The notes under the pieces: model-generated
What the model was told of the DNA's origin: nothing
What the model saw: only the letters and a program-made list of their open reading frames with translations
The model's database searches: none
Assembly (NCBI RefSeq): GCF_036669915.1
Contig: NC_089325.1
Span: 3,159,683 to 3,223,682, forward strand
Direction of reading: 5' to 3'
Source: Pocillopora verrucosa
Lineage: Eukaryota > Cnidaria > Anthozoa > Scleractinia > Pocilloporidae
DNA length: 64,000 nucleotides
Part shown: positions 1 to 64,000 of the stretch, piece after piece
How the letters are laid out: each line of letters begins with the position of its first letter
Position numbering within the stretch: position 1 is the stretch's first letter
Position numbers and translations under genes: made by a program

Positions 1-3000
1 AACGTACTCAATTACTTTGGCATAAAGAAGTTTCGCATTTTATATTATTTTTTATTCTGTTGAATCCTGCAAGGAGGACGTGCTTTTTGAATTCCAGTGC
101 AACGAAAGTACTTGACCATATATATTTCAGAATACTGGGTGATAGAAGTTATGGAAGTTACGGCTGCTACTGGATTGAACACTCACCATATCGATGGATG
201 CCGGGAAATGTGATGTTACCAGCTTGCACTTGAAAGCAATGCTGCCAGACCATTTACAGGAGTATGATTTGTGCCTCTAAGCCCAGTATATAAATTTGTA
301 TCCGCTGTCTGTATAAGTTTGTACAGACACACATTGAAGTTTGGATAGTCCTCCATGGGTTTGCAAACATTGTTTTAACAGGGCGAAAACTGGAATGTAA
401 TTTTGTGTCAGCGACATTGTAGTCGAAACGACAGTCTGGGTAACTTGTTGGCCAAACTACAGCTAACAGTATCAAAACACAATAATCAACGAACTTTGTC
501 TGTAAAGCAATCATGGGTATTCAAGACTGACCTTTAATCAACGTTCAAAGCTAACTGGAAAGTTTTGAAACGTCATCGGTCTACTATTGGGGCCGTTAAG
601 AAGAATGAAGGTTGTAGCATTCTGCCAGTGAAACCAAAGTTGCAGAAACTTGTGGTCAGGCTTTACTGCTTTGAATGATTGTGAATGTTCTCGCGCAGGT
701 ATATGGTCCATTTTAAATGAGAAGTTAGATCAGTGTTTTGTTAACGCTACTTCTAAATAACGCTATAGTATGGAAGAGAAATTTTGCGAGACAATCTACG
801 GGTGCCACCCAGGTGCACTCGTGTGCGAGGAGGGAGGCGAAGTGTACCTGTACGCCAAAATTGTTCTTCCTATTTGTATTTAAAAACCGATTTTTGATTT
901 ATGATTCGTGCGGGCCTTGTTGTGATTCATCCATTTTATTTTCAATCCAAAATATTGCTTTCTGCTTTCTGTTTTTTTGCTTGGAGAAAGCACAATCTAA
1001 GTAAATTGAAAGTTAGTTGTCTTTGTTTCTTTTTCAATTTATAACCGTGTAATGAGGATGATGCGAATGGAGCCGAGAACATTGAGAGGAAACCTCATTT
1101 TACTCGATCGAATCTGTCACGCTTTTCTGTTACCTGGTAAACAGGGTCTTAACATATCGGTAAAAAGATCTGGCGGGCTGGCAGCTGAATAATGCCTCCC
1201 CCACTGGTATTGCCAAAAACATTTTCTCTTGCTTTCCTGGACAAACACCGGGCGTACAAACCAATCTAACGTCTGTGTTGGTTATAGGTCTTCATTCCTA
1301 CTGGTGTAGGTTCAGTTCCTTTGTTTCGAATCTCGGTTTCTAATGAGAAGATAGTGTGCGGGAATTACTATCCGGGTCATTCTTTGGTATCTTTGTGCCT
1401 CTTCTCGAATAGCCTCCCCTCGCAGCTCATCGAAGAAATTTGCTCTTTGTTTATTATTATTATTCTTTTCGTTCATTCCTTAAATATGCCATAAGCGTAC
1501 CAAGAATTTTATGTAAACTTCTGACAAGAATTTAATTATAAATCATTTCTTTTATTATAACTCTAGAAATTCAGCTTTGAATCACTGAGGAACTCCTTCA
1601 ACGTCATTCCTCGGTGTGATCTGGTATTCCAACCTTGCAGGAAGTCACTAAGCACCAGTGTTTTTGTGGAATTGGTTTTAAATCATGAACCATCTGGTGA
1701 AAACAAGGATTTATGCATCCACATCACTGAAAAAGGTAAAGAAATATCCAGCCTATATTTTAACTTTCTTTCCTCTTGCGTTCTGACAAACGTATCCGAG
1801 TCCAGCCCCGCAAACGCTATTTCTATATATTTTCTCCTGTAGAGATTTTTAGAAGATCCTTTAATAAGATCATTTGAACATGATGAAGTGGAAAAGTAGG
1901 AGGTAAGTATTAAAATGAGATTAACGTGAAGTTGATTCATAGTGTTATAGTTTAACCATAACTTTTTTCATTCTTTTCTTAGTTCATTCTCAAAACCTTC
2001 CCGACGAAGATGATTAACATATCACAATACTGGAAATATGAATATTTAGGAAACGTTTTTTTGAGATGCACAGTGAGCGGCCAAATCATAACTGATTGAG
2101 GACTAGAATATAATATTATAGGAAATTTTTAGTTCAGTAGACAACGTTTTAAGCATCGATCAACGTCTGCTGTTTATGATACTTAAATATCAGGAACTTC
2201 ACGGCAAAACAGAAATGTTTTTCACAAAATAATCCGATGGCACATTTCAAAATACTTTCATTTTTTGGTAATGATGAATAAACCATTCTATTTTAACAAA
2301 CATGAACGTACATTTTTTATCTAGTTTAATAGTATTTATATCTCAACCAAAAATGTATGCAAGGGCGGGGAAAACAATTATATCAAGAAAAGGATTTATT
2401 TACAGAAGGGTAGAGTGCGGAGTCAGTGTATACTTCTCGATGAGGAGTCCAGCACACCAAGTCCATTATGCCACTATACCTCTCCCTTGCTTTGTGTTCA
2501 ATAAAAAAATATTCATTATAAATCAGCCTCCATTTTGCATTGAATACTTAACCTTGCCTTGAAAAAGATTGAGATGGCTGTGGCTTGCACTTATCATTGC
2601 AGCCAAGGTATATCATACCACTTCATAAGGTTTGCGCTTGATACAAGTAAAAATTCATAATTATCAGGGAATTACCAACACTTTTATTCACTAAAGCATT
2701 TAGTAGCAACAAAAAAATCATGTTAATACTGAAATGAATTTACGATTCAGATAATTAGCTATCAAAACTAAACTGTATTTTATTCAGCTTCAGCTGATGA
2801 ATTCATTACAATCTAACAGCTTTAGATAAGAAACAGCATTTCTCAAAAATGTACAATATTTAATTCTTTGGCATGTGACTGTCAAATGCATCAAAATAAC
2901 TCTATACAACTTACGCTGGTCCACGTAACCTTGCATGCCTGCATGCCTAATCGGCAAGTGGATAAGGGCGCTCGGTCATCATTGCAACTGTTAATAACGA

Positions 3001-3990
3001 ATAATCTTTATTTTGGATGTTTGGATATTTGCTAGCGGAGACAGTTGCTAAAAAAACAGACAGTAACTCTATAACAACAGAAGAACACTTTTCCAGCTTG
3101 AATTTGGATCAAAACGAGAATGTCGAACATACTTGACGTCAAGTTTAGAATTTTATGAAAATATATACAACAGGCTCTACGAGGACACGAAATAGACATG
3201 TAAGTTTGACCTTCGACCACTATCTGTTACCCGAGGCTACAGTCTCCCCCAAAAAACTCTACCTAAGCATTTACAGACTGAGAGTTATGTTTCGCTATGA
3301 TATATAAAATTGCTTTGATGTCAAAACATCACATAACATATGAGAACCTTATCCATATCTACCTGCCATATACCTTCTAATGCCAAAGGCAGGTGATTAA
3401 CCTGTAACTTCTCCCCATGATATCCATACGTCATTATCCAGCAAACAGGTTATGGTAATAGTCAAACTTCTCAGGAAGAAGTTATCTTGATCTAGCCATA
3501 AATTCTCGTAACTGGCTTACAAGGAAATGTATGGTAGCTAGACGAGAGAATTAAAAATAATCATATCTTGGGGCACATTGCCTAAGGTTCCAAATTTACC
3601 AATCTTCATACAACACCAGTATGACACATTAGAAATAAAAAATTCTCCATTTTTATATTGTAACTAGAATAATAGGAACGAACAGTACCCATCGGTCCTG
3701 TATGTCTCTGAAATCGGATTCTTGTGCACCAATTAGCTAGATATACTGTAAACAAATACAAACTCAAAGAATTGAAAATAAAAGATTATCCACAGAACTG
3801 CATTCCTAAGCAGCTGGAACAACCGAGCCAGTAAAAGCGGACTACCTTATTCTCCCTCGAACAAATTTTGTTTACTGATTTTTTCGCACAAATAATATAT
3901 TTTTTAACTTAAAGCTCGGTAAATATTATTTACAGGGCAGAGCTAATCTAATTAAAAGTAAAATTAGTTATAAGCAGGTAGAGTCGACCT
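1..3990. other. Intergenic or intronic, no gene recognised
   Basis: About 4 kb of AT-rich sequence. Open frames here are short and none combines a splice-compatible structure with recognisable protein content. A minus-strand frame at 1940-1683 has some coding flavour and a possible acceptor, but no partner exon was found. Confidence 0.5.
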
Positions 3991-6900
3991 TCATTTGTCA
4001 TCATTGTTGTGACCAGCTGCAAGGTGTCTTTGGTTCAGTAAAATGGCGGCCGCCTCTTGGTTTTTTCGCTGGCTTCTCATTATGTCTATGATAAGGTCAA
4101 GGATGTTGCCCCTCGTCTGGATTGTCCGTAACAAAAAGGCGTTGCGGTACCTTTTCACTTTCATACTCTCTACCTCTTGCATGTCCTCTTCATCGAAGAT
4201 TTTGTGTTGGTATAGGTGATCACACACACTGATTGGGTCACCAATATTCTCAAGAAGAGAAACATGGCAAGAACGCAGCACTCTCCTGTCTTCGTCGGGC
4301 ATGACAGTGACTGAAAATATAAAAGTTAGGCAATTAGAATAGTCTTAAGAAACAGTTTATAAATTACCTGTCAATGAAGACAACCCGACCTACTTGCAAT
4401 CGCGATACTAGTGTCTTTATTTACTGTCAATAACACATACTGACGTGAAGTAAGGTACGTATCTTTATGCTTACCTAATAAACTAAATATTTTTCCTCAC
4501 TACCTTACAGCATAACTTATTCACTAATAATTAACAATATTTACTGCTTAAGTAACACACATTTGTTTGAGAACTGTAAATGAAATAGTGATTATCAAAG
4601 TGTCATAGACTGATACATATTTTCAGTGTTGTAAGGGTTATGTCTAGGGTCCTGGGTGGCATGGGGATTTCATGGTAGTTTCTCACATGATGGCTATTGT
4701 GTTCAAACTCAAAGCAAATCATCTTGTCCTGATATTTCTAGTAACACAAGTTCTACTTCAAGATTTTTCAAAAATTGTAAATGGAATGCTTCAGTCAAGC
4801 TTGCTTCACAATCTACATGTAATCTCTAATTACCTGCTTGTGGATTGTACAGCCAGGGTGATATATTTGCTTCGTAGTACTAAATCAAAACAAGATAGAA
4901 TTTGGTAAAATATGTAATATTTTTTATGAAGACTTTGAGCATTATAACATTTTGGAAATTACTTTAAGACGAGTTGAGTTTAATTTATTGAACCAAATAA
5001 TGATGCAAAAATGTAATAACTATTATTTCAGTCTTTGCTAGGTTATCAATAGAAGACATCTTGAGGACACATGAAACTTTACTTGTTAGAACTTTTTGGT
5101 TTTAAAAAGATAAAATAAACGAAATTGAATCTAAAACCATGATATGTGGGTGTATAAAACTAAAAAGGTATCTTCAAGGAAACGAAAGAAAAAAAAACTC
5201 CGTAAGACTAAAAATAGTAAATTTGCAGGACAAGTACCCAATACCTAGCATGACTTGTTGCATGAAAATTTCGAAAAAGATGCTGATAACAATAATGCTT
5301 ACATTACAGTACTTATATGATAAGTATGATTATAATATCATTGTAATGATATTGTTACTAATCGACCTCTCAGTTTGAAACCGTCTAAGTAGGAAACAAA
5401 CATGACTCTCTGCAACTAACTCACACATGATTGTCTGTGAGCGGTAATATGTCCTGCCTCGGGAAACACACAAATGGATGTCCATGAAAAATTTTATACT
5501 ACACGAGGAATTTTTTAAGACAATGCACATTTATAACAATAGCTTACCGCTATGGGCACAGTAAAATGTAAATTTGTGTCACCAGATTGGATGTTTATGC
5601 GGATGTTGTCCTCAAAGAGCTTGTCCTTTTCACCTGTGCATCTTGTTAGGACTGTTGCTGAAAATCCACACCCAACCCGATCTTTACTCCTTGAAAGGAT
5701 TTCAGAGACATTTGCAACTATCTGCAGGACAGAATGTTTACGAAGGTGACTAAGTCAGAGAAGTGCTTGACAAGAATATATAAAACTACAACTTTGTCAG
5801 AGTGTCAAAACTCTACATCTCTTTTTCAAAAACTTGCTAATAGGTAAATATTACTGACAGGAAAAGAAAGACATGAAATACTCAAGGAAGAAATATAAAC
5901 TTAAAAGACAAATTACAGTACATTAGAGGAGAGAAGTTTCTAAAGTAACAGTGGTGCTGCGTCAGTGGGAGGGTATACCAGAGTAATTTAGTATTATGAA
6001 CTGAATCGATAATGTAAAAATTGGCCACCGTAAAGAGTTTAAAAGCTGACGCTCGAAACGTAAAATTCGAAACTCTTTACGGTGGCGAAATTACGCTATC
6101 AACTCCGCTGACAATACTAAATTACGCTACAGTGTAGTAGGGCTAGGTTTAGTCAACATGTTTTCACCAGATGGTAAGTGCTCAGGACTTTGATTATATT
6201 AATGTGCTAGATTGTATGAATAGAAAATAACTGATCTAATTACTGAAGTCATTTATCCAAAGTAACTTACTGTAGGTGGGGAGACAATTGAGAACATTTC
6301 ACCAGTGACCATTTCAAAGTTAACCTGACAAATTTCATCAATCATAATGCGATGGAAAAGAGCTGGTAACATTTTTGTTTCTTCCATCATTGGGAACTCT
6401 GTGCCATGGCACACAACACCCTCGTATTGCTTGATTTTTGGGAACTTCTGCAATTGATCATAAAAATATGTTTTGAAAAGCTAATCTCCAGGAGAAACAA
6501 GTTCGAAATAATCTACTTAAGAAAGAACCTTGCGACAAATGTTTGCACAGCCTTAAATTTCAAAGTTCACATGGCTCAATTTAACTGCAGATAAATTAAA
6601 AGAGCACATACATATATGCATACCTCCTGGAAGTCCTTAAGTGGGATTATGTAGAGAGCATGGATTAAATCATCTCGTGCAATGATTCCTCTTTTACACA
6701 GAAAAATCATACAAAGTATTCGGAACACATTGCTTGATCCTGGATCTCCTGGTAATTGACAAAATTAAATTTTCCTTAACAAATTAATACTATTGCATGT
6801 TTATTAATACAAATTAAGTTTATTAGGTGTATGACCTGCCCACATGACTCCTACTACCAAACATAATCCGAACTTTGGACTTTAGTGCCAATTGTCTCTC

Positions 6901-7742
6901 AGAAAAACATAATGGCTATTGGTTCGGACTCCAATGCCCAACTGATTGGCATTATACCTACTTCACTCCTTCTACACACCCACATGAATGCTCTTCTGTT
7001 TTCTCGATCCATAAACCTTTGAAGACTATTCGGATTTGAACTAGGAACTACACGGCCTGAAGGGTATAATGTCCCCTCCAACTGCTTGTGTGATTTCTGA
7101 TGCGATATTCCGTAGGCTAAGCACAATTCAGATTAAAATGTAGCCATTTAGTTGGACTTAGCGAAAAAAAATATTCAATTTCATTTACAGACAGAATCGA
7201 TGGAATCGAGGGAATCGATGGAATAATGGTCTTAATAAAAAAAATTAAATCGTTGGTGATACATAGACAATTATATTAGATTTTCCCCTACTACAAAATC
7301 GTTGCGTATCCTTACTCTCTGAGCGTCGAGTTGAAGACACCAATACGCCGTTTTGTTCCGCGTGTATGCTACAACACTCCTGTTGGGGAGTAGGTCTGCT
7401 CTGTAAGGATGCATTTCGAGTGTGTTGTTCGGACGAATGTGCAGATTCTAAGATTTCTTCGATCTGATCATGGGCTTCTGTTTCTCCCAGAGGTCTCCTA
7501 GAGTCTTCCACGAACTCTGACTCAAGAAGTAAATCTTCTTCCCTGCCATCAGTGCTTTTCCGAACTTGTGTGTGATGGCAGTTACTGAAGTGTCTGCAAT
7601 GATGGTTGGCTACCGTAACCGGCGACGGAGCGAGTGCCATCGGAGAGGGACATGAAGTTAGAGTCGAGGTTCTTTCCCCCATTGTCTGTATCCCGTAATC
7701 GTCGGCAGCGTTTCTAGTCAAAGGATTGTACCTGCTATCCAT
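3991..7742 (-). CDS. Seven-exon gene encoding an orphan protein with a C-terminal CARD
   Basis: Exons read on the minus strand: 7742-7316, 7116-6958, 6748-6624, 6447-6271, 5721-5548, 5409-5367 (least certain, weak GTCGAT donor) and 4310-3991. All phases join, giving about 474 residues. The last exon, residues about 372-465, has the helical pattern of a caspase recruitment domain: an LRSCHVSLLENI first helix, DHLYQHKIFDEEDMQEVES in the middle, and hydrophobic helices ending at AAAILLNQ. A CARD normally recruits another CARD, for example on a caspase or adaptor. The first 140 residues are Ser/Thr/Glu-rich and look disordered. Residues about 140-355 are well ordered, with motifs such as VFRILCMIFLCKRGI and EGVVCHGTEFPMM, but match no family I know. 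The ATG at 7742 follows a plausible 5' leader and faces receptor gene A across a shared promoter. The CARD call is good; the function is inferred only from that domain. Confidence 0.75.
5933..6126 (+). repeat. Foldback element, copy 1 (internally deleted)
   Basis: Carries the leader GTGGTGCTGCGTCAGTGGGAG followed by a long inverted repeat (GGCCACCGTAAAGAGTTT against AAACTCTTTACGGTGGC). The loop is shortened relative to the copies at 40248 and 45860. It lies in the intron between exons 4 and 5 of the CARD gene. Confidence 0.75.
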
Positions 7743-8499
7743 TGCTCTGCTTTAGGGATACCGAAGGTACAGCAAACCACCGAGATATGCCCCTATGCGG
7801 CGATAAGTTATTTTATATTTTCACAACGTGCTCTGTAAGCACTTTCGTTTCCGTCGAACAGAGTCTTTTCCAGCCATTCAGCGTTTAGAGTGTTAATAAT
7901 TTATTATGAACGGGATCATATGATTGGTTGTGGGTAGCTAAGTTTGAAGTTTAATTGGAAGGGGAATCCCCGCACTCCTACGAAGTGAAAAGATTCGACG
8001 AGTCGGGGTGTTGGCATTGTAGTCGAGTTCACCGTTGCTGACAAGACCGCTCACCTAACTTTCCCTCATAACGTTGTCATGAAAAAGGCGTAAGTACCTG
8101 GAATTCAGTATTCTTGCTTTGCATGTGTCACGCTGTTTCAGCATGTATTTTAAATGCGATCTTCTTTTGGATTTCGATCACGTCACACAATTTTAAGTTA
8201 TTGATTCCCGTCAAAATCATTTGAATGTTGTAGGTTATTCGCAAGGCACAAAGGCAATCAAAACTAAAGGACAATTGTAATGTTTAGCTGAGTAAGCAAA
8301 ATGGATAAATCTTTCCTAATTTTCTGAGCGTTATTATTTACCTTAAGAATGTGCTTCGCCTAGCACTTTCGATCAATGACGTTTGTTTACTTTACCCAAT
8401 TTAGGCCTGGTTAAACACGGGATTAAGTAAGCCGACCCTTCAGCTCAATTAGTGGCGTTTTCTTTAAATTTTACCTTTGCAGATCTGAGAGACCAAAGA
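7743..8499. promoter_or_regulatory. Divergent promoter between the CARD gene and receptor gene A, with a kB palindrome
   Basis: The interval between the two divergent start codons is 757 bp. It contains GGGGAATCCCC at 7961-7971, a perfect 11-bp NF-kB palindrome. A GTAAGT donor at 8090 and an acceptor ending at 8482 suggest a non-coding first exon for gene A. If that splice is used, an ATG at 8079 opens a short frame that overlaps the gene A start out of frame. That Rel/NF-kB binds such sites is established; its use here is inference. Confidence 0.6.
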
Positions 8500-11400
8500 A
8501 TGTACATTCTGAGCCTCTATTTAATGTGTTCATTCCAATTTCTCTCCATTAAAAATGTGAGTAAACCGTTATTCTTTAGGAATTTTCAAAAAATTTAAAT
8601 GAATATATTTACGAAGTGACAGTTGCCGCCCGTCTCGGTCAAATTCCACGAAATTCTCAGAGATAACCCCATTGCATTACAATGACCTTTACAAACTACA
8701 TTGGATCATTTCCTAGAAAGCAATGCCAGTGATAAAAGACACAGCTACGTGATTATTTACCAGACTAAACGGCACAGAAGTAGACCGTTGAAAGCAGGAT
8801 AAAGAATAGAGCAGCTTTGCTCCTAACGGCTTATCAACAAAGACAGGTCTACAGATATCCTGACATCTCCACCTGATTGGCGAGCTTAGAAAGATTTCGA
8901 TGTTCCTCACACTGAGGTTTAGGCACCAGTCTTTCCTTAACAGCTTCTAAATTAAATTATAGAGGGTCTTATAATACATGATAATAAACATCAATTTGCT
9001 TTTTATCAGGTTCATACCGTCTGTAACTATGACGAATTTGAAGTCGAAGATGTGTTCAAACACGTTTCTTGTCAAAAATGTCTATCTTGTCCTCCTGGAA
9101 TGGGTCTAACACCACAATGTGGCAGTTTTGTTAGTTATGGTGAAAAAGTTTATTGTGAGCCATGTGAACCTGGAAAATCTTACTCTCCTAATAATGATAG
9201 CAGTTCATGCCTGTCATGTGGAATCTGCTCTGACCATGAAAGCATCAAGAGGAACTGTTCCTTGACGAATAATTCACAGTGTGAACATGGCTGTGGCAAA
9301 GGGTTTTACTTTGAAGAACTCACTGGAGATTGTAAGCCCTGTTCCTTCTGCTTTTCATATCTTCCCAATTGTAACATAAAAAATAGTGTGAAAGAAGGTT
9401 GCAAGGACATGCCATTTTACAGACAATGCGATGCCAATGCGATTGGCTGTCAATTACCAAAATGTAGAGAAGATCAATCCCTTGTTGTAACCCAAGAAAA
9501 AGACAGTGCATACTGTGTGGATTGTAAAATCTGCCCGGCGGGAACATCACCCTTTCCACCATGTGGAAATGGAATCATAATAAAAAGCATTGATGATATA
9601 AAATGTATTAAGTGCTCTCGTGGCAACACGTTTTCTGACAAGCCAACTAAGCAAACTTGTAAGAAATGCTCCATTTGTGCAGTTGGACAGAGAGAACTGA
9701 CACCCTGCAATCTGACACATGATAGGATTTGTGGTAAATGTGACAAAGGATTCTATGGCAGTAAAGACACAGGATGTAAACCATGTTCTGCCTGCTGTAA
9801 TGATAAATACGATGTGCGCATTCCTGAATGTCGAAATATAGCAAAAAACAAACAGTGCGGCTATACAGAGCGATCCATAACTGTGTGTCAGGAACAAAAC
9901 AGCTCTAAGAAAACTTCTCCAAAGAAATCCTCTATCATTACAATAGTTTTGACTGTGACGACAGCACTACTATTTGTTGTAATCTTAACACTGGTGATTA
10001 TAAAGTGCATCAAATACCGCAGAAAAAATAGGCGTCAAAGAACGGACTCATGTACTGCGTTGCTGCCATCTGCAGACGAAGGTAAAGTTTTAATCATTAC
10101 CTCATATTGGGATTCAGTGATGTCGATTTGAATTGAAATGGCCAATTGATAAACAGCGATGAAAAAGGATTAAAAAAAGATCCACCAAGGGCCTTTCATC
10201 GCAAAAACAGAAAGCTGAAGACTTCAAGATTAACCCCTGGGTACTATGAACTTAAGAATCATTTTTTTTTAATAATTCTCCCACCAAAAAAAGGAAATGC
10301 AAGATTGTATACAATCATAAGAACACCATGATAACTACTACCAAATTTAAAACCTATCCTCTTCCTTTCTTTAGCACCACGGAGTGAATTGATAACACTG
10401 GAAGATCCAACACCACATGGATCACAACAGATATTACATTTTGATAAATCAGGTATCTTGATCCAATTCAATGATGCAAATTGTTTCTCCAGTGATTGCC
10501 GAGGAATACAACTAAAGATATGTTGGGATGAAAATTCTATACCTCTTCAGCCTGGTGAAGTACAGCTTAGCCCTGTGATAAAATTTCAGCCTTATGGGAA
10601 GCAACTATCCAAACCAGTGCAAGTCAGAATACCTCATAGTGCTTTGGTGTATTTAAGCCATGGCTGGAACATCAAGCCGAAAAGCTCTGTACCACACAAA
10701 GGCTCAATTGTATGGAAGGGGGAAAACAAATTCCAAGTCCACAATAATGAAGTCAGCTTTCAGGTTGATAATCTTACCTCCTATGTTATCATCGGTACGT
10801 CACTTGATAACGGCAAACCAACAAAGAAGCGCTTTCAAGGCGCTGTTTTTGGTGGAGTGGGCACAGTTGGTGTGGACTACACAGCATACTTATATATCTT
10901 TGATGACAGTGAGTCATCATTTGAGGTATCTAGATAACAATAGTTTTTATAAACTGAGAACGTTAGAATTCCCTTGGCTTTCCTCCTCTAACCCTCAATG
11001 AGTGGCTCTGACTAGCCTCCACTGGGTACACAAGTATATTAATTTTCAGAAACCAACGATAAACGCTCTTTCATCAGGAAGTGGCAAACAAAAACAGCTT
11101 GATAAAAATCTTTTTTTAAATTGCAATAGGTATCAAAGTGAGATGTAGAAACATTCCAAGGAAACATGCATTCACACTGACATTGAATCTTAAGATAGGG
11201 TTAAAGATATACTTCTTTTAATTAAATGATTTGTTTTGGAAATCTTCCAGAAAATCATGCAAGAAGAGAAATCAACCGGTAGAACCCTGCTTGGTTCCCC
11301 TCAGTCCTTTTATGTCGAGACTATGATTGATACTAAAGTAAAGATCTCAGTCAAAGAACCAATGGAAGGATGGATTGTTGGAGAGATAAAACCAGAGGTA

Positions 11401-14158
11401 GTTCTCAGTAGTGCAGTGTATTAATCAACCCTTGTCATAACAAATACGTTATTAATAAAGCATAAATGTAGCTGCACTAGTGAGTTGTAATTTGTTGCAT
11501 GTAAGCTGTCTATGTTCAAACATTCAATCCCCCTAGATTCACTTCTCTTGTCACAGGCTAAAGTGTACTAATAAAAAATGGGTCTAAAAAAAGGTTTTTA
11601 AATTGTTTAGAAAATAATAATTTTGAAAACTTTTTCAATTATTTTCAGCAAAAGTAATGGCAAATGGAATGATATTAAATTCACTGAAAATACCAAACAA
11701 TGATATTGATGATATTATTAATAGTAATAGTGATACTACACTCTGCATTGAGTCAAACAAACCTGGTTATATGAGAAGGTGAGCTCACTTCGTTGATTTG
11801 TCCAGTTTACCACAAAGAAATGGATCAAGATATCTTGAACCATGCCTCCCATTAGTTCATTAGTGAGTACTATTCTGCATTATCAGTTATTTGAATAATT
11901 ATTGATTTTGGTTGGGGAACTGTGTCAGTTCACAAAGAGATTAGAAGTCCTTTTTGGTTGTTAATCAATCTGATGTAATATTCATATGGTATCTGACTTG
12001 TAGGCTTTGCTTTAATCACACAGTTCATTACACAAACAAATTTGAAGGATTCTTATCAAGCAATACCCAGAACAACAGTAAAGTTTAAACATGACAATGG
12101 CCGTAACCGAGACTTCCTTTGTGTGTTTGAACTAACTGCAGAAGATACCACAACATCGATTTGTGCTGTTGCCACGATTAGAGAGGTAAGTGCTTTTTTC
12201 ATCAATCTAAATTAATGCAACTAAATAATAATTTGGTTAAAAATTAATTAAATGTGATTGTGATGAATGGATTTATTAGCCAGCATGATATTTTTTATCA
12301 TACAGTTGTATGCAATAACATTTGTGGCAATTGGTTTTGCAATTCTGAAAATCTTGAAGTCTGATGTCCTAGACTTTATATTAAAAGGCTTAAGATATAG
12401 TCATGAAAAAAAAAGAAGACTGAGATATGTGATACATGTATAATGGACTGAACACATTGCTCAATTACACTATTTTCATTTTTGTTTCCTCCTTGGCAGG
12501 ATCCATCTAGGAAGTTTCAGGAGCACCAACCAGGATTTGGTAATGGCAGTCATCAATTTGTGACTGGGAGAAACTTGTGTGGTAAGAACACAATTGTTTT
12601 GATTTTATTTCCAGGATTGAGTTATTGGTACTCAAAATCACTATTTAGCTACCTTAGGATCCCAGAGATAATTATTTCACTTTTGCTTGGTAAAAAAAAT
12701 GAAATTTGGAAATGCAGTTTTGTTTTATTAAAACTGAGTACAGTGTATCTCTGGACTACAGAGGATACATTTTATCTTCAGTAGCCACAATGTAGCTCTG
12801 TTACAGTTGTGATTTATCATCTAATCAAAGGAAACCTGTATGAAGTGGTTTATAATAGGTATATTCATTTTCACATACATCCTTGTCAATATAGACCAGT
12901 CTTATCAAGCTCCCTTTTTTCATAATTTCCATTATAATTACTAGGTTATACCTTCTATAGTAGAGGCTTCCATGCTCAAGAGGTAAAAACATGTTCAAGA
13001 GAGATTTATTTTTGAAAAAAATTGTTGTAGAAAGATGTAAAAAGCAAAATTGGCTTAGTCTGAATATTGGTTAATTAGGTACATGTGGTTTTTAATGTTG
13101 TTGAGAAACTGGTCTTCCTAGAGGAAGAGAGAAACTAGCTGCATGAGGAAATAATTGAAAGACAGAGACTCTAATGGAATCACAACTCAAATTCAGCAAA
13201 ATCAAACACCAGTATCAGTTAGTGTACATATGGTCATTCTGCCATGGACCAAGAAAGAACTCTTCCTTTCCACAACAAGAATAGCCAATTGAGCCTAATC
13301 TTAGACAATTTACAATACTCTACCAAGGTTCTAAAATTTGGAATTCTCTCCAAATATCAATCATTGGTTTGACTTTTTTATTTTTAAAAGAAAAATGATA
13401 ATTTTTTAAGTGAAATGAGTGCAAATTAGCCAGCCGCACATCCACATCCACAACTTAATTACAAACATATTGACATACGAGGTGGCCTCACCTATAAGCC
13501 TGGTGGTTTCTTGGAGGTTTCCTTACTCTACCATACTGTTAAACCTGTATAAATATTATATCTTTAGTGGCCAATAAATAAATAAATAGATGATGGTGAT
13601 GACAAAAGTGGGGGTTACCTGTGACTAGTTACAAGTGAGAAATTTGGAGGGAAAGCTCAGTTTTTCAGTGTCTACTTTAGATCTTAAGAATGCACCTCAA
13701 TTTTTTTTGTAATTTGTGCTTTTTACATTTTTCAAAGACAAAATCGTTACTTGCAATGTAACTTACCACCCAATAAGTTGCCTTGACTCAGCTGATTGAT
13801 GCCTTTGTACCCTCTTAAAGATCCACTGATCATCAACCCAGACAAACCATCACCTTGTCTTAAAGATCTTCCAAAGGAGGTACTTGAAGCTCTTTGTGAG
13901 AAACTTGATAAGCCCCTGAAAGGAGTTGGCAATTGGAGGCATGTTGCAACGTGCCTTGATTTCACCGAGGAACAAATTCAGCGTTTCCGGAATGAAATGT
14001 TGACTCCTGACGGAAGTCCGTGCACTGTTATGTTGGAGGCACTGGTGACGAAGTCACCACAGTTCACTGTGGCAGAATTTGTGCATATTCTACAAACAAG
14101 GAAGATTCAGCGCTTTGATGCGGTGGAAGTTCTGGAGCCTCATTTACACAGCTGTTGA
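8500..14158 (+). CDS. Receptor gene A: TNFR ectodomain, transmembrane, ZU5, UPA and death domain
   Basis: Exons: 8500-8556, 9010-10081, 10375-10925, 11251 to about 11407 (donor ambiguous, 11408 or 11411), 11649-11778, 12071-12185, 12500-12581 and 13821-14158. All phases join, giving about 833 residues. Exon 1 encodes a 19-residue signal peptide (MYILSLYLMCSFQFLSIKN). Exon 2 encodes six TNFR-type cysteine-rich repeats in two similar blocks (about residues 25-165 and 166-310), then a transmembrane helix near 328-350 and a basic stop-transfer stretch. Residues about 390-510 form a ZU5 domain (GEVQLSPVIKFQPYG, KPVQVRIPHSAL, LTSYVIIG). UPA follows (AVFGG, YLYIFDDSESSFEKI, PQSFYVETM), running into the next exons. 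The last exon is a typical death domain (NWRHVATCLDFTEEQIQRF). A cell-surface receptor that signals through DD contacts is the likely role. The ligand is unknown. The middle UPA exon borders are the weakest part of the model. Confidence 0.88.
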
Positions 14159-14271
14159 TAATGATCTGCACAAGAATCGAGAGACATTCTCAATTACTCG
14201 CATTGTAACGGACTTGTCGAACTTTTTGGCTTTTTGCGCCGATTTGCTGTATCAGATTGAAATCACTGTCA

Positions 14272-14277
14272 AATAAA
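14272..14277 (+). terminator. Possible poly(A) signal of gene A
   Basis: AATAAA lies 114 bp after the gene A stop codon. It is the first canonical hexamer downstream. Confidence 0.4.
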
Positions 14278-15410
14278 CTAACAGATTTCTAAAGCCTCTA
14301 GCATAAACAAAGTAATTGTCTAAAAAATAAGCCAGTTGCACAATTGGAAAATGAACAGTTTTAAAATGAACGAAATATTACTTTATAAAATATTAAAACC
14401 GGCCTCCTTTAAAAGCCAATTCTTTGGCAAATCCATCTTTATTTCCCTGCCAATATCACGTTTGCTAACTCTCCCATATTATCCGGGAGTCTGCCGGAAA
14501 CAAACCGAGTCTCCCGGTCTTCCGTACGGCTCATCAAATATCCCGCATAAAAGCGATCACAGATCAGTTTCTCATCGAAACCTAACATTTTTCAAAAATC
14601 ATCAGGTTTCGTCTTAAATCTTATGGTTCTTGTTTTCATTTTCTTGTCAATTCGTTGTCTTGTCAATTGCACTTTGCTTCTCCCTAAAATCAATTTTTTG
14701 AATACTCCAGTATCAACATTTATCCAACTCAGGGTTTCCTAATCGACACGCTCGGACATCTCTGACGATTAAAACCAAATATGTGAAATCCACAAAAATT
14801 CCAACTTCTCCTAACTGTTCCAAAAACAACTCTTGGCTCGTAGTGTGCTGGATAAAAGTAAGACGCCACGCTCGTTAAATATATACCGGTTTGAGTTATA
14901 CATCGGCACCTACGTCGTAGGGAAGAGGCAAAAAAACTTTAAAAGACAACTTGAATAACAAAGGAAAGGTAATTATGGATAAAAAAAATTACAACTTATA
15001 AATAATTTCTTGGACACGCAACCACACGTCATAAAAAGGAACTAACGAAATAAATTTTGAGTGCGTGATCTCAAACCAGAGCTCACAGATTTTGGACTTT
15101 TGGACATACGTACATGTAGTGTTGGGGGATATGATATTTAACGCCATATCTTCGTCTCAAAGTCCATTCTCTGATGTATCCCAGAGTCCCTTGGTCTAAA
15201 TGTAACTCTAAACACAACAAGAGTGCCCAAAGTAAATTTAACTCCTGAATGCTTAACGTAATTTACCTACGTGGATACATGTGATTCTCTAACAATACCT
15301 CATTCCCCACAAACATTCCCTCATGTTTTTAGTTTTGAGGCACAAACACAAAAATTGCAGGAAGCATTAATAACCATACAAAATATTGGTAATCTTGCTC
15401 TTGAGGTTAC
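14278..15410. other. Intergenic, nothing recognised
   Basis: AT-rich interval between gene A and the duplicated block that carries gene B. I see no coding exon or repeat. Confidence 0.5.
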
Positions 15411-15948
15411 TTGAGTGAACTGTTCTGCGCATTACAGGTTACGCAGTGCAATACAAGGAATCATATTTCTCGTGGCTTCTTCCCGGTCCCGTGTTTTGGG
15501 TCCAAAGTACAAAAAGTCATATTAAAGTTCTTTTGAAGACAACGATTCGACACAATTCAGAAACTACGGGAGCTTCACAATATCTGGTGCTGTTCTTTGA
15601 TTCACACGGATTTTTTGGCAAGATTCGTGATACCATTTTCAACACGAAATCACCGTCAGCTACCGTCAATATCAGCGCCTGTCAAGGCAAGAGGGATTTT
15701 ACTCTTCTTTTATCTCGCTCGATCTCTGGCCCTGTATCGGGAAAGAGTTTTTGTAGTGCACCAAGATCGTGCTGTTGAATAATGTGTGTAAACATGTGTG
15801 TGGTTTAATCACTTCGTTTTCCTTTATAACAAAGCGCCTCGAAGAATTTGACGCGAACTTCAAGAATGTCTGTTCTTTTCGAAGAAGGCGAAGAGAATTC
15901 ACGGCCATTCAACGGGCTCAGAAGAATACATAATCAGTCTCAACAGCC

Positions 15949-16250
15949 GGGAATTTTCCCGCCAAATACCTTCTCTATCACAAGCGATTCATGTGACTTT
16001 CTTTGTGCCCTTGGGTGACCTTGATATCAAAATAATACACACTTTTTGACTGGATGACCAAACATAAACAAAATAGAAGAGCCAATCAAGGTAAGCGTAC
16101 TATAATGTAAACAAACTTTAAATACCAAAATTCGTTTCATTCACGTATCTCGCTCTTATTACGCTAGGTTTGACATTTAAATTTTTTCTAAAAAGAAATT
16201 TCTTTCTGTACTTCTTCGAACCTTCGTGAGGCAAGTTAAGAATCATTCAA
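15949..16250 (+). promoter_or_regulatory. Promoter region of gene B with a kB-like site
   Basis: GGGAATTTTCCC at 15949-15960 fits the loose Rel consensus GGRRNNYYCC. Further on, GCCAATCAAGGTAAGCGTAC (from about 16080) is conserved in the gene C promoter (from about 26565), whereas the kB-like site is not. The start of transcription is not visible. Confidence 0.45.
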
Positions 16251-16257
16251 CAGAAGT

Positions 16258-16503
16258 ATGCGACATGGATTTTTCACAAGCTTTGCGCTTGATGACTTCT
16301 TCCTAACTGTCACTTCGGTGAAGATTTCTAACTCTTTGAAAAACCACGATGCACTCAGAGAAAATGGTGAGAATTTTGTTGCGTCTTTCCTTATGCAAAG
16401 ATGAGTTTTAATTCCTTCGGAAAATTTGGCCTGCAATAACTCAGAAAACGCAGTATTTTTAATTCTAACGGCGACTTCCTTGTTTTCCCAAACAGGCGGG
16501 TAG
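16258..16503 (+). CDS. Upstream ORF of gene B overlapping its start codon
   Basis: ATG at 16258 opens a 38-codon frame that passes over the main start (16349) out of frame. After splicing 16366 to 16496 it stops at TAG 16501-16503. Gene C has an ORF of exactly the same length in the same place, with similar residues (GFF, ISN.LKNHDALRE). It would be expected to lower translation of the receptor. The peptide itself may have no function. Confidence 0.5.
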
Positions 16504-19500
16504 CAGAGAAAGTTACTACGCAATACCCCTGAGATCTACACGCAGAGATAATTTGCCCTCTCAGTATAAAAAGGTAAGAAAATTCCTCAAGAAGTTTTGA
16601 CTATTATTTGATTTTCCGTCGTTAAACACCATCAAACAGTTTTTCTGCGTGTGCCATATCCTAATTTCGTCAACTTGGGTTTATAAAAAGTGTATTTTGT
16701 CGCCGAATGTTACAAAAAATGTGCTGCGTAATCACTTCAATTCGCAAAAATGGGTTCCTCAGCCCTAACGGTTTTCTACAATAGAAGAATTCTACATGGT
16801 TGTGACTGATTTTTTTTATCTTGAGGGAGTCTGTGGTAAACTTCACCCTGTTCATAGATAATTTTTTAAAAGACCTTGGTACCCGACAAAGACGGTTTTA
16901 TATATTACAGGCTTAAATCACAACTGTCGTTTGAGTTGTTTTAGGTACATTTCGATACGAAATCGAAATGATTTTTCCTCGGCAATTCACACAATACCAG
17001 CTTGGAAAATGCGACATTCCCTATCAGAGATAAGTGATCAAAACCGTAGGTTTGTTTCATCAAAACGATCGTGCCTAAAATGGTTCATGAAAATAAATAT
17101 TGCATCAGCTTTGTTCGTATTTAAATAACGTCATGTCATTACCAAAACAAAATTAATATTCATTGTCTGAGTTTGGTAAAATGGTAGAGTATTCAATAAC
17201 GCACATGCACCTGAGCAGATATGTTTAAACATTTACAATCATTCCTGATAATTTTCTTTGGCAGTTATTTGGGATAATAGTTGTGGTCTTCTATCTTCTT
17301 CCCGTGGTTTCTGCAAAGGTTAGACTTTGTGGTATTTATAATATATATATATATATATTACTATCTTTGTATCTAGAATTTCATGAACATTATTTATTGT
17401 ATGTGTGGGCTGGCAAAATTTTCTCTGCTCTTTGGTCAGCAATCCCCGAATATATTACATAACAAATTTAAAATCATGTCATTAAGGCAGGAATCTAACC
17501 ACTATACTTCTAGATACACTAAAGTTTATCATTCTAAGCTATAACAGAAAATCGATAGGAAAAGAACAATTCTTCGTTTTATCTTCAATATCTCCGCTAG
17601 TATAAAAACAGAGCTTACTAAAACATTCACTCTGGAAGGGAAAAAATACAATGATATCACTCCTTTGGAAAGAAAATTGTCTTCATTAAGCTTTTCAATT
17701 TCGAAGTACATTTATTCGGTAAATTCTGGCCAAAGAAACGTCAAAATAATTTGGAAAAACAAATAACTCCGTAGACCACCGTCACTTTTCAAATTTTTGG
17801 AAAATTTAAAATTTTTCCTTGTTTCACGAGGAAATTATGACCTCAAAACCCGATGGAAATTGGTCATATCAAGAATAACAACAAGGTTGTTAATGGTGGC
17901 GAGTGTTCACGTTACTGGCACCGCTTCTTCCGCTCCCTTTTGCTTGAAAAAATTACCATAATTTAAATCAGTTGGGTTCCAAGCTCTCTTAAAAGACTAA
18001 GGACATACTTCTCATTAAAAGAAAAGTAAATCCTTAACGTAAAAATTGTGATATGAAAAGCATCGATTCCCATATGTTTACATTTGTCAAATAACGTATT
18101 GCGAAGCCACATAAAAGATGGTTTACCTCAATTCTTTGTTTTCCATTTCCAGCTACGATTCCAAATAACCTTTTCAAACAATTGAAAACCCTTTTCGGTT
18201 GTTATTATTCTCCAAAACCATCTTCAGAAGCTTTGAGAGTAGGGGAGTACGTCCGATCGTGATCCGCCATAATGAAATGTTCCAATAGCTGATGTTATGT
18301 CTTCATGTACGCCTCTTTCAACTGTCCAAGCTCAAAAGATAACGATCTATACGACATAGCAAATAATAATTCCTTGCTCTACATTTGCATTTGGGGGTTG
18401 GGGGAGACAAAGGTTCTAGATATATTTTATCTCCTACGGTAGTTATAAGTATACCTTTGGCCGCGGAGTAATTAAGCATTGATTCACTGGAATATTACAC
18501 AGCTTGAAGATTGTCAGGATAACTGGTAGAACAGGCAGAAAATATGATCACTTCTCGATTCAATTGCGTGGTGCCTCATGCACCTTGAAATAAAGAAAAA
18601 TGATACCTGTTCTGCAAAAGTGTCATTATGCAAAACAGGCATACAGAACCGGATATTTGCTTTAGGGCAGTTTGTAGATGACAGTTAAATGACAGTTGAG
18701 TGTGGCCTACATCACCAGTGAAGTGGACCATTTTTGATTTAACTCTGAAGGATGAAGCTCTTCCGCTTTCGAAGCTTTCAAAGCCGTACCGTTAATATAA
18801 GAAACTATGTTGATTCATTCGCAGAATCATACACAGGAAATTTCCATTTAACCCCCTGCACTTCGTGTTATTATTATTACAGTTATTTGATCAAGAAAAT
18901 AATGACGAAACAATAGCTAAAATTTTGACTAAGGCTTTCCTTAACAATAACATGGAATTATGCGGGAATTCCTTTCCTCATACTCTCAGTGAGTATGTAT
19001 GTATGTACTCTCAGTCAATAAATGTGAAACTTTATTCTTATTTCTTTTATTTTTCTAGCCGACGCCAGGTCAGCAAAGTCCTTGCGAACCAACCCAACAC
19101 TGGGTTGAAGACGAAGATGGGTCACACCAGTGTATAAATTGTGGAACTTGCCCGCCGGGGCAAGGTCTCTCAATAGAGTGTGGCAGTTCTAAACTGTTAC
19201 CTTTTAAAACCATGGTGGTCTGTGTGCCATGTATCGCAGGAGATTCATTTTCCAGACATAAAGATTCTTCCAAATGCATTCCTTGTGCATCCTGCTCCAA
19301 AGGTCAGGTTGTGGAACAAAGCTGCTTGCCAGAGTGGGATATTAAGTGCACAAATAAATGCTCCAGCAAGGAAAGGTACAAATATTAAAACAATTATACA
19401 TAGGTTGTTCCATAGAATGATTATTTTAAGTGTTATAACTGTGAAATGAACATCTATCAGCTTTTGCTGATAATCTTGTTTAAGCAAAGTGTTTAGTTTA

Positions 19501-21862
19501 ATGCTAAGATAGGAGTAGACTTTGGGGAATATTGAAGAAGATCTGAAGATCTTTATGTAGTCGGCATGCGAGTGATGATGTTGAATTCCTTATTATTTTA
19601 CTGGTTAGGTATTATGATGTGGACATGGGAGACTGTCTCAATTGCTCAAGATGCTGTGGCGATGATAGAGATGTGATGGTAAATGAGTGCAAAGAGAAGT
19701 TGGGAGACGGCTCAAACATGATTTGTTCATTTGACAGCAGTGTCAACCGCTGTGACCAAACAACACCTCAACTAACACCCACCATCAGCCATGTTGACCC
19801 CAAACATGATGGTCCTTATACCACTCAAAAAAGTAATCATTCCATTCAAGCTAAGGATCAGGACTATTTGGCAGCAATCGTTATTACAGTGGTGATAATA
19901 GTTGTTTTGGCTTTTTGCCTTTGTTCGTCCTTTTTTAAGAGGAGACTGACGCAGATGTTTATTTGGTGTAATACTACTGTTGAGAAGGAAGACCATCACA
20001 GTTCATCAGCGATGGAGGGAAAGTTAACTTCTAACCATAAAGAACAATCTGGTAAGAATGCGAAGCTTTATTCTGAATTCGCACTGATAATATTTAGTTT
20101 TGAAATATTGAGCTTTCTTAAGCTCAAGAACAGAATTTATAGAAGAGGATCGTGACTGAGACGTACCAAATTGCAGAAACACTTTTAATGTGTCAGAATC
20201 GCTTAAGAATCATTTGCCTTATCGTGTCAACCCAACTACCCTTAAAGGGACCCAAAACAAAGATTTCTGCTTTTGATTATTGACTTCCATGCAATATCTA
20301 AGCTTTGCTATACCCTTACTGATGGTTTTACGCAATGGACCTGCACTTTATCAAATCTATAACATTCTGAAGAGATATGGACTGAGGTAGAACTCCTTCA
20401 GGGTTGGTTTCTTTGCGCTATGCTGGTATATATTAATTACTAGATGCAATGATTAAATCCTTTTCGATTTTTCTTATAGACGACTCATGCGGGAACATAA
20501 GGGAAACTGACTCATCGAATAAGCTTGGAAAAGCTCTGACAGACTCGGAGGAACCCTTGCTGTGTTCAGAGGAGGTAAATAAAAAATAATTATTGTTTTA
20601 CTCGTAATTTATAGACATTATAAGGTAAACTTTATTACTGGTAAATTAAGGATATGTCGCAAGGTTGGGTTGTTATTTACAATGATCATTCCCGGTTGAT
20701 GTTGTAGTTTAGGAACCTTACATAAATCCGTCAAATCATCGCGTAAGTCCAAAACGCATTGAACATTGCTCTGATACATAGATTTTTTCAGAAATCAAAG
20801 CATAATTAAAGTATTACCAAAGATAGATAAATTGATGTTAAAACTGAGTCAAGGTAAGTTTCAATATGCACCTTAAATAATCCAATTTTCAGAGTAATCC
20901 AAGACATGCCTGAAAAAGAGTTAAAAAAATCTGTCTTGCACACTAGTGGCACACTTCGATGTCCTATCTGAATGAAATTATATTTACAAATACTTAATAG
21001 TCAAAGTTTTTGTTTCTTTATTGCCTTAGGGTGTTCTGGAAAACTTGGACGACGCTCAAACCAGTAAAACGAAAGGTGTGATTGACGTTCAGTTTTGTTC
21101 GCAATTTATACTAACCCTCAATTGTGTTTTGGATAACTGGAATATCTCTTGACTATCACCATACCATCATATAACACAAGCCATCGAAGCCATCAGGGAT
21201 AAGGCAGTCTTATCCTAAGCTATTTCTTTGAATTATAGGTCAGAGTTTTCTCATCTTTGTGATTTGTAGGAGCTAATAGTTTGAAATAATTAAAAGTTTG
21301 GACAAAGTAAAACCCAGAGGACGAGAGAAATTCCTATAAACCTTTCTATTTTTGTTAGAGTGTCATTTATTTAATCTCGAGTTCAAAATGAAACTGTTAG
21401 ATTGAGAAGTGGTTTGGTTGGAAGTAAATCTAAAAGGATGATTTTTTAAGGGGGGGAAAGCCAAAAAGATAAATCCAGTTATTAGAGATATACTGCTACC
21501 GTGGTGGTTATAATATTTTCTCTGTTTGCTTGTCTCTCGTCGGTTTAGATTCGAAGCTACTTAGCAGCTTAGTGGAGGGTGAGTCTTACCAGTACTTAAA
21601 GAAAGTCTGTGTGCGTTTGGACACAGCCATGCCAGGCGTTGGTGACTATCGTGATGTCTGTTTTCACTACGGCATTAATCATTATGAGATTGCCTCAGTG
21701 TATGAGAAACACAGCGATGGGCCATCCAGAGCTCTAATCGGTCACTTGGCAGCTACACATGTACAGCTAACAGTAGCTGACTTTGTGGGTGTGGTAAGGA
21801 ATGTAGCAGAGAGAGATGATGTTGCTAAAGTTCTAGAGGAATATGATTCGCAGAAGGAATGA
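16349..21862 (+). CDS. Receptor gene B: TNFR superfamily member with death domain
   Basis: Exons: 16349-16366, 16496-16573, 17265-17318, 19059-19375, 19609-20051, 20480-20574, 21030-21075 and 21549-21862. The product is 454 residues. A polar 32-residue leader precedes the hydrophobic signal core LFGIIVVVFYLLPVVSAK, so the signal peptide has an unusually long n-region. Three cysteine-rich repeats follow (CINCGTCPPGQG, CIPCASCSKGQ, CLNCSRCCGDD), then a short Thr/Pro stalk and a transmembrane helix near residue 243-265 (AAIVITVVIIVVLAFCLC). An acidic tail (DSEEPLLCSEE) leads to a death domain at about 355-450 (GVGDYRDVCFHYGI, GPSRALIGHLA). It should act at the cell surface and signal through DD partners. 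One intron splits the cysteine-rich region, unlike genes A, D and E. It is the tandem paralogue of gene C. Confidence 0.9.
17336..17359. repeat. TA microsatellite in intron 3 of gene B
   Basis: A run of alternating TA just after exon 3 that is absent at the matching place in gene C. Confidence 0.8.
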
Positions 21863-23457
21863 GTGACAAGGGTTTTTTTTGGAGAAACTTACTCCCGTTA
21901 TTTTAGGTAGTTGCACGTATTTTGTTAAATCGTTTCATCTTGTTAAATTTTTGAGAGTTAGGTTATAATCGGCATGACATAAGTTTCATCCATGGGTTGC
22001 TAAAAATTTGAATACGAGAGCTGTCTACATTTTATAAACGCAAGCTCCAAATGCAAAAGTTCCAGTAAAAAAACTGTTAAGAACCATAGAATCATTTTGG
22101 TTGGATAATTTTCATAATTTATGTTTCAAGAAACATGTTAATTGTTATTTAATATTTTGTTGTATTTTGTTAAACCAAAAATATATATTTTTTAAATTTT
22201 GTTTGTATTATTGGAAATACTTCGTCAAATATCTCAAACTTTGAGATTTTTGTTTAGTCCTTTTTTTATTGTTGTGCAATATTTAAGTATGTATTTGTTC
22301 ATGAATCAATTGTTAATCCAAGTTAAAAAGGCAAGGAGAGCTCAAACCTTTACTATAGATAATGTGTTATGGCTTTAATTTAAACTTTTAAGTTATGATT
22401 AGTTTTTTCCATTTCTAGGTGGTAACATTTTCTTTTTAAATTTTATAAGAGAATTTGCAGCAAAATTTTTAATTACTCCTCCTTAAGTTGTATTTTTCGA
22501 AAAATTTAATAAACTACTAATTGTGTGCTAATTAGGAAAAGCAAAAAAAAAAACGCAATAAAGTTTTGTAAAATATCATTTGTATGTAGTTTTCTATCTT
22601 TTTTCACGCATCATTTGTTTTTTTAACATGACCCACATGTTTTTGTTTTCATTCCCTTGCTTTCATTCTTGATTTTAAATTTCTCTCATGTCTGCCTTTA
22701 TCTTCTGTATTCAGTTTGCTTATTAGTGTTGCCAAATATCAACTTATAATCAAATGCACTAAAGAAGACACTTAGACCGGCGAAACAAACCTAACCAATC
22801 ACTGATTTTCTGTAAATAATTTAATAAGAATAACAATGATCACAAGTCAACAAATGATAACCGCTGTAAACTCTCATCAGAAAGTTAATACATGTCAGGG
22901 GTGCCGAAGGCTAAAAATGCCAAAGAGGTACAAAGTAATTATAACTACGGTATTCTGTTTATTGAGGAAGCAACAAAAATTACCGAAGACGCAACAAATT
23001 GCAACAGAATATTTTGTTAACGATTGTCGTCTTCATTTATCCTTTTTTACTTTTTTCTTCCCGTCGGTTTTGAACACTTGGTCTTGAACACAAGTCGATC
23101 AGTATCACAGGAGGAGTTAATGGTTTTGTCGGCGAGACTGAAACAAGGAAGATATTAATTAACAGGGAAATATAGTTTAGAGAAGTTTTCCCTTCATGGT
23201 TAAGACTCAAAAGCTATTTAGGATTGGGATTTGGTCACAAATTTGATCCCAAAAAGTATAAATTGAGGCTTAATTTTCCAAAAAAAAAACTTTGAGCTCT
23301 CTCCACCTGTATGATCCTCGTGTAAAGAAACTGATGGCTAAGATTTGCGTTGATCAGAATAATGATGTCTGACGGAGGACTGAGTCAACGACAGCTGATT
23401 TGTACCATTTGGTTAAGAGGTAGCAAAAACATAATACCAATCATCATCGTCATTAGC
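21863..23457. other. 3' flank of gene B, no further gene
   Basis: Very AT-rich. Canonical AATAAA hexamers at 22508-22513 and 22557-22562 could end the gene B transcript or belong to its 3' UTR. An ATT run near 23526-23560 belongs to the minus-strand gene that follows. Confidence 0.5.
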
Positions 23458-25113
23458 TTACTGATTTTCGCTATATTTCTCACTGCCGATATCAGTATTA
23501 TCCTCATAATTTTCATCATCATTATTAATATTATTATTATTATTATTATTATTATTATCATTAGTTTTACTTGAGGGAGCAATGGTTGTTGAGCAGTAAA
23601 TTACCAATATTGGGAGAAGCATGTTTTGAGTTATTTCCCTATATTCCATTGTAATCCTTATGTGTTCTTCGCATAATTCACCCACGGGACCAATAAACTC
23701 TACAGTCAATGGTGCTTCGGCCCCAGGCGTCTGCATAAATGGCTGACTCATCCACCGTATCTGATGCACAGTTATCATCTAAAAAGTAGGAGGTTGCAAA
23801 TAATGTGAGATAACTCATACGTATACAGTAGCAGTAATAATATTACATTACTGTAGTGTCGCTGGAGAAACGTAGTATCATTCTTGTTTCGGAGTTTTTG
23901 GGAAAAGTTGCGCGTCCACTCTGAAAAAAATGAAAGGACGAAAATTAAAACAGCGAAATAGGTGATGTTCTGGCCTCCTTTACCGCTGGAAGAAAATATG
24001 ATCAGAGACATACATTACCGTGTGAAAAACTACTACAAACATTGAACAATTATTCACACGAGACTTACTTGTTCCGCCATATCTGGGTAAATTACTCTTA
24101 AGTTCCTTCGTACTTGCCCCAGCAATTGGAACTTAATTTTCACTTGGTCTTCTATAAAAGCATTAGTAAACACAGTAGTATTAGTAGCACTTACTTGCGA
24201 GCCATTGTATTCCACACAAAATAGTAGGTGCTTAGCGTCCAATTGCGCCTCTATTCTGTTGACGAGGGCATAGATTTCTCCCTATTGAGGTAAGATATTG
24301 AGATAAAAAGCAATCTTTTCCGTGGCCAGATTGCATGGTGAGAAAGCACAAATTTATCTCACGAAGAAAGATCCAGAGCTGTGAAACGCTTTTGACATAG
24401 CAAGAACATTGGAGACAGAATCTTGACTTATTTCATAAAATAATAGTATCTCAGAAAAAATATTGGCTGATTCCTCCAAATACCCTAAAATTAAAAGTTA
24501 CATCTCATCAGGATATATTTTTTTCCTGAAACAAATACAAATTCACATGACTTTCGCTCAGAAACAAGTTTAGAAACTTGATAATCTATCTGAACAGTAA
24601 ATTGTAATAAATCGACATAACTTGAGGGCAAGGGGAATGAACTGTTTGACTAGTTTTTTATTTTCTTTTCATGGCAATTTATTTAAATGCAGGGAAATGC
24701 GATGTACTTATATTTTGATAGGGTGATACTTCAGATTATGTGTAATCATAATCATCAGAGACGCTTTAATAAGCGCTTATGCCTTTGGCTAAAAAGTCAA
24801 AGAAATATTTTTGAGTCGTTTCTGAACTGGTATTACCCTTCAGTTTATTATCCAGCACACAATAATTATTACTCAAATTAGGATTAAAATAGATATCCCT
24901 CCCATTTTCATTAACATTCATTAAAAGAGGCTAAAGTTATTTTACCTGAGTTAATCCTTCGGTGGCTAAGATGTACGTTGAAACCACCATTTCATCTGCA
25001 AAACGATGTCGCCTTACTAAGAAGAATATGGCTGTATTGATTCCCTGGAACGGATGTTGCATAGATATGCATTCTTGATGGTGCTTGGCCTTTGATCCCG
25101 TGACTACTTGCGT
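23458..25113 (-). CDS. Unrecognised minus-strand gene between the two duplicated receptors, 5' end missing
   Basis: Exons on the minus strand: 25113-24946, 24281-24069, 23920-23852 and 23778-23458. All are phase 0 with good splice sites, giving 256 residues with no start codon found. The protein is mixed alpha/beta in feel (QGINTAIFFLVRRHRF, GEIYALVNRIEAQLDAKHL, PLTVEFIGPVGELCEEHI). I see no cysteine pattern, signal peptide or membrane helix, and I recognise no family. The C terminus after SSKTND is a poly-Asn and Asp/Glu-rich tail encoded by an AAT microsatellite. The four consistent junctions make a real gene likely. The first exon should lie upstream (above 25113), perhaps reaching toward the gene C promoter. 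Confidence 0.65.
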
Positions 25114-26692
25114 CTAATTCTTAATTTGCATCCAAATTGTTGACTGGCTCCCTCTTTTGAAACACACTTTTAAATTGGCTCCGTATGGAGTTTTCATTTT
25201 GTACTTCGTATGGGTTCTCCAGCCACTTTTACCATATGAAGCTAAAAAATGTAGTGCATGCAACAAATTTTTTTGCCAGCTAAATCTCACTTTCCTAATA
25301 ATTATTTTAATAACACTACTTAGAGAAATAAACGGACCAATAGCTTACTCCAGGCAACCCTCATTTCGTGTTTTAAACAAAGAAATTAATTGATTTTTGC
25401 AACCTTTCTGTGCGTCATCGATTTATTCAGAGTAAAGTGAATTACAGAAGAAATCGATAAACATTCGCCGGGACCAAAAATTTCGTCAGATAGTGTGATG
25501 TGACCCAATTAGGAAACTGGGACGGTAAGTGTTTATAGGTGGTGTAAAGGGTCATACTGTGTACCGCCATAACCTCTTCACAAACATGTCTATTCTCCTA
25601 CACACGTATCCCTGAGTTACTTGGTCTAACAATAGCTCTATAGGCTTTGCTTAAGCAAAGTAGCGAGAAGAACCGCCTCAAAGTGCCTAAAGCTAGTAAA
25701 GCCCCTCAATGCCTAGAGTGGTCGTTGCATCAAATCTGCCATATATTAAGCTTTGCACGAGTACGTATGATTATCGCAAATACCTTCGCTCCCAAGATAT
25801 ATTTCCTTGGTTTTAAAGCAAATGAAGTGGGATTACACGGACTGATAAAAAGCGTCCCAATAATCGATCACCTTAATCGCCGTCAATGGCTAATTACGCG
25901 GGCTGTTCTGCGGTTACACCATGCAATACTAGGAATCATATTTCTCATTGCCTCTTCCCGGTCCCGTGTTTTGAGTCCAAAGTACAAAAAGTTAATTTAA
26001 AGGTCTTTCCGAAACAGAGACTCGACACAATTCAGAAACTACGAGAGCTTAACAAAATTACGTGCTGCCTCTTAATTCACAAGGACTATAACAGAACTTG
26101 CAAGAATTGTGGGACCATTTTCACGACGAAATCACCACCTTCCGCCATCGTCAATATCAGCACCTGTCAGGACAACAGAATTTCTACTTTTCCTTTATCT
26201 TTCTCGATCTCTTGCTCAAGATCAGAGACGAATTTTTTTGTTGAATACATAGAGCGTAAAGGATGGGAAAACTTTTGATAGATTTATTGATTACATGTGT
26301 CTCTGCGACCACATTCGCCTCGAGGACTTGATCGAGATCTTGACGAATGGGTTTTCATTCCAGCGAAGGCGAAAAAGTCACGCTAGAATGTAAACAGTAC
26401 GGAAGTATCCAGAATCACGATCTCATCTGCTGAGACTTTCTCGCCTAATTAGGTATCAGTCATGAGATGTTCATGTAAATCTCGGGGGTGCCCTTGAATG
26501 AACTTGGGGCTAGGATAATACACTTTTCATGAATGGGTGACAAGCCATAAAAGAAAAAGTGAAGAACCAATCAAGGTAAACGTACCATTACTAATGTAAA
26601 AGAACTTAAATAAATCCTCTGTTCGTACAACTGACAGATCTCGCTTTTACTCGGTGAGATTTGACGTTTCCTTCACCTCTTCGAACAGAAAT

Positions 26693-26944
26693 ATGCAAAA
26701 TGGATTTCCAAAGAGCATCGAACTTAAGGGTTTCTTTCTAGCAGTCATTTTGGTGGAGATTTCGAACACATTGAAAAACCATGATGCGCTCAGAGAAAGT
26801 GGTGAGAATTTCGTTACGTCTATCGTTGTTTGATTTTATTCAAGAAAAATTCTTAATTCTGTGGGAAAAATTCACAATTCAGCCTTTAAACCTTAGATTA
26901 ACTAGGCTATTTAATTCTTCCTTCGCTCATGTACAGCTGGATAG
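26693..26944 (+). CDS. Upstream ORF of gene C overlapping its start codon
   Basis: ATG at 26693 runs 109 bases to the exon 1 donor. After splicing to 26937 it ends at TAG 26942-26944, again 38 codons as in gene B. It overlaps the receptor start at 26781 in another frame. Confidence 0.5.
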
Positions 26945-29900
26945 CACTGAAACTAATGACGCAATACGAAAACGACCGCGCAGTGATCTATCGTCTCTTC
27001 ATCCGAAGGTGAGCAAAATCAATAACCTGTTATGCCTTTTCATTTTTTTTAATTGTCGTTAAAAAGAGTGAAGCACTTTTTCTACGTGGGCCAGTTTAAA
27101 TTGCATAAATTCGGTGAGTAGAAGGTCAGCTATCATCAGTTATTAAAGGGGAAAAGCGCTGCGTAATCACATTTATGCGATTAGCTCATGGTTTGCTAAG
27201 ATGGAAAAAAATTCTGACTGCAGATGAAGTTTCATTTTGAAGAAGTCCATAGTAAGACTTGGCTTATTCATCTTACAAGGGATGATAACATTTTATTTAA
27301 TCCTATTTCATCTTATTTCATCTAAGATGATGTGTACAACAACTACGTCAAAAGCGGTTTTAACAGTTTTATGCGTACACAATTAGAATTTCGCAAATTC
27401 TACTTTGATGTAAACCTTGATCTCTTTTTTCTTATCTCGCAATTTGCAGCAAACTAGCTCGCCGAATGCGAGATTCCTTCTCAATATATGTAATCAAACG
27501 GTAGATTTTATCCATCGAAACGATATTTCTGACACCGGCTTATGAAAGTATTGCGTCACCCTTGTTTAGGTTCGAATAGCTTTACGTCTTTAAAGGAATT
27601 TAAAAAATATTCGCCGTCCGAAATTTGGCAAAAAAAAAAAGATCAGTCATGTAATTGACATAAGTAAAACCTTAGCACTATACTAAGGCGTTACTAATCA
27701 TTCATCGTAATTTATTTTCACAGTTATTTGGGATCATATCCGTGGTTGTCGTTTGCTTTCCCGTGGTTTCTGCTAAGGTTGGATTATATTTATTGTATAT
27801 GCATAATTATTACGTACCTTATAGATACTTAATTTCGCGTTTTTCGCGATTTTCAAAAGATCGCTAAATTATTGCTCGCGAAATTTAAACACGCAAAATG
27901 TCATAACAACACTTATTCCCTGTTATTTCGGAATTTTAAAAAGTTCAGACTTTTTGACAAGTAAAATGAAGTTGAGAACGCTTGAATCGCAAAATTTAAT
28001 GCTCTATTTTTTTATATTTTCCTTCTGATACCGCAAAAATAAAACCCCACAAAATTTTGTCTCGCAAAACGAATGAGTTGTTATTTTTGTAGCTAATATT
28101 ACATTCTTTTAATAAACACTTATTAAACGAGAAAAATCTCTCATGCTTTGGGTATAGTTCCCTCTAAATATATATAAAAAACAAATATTCAAATCTAGTC
28201 CATAAGTCCAGAATCTAACAACCGCTCTTTTAGATACAAGAATATTCCTCATTCCAAGCTAGACCAAACAATAGATAACAATTCCACCCGTATACATTCA
28301 ACATCAAGAAAGGTACTAAGAGCAGCACATACTACAATATATTATTAGGAAGGAAATAATAATATGCCAATTTTATTTCAATAAACTATACTTTTGAAAC
28401 TAATTTTAGTACTCGATAAATGTAGGCAAGTGAAAATTTCAGAAATGCCTATGTAAAGCCTCTTCTATGCAGAGTTTTGGTAACTGCCATCATGGTAAAT
28501 GCCATCATGTGTGACTGAAAGCTTTACAAATTACGGTGAATCTTGAAATAACTACCAGGTTTTCTTTACAATGAGATTCTTCGGAAGGGTATGTTGGGAG
28601 TCACTCTTACCTATTCTACTCGATTAACGATTTCATAAGAAATAAATGAGAATAAGAAGATCTTAAATCAAAAATTATTTAGCACCCTCAAACAGGTTAG
28701 TAAATATTTCCCATAACAAAAGAGAACACGAAATTTTCCCAACATATAAATGGTGATTTGAAGAACATCGCGTCTCTTTTCACGTATGTTACAAACAGAA
28801 GAAAACACGAGCGAGGCCTCGTTGGAGATCGTTTAGCTCAATTATATGGCTGAATTTCGAGCTACTTTTTGAAATGATTTAAAAGCTGATAGTGGCCCTC
28901 CAATCCTCAACAACCCAAGCTCTGAAAATTTCTCAGAGGATCCGCCATTTTGAATTTGAGTGTGGATTAGGTCCTTCCTTCGTATAAGGAACATTTAATT
29001 ATCCAAACAAAATATCGCCTGGTGATTGGGTAAATATATCAAGGATAGAAAGTAACACAGATTTGGCGAACTCTTTTTTTTCTTGTGGTTACTGGCAAGA
29101 CCTTTAACCTGGTAAAAAATTTTTGTTTGCGGCATGTGGTCGAGGAAATGCATGCGTGAAGCGAGCGTGAAGGGCGAGTCACTCCCGTGAGTCCGTGACG
29201 CCTGTTTTGCAATGCGTCTTTGTCATCCTGGATTTCTTATTATATTCTGCGACAATTAGATTGGGCTTACATGATATAAAAGATGAGCCGACTGTTGCTC
29301 AAAATGGCGAAGCTAAGTCGGACCAACTTCTTGCGGGTTTTGATGCTTTCACCGCCGTTACGACACAAAATGCAAATATTTTGTGTCGTAATCTTTCTGA
29401 CATGTAGAATGGAAAGGACTGCCACTCATTTATTGTTACTCTTTTTTATACGTTTTCTTTTTCCTAGCCGACGCCAAGCCAGACAAATCCTTGCAAACCA
29501 ACTGAATACTGGGTTGAAAAGGAAGATGGCTCACAAGAGTGTATAACATGCGGAACTTGCCCAGAAGGACAAGGTCTCTCAACGGAATGTGGGAGTTCTG
29601 AACTGCTGCCTTCTAATACCATGGTGAAGTGTTTGGCATGCACCAAAGGAGTTTCATTTTCCAGATATGAAGATTCGTCCATTTGCCTTCCCTGTGCATC
29701 ATGCTCTAAAGGTCAGGTGGTAGAACAAAGCTGCTCTCCCAAGTGGGATGTCAAGTGCGCAAATAAATGTTCCAGCAAGGACAGGTACAATTATTATTAC
29801 AATTATTCATTAATTGTCCCAGAATTGATTATTGCAAGCGTTTTAATTGTTAGGTGAATATACTCGGAGTCTTTGGTGATTATTTTGTACGTGCACTGTG

Positions 29901-32375
29901 TAGTTCTAATACTGGAACAGGCATAAACTGTGGGAATCGTTAAAGATAACTTACCACCAATACTGATACAATCTCTAAGCCATCATAATATATTTACAGA
30001 AAATTTTATGTTAGTTCTGTGGCGTGCCAGCGATTATATAAAAGTTATCACTATTTCACTGGTTAGGTATTATGATATGGACAAGGGGGACTGTTTTAAG
30101 TGCTCAAGATGCTGTGGCGATGATAGAGATGTGGTGGTAAAAGAGTGCAAAGAGAAGTTGGGAGATGGCTCAAACATGGTTTGTTCATTCGACAGCAGTG
30201 TGAACCGCTGTGGCCAAACAATGCCTCAACCAACAACCATCATTAGCCATGTCGACCCCAAACACGATGGTCCTTATACCACTCAAAAAAGTGATCATTC
30301 CACTAAAGCGAACGATCGGACAACAACTGTTATTCTTGTGGTAATAATAGTTGTTTTGGTTTTTTGTGTCTGTTCATGCGTTTTCAAGAAGAAACTGGCA
30401 CAGATGTTAAGTTGGTGCTATCGTACTGTGGAAGAGGAAGACCATCATGATTTATCAGTCATGGAGGACGGATCATCGACTGACGGAAAGGGTGGTAAGA
30501 CTGTGTAGCTTTCCTTTGAGTTCGTTCTAATGGTGTCCATTATTCAAATATTGACCTGGATGAAACTCATGAAAAATAATGTTAGAAAGTCTGGCCACTA
30601 AGATGTACCCAATTGAACCAACAAAGCTCTCAGTATCTCCATAGAATTCTCTTCTCAAAAGTGTTTTTTAGGGTGTAGTTTCATTTAAGACGTCTTCGGT
30701 TGATCGCCTAACAATATTCAAATGTAAGCATACTTCATTCATATAGCAACATAGGAAAAGTAAGCATTGGGGAACAACATTTCTCTTTATCTCTTTTGTT
30801 AACTACAACAGTCCTCGAGATGCAGGTTGATTAAATTCCACTCACTTTTGTAGGTGATTAACCCTCTCTTGTCAAACTCATTAATCAAACCGACTCTGTG
30901 ACATGCCCCAGACTTTGCGTTGGCAGATACTGATTCTGTTACATTCATTCATGTCTGAAATGCTTCCTCCAAGCCTGTCACATTCATAGTTTTGTATATT
31001 ATGATCTTTCCAGTAGAAAATGCTAAAGAAAACTTAGAAGAGAGTGATGAGTCATATGAGTTAGGAGAAGTTCATTCAGTTGCAGAGGAACCCCTGTTGA
31101 AAGAGGTATGCAAAAGGATATTTTTCTACCTTAAAGTTCATCATAGCTTAAGTTTACACGCGGTATATTAAGCCCTTCCCGTCAAATGCATAGCTATTGG
31201 ACCTCTACGACCAGTTCAATCGTCAAGCATGTTTAGAACTTAAGCATTGCCTTGAGTCTGAGGCATTGTCAGAAATCGAGATACAAGTGAGGTACAACTA
31301 AATATGTGAAGATATTAAAATTGAGAAAAGATGTGCTTTAACATATGCATGCTCAATGAAAAATTCAATTTTTCAGAGTACGTTGTAACTTATGAAGGAG
31401 CCGTAAAATTGCCCTTCATTTATGCTCAGGTACACACTTTAATGATCCTCTTAACTTAAAGAGTTTGAAAATAGTCATAAATTAATTTTAGTTCCTCTTT
31501 GTTAAAGGGTATTCCCGAAATCTTGGACGACACTGTAACCACCAAAGAGAAAGGTGTGATAGAACTTCAGTTGGAGAGAGACTTTGAACTTACTGTCAGG
31601 GGAATTTATTGTTAATCGGGACTTTTAAATTCTTGATTTTCATCAACCAAAAGCCATTGGTGCCATTAGGGACAAGATAGCCCGATATTAATTTATCTGT
31701 TTGAGTAAATACTATTTAATCGGAGGTTTCTTATCTTCATGATTTGTAACACCTAATAGTTTCAAATACTTTGCAGCGATTAAGAGTTGGAACAAAATGA
31801 ACCCAGATAAAGGGACAAATTTCTTGCAAACGTTCTACTTTTTGATGTAGCTGCTTCACCAATAGGGACCCTTAATGGAAAAGATAAAAGCTGAAAATGA
31901 TTTGAGATAGAGGAGTGGAAAACTCTCTGGGTGGTTGGAAGAAGACATAAGATGTTATTTTGTTTGGGGGGGGGGGAGAACCAAAAAATGAAATGTAATA
32001 CGAGTAACCCCCTATCATGGAGGTTGTAATGTTGTCTATGTTTGACTGTCTTTCCTTATTGCAGGTTCCAAGCTACTTAGCAGCTTGTTAGAGAGTGAGT
32101 CTTACCAGTACTTAAAGAAAATCTTTGATCGTTTGGACACAACCATGGCAGGCGCTGGTGACTATCGCGATGTCTGTTCGTATTATGGTATTGATCGTTA
32201 TGGGATTGCCTCAATTTATGAGAAGCAGAGGGATGGGCCATCCAGAGCTCTAATCGATTACTTGGCAGCCACACATGAACAGCTAACAGTGGCTGAGTTT
32301 GTAACTGTGGTGAGAAAAGTAGCAAAGAGAGGTGATGTCGCAAAGCTGTTAGAGGAGTATGAAGAGGAGTTGTGA
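26781..32375 (+). CDS. Receptor gene C: TNFR superfamily member with death domain
   Basis: Exons: 26781-26801, 26937-27008, 27724-27777, 29468-29784, 30067-30494, 31014-31105, 31508-31553 and 32065-32375. The product is 446 residues (445 if the second of two adjacent ATGs is used). The layout matches gene B: polar leader, signal core LFGIISVVVVCFPVVSAK, three cysteine-rich repeats (CITCGTCPEGQG, CLPCASCSKGQ, CFKCSRCCGDD), transmembrane helix near 240-262, acidic tail (SVAEEPLLKE), and a death domain from about 346 (GAGDYRDVCSYYGI, GPSRALIDYLA). Four of eight exons have exactly the same length as in gene B. Ectodomain charge changes between the paralogues fit a shift in ligand preference, but that is inference. 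Confidence 0.9.
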
Positions 32376-32399
32376 GAAAGAATGGCAAGGTTTTTTCAT

Positions 32400-35169
32400 T
32401 ACCGATAGTGTCATTTTCATTTCTTGTTCTACTAAATCAGTATTTGAGATCGTTGTAATTCTAAAGAGTTGCATTTTCTGATATAAATTTTATGTAGCCT
32501 CGGGTACTGAAAAGGACCCAAATTTAAAGGAGATGTCTTGATTAGCATGAATTCAATGTTATCTTCAATTTATTAATGATTTAAATGTTAGAGCTATTTA
32601 TATACTTGCAAACGTAAATTTTAGATTACTGATTGTCTTGTTGTTTCACGTTGAATCGTTAACGAAGCAAAAGAGGGCAAACACCTTTTCTACGCTGCTT
32701 TGAGGCTAGTTACCTGTTACCTACCGCGAGGACACTGAATCCACCAGATAGTCCTTACCGGAAATGAAATCCCTTCCAAGTAGTTTTTAGATTCTAGTAG
32801 TCTCCAATTAAGCGTCGACAAATCAAAACCATAACAACCACACTGGCTAAAAAAAACAACGGTTATCAGAAACCAATGAGAACTTAATGTAAACGCAGGC
32901 AAACCACTTGAAGCGCGAGATAACGTGGGTGTCCGACTTGCGATTGGCTACTTCTTTGCATTTAATTGTTTGGTACGTTAGCGCACCGAACGAAGTAAAG
33001 CAAAAAAATAATGCAATCCCATATTTTTTTGACGATGATTAAACTGAACAAAATTTTTTACTTTGTTCTGTTTAGATCTAAGCACCATTAAGGCACTCAT
33101 TTAAGAGCAATTTTTTTCTCAATTTTAGTTATATTTTTTAAATCACTGGTTAGTTTTTATTTTTGTATACCGGAAACGCTACTTTTTTCGTTTTGTGTCA
33201 ATGATAGAGTTATGTTACGTATTTAACAGTTAAAGATGTATTTGTGGTCACCCTTGCAAACGTTTCCGTGTTTAATTTGATTTTAAGGGAGCGGAGAGGT
33301 CAAACCGCATTAAAAGTTTCATGCAGTAACAAATATTTTCCTTTAACCTCCAAGCTGAATCGTATTAGTTATTTAGCTTTCTAACTGCTAAGAAGTGCTT
33401 GGAGTGTCATGTCCGTTTACGTCAATTGTTTTTGCGTTTAAAATCGTTATCGTTGTCATATACTATGTCATGTGTCTGCGAGAGTCACATTTTCGTATCT
33501 GAAACGGAATTGCAGAAGTTGCATAGCAAGTGTATTTTCTTTTTTCAAAGTCTTTCATTTCTATCCGCCGCTATAAAGATAAAGATGCAACCCAGACGTT
33601 GTCTGACCGAAACTAATTTTGATTGATCTTCCCTAATCCTCTTATTATATTATGAGGATTAATGTCTTCTTAATAGGGAGTTCAAAGGACTAATGATGAT
33701 ATTATGAATAAAAACTATGAGGGTACTTTTTACCTTTTGTTTTCTTTGCAACCAAATCTCTGATTCCACGTTGCGAAGTGTTTGAGAATCCTGCGTGCGA
33801 ATTTACGGTTGATATCCATGAAGCCTGGAAATATTCGAGTTTTGATTTTTGTGGATTTTCCGGTTGTCCTTAATCCCCATTAAAAGTCCCCATAGGAAAA
33901 GAGAAAATTTCGCCATTTACCTTCAATTAAACCAGGGTGGATCAAGTGTCTTTCGTATTGAGGTCGGAATCGCTTGAAATGCTCATTCATGACTAATCTA
34001 CCATGTAGCTTTCCTCTCTATAACTCAACAGGTTAGAACATTTTACAATATCAGGGTTCTTTCCTTGTTCGCGTTGTACTCATCAGTATTAATTTCCAGA
34101 AATTTGGGCGATCTCGAACCATAATAAGTTGTTTGCTTAAACATACACGTGCTAATTCCCGTCTCGACATGGAGGCGACATGGGCTGCCGCAACTTCCTG
34201 CTTCATTTCTTCACATGCCCATGGCTAAGCTTGGGGAAATTTTTCAACTCTTGATTACAGAGGAATTTGAACGTATCCAAAAAAGCCTTTCATTCCAAAT
34301 TTGAAGAAAACCCATACGAAAACATGACTTCAAACGCTGCTATACATGAGTTATCCACTCATACGAAAATGCTTTCGGACACGTGTTCACACATACTTTT
34401 TGCCGAGGGAAATGCTACGGAAAACAGAATGTTCATTGGCGTGTTTAATCAAAGTTGAATATCGCGTTTTTCTGGTGTTAGCCGACCTGTGGTAACACAT
34501 AGAAAATACTGTGTTACAACAACCTAGAAAATCAGTGGAAACATTTAGGAAAACGTAATGTTAGCCCGGGTAATGCTTGCGCTGAAAAACTAGTGTCGAA
34601 TATCACCTCATTAACCGCTTCAGGAAAACACTAAACAGACACCGTGATAACCCACGCTGGATAACCGATGTAGAACAAAACACAGTGTACAGATGAGTTT
34701 TCCAGGCCCTGGAAGCCCTGTCGTTAACGCTATGTGTTCCCATAGTGAATATGCCACGCGTTCTCCGCAAAAATGAAAACGAAATTTGAACGAGGCATTT
34801 CCCCGGTATTAACTGTTTGGTTAAATTGTGGGAACGAGGGATTCTTTTGCCGTGTAACGTTCAAGTTAAATAGATCGACTTCACATGTAGCGTAGCCTCG
34901 TGGAAATGGGAGTAAGATCCAAAATTCTCCTGCTTATGGTGTGGACGCGTTTCGATCAGAAATTGGAAATTGAGGGAGGATGTAAAGCAAGACCTGGTCG
35001 AAAGAGTAGAACTGGGTCAAAAGAGAGTTGGTGAGGGTGATTGCGTTCGCATTCAATGGAGTCTTACAAATCCGTGCTAAATTCTGAGATTCTCCTTTCG
35101 ATTGACTGATACCACCTCCCAACCCTTTTTGTTTCACCGTGTCATGTTACCGTTGGGATTTCTTTGGGA
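32400..35169. other. Intergenic, no gene recognised
   Basis: About 2.8 kb between gene C and the gene D promoter. Small open frames on both strands show no splice-supported coding pattern. Confidence 0.5.
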
Positions 35170-35203
35170 TGACGTCAATTGCCTTTTTTTGGCAGTATAA
35201 GAT
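35170..35203 (+). promoter_or_regulatory. CRE-type palindrome and TATA-like box upstream of gene D
   Basis: TGACGTCA (35170-35177), the consensus ATF/CREB site, lies 19 bp before TATAAGAT (35196-35203). Transcription would then start near 35230. A donor after ATGAAGACTGCACC (GTAAGT at about 35395) could close the first exon, but I could not join it in frame to the main exon. Confidence 0.4.
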
Positions 35204-35985
35204 TTCCCACATGCTCTAATCCAGTACCAACCGGTAGGCATTTTGCTTGTCAGCATATTTTTAAACATCTCGCTACTGAGCGGAACGAATGAGCTTCTAC
35301 CGATTCTAATCATTACAAGATATTATTCATGTATCAAAAGTCTCAATTTGTTCAGCAAGATTCGACAAAAAATTAAATGAAGACTGCACCGTAAGTATAG
35401 TGTTACTGTTCTTTAAAAAATCTCTTGATCGTTAAACGATTTGAAACCGGCATACTGTGACCTGTCTCGTTACACAATATCTTTTCATATCTCAAGCTTT
35501 GTAACTGTGCAAATTGCTTTACTTGACGAGAGTTTGCTACTTCGGACATAATATCCTCGGAAACCTTGCCAAGTCGAGTGGACTGGAGAAGTGCTCCTGA
35601 ACCATGTGCTCCGTTGGAATATAAACGAAGACCGTAATTATTGCAGTTGTGGTAAGTTCACATTCTGTTTATTCCAGGCTGGCAAAATTCAAGCGATGGA
35701 TTAAATGCATATTGTTTCATTCAGATAGTTTGTGTTACAACCAGTAGAGAACGACGGAAATAATTATTTCTTGATATTGCTACCTATGACATGTGAGGTA
35801 AATTTCATGACATAGACCGGTAGTATTGAGCATATGAGATCGACTTCCCTTTTCCCTTATTTTTCCCTTTGAAATGCTAACTGTATACTGATTACCATGG
35901 GATAAGGAAAAAACGCTGATCTGGCGGTAACTGAGGAGGTAGACACTGTTCCAATAAAAGAAAATAAAGGTTCCTTCTTTTTCAG

Positions 35986-38089
35986 CTCCAAGCAAAAGGA
36001 AGAGATTGCTTGGGCTGTAAAGGTGATGAGATCACCTGGCGTAGGGATAAACCAGGAAAGAAAAACACGTGTATAACGTGTATCGATTGCCCGGACGGAA
36101 CTGAGCCGTCGATTCCTTGCGGAGGGACCGCCAAATATGGAACACACTTACATTGTGAGGCATGCAGGCAAGGAACCTATTCGGACAATTATGGAAAAGG
36201 GCCCTGTAAGCCATGCTCTCTATGCTCCGTTGGACGTACAGTGACAAGGAACTGTTCTGCGACGAAGAACGCTCAGTGTGGCTCTTGTAAATACGGCTAT
36301 TACCAGAAAGTTGTCATCATGAACCTGCTTTTCTATTGCCTTCCGTGTTCTGTCTGCTGTGGGGACGGTAAAGATAAGGTAGAGAAGCAGTGCACAGATC
36401 AAGGGCTTCCAAGTCAACAACATTGCAAATTCAGAACCGCGCCCAGCTGTCAACTGTTGCGGACAACTTCAAAGATCACATCGAGCACTCCATTTCTAGG
36501 AGCAAATCATACGGCAAAGAAAGGAACAAGCCCAAAGGGACAATCAGAGGAAGCTTCTTCAGTTCCTTCATCAAGAACACCGAAGCTGTATGCAAGAACC
36601 ACTGCCATAACCGTAAAACGACATGAAAAGTTAGCTGCTTCCCAGTATGGAACGAGTTCAGCCTCAGAAGGATTCCACGGCAATAAATCAAAGGGATCTT
36701 TTTCCGATAGAAGTGTCGATATTAATAATGGCAATGGTATTGTCGTTTCTCCTATGTATGGGATTCCCGTTATTTTCATTGCAATAATTGTAATTGTTCT
36801 TAAGCGGAACAAGCTTGCAAGCTTCTTTGAAAGGACGAGGTGTGGTCCTATCCTGAGGTGTAGAGACGCTGAACTCGGTAAACAAATAGAGAGTACTCCG
36901 TTGAATGTTGTGCCATTAGGAGGTACGTGAATTTGCACTATTTTGAACACGGTCAAATGATGGCAAATTACTCAGTCGTTGAGACACTTTCTTAAAGGAC
37001 TAAGCAGTCAGGACAAAAACGCCGGGGAAGACGGTGATTAAAAAAATTTATATATTTTTTTAACAAGAATTTCGTGAATGGCTAGATTTGTGAACTAGTC
37101 TTTTGGCGCTAAGCCTCAACTTACGAATAACGTACGTAAACAGTGCTGAGTTCCAAATGGAAACTTAAATAATTTTTTGTCGAGGCTTCCGTTATCAGCT
37201 TTGACTCGTCCTTGGTGCAGTCGCTTTCGTAGTTTGCTTTAAGTCCCATTTTTGTGCCGCCAGCCAGAATTATTGGCGGAAAGTGCCATTTTTGTACCGC
37301 CAGCCAGAATTATTGGCGGAAATTAGACCTTTAATATCAATCTATAGGTACAGCTGTTTCATGTTTAAGACACAGATAATGACAAAGATTTCTAAAAGCG
37401 AGGAGTGGTGAACATGTGCCTTGTGTAAGACTTGACAAAACGGGTTTCATTTCAATTATCAATTAAATGCTAACAGTGTAATATTTTCGTGATAGGTTTG
37501 GTTCTCAAACTTAGTTATTGGAAGAAAAAGTTACGTCAAAAAAGTAAATAAACATGTACGAATAAACCCAAAGGGAACAAAATAGAGGACAGTGTAAAGT
37601 AAGATTAGAACTCTTAAATTTGGTCAAACGTTTCCTAGATACTCAAACCGTGATGTTTCTCCATGACCAGTTTCTCTTCCGTTTGCCCATTTAATGTTTT
37701 GAACGTAGCGTTCTTTTTCAGTCTAACAACATGAATATTAGTAATTTTTCTTTTCCTTTGTAGTTCTGGTTTCCTTAAAAGATTTGAAGTCCCTTTCACT
37801 TGACACATATACCAAAGTGTGGAAACGACTGGACAAACAGCCGGAGGGAAAGACCAGAGGTGACTTCAGAGATGTGGCTGTGCGGTTTTTGTATTTAGAA
37901 GAAGACATTTGGGAACTGGAGAAAGAATTTAAATCATGTGGCTCTGGAAGTCCTTCAAGACAGCTTTTAGAAGGTCTAGAAACTAGACGACCTGACCTTA
38001 CTGTGTTGGAGTTTATCAAAGTTCTTCGGGAACCAAATATACTGAGGAACGATATCGTTGAACTTTTGAAAGATTACATTCATAGATAA
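35986..38089 (+). CDS. Receptor gene D: TNFR superfamily member with death domain, 5' exon unresolved
   Basis: Two exons are clear: 35986-36922, starting in phase 0 after a TTCTTTTTCAG acceptor, and 37764-38089. Together they give 420 residues without the signal peptide. The order is three cysteine-rich repeats (CITCIDCPDGTEP, CKPCSLCSVGR, CLPCSVCCGDGKD), a long Ser/Thr-rich stalk of about 100 residues that is probably O-glycosylated, a transmembrane helix at about 253-275 of the fragment (YGIPVIFIAIIVIVLKRNK), a basic juxtamembrane stretch, a short tail, and a death domain (RGDFRDVAVRFLYLEEDI, GSPSRQLLEGLE). The exon layout matches gene E rather than B and C. The signal exon must lie between about 35230 and 35985 and was not found. 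A surface DD receptor is the likely role. Confidence 0.85.
37241..37320. repeat. Two tandem 40-bp units in the gene D intron
   Basis: Two adjacent copies of 40 bp differing at two positions. Each contains CCGCCAGCCAGAATTATTGG, which can itself pair within the unit (CCGCCA against TGGCGG). Confidence 0.85.
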
Positions 38090-39078
38090 GTGAATTTTTA
38101 GACAGATAAGGTTCATATTGAAGAAAGGCGAAGAGTCGCGGCTAATGGCAACAGTTCGATTCCGGTTTAGTTTATTACTTCTATTGAATTTGTAATATGA
38201 GCGAGATCAATTAGGAACGGGTCACGACCAAATACATTTCTCACTTTTACAATTCTAAGGCGGCCAAAGCTCATGACACGAAACTAGATAGAGCGTCACT
38301 CTTACCGTTGCGAGATGAGTTGTGTTGCATGTAGCTTCGCAGGTTTTCTATCGGGACAATTTACACAGGGGTGGTTCTTTGTTGATAAAATGTTTTGCAA
38401 TGTGTTTTTTTTTAATAAAACTGACTTCCTTTTTCGCCCTATTAAGGCGTCTGTTGTCTTTGCTACGTCTAAGGCCTATTTGAAGCAGTGGCTTGTGTGA
38501 GTAAAAGCAACGTTTGGCCTTGCTGCTCGTGTCCGCTGACTTATTTGCGTGACCCTTGAATTACATCAGGGTCCGCTATTTAGTGGCTATGCAGCGGATA
38601 AATGTCAGCCACACGTACTACGTTACTCACAGGATAGACAGTTATTTGTAGCTTTATGTACCCATCGAAAACCGGAGCCTTATGGTTAAACCTGATAAAA
38701 CACTGTTTTCCGGGCGTCCCCAGCTCATCAGCGACGAAACTGATGCATTTGAAAATAAACACAGGCTCCCATTCCCTGTCCGAAACAGATTGAGAGAAAA
38801 TCATCTTTTGTTCCTTTAAGACAAGGCTTAAAGTGAACTAATTTACTGAAATCCTTAAGTTAATTATGGCGATAGGTTATTAAAATGTCAGACGGTATAA
38901 CGTGTAGGGGTTAATTAGTAGCTTCCTGTAAACTGTAAAACTAACCACATACCTACATCGTTTGCATACTTCACATTGCTTCCTGAGGCGCTGCACGAAA
39001 TTCATATGGTTAAACTGGTTCAAACAACGTACCTAAATATATCACCTGGAGTGTTGAGGTCACATAGCTGTTATATGA
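38090..39078. other. Interval between genes D and E with one possible minus-strand exon
   Basis: Minus-strand 38813-38631 reads 61 open codons between an AG acceptor and a GTGAGT donor (REWEPVFIFKCISFVADEL). A second candidate lies near 40680-40590, inside intron 1 of gene E. They may belong to one unrecognised minus-strand gene, but no chain of exons was established. Confidence 0.3.
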
Positions 39079-39089
39079 GGGGAATCCCC
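39079..39089 (+). promoter_or_regulatory. Perfect kB palindrome upstream of gene E
   Basis: GGGGAATCCCC, identical to the site in the CARD/gene A promoter, lies 126 bp before the gene E start codon. Confidence 0.55.
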
Positions 39090-39214
39090 AAATAATGCTC
39101 CGAAAGCGCTGAACGTCTGGCGTGGTTCTAACATGCGTCATTTTTATGTCGCGTAGTTTTACCATAGAGTGGTAGTCGTTCGAACGGTAAAGGATTTTTA
39201 CCTTTTTTTTCTCG

Positions 39215-42200
39215 ATGGAAGTCAGCTTGAGTTTGAGAAAGGAGAAAGGAAATCACGTTTCAGGCTTCTTCAACGCGATGTCGAGGAGATCGTGGTTTGG
39301 TTACAACGATGCGAAGACAAAACGGTTCTTGATTGTTTTGATCTTCGGAACGCTGGTAAGGGAAACCTTTAAACTTAGCATGATCAATGCACGTTCTGAC
39401 TTTCCAGTGTTCGTATAGTCATTTTTCTTTAATTTGGTTACGTTAACGAAATGATATTCGTTTTTTCGAAAAGTGGTAAATGGTTAAGTTAAATGTGCTT
39501 ACGTGTTAGCTTTAGAAGAGTGATGACTCACGCTATTCTCAATTTTGATATACGACCTCAAAGATTCATGATTCGCGACATTCCAGTAAACAGCGATCGA
39601 ATCATTTGTCCGTGGTTGTCTAGAACTCAATCATGACTTATCCAACTAGAAAAATGACGTCGAAATTTAGATTGTATGGTTTACAGTTCACTATGTTAAA
39701 AAAGAAAGTGCACAGGTAAAAGGTGTAATTGGCTTGATTATCTATCTTCGGGAAGTCCATTCACTTTCGTTTATCGTAAAAACTGACTAGACAGCATCAC
39801 ACCACGCAATTGAAATATACTGTAAATCATTTATGACCCAAAATTGAAAAATATTTATATTTCCCAATCATACAGTCGACATATGTATCAGCGATCATTC
39901 TTTGTAAGACTAGTAAATCTTAAAACACCCTTGATGATGACATCAGCTCATAGCAATGTTGGTGTCATATGCATATCCTGTCGCAAGGTAGTCACGAGAC
40001 TTAAGCTTAACTGCGACTCCACAAACCTATCCTTTTATGGTTGAAACTGATAGCATAAGGTTTGTATCGTAACATGTAACAAAATTGGACTTGGGCGCAC
40101 GACTGTTTTAGTTAAGTGTCGGTGATTGTTCAGTCGTCTAAACTTAGGTTTAATAATGAAGCTAACAAAAAATACAAAATTAAAGCATGTCGACCTAGCA
40201 TAGATCTTTAATGAAAGATACCGTATTTTCAAGTCATATATGGGTGAAGGGGTAAGTTTTTATAGAAACTGTGGTGCTGCGTCGGTGGGAGAGCATGACG
40301 GGGTAATTTAGTATTATCAACTGAGTTGATAACGTAAATTGGCCACCGTAAAGAGTTTAAAAGCTGACGTTTCGAGCGTTAGCTTTTCGTCAATCGCTCT
40401 GACAAAGGGCTAACGCTCGAAACGTCAGCCTTTTTAAAAACTGTTTTCGGTGGCCAATTTACGTTATTAACTCAGTTGATTGTACTAAATTACCCCATAT
40501 ATGGGTGAGTAATTCTGGATGGGAAGTGTGCCAAACCTGATTCTCAACGACCAGCTCTTGACGCTACGAACATGAATGAAATCAGCATGCTCACCTTTTG
40601 TTTCATCATCGAGGTCTCCACGATATGACATGTACACATTGTTTTGTAACATGATGGTTTTGCTGACCCGATGTGAACGCCGTTTTGGCTCCCACAAGTG
40701 AATTTTAAATCACGCAATCGTTCCCAGGAAAGAATGAAGAGGTGATTTATCTTTGTGAACGAGTCGCGTTCGAAGTATATTTTGAGGGGACAAAGGAGGG
40801 ATGAAAAAGCTCACCCAAAGGGTAAGCTACAAAACAAACGAATGAGTGCAATGTGGCCTGAACTCACTTATACCGCCAGGTTAGCTTCATAGAATTCTAT
40901 GACAATCGGTTGATTATTTCTTGAATACATTCAGTTACATTCAGCTGGATTACAGCAGTGTCACAATATGAATACGATTTCAGCTCTTCCGTGATGGATA
41001 CGATTTGGGTCATTCAGTATCTACTTTAAAAACGATAACTGCAATTGATTTATCCATATAAATATGTTTTTTCTCATTGTCTCGTATAGATCTGCCGTGT
41101 CGGAGGAGACTTTCCGTGCAAATCAGAACAGATACACTGGAATGGCACAACTCAGAAAAAATACAAATGTATAGATTGTCCTGACTGTCCCGTGGGATCA
41201 GAGATTTCTGTGCCATGTGGTACATCAGTGAAATACGGGACACCCATTCATTGCGTTTCGTGCCAACTGGGTAAAACATACTCAGAAAAATATGACAAAG
41301 CGCAGTGCAAGGCATGCACAATATGCTCTACAGGGAAAGCACTGGTCAAGAACTGCACCCTGGTCTCGAACACTCGGTGCAGCACAGAGTGCCAGAAAGG
41401 CTTTTATTCTTTTCCGTTTAGTTTTGCCTGTTGGCCTTGCTCGGATTGTTGCCATGATGGTCAAGATGAGCTTCCAAAAGAGTGCAGCGGAAATTATCTG
41501 AAGAAGTGCAAAATGCGTTCATCGCCCTGTAGTTATGTGCGCAGCACAAATACCCCGGCCACAACTGCAAAGTGGATTCCCTGGGCTCCCACACAGATGT
41601 CATTGCAAAGAGGTACACCGACACCCTTTCCAACCAAGGAAGGAGAAAAGGTTACATCGCCAGCATTTTTCACTTACTCAGTCGAATTTCCTAGATCTAG
41701 GATCGACCAATCCATAACCACCACCAAATCGACAAAGTCTCCGAAAGGGGGGAGTGGAAATGAAGTGCTCCTTATTCTTTCCGGAGTAGGCGTAGCGCTT
41801 GGAATTGCATTCCTGTTTGCTCTAACAATGGTAATGGCTCGTCATGGATGGTTCTGCAGGCCTTGTTTCCTCAGGTGGGGAAAATCGGAGAATTCAGTCG
41901 AGTTTCCACCGGCGCAAATCGAGGTGAAGCCAACTTTATCACAAGAGGGACTCAGGCCCGGTGAGCTCCTATATCAACCAAAACTGACTGAATAAACTAC
42001 TTAGATTTATATTTTTTTTTTCACGAATCTAATATTGTTTCTATCATTTTTCGTTCTTGAGATTGCTTTGGCCCGTTCCAAACACTACTCCTCGTTACAT
42101 GCATTAGCTGGTGAACATGATCTTGAATTACAATTGTGTAAAGCTTTCATCAGATTGATGAATTTTGTATTTCTTTGTAGACGATGTAACCTTGGAGGAG

Positions 42201-42509
42201 CTGGAAAGAAACAACATGGATTTGTTTGATTGGGTTTGCACCCGGCTTGATAATGGAAAGTCAGGTTTCCGGCAAGACTACGAGCGCTTGGCTGCCAAAT
42301 ACAAACTAATTTCCCCGGAAGTACGAAAATCCTTGAAAAATGAGTTTAAAAGTGAAGGTGGAAGCCCCTCCGAGATGCTGATGAGGCAGCTGCAAACTTT
42401 GTACCCCAGCTATCCTGTTCGTTGTCTTGTAAGAATGCTGAAAGAGATCGGAAGAAATGATATAGCACAAAAACTAAGACCCTACATAAGGAAAAATGTC
42501 GAAAACTAA
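39215..42509 (+). CDS. Receptor gene E: TNFR superfamily member with death domain
   Basis: Exons: 39215-39355, 41090-41960 and 42181-42509. All phases join, giving 446 residues. Exon 1 encodes a polar leader of about 34 residues followed by the hydrophobic core RFLIVLIFGTL, so the signal peptide again has a long n-region as in B and C. Exon 2 holds three cysteine-rich repeats (CIDCPDCPVGSE, CKACTICSTGK, CWPCSDCCHDGQD), a Thr/Pro/Ser stalk of about 80 residues, and a transmembrane helix at about 273-297 (VLLILSGVGVALGIAFLFAL). The final exon is a death domain (FRQDYERLAAKYKLI, GGSPSEMLMRQLQ). The protein is closest to gene D in layout. Intron 1 is long and contains a foldback element. The join of exon 1 rests on phase and signal-peptide logic and is slightly less certain than the rest. 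Confidence 0.85.
40248..40495 (+). mobile_element. Foldback element, copy 2, with 13-bp target duplication
   Basis: A leader (GTGGTGCTGCGTCGGTGGGAG) is followed by a long palindrome built on GCCACCGTAAAGAGTTTAAA and CTGACGTTTCGAGCGTTAG. CATATATGGGTGA flanks it at 40235-40247 and 40496-40508. No coding capacity. It lies in intron 1 of gene E. Confidence 0.8.
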
Positions 42510-42543
42510 TATTAGCGAATTGATGACTTTCAGGGGGCCCAGC

Positions 42544-42549
42544 AATAAA
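42544..42549 (+). terminator. Possible poly(A) signal of gene E
   Basis: AATAAA 35 bp after the stop codon. Confidence 0.45.
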
Positions 42550-44600
42550 ATTAACAAAGCTTTTCATAGGCTCTCTCAAGCGAGAATTAATGTACAGCGA
42601 TGCTAGACTTACTTCACAACAGACAATTTTCACAAGTATGTGGGATTCATAGCTGAATTGCAGCTATTTGTGTCGAAGAAGACTGACGGCGTGAATGATT
42701 TGATTCGTATAAATCTCTCTTCTTTTTTTTAAAGGCCGGGTTTTCTTCTAAATGAGCTAAATTGTCCACTTCACAAGTGTTTTGGATAATGTTGTTGAGT
42801 TGTAAGAAAAGGTTACACTTTGATCACACGCTGGATTCAAAGATCTCACCCACTGGATTGTAAATAAGTAAAGAGGGTTAAAAAAATCATTATATGAAGA
42901 ATAAGATAATATCCATAATTGATATTTAGTCTCTTTGTACTAATTCTGTTTACCTGCTGGTTAACAAGGGACAGGTAAAATGTTCCCAGAATTAAAGAGT
43001 AATCATATTTTATTCTGAAACAATTTAATTTTGTTTACCTACTAGTCAAACATTTTCAGGAGAAACAAAGTACAAAGATTACTCTGAAAAAAAAAACATG
43101 AAACTAGAAAGAATTCTATAGCAGGATATTGTTTTGCTTAAAGGAGAATTAAAAAACTTCTCTGCGAAAATTAAATGTTTCTCAATGGAACCTATTCGGG
43201 TGATATCCCTTAAGATATAAATTGTTGTTGCCCCTAAACAGCATTCACCTTTCAATTTTTTTTATCAATCATCCATAAATGATGAGCAGCTTTAATAGTT
43301 TGCAATAACCCAAGCTTTGCAACAACCCAACCCAGTTGCAAGACAGTAATTCACGATTCAGTTACCTCTTTTCTGACTTTCTTTACTGAACGTTTCTCCG
43401 ATGATAGTCGAGGTCTTTTCGATGGCCTTCGATGCGAAAAAATCGTGGGTATTGCACCTGGTTTTAGCGTAGATCTGGGTTTCAAACCAAGAATTTCTGC
43501 TTTCAAGTCTTGTTCCAGGCAGTCAGATGCGAAATGTTCTGAACACAGCCTGGAGGTTTTCGAAACGACCAGATCCGCTTGTAAGATCTTTGCCAGCCAC
43601 TGTGATCATAGAGCTTAATCCCTCGGAAAGCAATGGTAGGATGTACCAGTTGTGTACCTCGAGTCGTTGTTACAATCGAACGCCGCGCGGCATACCATTT
43701 TTTAGCTCGAAAGTAATCGAAGTAAATATAGTAGCGAGGGCTAGTCAATCGTCAAGAACAGATAGAAGAATAAATTCAAACAACTCAGGCTTCTGTATTT
43801 GTACATCCCTTCTTGCGTAACCCAAGAATTTAACCCATTATAGAGAACTTATAAACCAAAGTTCAACACGAATTTCAAAATTTTATTTCCTTTTGGACTT
43901 CTTGCCACATTGTTAACAGCGTGCGTCATTGTACATGCCATTGCAAAATCCAGACTACAAGCGCGTTGCAAACTTATGTTAAAAAAAGGTTATAACAAAA
44001 CCTGGGAAACAGAATGGAAGATGAAATATCTTAAATTACCAGTCTGAAAGAAAAATTAAAGTGGAGACCCTATTTCGAAAACATCGAGGTCAAGCCAAGT
44101 ATAAGAGATGCGTCGCAAATGATCTGGACATGTAACTACGTTTTAGAGACACACTGTTACGAAAGCCAAAATATTCTTTTCTCACACAATCCTGGATAGA
44201 AGACCAATTTTCAAGTATGAGAGGCGCTGGAATCATTTTTGCTTCACCTTGCACAATCTTCACCCCTGGAAAACCACAAATTATTTCCCGTGAGCAAGCT
44301 GCAGTCCTGAATTCAACTTGACTGTTTCTTGCCTTGTTTATCTTCATCCCCATAACCTACGTCACAACCTACAAAAAGAACCACTGACATTCGTGTTCTG
44401 AGCCTACGTACTACTGTCAAATATTGAGCCAATTACCACCAAAGACCCTTCATTTCCTGGATGAAAACTATCGTTCGAAGGAAAAAAAATGACGGAATTT
44501 TGTTCCATCATGCATAAATGTACGATACACAGTGAAAAAAATTACATGAATTTGGACTTCAGTTCCCCTTTAAAGTAAACAACGCGAGAGCAACGTTTTC
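42550..44600. other. Intergenic, no gene recognised
   Basis: Contains short frames on both strands (for example minus 44353-44090) but none with splice partners or family features. Possibly decayed coding sequence. Confidence 0.4.
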
Positions 44601-44619
44601 TTTGTCACGCAAATCTAAC

Positions 44620-45300
44620 CTTGCGGTGACAACTTGACCTCTTTCATGTCACAAAAATACATCAAGACATTACAGATTAGTATATCACCAAAGATTTTGG
44701 CCTCCTCTTATTTCTTAGACCATATTAAAATATATTTCGCAAAATAGTAATTTTAGTAGAGATACTATTTTGCGAAATGGACTATTTTCACCCTTCAGTA
44801 ATAATACCTTCCTTTACGGGTCCCAAAAAAACGTTTTAACATTACATTAAAGTACATTCTCGAAGATCTCGGCCACCTCCTCTTTTACTATCCATATAAA
44901 ATTAATTTCGCAAAGTAGTTATGTCAGAAAAATTACTATTTTGCGAAATGGACCATTTTCACTCAGCGGGCGGTAATGACGTTGCCATTCTCGTGTCACA
45001 CAATATGTATTTGGTTGGTATTAACCTGACGCACTAAAACTTTGGTCTCCTCTTATTTCATAATCCATATTAAAATACATCTCGCAATAATAATTCTCGG
45101 AGAGATACCATTTTGCGAAATAGAATAATATCATCCTTCCATAAAAATGTCTTTCTTTTCGGGTCAGAAATTTACTATTAAACTTTGCATTATGGTATAA
45201 TTTTGAATATCTTGGTCACCTCTTATTTCCTGAACCGTATTAAAATAGTAATTTTAGAAGAATTGCTATATTGCGAAATGAACTATTTTTACCCTATAAT
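44620..45300. repeat. Palindromic satellite, about four units of 174 bp
   Basis: The marker CCTCCTCTTATTTC and its variants recur at about 44700, 44875, 45048 and 45221 (spacing 173-175 bp). Each unit contains an inverted pair TTTCGCAAAATAG and CTATTTTGCGAAA. The same family returns in reverse orientation near 52.6 kb. Confidence 0.8.
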
Positions 45301-45859
45301 GAAAAATATTGCCATCCTATTGACAGCAATACATATTTGATTACTTAAAAGATTTAAATATGCTTTAAAAATTCCAAATTTACTGAAAACCCAAAAACCA
45401 GAGAAAGTTTTAAATACGATTGGAACACTCGAGCCCACGGTAACTTGAACAGGGTTCAATTTCCCTTGGCCCAATTTTTCAGTCATTTACTATCAGCTTA
45501 TTCGAACCATTTTTTGTCGCCTTAGGAAATTTCGAGTTAGCTTGGTTCTTCTGTAATGACAAAATAAGCTGATATGAAAACAAGGTTGAAATACTATTGA
45601 TTTGTTAAATTAGGCCTTTACGTAATTTTTGCCTGTTTCAAACTTAAACATTGCGAGGAGCAAATCCTTGTGACTATCCTTTAAAGGCTGCTTTATACTG
45701 TTGGTGACAGTTATCAAGCCTCTCCAGAAATACGGGTGCCTTGGAAGGATACAGCTCTTATCAATGCAGTAAAACCTTTTTGCTTCTTTTTATGCGTTAC
45801 CACTTTTTCAATATTGCCGTTATCGTCTTTTTTAGGGTAGTAAACACTAAATAAAAAGG

Positions 45860-46104
45860 TCACTTAGTGTTAACAACTGAGTTGAAAACGTAAATTAGCC
45901 ACCGTAAAGGGTAAAAAAGCTGACGTTTCGAGCGTTAGCCCTTCGTCTATCGCTCTGACGAAGGGCTAACGCTCGAAACGTCAGCTTTTTTACCCTTTAC
46001 GGTGGCTAATGTACGTTTTAAACTCAATTGCTAGCACTAAATTACCTGCTATACTCTCCCACCGATGCAGCACCACAGTTTCTCTAGAAACTTTCCCCTT
46101 TATT
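45860..46104 (-). mobile_element. Foldback element, copy 3, reverse orientation, with target duplication
   Basis: It has the same palindrome as the 40248 copy, with the leader at the right end on the minus strand. The flanks CACTAAATAAAAAGG (45845-45859) and CACTAGATAAAAAGG (46105-46119) differ at one base, so the target duplication is about 15 bp. Confidence 0.8.
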
Positions 46105-46132
46105 CACTAGATAAAAAGGGCTCGTCATTCTA

Positions 46133-46570
46133 CTATAAGATCGTCCTATCGCACGATATCTTCTCTTTCTTTGTTTTTACTGTGTAGCTGGTATCAAACC
46201 CAGTGACGCAAAAGTTTGTATTTGCAAGTTTCATGATCTTATAAGGCGACAGTTTGATTTCCTCCCTCCTCCTTATATCTTTAAGCTCATATAAAGGAAA
46301 TTGTAATGAGAGCTGGCACTCCACAAGGCCTATGGACAATTTTCTAGTGATGGCCTTATCCCTCCTTCTGCTGGCGAGGATGCAACCAAAGATCTTTTTT
46401 ATTTTTGCGTCGCGTTGTCGAGATGTCATTCGTGTCCGCGGTAATGGATCCACTTCAAGGTGATTATAGTCTGCGGACAGACGATACTCTCCCATCTGAT
46501 AGATGGCTTTGACCAGCTCTTCAAAACGAGGCTGCACTACACGTTTCTCAATTAGCTCGTGTATTGTCAT
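46133..46570 (-). CDS. Minus-strand open frame, unknown, probable exon
   Basis: 145 open codons follow an acceptor-like CTGATCAG just before the ATG. The protein is basic and helical (FEELVKAIYQMGEYRLSADY, ASRRRDKAITRKL) and belongs to no family I recognise. It lies downstream, on the same strand, of the kinase remnant and may be part of the same decaying gene. Confidence 0.35.
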   Translation of the reverse strand: MTIHELIEKRVVQPRFEELVKAIYQMGEYRLSADYNHLEVDPLPRTRMTSRQRDAKIKKIFGCILASRRRDKAITRKLSIGLVECQLSLQFPLYELKDIRRREEIKLSPYKIMKLANTNFCVTGFDTSYTVKTKKEKISCDRTIL

Positions 46571-47389
46571 CTGATCAGGTTTCTGTCTAGAAATCTCTTA
46601 TTGAATCACAGGCGATCCAAGCTCTAGCTGTGAGATGATCATCTTGCACAGTAACAGTCATGGCGGAATTGTAAGAGTTTGTATGAGAATATTTACGACC
46701 GCTCTAAGGAATAAAACAATCATCAAATTCTCAATAAAAATACCTCACCTTACTTCCACAGCATATCACTTGTTATCTGACCGCTTTCTTTGATGAAAAG
46801 AACCCATTCTAGCGAGTTGTCCATTTCGAGGTTTTCAACGTACATAAGAAAAGCCCAAGGCTGAGCACTCCATTTCCGAACGCCCCATCCGAGAAGCGAA
46901 AAATCCCAGCGCAAAATGACCGGGCGGCCACAAATCCAACGCAGAATCCAAGCACATATACTGTAGTTTCATTTTAATTCAATACAAACTCAATCTTCCC
47001 CGTACATCGGACGCTAAGCTGCAGTTTGCTTCAAAAATTTCCAGTTTATAGATTTCTAACAGCCCGCGTACACATCAACGAGCCTAGAAGCTCGCGAACT
47101 ATTACGTCTGCTTTGGTGACGGTACCTTCAATTCTGTTGACTTCCTTAATATGTTTGTTTGACATAGTCAAAGCATCGGAGATAGATATTAGTGATAATT
47201 GAAGAAGTTCCATGAATTGGAAAGACCTTCTCAAAGCCTGTTTCCAGAGGAGTTTCTTCGTCAGTTCCATTGCCATAAACAAACATTGAATGTGGGAAAG
47301 TTAAAGTTATCAAATAGAAAGGGCCACAGTTGCAAATCATATCGATACCGCACTGAGATTTGGGACTGCTTCCTGAACAAAAAAATTTA

Positions 47390-47827
47390 ACTATTCGATA
47401 TGCAAATCTTTTGCTGCGAATGTGTATGAGGAGGTATCTTTTCTGTGGCGAAGACCAAATGAAACATCTTTAAAAAAGTCAGAATTTTGCAGTTGAGTAA
47501 CAAATTTGGTAAAATCGGCTGCTTTTTGTGGCCCTGTACTCCGACAAGAGTGACGTGCGTATACTCCGTTACCATCCGTCATTAAATCTCCTTGACCAAT
47601 GATGTTTAGATCGACTCGGTAACTCCGTCCAGCACCTTGCTGCAAACTTTCTTGGCGTCAAAATCACCTGAGATGCAGATATCTATGACCTCTTTTGTTG
47701 AAAGACCTCTCTGAGAAACTTTAAAAACAGGTTGCCCACTTATCTTGAAGCCTAAAAAGACAAACGAAACACCAATCATAAGCAAAAAAATCTTGATACT
47801 TGTATTTGCATCCATTTTCTCTATCAT
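47390..47827 (-). pseudogene. Minus-strand coding remnant with a frameshift
   Basis: Two open frames overlap at 47606-47645. The first (47827-47606) starts with a hydrophobic stretch (KIFLLMIGVSFVFLGFKI) and ends in frame 1. The second (47645-47391) continues with coherent sequence (GRSYRVDLNIIGQGDL, HRKDTSSYTFAAKDL) one frame over. No intron of normal size fits the junction, so a frameshift is likely. The family is not recognised. Confidence 0.4.
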
Positions 47828-48119
47828 TATGGGGAAATATATAATGCTTCGTGCGAAACTGTATTTAGAAATATCTTATATGAACGTCAACCTATTATAG
47901 AACATTTATACAAAACCTCTTCTTAAAATGATACACGTAAGGTGTTTCAAAACCGTCTGTTTCTTTTAAAATCGCAATTCTGATCGGCTCTGGGCAGTTG
48001 AGAGGAAACGAAACTTGTGGTCTCCAATAACTTTTTTCCAACCTCTCAAAATTCATCATCTAAACTGTAGTGTGTTGCCTTTCCTTTTCATTTTTGTTTG
48101 TTTGTTTTGTTTCGCACTT

Positions 48120-49017
48120 TTCTAATCTTACTTTACCTTCCTGAGCTTTCTCAGAGTCGTCTTCATTGCTGTAAGGATCGTAGATATCATTGTCGGAGCC
48201 AACTTCGAGCTCATCATCGCCATCTTTTTTTTTTTTGTTTTTTTTTGGAGTATTATCACTAGCGATTCTATTTCGAAGTCAGTCAACCTACTAGTTTCCA
48301 AATGCAAGAAAGAAATTGATTTGTTCAGTGGGCGCTATCATTAGTATGTAACAATTCTCTTCCCATGTGACGTTTGTATGCTATTCGGAAAGGTAACAAC
48401 TCAGTGTTCCTGTTTTCTTAAGAATACCTTTAAGATCGACTGTTCAAAGTAAAGGAGGCACTAATAAGTTAGCTAGCCTGCATAAGTCGCAGCACAGCTA
48501 ATTAATGGAGAATTCTCGTCAGCACTAATGGAGGATACAAAGGTTAATAACCGAAAAACAAAAATTTCGTTTAGTTTTTTGGCCCTTACGTGGATCTCTT
48601 CGAGGGTCATTTGGAACATGAAGGAATTCCGTTATCATCTTCGTTTTCCTCTTCCAGCTCGCGGGCTGCACTTAGGTTGACTTTGGTCTTGGAGAATGTA
48701 TTCGTTTTGGCTATACGTGGTCGAGACTATAAACTGCTCCAGTTTTTTGTAAATAGTGTCATCTGTGGGACCCTTAACATTCAGTTAATCCACAGGCTCA
48801 TCTCTCCCCATGGACGCCAAACTGATGCTCACAGAATTTTTAGCTTTGCCTTCCCAACACTTTCTTTGGGACCGCTGTTGTCAATCGGTGAGCAATCACC
48901 TGTGAATGTTACAGTATCAAGTATGGCAACATTGAGTTTATGCAGTTTAAATCTCATGCGTTTAAAATTCCAACTGACCTTGCAATAATCAGTCAGTAAC
49001 TGCCGTAAAAAATGCAT
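48120..49017 (-). pseudogene. Scattered minus-strand coding fragments
   Basis: Open stretches at 49017-48829 (FKLHKLNVAILDTVTFTGDC) and about 48235-48130 (an acidic run, DELEVGSDNDIYDPYSNEDD, ending at a GTAAAG donor) look coding but do not form a complete gene. They are listed as probable remnants or unassembled exons of the same minus-strand locus. Confidence 0.3.
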
Positions 49018-49769
49018 AATTTTACCATAGTGGAGTAGCTAGGGTTTCAGTGTTACTGCATTCGTTGGAATATAAACCAAATAAGCTTTTTTTCTTTTCG
49101 GACATGAATGAGTACAGTTACACCTGAGATATATTTAACTTAATGGTTTGTACAGGAAAGTGCTAGTCTTAAAAGACGAAAACTGACCACTAATTTTACA
49201 AGTGACGCTTTAAGGTAAAGATAAACCATGCTTCCAGTCAAACTGCATTCACTATAATGCTCGCACAGTATATGAATACCTGCATCTCGGCTTTAAGTTG
49301 ATGGTAATAGAGCAAGCTATTCTTACAGCTGTGTTTTTCTTAAATGATAGGATAGCATAACATTTCTCTCTGCTAATCCCAGCTCGTCAGTAGTCGAAGA
49401 TGGAGAAACGCCGAAGTGAAAGAAAAATTATCTTGAAAACGAGCCTTCGCAATATCATCTGTTGGACAAACCGTTCAAAGTTAATTTTAAATATATGGAT
49501 GGTAAATTTTCTGATGTTCTCTCCGGTTTAGGGGATACCCAGTTCGAAAGGGAGTTACCTGGACATCACGCGATATTCATCCATTTCCATTGTTACACTT
49601 TCGTAAAAGTAATAACAAAAAAGGATAATATTGTAATAATCATAAGAAATAGGACTGGTACTTTTCATATAGAGAGCGACTGCAACGTATTATTTTTTAC
49701 GCCTCTAAAAAGCGGGCGCTGCCATATTCAGCGACAGACTCCTTTGCATGCCGTTTCCTCTTATTTTAC

Positions 49770-50260
49770 CTATGGAAATACTATTGGAATGCTGGTGCCT
49801 TCACCACCAACTTCAGTGGGAACAGGATGAGTGCCTACAATAAAGAAGCAGTCGCTTCCTAGGCCTACTATGAAGACCAGTGGTTCACAGGTAATGGCAA
49901 CGCAGAAATCTTTCTTCAATAACATAGAAGATAAGGAATGGACGAAGTTAGTCTGCCTTTTTTGGGAGAATTCGAAGTCGCTCTCCACGATCTCTTCGGA
50001 AAAATCGTACTTGCTAACCTCAGGACCAATACTCCGTATCAGTTGGTACGCCGTCAGTACATCGTTGAGTTCCTCACAGTTCCTGTATGGATTTAACACA
50101 CGGAGTAACTCTGTTATGAATTTTTCTGCCACTTCGCAAATAATTGGCCACAGCTTCTTACTACCTCCAATTGCTTCTTCGTGGAACTTATGTATTTCAT
50201 TATCAATTTTTACGCGTAGAAAAGGAAAGGCATTAACGCTATCATTATCCGAAATTCGTC
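49770..50260 (-). CDS. Minus-strand open frame of about 160 codons, unrecognised
   Basis: Open without stops from about 50258 to the TAG at 49770-49772. The N-terminal part is helical (KKLWPIICEVAEKFITELL, CEELNDVLTAYQLI). The C-terminal part is beta-rich, with VFIVGLGSDCFFIV, THPVPTEVGG and a final GEGTSIPIVFP. The arrangement of a late beta hairpin, a His-Pro turn and a Gly-Thr strand loosely recalls C-terminal halves of papain-fold peptidase-like proteins. No catalytic set can be assigned, so function is left open. It lies just 3' of the kinase remnant on the same strand. Confidence 0.4.
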
Positions 50261-50849
50261 AGGTACCTTGTCACCTTTGGATACAATCTGTGCAACCCTT
50301 CTGTCGTACTATTCTAGGCATGAGGCTTGAATGACATATTAGGAATCAAGTTTGACTTTTCACACAAAGATGAATAATCTTTACTGCAATTTTTTTAACA
50401 TTTTTAGTCTATTTTAGCTTGTTTATCTAATGTTCGTGGGCTTTTTTAGGAGACAAGGACGACAAGACCGTCACCACGTATTGAAAATATTCCACTTTGC
50501 TAAAAAATACTTTTCCAAATTCCATTTCGCCGTTTAAGATATTATGGTTTTTAACTTTTTGTTGTGTATACAATTGTCGTTTAAGATATGGCTTTTAAAA
50601 TATCTTTGCAAATCGTATTTTCATGTCAATTCATGTAAGAGAGAAGAACAAGGTTCTTTGCACAAATTTAAAATGGTTTATTTTGACAAACTTCAATTTG
50701 TTAAATTACTTCCTACACGGTGCACTTTGCACTCTTCAGGAAATTTGCAAAGCTCAATGACTGGCTGGGTTACATCAATGACCCTTACACAAGATGACGC
50801 TCTTAACAAGATTGAAAAATATTTCCCTTCTAAAAATACAAATGACTAA

Positions 50850-51480
50850 CTTTCAAGGGAATATTAAGAGTAGACGTGGTAGATCCCTGGCTGATCATGG
50901 AAACCACTTCTTCAACCTTTGGCTGTTTATCAGGGTCAAATTGAGCACACTTCAGTCAAATCTTGTTGACCGAATACCAGTCAGTAGCATGCTTGTGCTG
51001 ATATTTGCATAGCTCTGTTGGCAATTTTCTTGTCATGACTGGAAAAATCCTCCAGTGCTTGCAGAGGTGTTTCCCCCTCTCTAAAGGCTGCTTGTATCTC
51101 AATAGGGATAGCTGACATAAGGGTTTAGTAATACAAACAGGGTCATGCCTAAAGACCAAATGTCGGCTCACTTAAGATCTTCTCCTTATGCAAGCGGTAA
51201 AACCAAAGGGCACTGTAATCAGGTCACAGTAGTGTTAAGTGGTGGCCAAGACGTTAGCTGGCTTTAAATGACGATGAGCGACATTTTTGTCGGGTAGGTA
51301 TTTTAAGACCCAATGCTACGTCCTTGAAAATGGTGTAGATGACTTAAGGGTTTAAGAAACCGTCGCAATAGGAGCCCTCAAGCACGCCAAGCAACAGCAC
51401 ACAAAGCGAGCGCAAAGCAAACTTCTTGCAACACGAGGAACTTGTGCAAATACGGAACACGATCTCTTGCTCGTTAGGAA
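50850..51480 (-). pseudogene. Decayed protein kinase domain
   Basis: Kinase landmarks can be read on the minus strand only by changing frame: FKDVALGLKYL (helix E), HRHLKPANVL in place of HRDLKPANVL (catalytic Asp to His), ADIWSLGMTLF (subdomain IX), and FDPDKQPKVEEVVSMI (subdomain XI). Stops and frameshifts occur between them and the DFG segment is degraded. The piece is therefore inactive as a kinase. No family-level assignment is attempted. Confidence 0.6.
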
Positions 51481-51729
51481 GGGGTGTGCGACAGGTGCGA
51501 AATCAGAAGCACGTAACTTTTCCATGTATATTATTTTTATTAAAAAGTTTGAAGCAAAGTAGCTGTAGTACTTGCGATTATAAAACTGCTGGACGACTAT
51601 TTCAGCATGGATTTGCTATTGTTCTCGAGAGGGATAGTCTAGACATGTCCGGCGGCCACTGGAAAACTGTCATGTTTGATTTTGCACCGAAACAGTGCAC
51701 ACCCTTCAAAACGCACGAGATGTAGTCTT

Positions 51730-51860
51730 TTAAATCTCTCGGGGGAACATGCCCCCGCCCCCCCCAAGAAATGTGCACCTCCGGCGCTAACCAATTTACG
51801 CCTTTGGCACCTAAACGCACCCCCCGCGCAAAAACCTGTCTCCAGACTTGTAGACTTGAT
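51730..51860. repeat. GC-rich repeat-like segment
   Basis: A C/G-rich patch (around CATGCCCCCGCCCCCCCC, 51749 onward) stands out in an AT-rich setting. It is probably a fragment of a dispersed element. Family unknown. Confidence 0.3.
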
Positions 51861-52544
51861 TTTTTCTTTTTCATTTTTTACTTCACTAGGTCGTGTGGCT
51901 CTGCACTTCGGATTGCGACTCTAACTCCGGCTTCGTGGTTAGTGGAAACCAGCTTTTACCTCTTACTTTCCACTCCCTCGCATGTCATTGACTGGACACA
52001 ACCTCGCTTTGGGCCTTCAGCGGGGCTCTACCAGCTCAGTTTCGGCGTCACGCAATACGCTACTTCATAGATGTCGATTATGACTAAATGAACCTGTCAG
52101 CCCAAACCTCTCGTTGAACAATTATTGAAATGGAGTTATAAATTCGATTTTACTTAATCATTTCAGAGGAGAGGAAAAAACCGTCTTGTTGCTTGGCAGC
52201 GAAGATGTACAGGCCACAGCTGATAAACACGCTTACGAAAAAAGGAAAGGTGAGACCTGTAAACCCATTTTCTTAGGTCCATTTTGCAAAACAGCAATTC
52301 TTTCAAAATTACTAACTCGCGAAATAAACTTAGAAGACGTTTATATAGGTGTAGATAACTTAGATCTCTGGGAATTTGATTGTGCGTTAAATTAAAATCT
52401 ACCGAAAACCTATTGTATGATGCGAGAATGAAGATAAACCATTTCACAAAAGAGTAATTTTTCTGTCATAACTAACGAGATCTTCGAGAATACATTATAA
52501 TTTAATGTTTATATTAAATTATAATTTAATGTTTAAACGTATTT

Positions 52545-52830
52545 TTGTGCGCCGGAAAGAAAGACATTGCTATTGAAGGGTGAAAATAGCCCATTTCGCA
52601 AAATAGTGTCTCTCCTAAAATTTCTATTTTGCGAAATATGTATTTAAATACGGTTTAAGAAATAAGAGGAGGCCAAAATCTTTAATTATGTATTAATTTG
52701 TAATGTTTAAATGTATTTTTGAGACATGAAAGAGGTCAAGTTGTCACCGCAAGGTAAAATAGTCCATTTCGCAGAATAGCTACTCTTCTTAAATTACTAC
52801 TTTGCGAAATGAACAAAGATCTTTCTTGCT
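52545..52830. repeat. Palindromic satellite, two units, inverted relative to 44.6-45.3 kb
   Basis: Contains CCCATTTCGCAAAATAG, TTCTATTTTGCGAAAT and GAAATAAGAGGAGGCCAAAA, the reverse complements of the left cluster's markers. It also has GAAAGAGGTCAAGTTGTCACC, matching in reverse the flank near 44625. Confidence 0.75.
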
Positions 52831-53398
52831 AATTGACGATTACTCGAAAATCCTTGTGAAAGTCATCTTTACCTTATTAGAAAAGACATCTGAATTTTTC
52901 CTTTATTTAGTTTTGTTATATCTCGCTCCGCAAAATTGTATAAGCCAAGAAAAAGGAGGTCTCGAGTACTAACTTATCTTGAAAATTGGGAAAATGATAA
53001 TGAAGTAGAATGAAATGAAGTCTACTTAATATGGGTGACCATGGACAATAAAAACTGAATTTATATAATTATTAATTTAAAGGTTAACCCGATGTGATTT
53101 GGTCCTTTTAGCTCGTTGTTCGATATATAGTTCGAAAGCTTCAAGAGTAATTTTAGTTTAAGTGACGTGCTACCTTATTTTGATAAACTCTAGAGCTTTA
53201 TTGAGAATAGCTCTACGCTTAACATCAGCTTGATTGGTTCGAGTCTGCGATTCTTACTCATTTACGTAATTTTTTTAGAACAAAAAGCTGCCAGTACCGA
53301 GATCAGAGGAGAAGTTATAAGGACTTTGGTGTCCTTTTCATTTAGTTGAACTACGCTTAAGTAGATATGTCTGACTTGGGCTGTCTAATACAAAGGAG

Positions 53399-56300
53399 AG
53401 CGATTGAACAACTGAGCGATTTACAAATCTAGCCCTGCTTGGGTAAGCACTACCGTAAGCTCAATTCGTATACGTCGCGACCAATTGAAAATCGTTCGGC
53501 CTAAAGACCTACCGAATACAGAGAAACAATTCTATTAATGTTTAGACCTTGATGGTTTTTCATTCAAAAAAAGCAGCCCACATAAAAAAACTTGAGGTAA
53601 GAGTCACTCAAATTTATTCGTTTTATTTTCATCGCTTACGCAAACTTGGAGATCGTAGATCATTTGCTGACATGATCTGCAACCCGACAACATCATCAAA
53701 TCAACTTGAGTTTTGCATTGTGTTTTAAGGTCATAGCAACCAGACTTGAGAAAATGCAAACCAGGATCGCAAACCACGCTTTCATCGCCCTAGCTCCCAC
53801 GAACATATAAACTTTCAAAATAGCCGTCGGTCAGTTAAAATTCAAAACTTGTCTTGGTTCTAACTTGTTTGCAATGTTCGATAACAACTAATTTAGACAA
53901 GACTCAATCTGGGGGCGAACTCGACTTGGTGGGGTCGAACTCGAAAAGTGTGGGGGCGAACACGGTATAAGGTAGGGGCGAACTCGATAGGAGTACCTCT
54001 ACAGCGTGTATTTGGGTTAAATTTTTTCTTATTGAAAGAGAATCCTTGTATTTATTGACAATTGTCCATTGTTGTCCATTGCTTCACGTGCGAAGCCATC
54101 CACGCGGTTTTGTTATAAGAACATAATGCGTCTTCAGTTCATAACACCATAAGAGTATTTGTCATTCCAGCTGTATATTATTGTTTATTTGTACACCAGT
54201 CGTTACATTCTTTAGATTTATTTCCACATGGTCAAATTATCTTAGCAGTCTTAGGGAAAAAGTCAGTATTTCGATTTATATTACAGTTATAGATTTGTCG
54301 CGTTTGTTGTGATCGCATGATTGGGTTTTTTTTTCCCTTACGGGTGGGCTAGCGTAGACTGCTTAATTTCAACAAAGGGCTCTGGCTTGTTTTCCTTTTT
54401 AGCCTAAAAATTCAAGAATTAATTACAATGGATAGCGTGTTACTACACAATTGTTCAGTCTGCAGTCTTGTTTTTATGGTAATTGGAGCTTAATTCAGCT
54501 GTAAGAAGCTACTCACCCGTATAAGAGTGAATTTGTTGAACTACACTTTTGCAAAGCGGTCTTTAGCTGAGCTGTTGCCTTTAATGTTGATATAATGATA
54601 AACGGGCCATAAAAAATTTCAATGTCGACACCAATTTTGAGTGAGTTGGTTGATGTGTATTTCAGAGAGTGAGCGCGTAGGCGGATATGAAAATAATGCT
54701 GCTTTTTTTTCATTGGTCATGTGCTTGAGTTATATGCATAAATTTAAACAGCAACTGAGCGACCCACAAATTTAGCCCCGCTTGGGTAATCACTACCGTA
54801 AGCTCGATTCATATTCGTGAAGACTGCTCGAAAATCGTTCGGCCTAGAGACCTACCGAATAGAGAGAATCAATTCTGTTAAAGTCTAGACCCTGATGGTT
54901 CCAAAACTTGAGGTAAGAGTCACAAAAACTTGAGGTAAGAGTCACTATGAATTATTATGTTTCTGGTTCACCTCCTTACCAAAGCCGCTCATTCGGCATA
55001 CTTTCTACAGCGTATATTTGGGTTAAATTTATACTTTTATCGGTCAGCCAAGACAGTCAATGACCACCGTCCTTATCAAAAGAGAATCCTTTTATCTATT
55101 GACAATTTCAGTGCTTAGTGGGTATTTCATTACAAATTTGTTGTCCATTACTTCACGAGCGGAGCCATCCACGCGGTTTTGTTAAAAGAACATAATGCGT
55201 CTTTAATTCAGAATACCACAACAGTATTTGTCATTCCAATTATATCTTATTGTTTATTTGCACACAATTCGTTACATTCTTTAGATTTATTTCCACATGG
55301 TCAAATTATCTTCACATTCTTATGAAAAAGTCAGCATTTCGATTTATACTACAGTTATAAATTTGTCATGGTACTTTGTTGTGATCACATGATTGGGCTT
55401 TTTTCTCTACGTTTGGGCTAGAGTAGTTTCAACAAAGAGCTCCGGCTTGTTTTCCTTTCTTATCCAGTAAAATTCAAGACTTAATGACGGTGGATAGCGT
55501 GTCACCACAAAATTTTTCGATGATTATTGTCTGCAGTCTTGTTTTATGGTAATTGAGCTTAATTCAGCTGTTAGAAGTTAGTGACCCGTTCGAGAGTGAA
55601 CTTGTTGAACTAAACTTTTGCAAAGCATTCTTTAGCTGTACTGTTGCTTTAATCTTGATATAATTGATTAACGTACCACCAAAAATTTCGATGTCAATAA
55701 CAATCTCGAGTGAGTTGGTTGATGAGTATTTCAGAGAGTGAGCACGTAGGCCGTGAATAAAAATTATGCTGCTGTTTTATGGGCGGTCATGTGATTGAGT
55801 TATGTGCATAAATTTTAAAAAGCAGCTGACCGACACACAAATCTATTTCTGCTTGAATAAGCGCTTCCGTAATCTCAATTCATATACGTGAAGACTGCTC
55901 GAAAGTCGTTCGGCCTAGAGACCGACCGAATGCAGAGAAACAATTTTGTTAATGCCTAGACCTTGATGGTTTTCCATTCGTCAAAAACAAATCATATCCA
56001 AAAACTTGAGGTAGGAGTCACTCAAATTTCTTCATCTTCTTTACATCGTTTACGCAAACTCGGAGAAAGTAGATCATTTGCTGACGTGATTTGCCCCTCG
56101 ACAACATTGTCAAAACAACTACTTTAGGGCATTTCAGATTAGACTCAAGAACTTGGAAAGGCATTAGCGCATAATAACATCATACACTTTGTAGTATAGC
56201 TTAAAAGCTGACTCCAGCGCACCGGATACGCTTACATAAATAATGTTTCTGGTTCAACTACTTACCAAAGCCGCTCATTCAGTATACTTTCTACAGCGTG

Positions 56301-57600
56301 TATTTGGGTTAAATTTTTCTTATCAAAAGAGAATCCTTGTGTTTATTGACAATTGTCCATTGTTGTCCATTGCTTCACGTGCAAAGCGATCCACGCGGTT
56401 AAGAAGGACATAATGCGTCTTCGGTTCAGAATACCATAACAGTATTTGTCATTCCAGCTGTATATTATTGTTTATTTGTACACCAGTCGTTACATTCTGT
56501 AGATTTATTTCCACATTGTCAAATTATCTTCGCATTCTTGTGAAAAAAGTCAGTATTTCGATTTATACTATAATTATAAATTTGTCACGTTTGTTGCGGT
56601 CACTTTATTGAGGAGGTTGGGGAGGGGGGGGGGGTTTACGTGTGGGCTAGCATAGACTGCTGAATTTCACTAAGGAGCTCCGCCTTGTTTTCCTTTTTAT
56701 CCAGTAAAATTCAAGACCTAATTACAATGGATAGCGTTTCACCACCGAATTGTTCAGTGATTATCTTCTGCAGTCTTGTATGGTAATTGAGCTAAATTCA
56801 GCTGTTAGGAGCTACTCACCCGTTTAAGAGTACATTTGTTGAACTAAACTTTTGAAAAGTAGTCTGACCTGAGCTGTTGTTTAATGTTGGTATAAATGAT
56901 TAACGAGCCACCAAAAACTTCAATGTCATTACCAATCTTGAGTGAGTCGGTTGATGCGTATTTCAGAGAGTGAGTGCATGTGCCAGGTGTAAAAATTATG
57001 CTGCTTTTTTATCGGTGGTCATGTGATTGAGTCTTGTGCATAAATTGAGGCCTAGAGACCTACCGAATACAGAGAAACAATTCTGGTAATGTTTAGGCCT
57101 TCATGATTTTCCATTCGTCAAAAACAGTCCAAATCCAAAAACTTGAGGTAACAGTCATTTTATTTCCATCATTTACGCAAACTTGGAGATCGTGTTGGTA
57201 TGATCTCCGCTACGGCAACATTGTTAAAACAACTACTTTTGAGCATTTCAGATTAGACACAAGAACTTTTGGTATTAGCGTATAATAGCATCATACGCTC
57301 TGTAGTATAGCTTAAAATCTAACTCCAGCGCACCGGGCGAGCTTAAAAAAACTATTGTTTCTGGTTCACCTCCCAACGCCGCTCATTCAGTATGCTTTCC
57401 ACATAATGCGTCTTTAGTTCAGAACACCATAACAGTATTTGTCATTCCAGCTGTATATTATGGTTTATTGGTACAACAGTCGTTACATTCTGTAGATTTA
57501 TTTCCACATGGTCAAATTATCGTCACAGTTCTTTGGAAGAGTTAATATTTTCTATTTATGCTACAGAACAAATAGATCGATCGAGAGTGGGTTCTCTTTT
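53399..57600. repeat. Tandem array of about four 1.0-1.35 kb non-coding units
   Basis: The marker GGCCTAGAGACCTACCGAAT or variants occurs near 53498, 54841, 55910 and 57049. A second marker, CGTTACATTCTTTAGATTTA or variants, occurs near 54201, 55270, 56488 and 57481. Units differ by indels and the last is truncated. Other shared stretches include AAAACTTGAGGTAAGAGTCA and the AGAGAGTGAGC region. No unit has a coherent ORF. Confidence 0.85.
53908..53995. repeat. Short minisatellite GGGGCGAACTCGA
   Basis: About four degenerate copies of a GGGGGCGAACTCG-type unit lie inside the first long tandem unit and are missing from the later ones. Confidence 0.6.
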
Positions 57601-57734
57601 TTAAGGTAGACCGTCGACGGAGGCCTTCGGTTTGTTTTTTCTTCTGAATCAAATACCAAACTTGATTGATACAGATTTGCAGTTCACCACGCAATCATCC
57701 GCGAGACTTTGCCAATGAATATTGTCTAGAGGCT

Positions 57735-58060
57735 TGTTTTGTAAAGGGTGTAAGTTTTTAAAGAAACCGTGGTGCTTCGTAGGTGAGGGATGTAACAAGT
57801 TGATTTGGTTTTATTAACTAAGTTGATGATATGAATTGACTACCGTAAATATCTTCTAAGCTTTTGTTTGGAGCGTTAGTCCTTCGTCAGAGCGGATAGA
57901 GGAATTGTGGGTTGTGTGTTTTACATGTACAAATTAGAGGTACGCTATGTGTGGGAAAATGGTAAACCTCGAGGAGAGATTCACGCTCGCAACGTCAGCT
58001 TAGAAACTCTCAGGCAAATTTGCATAATCTACTCAGTTGATAACACCAAATTATGTTGTT
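57735..58060 (+). repeat. Foldback element, copy 4 (degraded)
   Basis: It keeps the leader (ACCGTGGTGCTTCGTAGGTG), the inner stem (GAGCGTTAGTCCTTCGTCAG), and the distal arm (CGCTCGCAACGTCAGCTTAG, CTCAGTTGATAACACCAAATT). Many substitutions and an insertion separate the arms. Confidence 0.6.
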
Positions 58061-58477
58061 ATATGGAATTGAGCCTAATTCAGCCCCTTGAAACAACTCA
58101 GCTGTTGGAATGGACTCAAATTTTCCGATGGGGTGGTGATGTGATATGATTTATTTGCCTCGTGTAAATCAGCCTGTGATTGTTTCAAAATATTGATTAG
58201 GAAATGTTTCACGTGGTATAATTTTTGTGTATTGTGATGTGTGTTGTGGGTTTGTTTGTGTACTTTATATTCATATAGATCATATATTGATATTTTTGGA
58301 TTGTTTTATACAGGCCCCCCTTTTAGACAAGTTTCATGCCGAACTGGGCCTGCCTGTTTAAATATTGTAAATTAGTGAAGAAACGCATGCCACTCCGAAA
58401 TTTGATCCTATATCTATGACACAAATGTTGCAAGTGTTGGGTGTATCTATTGAACTGCTAATTTACTTTCAGTGATA

Positions 58478-59830
58478 ATGAGCAGCAAGAGGAAAAAGGG
58501 AGAGGAGGATGGGCGTAGCGAAGATAATTTGTGGAAAGAACAAACATGGAAAAAATGGGGGCAGAATTTTACATTTCCTTATCCTGAATTTCGAACAACC
58601 GCTAATAGCGATCAACAAAAAAATAAGTCTGAAACAGTGAACTTGAACGAGGACACGAGTGGGGGGGAAATAAGAAATTCCCCTGTTTCAAGAAAGTGAG
58701 TATCCATCAATTTAAGCAGTTTATAATCACCTCTGCATTGAGATCCTCAAAGATTATTAACCATCTCGGTCACAGTGAACTTGAAATTGTTGTAAACATC
58801 TTCATCGTCACTGCCACTGTCTCTGTCATTGCTGCTTTTGTTGTTGTTTGCACTTTCATTCGCATTTTTCCATGATTTCTGTGTAATTGTAATTGTAAGT
58901 TCATTGTAAATGGGCAGAAAAACTTTCCTAGTAGACTATTATCAAGATCAGTTTGTTACTCTGTCATGTCTGACACAATCCTTTCCTGTTTGACTGCTCT
59001 AGCTTTAGTTTCTTCACAAAGGATATAAAAGGAAAGTGGCATTACCGTCCTTGTAAACCAAAGTGTAAGGACAATCATCCTGAAGCAGAGTGGAATGGAA
59101 GCAATATTGCCAAGGTAAAAATAGGCAGACCTGTGCATACCTTCATCAAAGTACTTTCCGTTTATAATAATTATTATGGAATGTTTATGATTGTATGTAG
59201 ATATATGTGTATAAATATAAAACATATATATATTTAACAAATAGATTCCAAGTGACACAGTAGACATCAGTGACACACTCGGCTGCGCCTCGTGTGCCCC
59301 TTTTTTATTCTTACCACATTTTGACGTCATCTGTGATCTTTTACTGAACAGACGCACGGCTACGTGGAATCTATTTATTTTATATAATAAAGAATTAAAA
59401 AAGTTTTAATGATGACGTCATCTATACGTCTGTCCTCCAATAGATCATAAGTGAGAACCAATCAGAATGCGTGCAAAACTGAGCTTATTATATAAATATA
59501 CATATGTGTGTGTGTGTGTGTGTGCGTTTGTTTGTGTGTGTAGGTATATGAGAGAAAAATATATACTTCGAAAGGCACAAATATTATACACTTTGGTAGC
59601 AAACGTTTCGCCGGTTATGGCTTCATCAGTACAAAGTTATGCAAACTATAAATTTATACAATAGGCTGCTAAGGATCGTTAAAGCATGACACCTCAAGTT
59701 GACAAATCGTAGCAGCCCATTGTATAAATCGGTCGTCCGATTCAAAACGTGGGATAACAGACAGAATTGGACTCCTCGAAAATTACCTCTTTTAGATATC
59801 TATATCTATATCTACATAAATCTATCCCAG

Positions 59831-59866
<36 letters not shown>

Positions 59867-59958
59867 ATATGTAGATAGATAGATGGATAGATATATATAT
59901 ATATATAGATAGATAGATGAAAGATATATATGTATATATATATAGATAGAAAGATGAA

Positions 59959-60004
<46 letters not shown>

Positions 60005-63000
60005 ATAGATAAATCTAGATATAAATATAGATATACAAAAGAGAGTTTTTGAAGAGTCCGATTCTGTCTGTTAATGTACGTTTCGAATCGGAGGGTCGTG
60101 AAGCGTCAATCACTGGTATGATTACTGACCGAATAGAGCGACACGAATTCCTGTTACCAATTAGTTTTATCCATTATAATTTCCCAGAAAAACAAAATGT
60201 ATCCTTGAAATAAAAGGCTTGTAACTCCAATCTTTCATAGAGCACTGTAACACATTTCAGGCTTATATATAAGCTGAAAAGTCCTAGACACAGCTTTCTT
60301 TATTTAGGGGGAAACCAGCTCGAGATTACATGCCATTGCAATGGTTCCTATAAGAAATTATACGAAAGATGCATTTGTTTTAGAGTAACCAATGTGATTA
60401 ATAATGGTAATTGAACTGAGTGGAGTGCAAATTTGGGCTGAAATCACAAGTATGATTTCAGACAAAAATTGCACGACACGAGGTTCAATTACCACTTTAC
60501 TACATCCATTTTGAAATCGCCCAAATACAGGACTTGGTCAGTTCAAATATTTTATTGATGCAGTACTGAGCCAGTTTGAAGTTAAAGTCATCCATTTTTG
60601 GGGGGGAAAAGTAAGTGTTTTAGAAAAAAAGGTTGCAAAATTTGCCATATGATACTCTTTGTCTTTCATTTTCCTGAAATTTGATTGGTTACTCTAAACA
60701 AGCCTCGAAATCTGATTGGTTGTTTTGTTTTTAGTGTAGCCTTCTCATTGGCTGAAAAAAAAAATGCGATTTGAAGCAAAAAATGGTGCGATTCATGAAT
60801 AAATCGCATCAATTAGACCCAATCAGATTACAGGGACCACCAGTGATTTCAAAATGGGTGTAATTAGGGCTGAAATCATGCGCTTGTTTTGTAATCACAA
60901 GTATGATTTCAGACCAAAATTGCACGACACGAGGTTCAATTACCACTTTATTACATCCATTTTGAAATCACCCAAATACAGGACGTGGTTAGTTTAAATA
61001 TTTTATTGATGCAGTACTGAGCCGGTTTGAAGTTAAATTCATCCATTTTTTGGGGGGAAAAATAAGAGTTTTGGAAACAAAAGTTGCAAAATTTGCCACA
61101 TGATACTCTTTGTCTTTCATTTTCTTGCAATTTGATTGGTTACTTTAAACAAGCCTTGATATCTGATTGGATTTTTTTTTCCTTATTGTCTGGGAAAAAG
61201 ATGCGATTTAAAGCAAAAAATGGTGCAATTCGTAAATAAATCGCACCAATTAGAGCCAATCAGATTTCAGGGACCACCAGTGATTTCAAAATGGGTGTAA
61301 TAAACTGTGGTAACTGTCCGATTACAGTTGAACGGTCGCAGCTGCACAAAATTATTATAGTAAAATAAGAATGTTGTAAATATCTTATAATATAAGAGGT
61401 CCTATCCCTGACCAAGTGCTCACGCACACGTGTGGGTAGATGCTGAGAGTTTTCGCCGGTTTAAGCATAGCCGGTTTTACAACCCGCACATGAAAAATTG
61501 TAAACCACACATATACGGAGCCCACGAGGAATGGGATCTTTCACGCCAAACATATTACCTATTTTAAAAGATGAAAAAACCAACTTAATATCAACGTTAT
61601 AACAATAACGCTTAGCAAAGTGGCGAACCTTTTTTTGCGAGACCGCAGAAAAAGGGCCAATGTAAGGTAATTTGAAATAAAAGGTGGGCGTTGTGTATTT
61701 TATTTCAAATAAACTTTCACACCTTATACAATTTATATTCCACTTTGTACTTTGTATAAATCAGAACTGAAGATGACAGAAAAACTGCCGAAACATGCTT
61801 TTAAAAAATGTCGTATATTATCGTAAGTTTGCATAAATGACCTTTTAATATGTGAGCTCTTCATCCTATGCTTAGTCGATAGTGTAGCCTAAATGCTGAA
61901 GAGGGTGGTTAAACATATTTGGCCTAAAGAACATTACCTTAACTAATTGACCTATGTTTATGTGTTAGGGCGTCAGCGAATCGGATGGATCTTCAAGTGA
62001 TTATGATACTACATGTACTACAGGTATAATGTGCAGCATTTTTTAAAACATACAGTTAATTCAGAACCTCTTTCATACACAACTCCATTCCAATTTTGCA
62101 CTTCCCATTTCCCTATGCTTTTTTCTCTTATCTAAATGCAGAAGCTCATTTTTGGTACCTTAACTGCTAAAATTATTCCACTCACAGCCAACCATCGACC
62201 ATTGGATCCCTTGGAAGATGAGGTATTGTTATATTTGCATATTTTTTCGTTGATTGCGTAAAGCGATGGAATAATGAAAAAAAGCGAATGCGCATAACGC
62301 ACATTTTATTCCTTCTACTGCCATAAAAAATAGAAATTCTTGGTAATTCAGCTAAGTGCTAAACGACGTCATCAGTTGCATGGGAGCTCGTAATAAGAAC
62401 CCGGCTTTTGAATATATCTTAATTGAAAAGGTAGCTGAACTCTTTCAATAGTGGTTTTCCTTCTATTTTGACAAAATACTCTCTATTCTTAGCTGGGCTT
62501 TGTTCAAGTCCATTACCTTCCTTTGGTGTAGAACTGGGGTGGTCAGGAGGCCGAATACTCTCTGCTCGAGGGTAGCATATTTAATTCACTTTGTGTTGAC
62601 ACCGAGTGACAAGATTTGACAAGATCGAAGCCCAATTCGAAAGAGTAGAATTATCTTGCGATCTAGAAACAAGCTCTTCATTTAGTTGCACCCGCTTCTG
62701 TTAAATCCTGCGTCGCAAATTGTCCTTTACGGACGGTGAAGATTATTCTTGAGATAAATACGACTTCTGCACAGGTTGCTCACGCAATCTCTTGATTCTA
62801 AGTCCTTCATTATCGCTTGGATTGCGCCTCTTCATCTTCTTGAATTTGAAACTCTTTTCATGAAATTGTCTTTAACCCTTTAACTCCCAGATCAAATTTG
62901 TAATTCTTCTTACTGTCAACCATACAATTCTTACAATATTAGTTCAGAGAATTTAGTATTGGATCAACTAATTATCCCAAATTGATATTTGTCTTGATTC

Positions 63001-63529
63001 CCATCACTTATCTGGTTGATATTGTATCGACATTGTAGGGAAAAATTCTGTCTTGGTCACTCATGGGAGCTAAAGGGTTAAAGAGGCCAGAATCGGAAGA
63101 CGGATAACCTATGATACATACGAAAATTCAAGTAAAAAAACACAACGATGATCCGCTCTCCTACTAAAATTTTCCGCGACTCTGCAAGTTGATAGTATGA
63201 AAAATTTGCAAATGATGGTAGGATATGTAAAGTAAGGAAAAGAGGAATTGGAATACTGGAATACAGCAAAAGAAAGGCAGAATTTGTGTAGTTGGTGCCT
63301 GCATAAGTTATCTAAGTGAGCTCGAGTAGTCTATATTTCTAGGAAAAACATAGTCTAAAAATAAACCGTTCTGTGAATATGCCTTGACATAGGCTCAGTA
63401 TGGGAGTTGAACGCTCCAAGTAATGGGCACCTGTAGATGATTGTTTTTGTCTAAACTAATAATACTTTTCTTTACCCTATACACAGTTGCTCGGTGCAGG
63501 GTCGCTCATGGATTATTTGACCGACAAAG
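58478..63529 (+). CDS. Gene F, 5' part of an unrecognised gene with receptor-tail-like exons, runs off the window
   Basis: Exons: 58478-58695, 59009-59114, 61969-62023, 62188-62222 and 63487-63529. All phases join, giving 152 residues so far, with the last exon ending in phase 1. The start ATG follows a TTTACTTTCAG acceptor, so a 5' UTR exon is expected upstream. The first exon is Lys/Glu/Asn-rich and polar ([20 protein letters not shown]). The second has [20 protein letters not shown]. The last three are short acidic pieces ([34 protein letters not shown]). Sizes and phases of the last two copy those just before the death-domain exon in genes B and C. No signal peptide, cysteine-rich repeats or membrane helix is seen. 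A DD exon beyond the window is a prediction, not an observation. Confidence 0.6.
59240..59380. repeat. Short inverted-repeat element in intron 2 of gene F
   Basis: AATAGATTCCAAGTGAC at the left and ACGTGGAATCTATTT at the right are inverted copies about 140 bp apart. Confidence 0.5.
59503..59524. repeat. TG microsatellite
   Basis: About ten alternating TG units followed by a less regular TTTGTTTGTGTGTG tail. Confidence 0.8.
59645..60115. repeat. Nested inverted repeats with a TATC/TA microsatellite core
   Basis: TTTATACAATAGGCTGCTA (about 59650) pairs with TAGCAGCCCATTGTATAAA (about 59710). A second arm containing AACAGACAGAATTGGACTCC (about 59755) pairs with a segment containing GAGTCCGATTCTGTCTGTTA (about 60054). 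Between them lie about 200 bp of TATC, GATA and TA repeats (59830-60003). Confidence 0.65.
60444..61302. repeat. Two tandem copies of a 440-450 bp foldback unit
   Basis: Copies span about 60444-60864 and 60895-61302. Within each, CATCCATTTTGAAATC pairs with GATTTCAAAATGGGTGTA about 330 bp later, so each unit could fold back. Internal ATTGGTT and ATTGG boxes recur. No ORF. Confidence 0.75.
61303..61968. other. Intron 2 of gene F, 3' part, nothing further recognised
   Basis: No coding exon or repeat unit identified. Confidence 0.4.
62871..63082. mobile_element. MITE-like element with 17-bp terminal inverted repeats
   Basis: TTAACCCTTTAACTCCC at the left and GGGAGCTAAAGGGTTAA at the right are inverted with one mismatch, bounding about 210 bp with no ORF. 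It sits in the intron before the last visible exon of gene F. Confidence 0.7.
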
Positions 63530-64000
63530 GTTGGCTTTCCTTTTCATCAAGCTCTTTCAATGGAATATACAATTACTTGGCTAAAACTCAGTAAAGGCTG
63601 TTTTACAATTACCATTGTCAAATGGCCCGGAAATGTCGAAACATGGAGCATTAGTACTTTTGTTGGGGGAAGGGAGGGTGTATCAGTTCACGCTACTTTA
63701 ATTCCGAAACATTCAAGGGTAGTGAAGTAATAACGATTATTCCATAAGCACACGTCAGATATGCATGAGTTGAATACAAGCAATCTGATATTCTACAAGT
63801 GCGAACGGAATAATCGTTTTATCAAATCTTCTAATTTTTGAAAATGCTATGTGAGCCCACTACGACAAGTATTTGGTAGACGATAAATTATCGCCTTTAA
63901 TTAGGCTTTTTTATGGCTGTGATGCACAAAAGCTTGCTTAATTTGTTGATTAAGATATTGTGAAACCAAATTTAGGCGGCCCTATTAGAAGGGATACCCA
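63530..64000. other. Intron of gene F to the window end, nothing recognised
   Basis: Starts at the GTTGGC donor of the last visible exon. No further exon found before the end. Confidence 0.4.

Follow-up and report, generated by a model that had tools for sequence, protein, structure and literature searches.

The locus at 8500-14158 (+) of the window (the whole stretch of Pocillopora verrucosa DNA analysed here, 64,000 nucleotides) raises the question of how a TNF-receptor (TNFR) ectodomain came to stand before a ZU5-UPA-death-domain (DD) tail, and what such a tail would do in a receptor. A single open frame of 802 aa was assembled there from seven exons, all with GT-AG joins, ending with the stop codon at 14158 (gene span 5,659 bases). 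The first-pass annotation had described eight exons in consistent phase; the in-frame joining was upheld and the number was corrected to seven exons with GT-AG borders. Exon 1 (8500..8556), recognised by its open frame and a GTGAGT donor in phase 0, holds the start codon and a probable signal peptide (aa 1-19, assigned by eye), and is the least certain exon because the start of the relative P0001 differs. Exon 2 (9010..10081; 76% identity with P0001 by tblastn with relatives) encodes the cysteine-rich ectodomain, the membrane (TM) helix and a basic juxtamembrane stretch, and ends in phase 1. It is followed by exon 3 (10375..10925, phase 1 to 0) with ZU5 and the start of UPA, exon 4 (11251..11397, phase 0 to 0) with the continuation of UPA, exon 5 (12024..12185, phase 0 to 0; 76% identity with P0001) with the remainder of the UPA-like region, exon 6 (12500..12581, phase 0 to 1) with a linker, and exon 7 (13821..14158, starting in phase 1) with the DD and the stop codon, all on the + strand. 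A further exon at about 12945-12982 might give rise to an isoform lacking the DD. In P0007 and P0008, UPA was matched up to profile position 134 of 140. Exons 3-6 together form a symmetric class 1-1 block of 942 nt (314 aa).

All four domains exceeded their Pfam cut-offs in this one frame, as the proposed order TNFR-ZU5-UPA-DD demanded: TNFR_c6 (49.8 bits, cut-off 29.4; three stretches in the whole-protein scan, four when the ectodomain piece was scanned alone), ZU5 (36.8 bits, cut-off 21; aa 399-477, 10440-10676), UPA (29.3 bits, cut-off 27; aa 527-597, across exons 3-4) and Death (26.1 bits, cut-off 22.6; exon 7). The motifs quoted earlier, among them LSPVIKFQPYG for ZU5 and NWRHVATCLDF for the DD, were found in the translation. 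The ectodomain (aa 20-325) contains 40 cysteines and five N-glycosylation sequons, and resembles TNFRSF14, CD27, p75NTR and DR5 in PDB sequence matches. The three most hydrophobic 19-residue stretches (up to 2.9) begin at aa 331-335, and outside aa 300-375 no stretch starts with a value above 1.6; there is thus one hydrophobic stretch, aa 331-353, and the helix is placed at about aa 326-351 (9928..10005, +), followed by the basic stretch. The product of this gene (gene 1) is thus a single-pass type I receptor with a positive-inside basic stretch after the helix, the topology that had been proposed for it.

Gene 1 is the first of five TNFR-like genes in a tandem array. Genes 2 to 5, all on the + strand, are TNFR-TM-DD paralogs for which partial models were built on splice consensus. 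Gene 2 (19059..21862; TNFR_c6 40.4 bits) and gene 3 (29468..32375; 43.3 bits) are without ZU5-UPA and have two short linker exons between TM and DD exons: in gene 2 the TM exon ends at 20051, the linkers lie at 20480-20574 and 21030-21075, and the DD exon starts at 21549; in gene 3 the corresponding positions are 30494, 31014-31105 and 31508-31553, and 32065. In gene 4 (35968..38086; 50.9 bits) and gene 5 (41090..42506; 30.8 bits) the gap is empty, and a single phase-1 intron (36923-37763 and 41961-42180, respectively) lies at the site of the gene 1 cassette. In all five genes, phase 1 is found both at the end of the TM exon and at the start of the DD exon. When the gaps of the four neighbours were searched by tblastn with the sequences of 12 relatives (E up to 10), no ZU5-UPA remnant was detected, the sole match there being 15 ectodomain residues on the minus strand (E 2.2). 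The block therefore has what is expected of an exon-shuffled class 1-1 module, namely same-phase borders and a phase-1 receiving intron in relatives that do not carry it, and its place in the phase-1 gap apparently represents a signature of exon shuffling.

The two parts of the tail differ in their affinities. When a ZU5-UPA profile was compared with the PDB, UNC5B (3g5b) was the best match (46.8 bits, E 2e-11), followed by ZO-1 (E 2.6e-4), which bears out the suggested likeness to UNC5; phmmer aligned aa 421-737 to 3g5b (E 7.2e-9), the match continuing into the beginning of the DD. The gene 1-type DD profile scored 62.7 bits on gene 4 and 46.1, 42.2 and 40.6 bits on the other neighbours, relating gene 1 to the DD exons of genes 2, 3 and 4, in which Pfam found no match, and of gene 5, in which Death reached 15.7 bits, under the cut-off. 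Among PDB entries it scored 27.8 on ankyrin-2, 27.1 on p75NTR and 13.2 on UNC5h2. The top two PDB matches were dTor chains (30.3 and 29.6 bits), which we take to be designed proteins, so that scores near 27, including the likeness to p75NTR, are close to noise. By profile, then, the gene 1 DD seems to resemble those of its neighbours more closely than any solved DD listed. An UNC5 origin of the DD is weakened by these scores, in a comparison that is uneven because its UNC5 side is vertebrate and a coral UNC5 DD might score higher.

Related proteins were found in other corals. According to precomputed domain lists, TNFR_c6 and ZU5 occur together in 11 of 27 related proteins, and Death in four of the 27; the protein searches that returned them favour similar length and exact shared words, and speak to hexacorals rather than to the range beyond. 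The same order, for which the earlier note had proposed a search of other cnidarian proteomes, was found, for example in LOC111337445 of Stylophora pistillata, where 98% of the query is covered at 78% identity, and in an Acropora palmata 'netrin receptor UNC5B-a-like'; TNFR_c6, ZU5, UPA and Death are in the precomputed lists of both. When ten relatives were scanned with Pfam, UPA was above the cut-off in four and Death in P0007 only; for Death, P0002 and P0003 were just below the cut-off, P0004 was far below it, and six had no match. P0006 (Pocillopora verrucosa, 908 aa) was kept in alignment A1 and as a tblastn query but dropped from the profiles and trees built afterwards, since at the N-terminus it matches a different gene (window 58478-59150) and at the C-terminus the DD is lost; read-through or a wrong gene model may lie behind it. 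P0011, which has an internal deletion, was excluded from A4 and the trees, and P0017, whose C-terminus scores 5.5 bits, from the DD tree (5.5 bits being the score of the Actinia protein C-terminus with the gene 1-type DD model). P0013 is N-terminally partial.

Among these receptors, like cassettes stand above unlike DDs. P0007 and P0008, both from Acropora muricata, are 78% identical in the N-terminal part and 84% in ZU5-UPA, but 17% in the DD. In the DD tree, the DDs of P0008, P0009, P0013 and P0014 group with genes 2 and 3 (98/98), whereas in the ZU5-UPA tree the same four proteins as one clade were rejected (p-AU 7.6e-5). A clade of ZU5-receptor DDs apart from the plain genes was also rejected (p-AU 0.005). 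Across 12 receptors, the linker between UPA and DD varies from 22 to 85 aa.

The explanation that we tentatively favour, at somewhat less than even confidence, is that of a hexacoral TNFR-superfamily receptor carrying a shuffled, self-restrained ZU5-UPA clustering cassette that would amplify the DD signal. Judging from exon phases, neighbours and profiles, the four-exon block would have entered the phase-1 intron between the membrane and DD exons of one array member. By analogy with the TNFR family, a ligand would gather receptors outside, and the DDs thereby brought together inside would attract FADD- or caspase-like adaptors. At rest, ZU5 on UPA would prevent UPA self-association; in crowded receptors, UPA self-association would multiply DD contacts and lower the signalling threshold, as in NLRP1 and CARD8. 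Excerpts of two papers describe UPA as lowering the filament threshold of the CARD8 and NLRP1 CARDs, and ZU5 as hindering UPA self-association (PMC7794386, PMC8081665). A restraint lying within the cassette would allow it to pair with unlike DDs. A bolder form of this explanation, in which hexacorals possess mix-and-match death receptors, with self-restrained ZU5-UPA shuffled between TNFR ectodomains and interchangeable DDs that reach different adaptors, is conceivable but doubtful.

Release of the restraint was considered in the light of autocleavage. Excerpts of PMC3210808 give HF/S or SF/S at the end of ZU5 as the autocleavage site of PIDD and NLRP1/CARD8, and equate CARD8 F296 with UNC5B L677, which was used to place the site here. 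Gene 1 has L-T at this position, and the residue after the conserved Leu510 in 11 rows of A1 is T, T, S, L, L, L, T, L, L, L and H, a variability on which family-wide autoproteolysis was rejected, although P0002 may be cleaved at L-S. Since the NLRP1/CARD8/PIDD site is not conserved, release would need a different trigger.

Several other explanations were weighed. The cassette might instead serve as a docking platform that binds cytoskeleton, kinases or phosphatases and gives a second output beside the DD, which we consider rather unlikely. The ZU5s of ZO-1 and ankyrin do bind partners, and unlike DDs under like cassettes would fit equally well; no partner is known, however, for the coral cassette. 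In an excerpt of PMC5123080, UNC5B with UPA as its sole cytoplasmic part restored the effect on VEGFR2 phosphorylation, the DD being dispensable, which is in line with such a role.

The reading of the first-pass annotation, in which ZU5 and UPA would lie against the DD in a closed supramodule of the UNC5 type and restrain it until ligand opens the tail, is unlikely. The domain order is that of UNC5B, whose tail is described in parts of three papers as closed or autoinhibited (PMC5123080, PMC7882925, PMC8081665), and the alignment with 3g5b extends into the DD start. A 17% DD identity under 84% identical cassettes argues, however, against a DD-specific lock like that of UNC5B, as do the variable linker and the greater similarity of the DD to those of neighbours that occur without ZU5-UPA. 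Moreover, Glu666 of UNC5B, which forms a salt bridge to the DD according to an excerpt of PMC3210808, is replaced by His in the gene 1 protein, as placed by hand on the phmmer alignment. In the portion of PMC5123080 that describes the UNC5B tail, ZU5 and DD are closed on each other and UPA is exposed, not hidden by ZU5; this is a counterpoint to the self-restrained cassette.

Capture of the whole ZU5-UPA-DD tail from an UNC5 gene, after which some Acropora copies took the DD exon of a neighbour, appears equally improbable. It would account for the UNC5-like ZU5-UPA, and either path is open given phase-1 introns ahead of both ZU5 and the DD exon, but the DD profile gave 13.2 bits on UNC5h2 against 40.6-62.7 on genes 2 to 5, and a separate clade of ZU5-receptor DDs was rejected, as given above. 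UNC5 and p75NTR are dependence receptors, and gene 1, which partly recalls UNC5 in its ZU5-UPA and weakly p75NTR in its DD, might likewise signal death when unbound and be silenced by ligand; this is quite improbable, as the juxtamembrane stretch is short and holds no conserved caspase-type motif in A1 by eye. That two adjacent genes were wrongly joined can be set aside as extremely unlikely: no transcript was seen from Pocillopora verrucosa itself, but 11 of the 27 relatives have both TNFR_c6 and ZU5, and the ectodomain-ZU5 junction is in frame in four relatives (P0002, P0005, the N-terminally short P0010, and P0012; 744-814 aa) on contigs of at most 2,686-2,950 bases (2.7-2.95 kb), which are too short for the introns of gene 1 and hence are probably spliced transcripts.

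Compared with known systems, gene 1 shares TNFR_c6 repeats, one membrane helix and an intracellular DD with TNFR1, Fas, DR5 and p75NTR, but has the 314-aa exon block between membrane and DD; none of these four is known to have ZU5-UPA at this place. With UNC5A-D it has in common the intracellular ZU5-UPA-DD order, UNC5B being the closest solved ZU5-UPA relative. The UNC5 ectodomain consists of Ig and thrombospondin type 1 domains, whereas that of gene 1 is TNFR (no Pfam family of either kind was listed for the whole protein at E <= 10), and its DD seems by profile not to be of the UNC5 kind, vertebrate UNC5 being compared. As in PIDD and NLRP1/CARD8 (FIIND), ZU5-UPA precedes a death-fold domain; those proteins are not membrane receptors and have the autocleavage site that the coral receptors do not conserve. 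The amphioxus TNFR-caspase hybrids, cDNA-supported according to an excerpt of PMC2575513, similarly combine an invertebrate TNFR outside with an unusual death-pathway module inside, which there is a caspase module and here ZU5-UPA-DD.

The claim that no receptor with this order had been described holds for the papers searched, as TNFR-ZU5-UPA-DD was unreported in open-licence PubMed Central papers (those under other licences may differ), but such proteins already lie in databases, unnamed or as 'netrin receptor'. The Stylophora and Acropora palmata proteins belong to the same family and bear automatic names only, and 'TNF receptor' occurs in none of the names shown for matched database proteins; receptors named in this way may be missed in counts. 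What is new here is the array, the presence of the cassette in one of its five genes and the exon-phase pattern, together with the differing affinities of ZU5-UPA and DD and the unlike DDs of the two Acropora muricata receptors.

TNF receptors are thought to signal via a bare DD or a TRAF-binding tail, and ZU5-UPA between membrane and DD connects TNF signalling with the module known from UNC5, PIDD and NLRP1. Unlike DDs occur naturally with a near-constant ZU5-UPA, and these combinations make it possible to test directly whether contact between ZU5-UPA and its death-fold partner is required. If the mix-and-match system is true, these would be the first TNF receptors with an inflammasome-type amplifier, in which a single amplifying unit would feed into different downstream adaptors.

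Gene 1 (8500-14158, + strand), which spans 5,659 bases, was resolved into seven exons that encode 802 aa; their borders follow GT-AG, and the introns are, in order, of phases 0, 1, 0, 0, 0 and 1. The first-pass annotation had joined eight exons here; their consistent frame held, their number did not. The proposed order, a TNFR ectodomain followed by a ZU5-UPA-death domain (DD) tail, was borne out by a profile search (Pfam) that placed all four domains above their curated cut-offs (TNFR_c6, 49.8 bits; ZU5, 36.8; UPA, 29.3; Death, 26.1). The ectodomain contains 40 cysteines and 5 glycosylation sequons, and a single membrane helix (ca. aa 326-351) is followed by basic residues. Judged from its sequence, the ectodomain looks like a doubled block: its halves match each other at 34% over 96 aa with a score of 160 (shuffle maximum 73, n=500), and each resembles one same block in the neighbouring genes 4 and 5 and, more weakly, in genes 2 and 3. 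Within an intron of gene 1, 12945-12982 is matched by part of P0006, a P. verrucosa isoform X2 (79% over 19 aa; borders set by eye); an exon at this position, with the last exon shifted, would yield a DD-less receptor.

Protein searches returned 27 relatives of gene 1. According to precomputed domain lists, TNFR_c6 and ZU5 occur together in 11 of these, the named sources being stony corals (Stylophora, Oculina, Montipora and Acropora); Hexacorallia membership was confirmed by taxonomy look-up for Stylophora, Acropora muricata and Actinia. Ten relatives of 381-426 aa are listed with TNFR_c6 only; when three such entries were inspected, P0022 and P0023 were found to fit a single ectodomain exon, and P0015 continues into ZU5. 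P0027 has TNFR only, and ZU5 is present without a TNFR match in P0006 (P. verrucosa), P0013 and P0026 (Desmophyllum). In a Pfam scan, P0010 and P0017 (Actinia tenebrosa) displayed TNFR_c6, with ZU5 at or under cut-off; in P0017 UPA is also below cut-off, TNFR_c6 is above it, and the C-terminal part scarcely resembles a DD (5.5 bits). Because they are carried by contigs of no more than 2,686-2,950 bases, shorter than gene 1, P0002, P0005, P0010 (N-terminally short) and P0012 are taken as spliced transcripts. P0006 is 95% identical to the tail query over 73%; two stretches in 58478-59150 resemble its N-terminal part (56% and 72%), and the P. verrucosa annotation therefore merges a gene 1 relative with a ZU5 tail, either as a real fusion or as a mis-model. 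We are almost certain that TNFR-ZU5-UPA-DD is a real, conserved receptor architecture.

Gene 1 heads a row of five TNFR-like genes, all on the + strand, and genes 2-5 (19059-42506) were modelled partially, on splice consensus only. TNFR_c6 scored 40.4, 43.3, 50.9 and 30.8 bits in genes 2, 3, 4 and 5; Pfam detected no DD in genes 2-4 and one below cut-off in gene 5 (15.7 bits), and a profile of gene 1-type DDs, built from eight DDs, gave 40.6, 42.2, 62.7 and 46.1 bits, respectively. All five genes leave the membrane exon and enter the DD exon in phase 1. The gap between these exons is a single intron in genes 4 and 5; genes 2 and 3 have two short linker exons there, and gene 1 has exons 3-6, a symmetric 1-1 cassette of 942 nt encoding ZU5-UPA. 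No ZU5-UPA remnant was found in the gaps of genes 2-5 by tblastn with 12 relatives as queries. The ZU5-UPA of gene 1 was probably acquired by exon shuffling. Genes 2 and 3, with DDs scoring 150 bits to each other and direct repeats at 15437/25912 and 17237/27696, look like recent duplicates. On the other side of gene 1, a divergent minus-strand gene, probably starting near 7742, ends in a CARD (3994-4344; 36.9 bits, cut-off 23.9); no clear Pfam family was found in the rest of its hand-joined model.

Against solved structures, a ZU5-UPA profile built from nine stretches had UNC5B as its best match (3g5b, E 2e-11), with ZO-1 (E 2.6e-4) next and ankyrins (E 0.7-0.8) after it. The top two matches of the gene 1-type DD profile were dTor chains (30.3 and 29.6 bits), taken as chance matches to designed proteins, followed by ankyrin-2 (27.8), p75NTR (27.1) and MALT1 (25.9); UNC5h2 scored 13.2 bits (E 0.67). 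The DD of gene 1 is thus closer to those of the local TNFR genes than to any solved DD listed, in a comparison that is uneven because the neighbours share its species while UNC5B is vertebrate. A profile of the second DD type, that of genes 2 and 3, had four matches among solved structures, none a chain named death domain.

Both DD types occur under similar cassettes. Identity between P0007 and P0008 (Acropora muricata), for each of which a contig of 33,923,032 bases is listed, is 78% ahead of ZU5, a part that includes the membrane helix, 84% across ZU5-UPA and 17% for the DD. Scored with a model built from genes 2 and 3 alone, the DDs of P0008, P0009, P0013 and P0014 reached 64-72 bits, and with a gene 1-type model 36-44; those of P0007 and P0012, included in neither, reached 13 bits with the first model and 66-71 with the second. 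In the DD tree the former four group with genes 2 and 3 (98/98), whereas in the ZU5-UPA tree P0008 and P0014 stand beside P0007 and P0012, separate from P0009 and P0013. Constraining these four as one group in the ZU5-UPA tree was rejected (p-AU 7.6e-5), as was, in the DD tree, grouping the 12 ZU5 receptors chosen for the test apart from genes 2-5 and P0010 (p-AU 0.005), values weakened by the choice of test groups after the alignments had been inspected. The linkers of P0007 and P0008 share an exon 6-like start and diverge thereafter, and the switch point seems to lie where exon 6 ends in the window.

As to how the tail may work, UPA is described as reducing the concentration needed for filaments of the CARD8 and NLRP1 CARDs (PMC7794386), and in NLRP1 ZU5 is described as touching UPA and impeding its self-association, in a unit similar to autoinhibited UNC5b (PMC8081665). 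In the account of UNC5B in PMC5123080, the DD is not needed for UPA signalling and the closed ZU5-DD form reportedly leaves UPA exposed, which is evidence against ZU5 covering UPA in that protein. Unlike CARD8, NLRP1 and PIDD, for which autocleavage at the ZU5 end is described (PMC3210808), the gene 1 family does not conserve the site. Our tentative working model is that the cassette would restrain itself, through ZU5 on UPA, and may amplify DD contact when receptors are crowded. That ZU5-UPA is instead a docking platform seems rather unlikely, and is equally compatible with unlike DDs under like cassettes and a variable linker. A DD-specific lock by ZU5-UPA is less likely, because unlike DDs accompany like cassettes and linker length ranges from 22 to 85 aa, although unlike DDs may still offer fitting surfaces.

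In the open-licence PubMed Central literature we recognised no paper describing this order. The earlier statement that no such receptor had been described holds for those papers and not for protein databases, where the family is already present as 'uncharacterized protein', a name beginning 'Netrin receptor' (Stylophora, UniRef) or 'netrin receptor UNC5B-a-like' (Acropora palmata). ZU5, UPA and UNC5 are absent from the main text of a TNFR review (PMC4979521); where PMC8195603 mentions ZU5 and UPA-Zu5, they are not joined to TNFR, and ZU5 is reported together with NACHT in PMC8260672 and PMC12909245. TNFR-caspase hybrids are described in amphioxus (PMC2575513), and expanded TNFR sets in Stylophora and Acropora (PMC5730576). 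In Montipora capitata, a 'netrin receptor UNC5C' (g6679) is reported as up after five weeks' heat stress (FC = 2.00; PMC8590396); since family members elsewhere receive similar automatic netrin-receptor names, this heat-responsive gene might be a member of the gene 1 receptor family.
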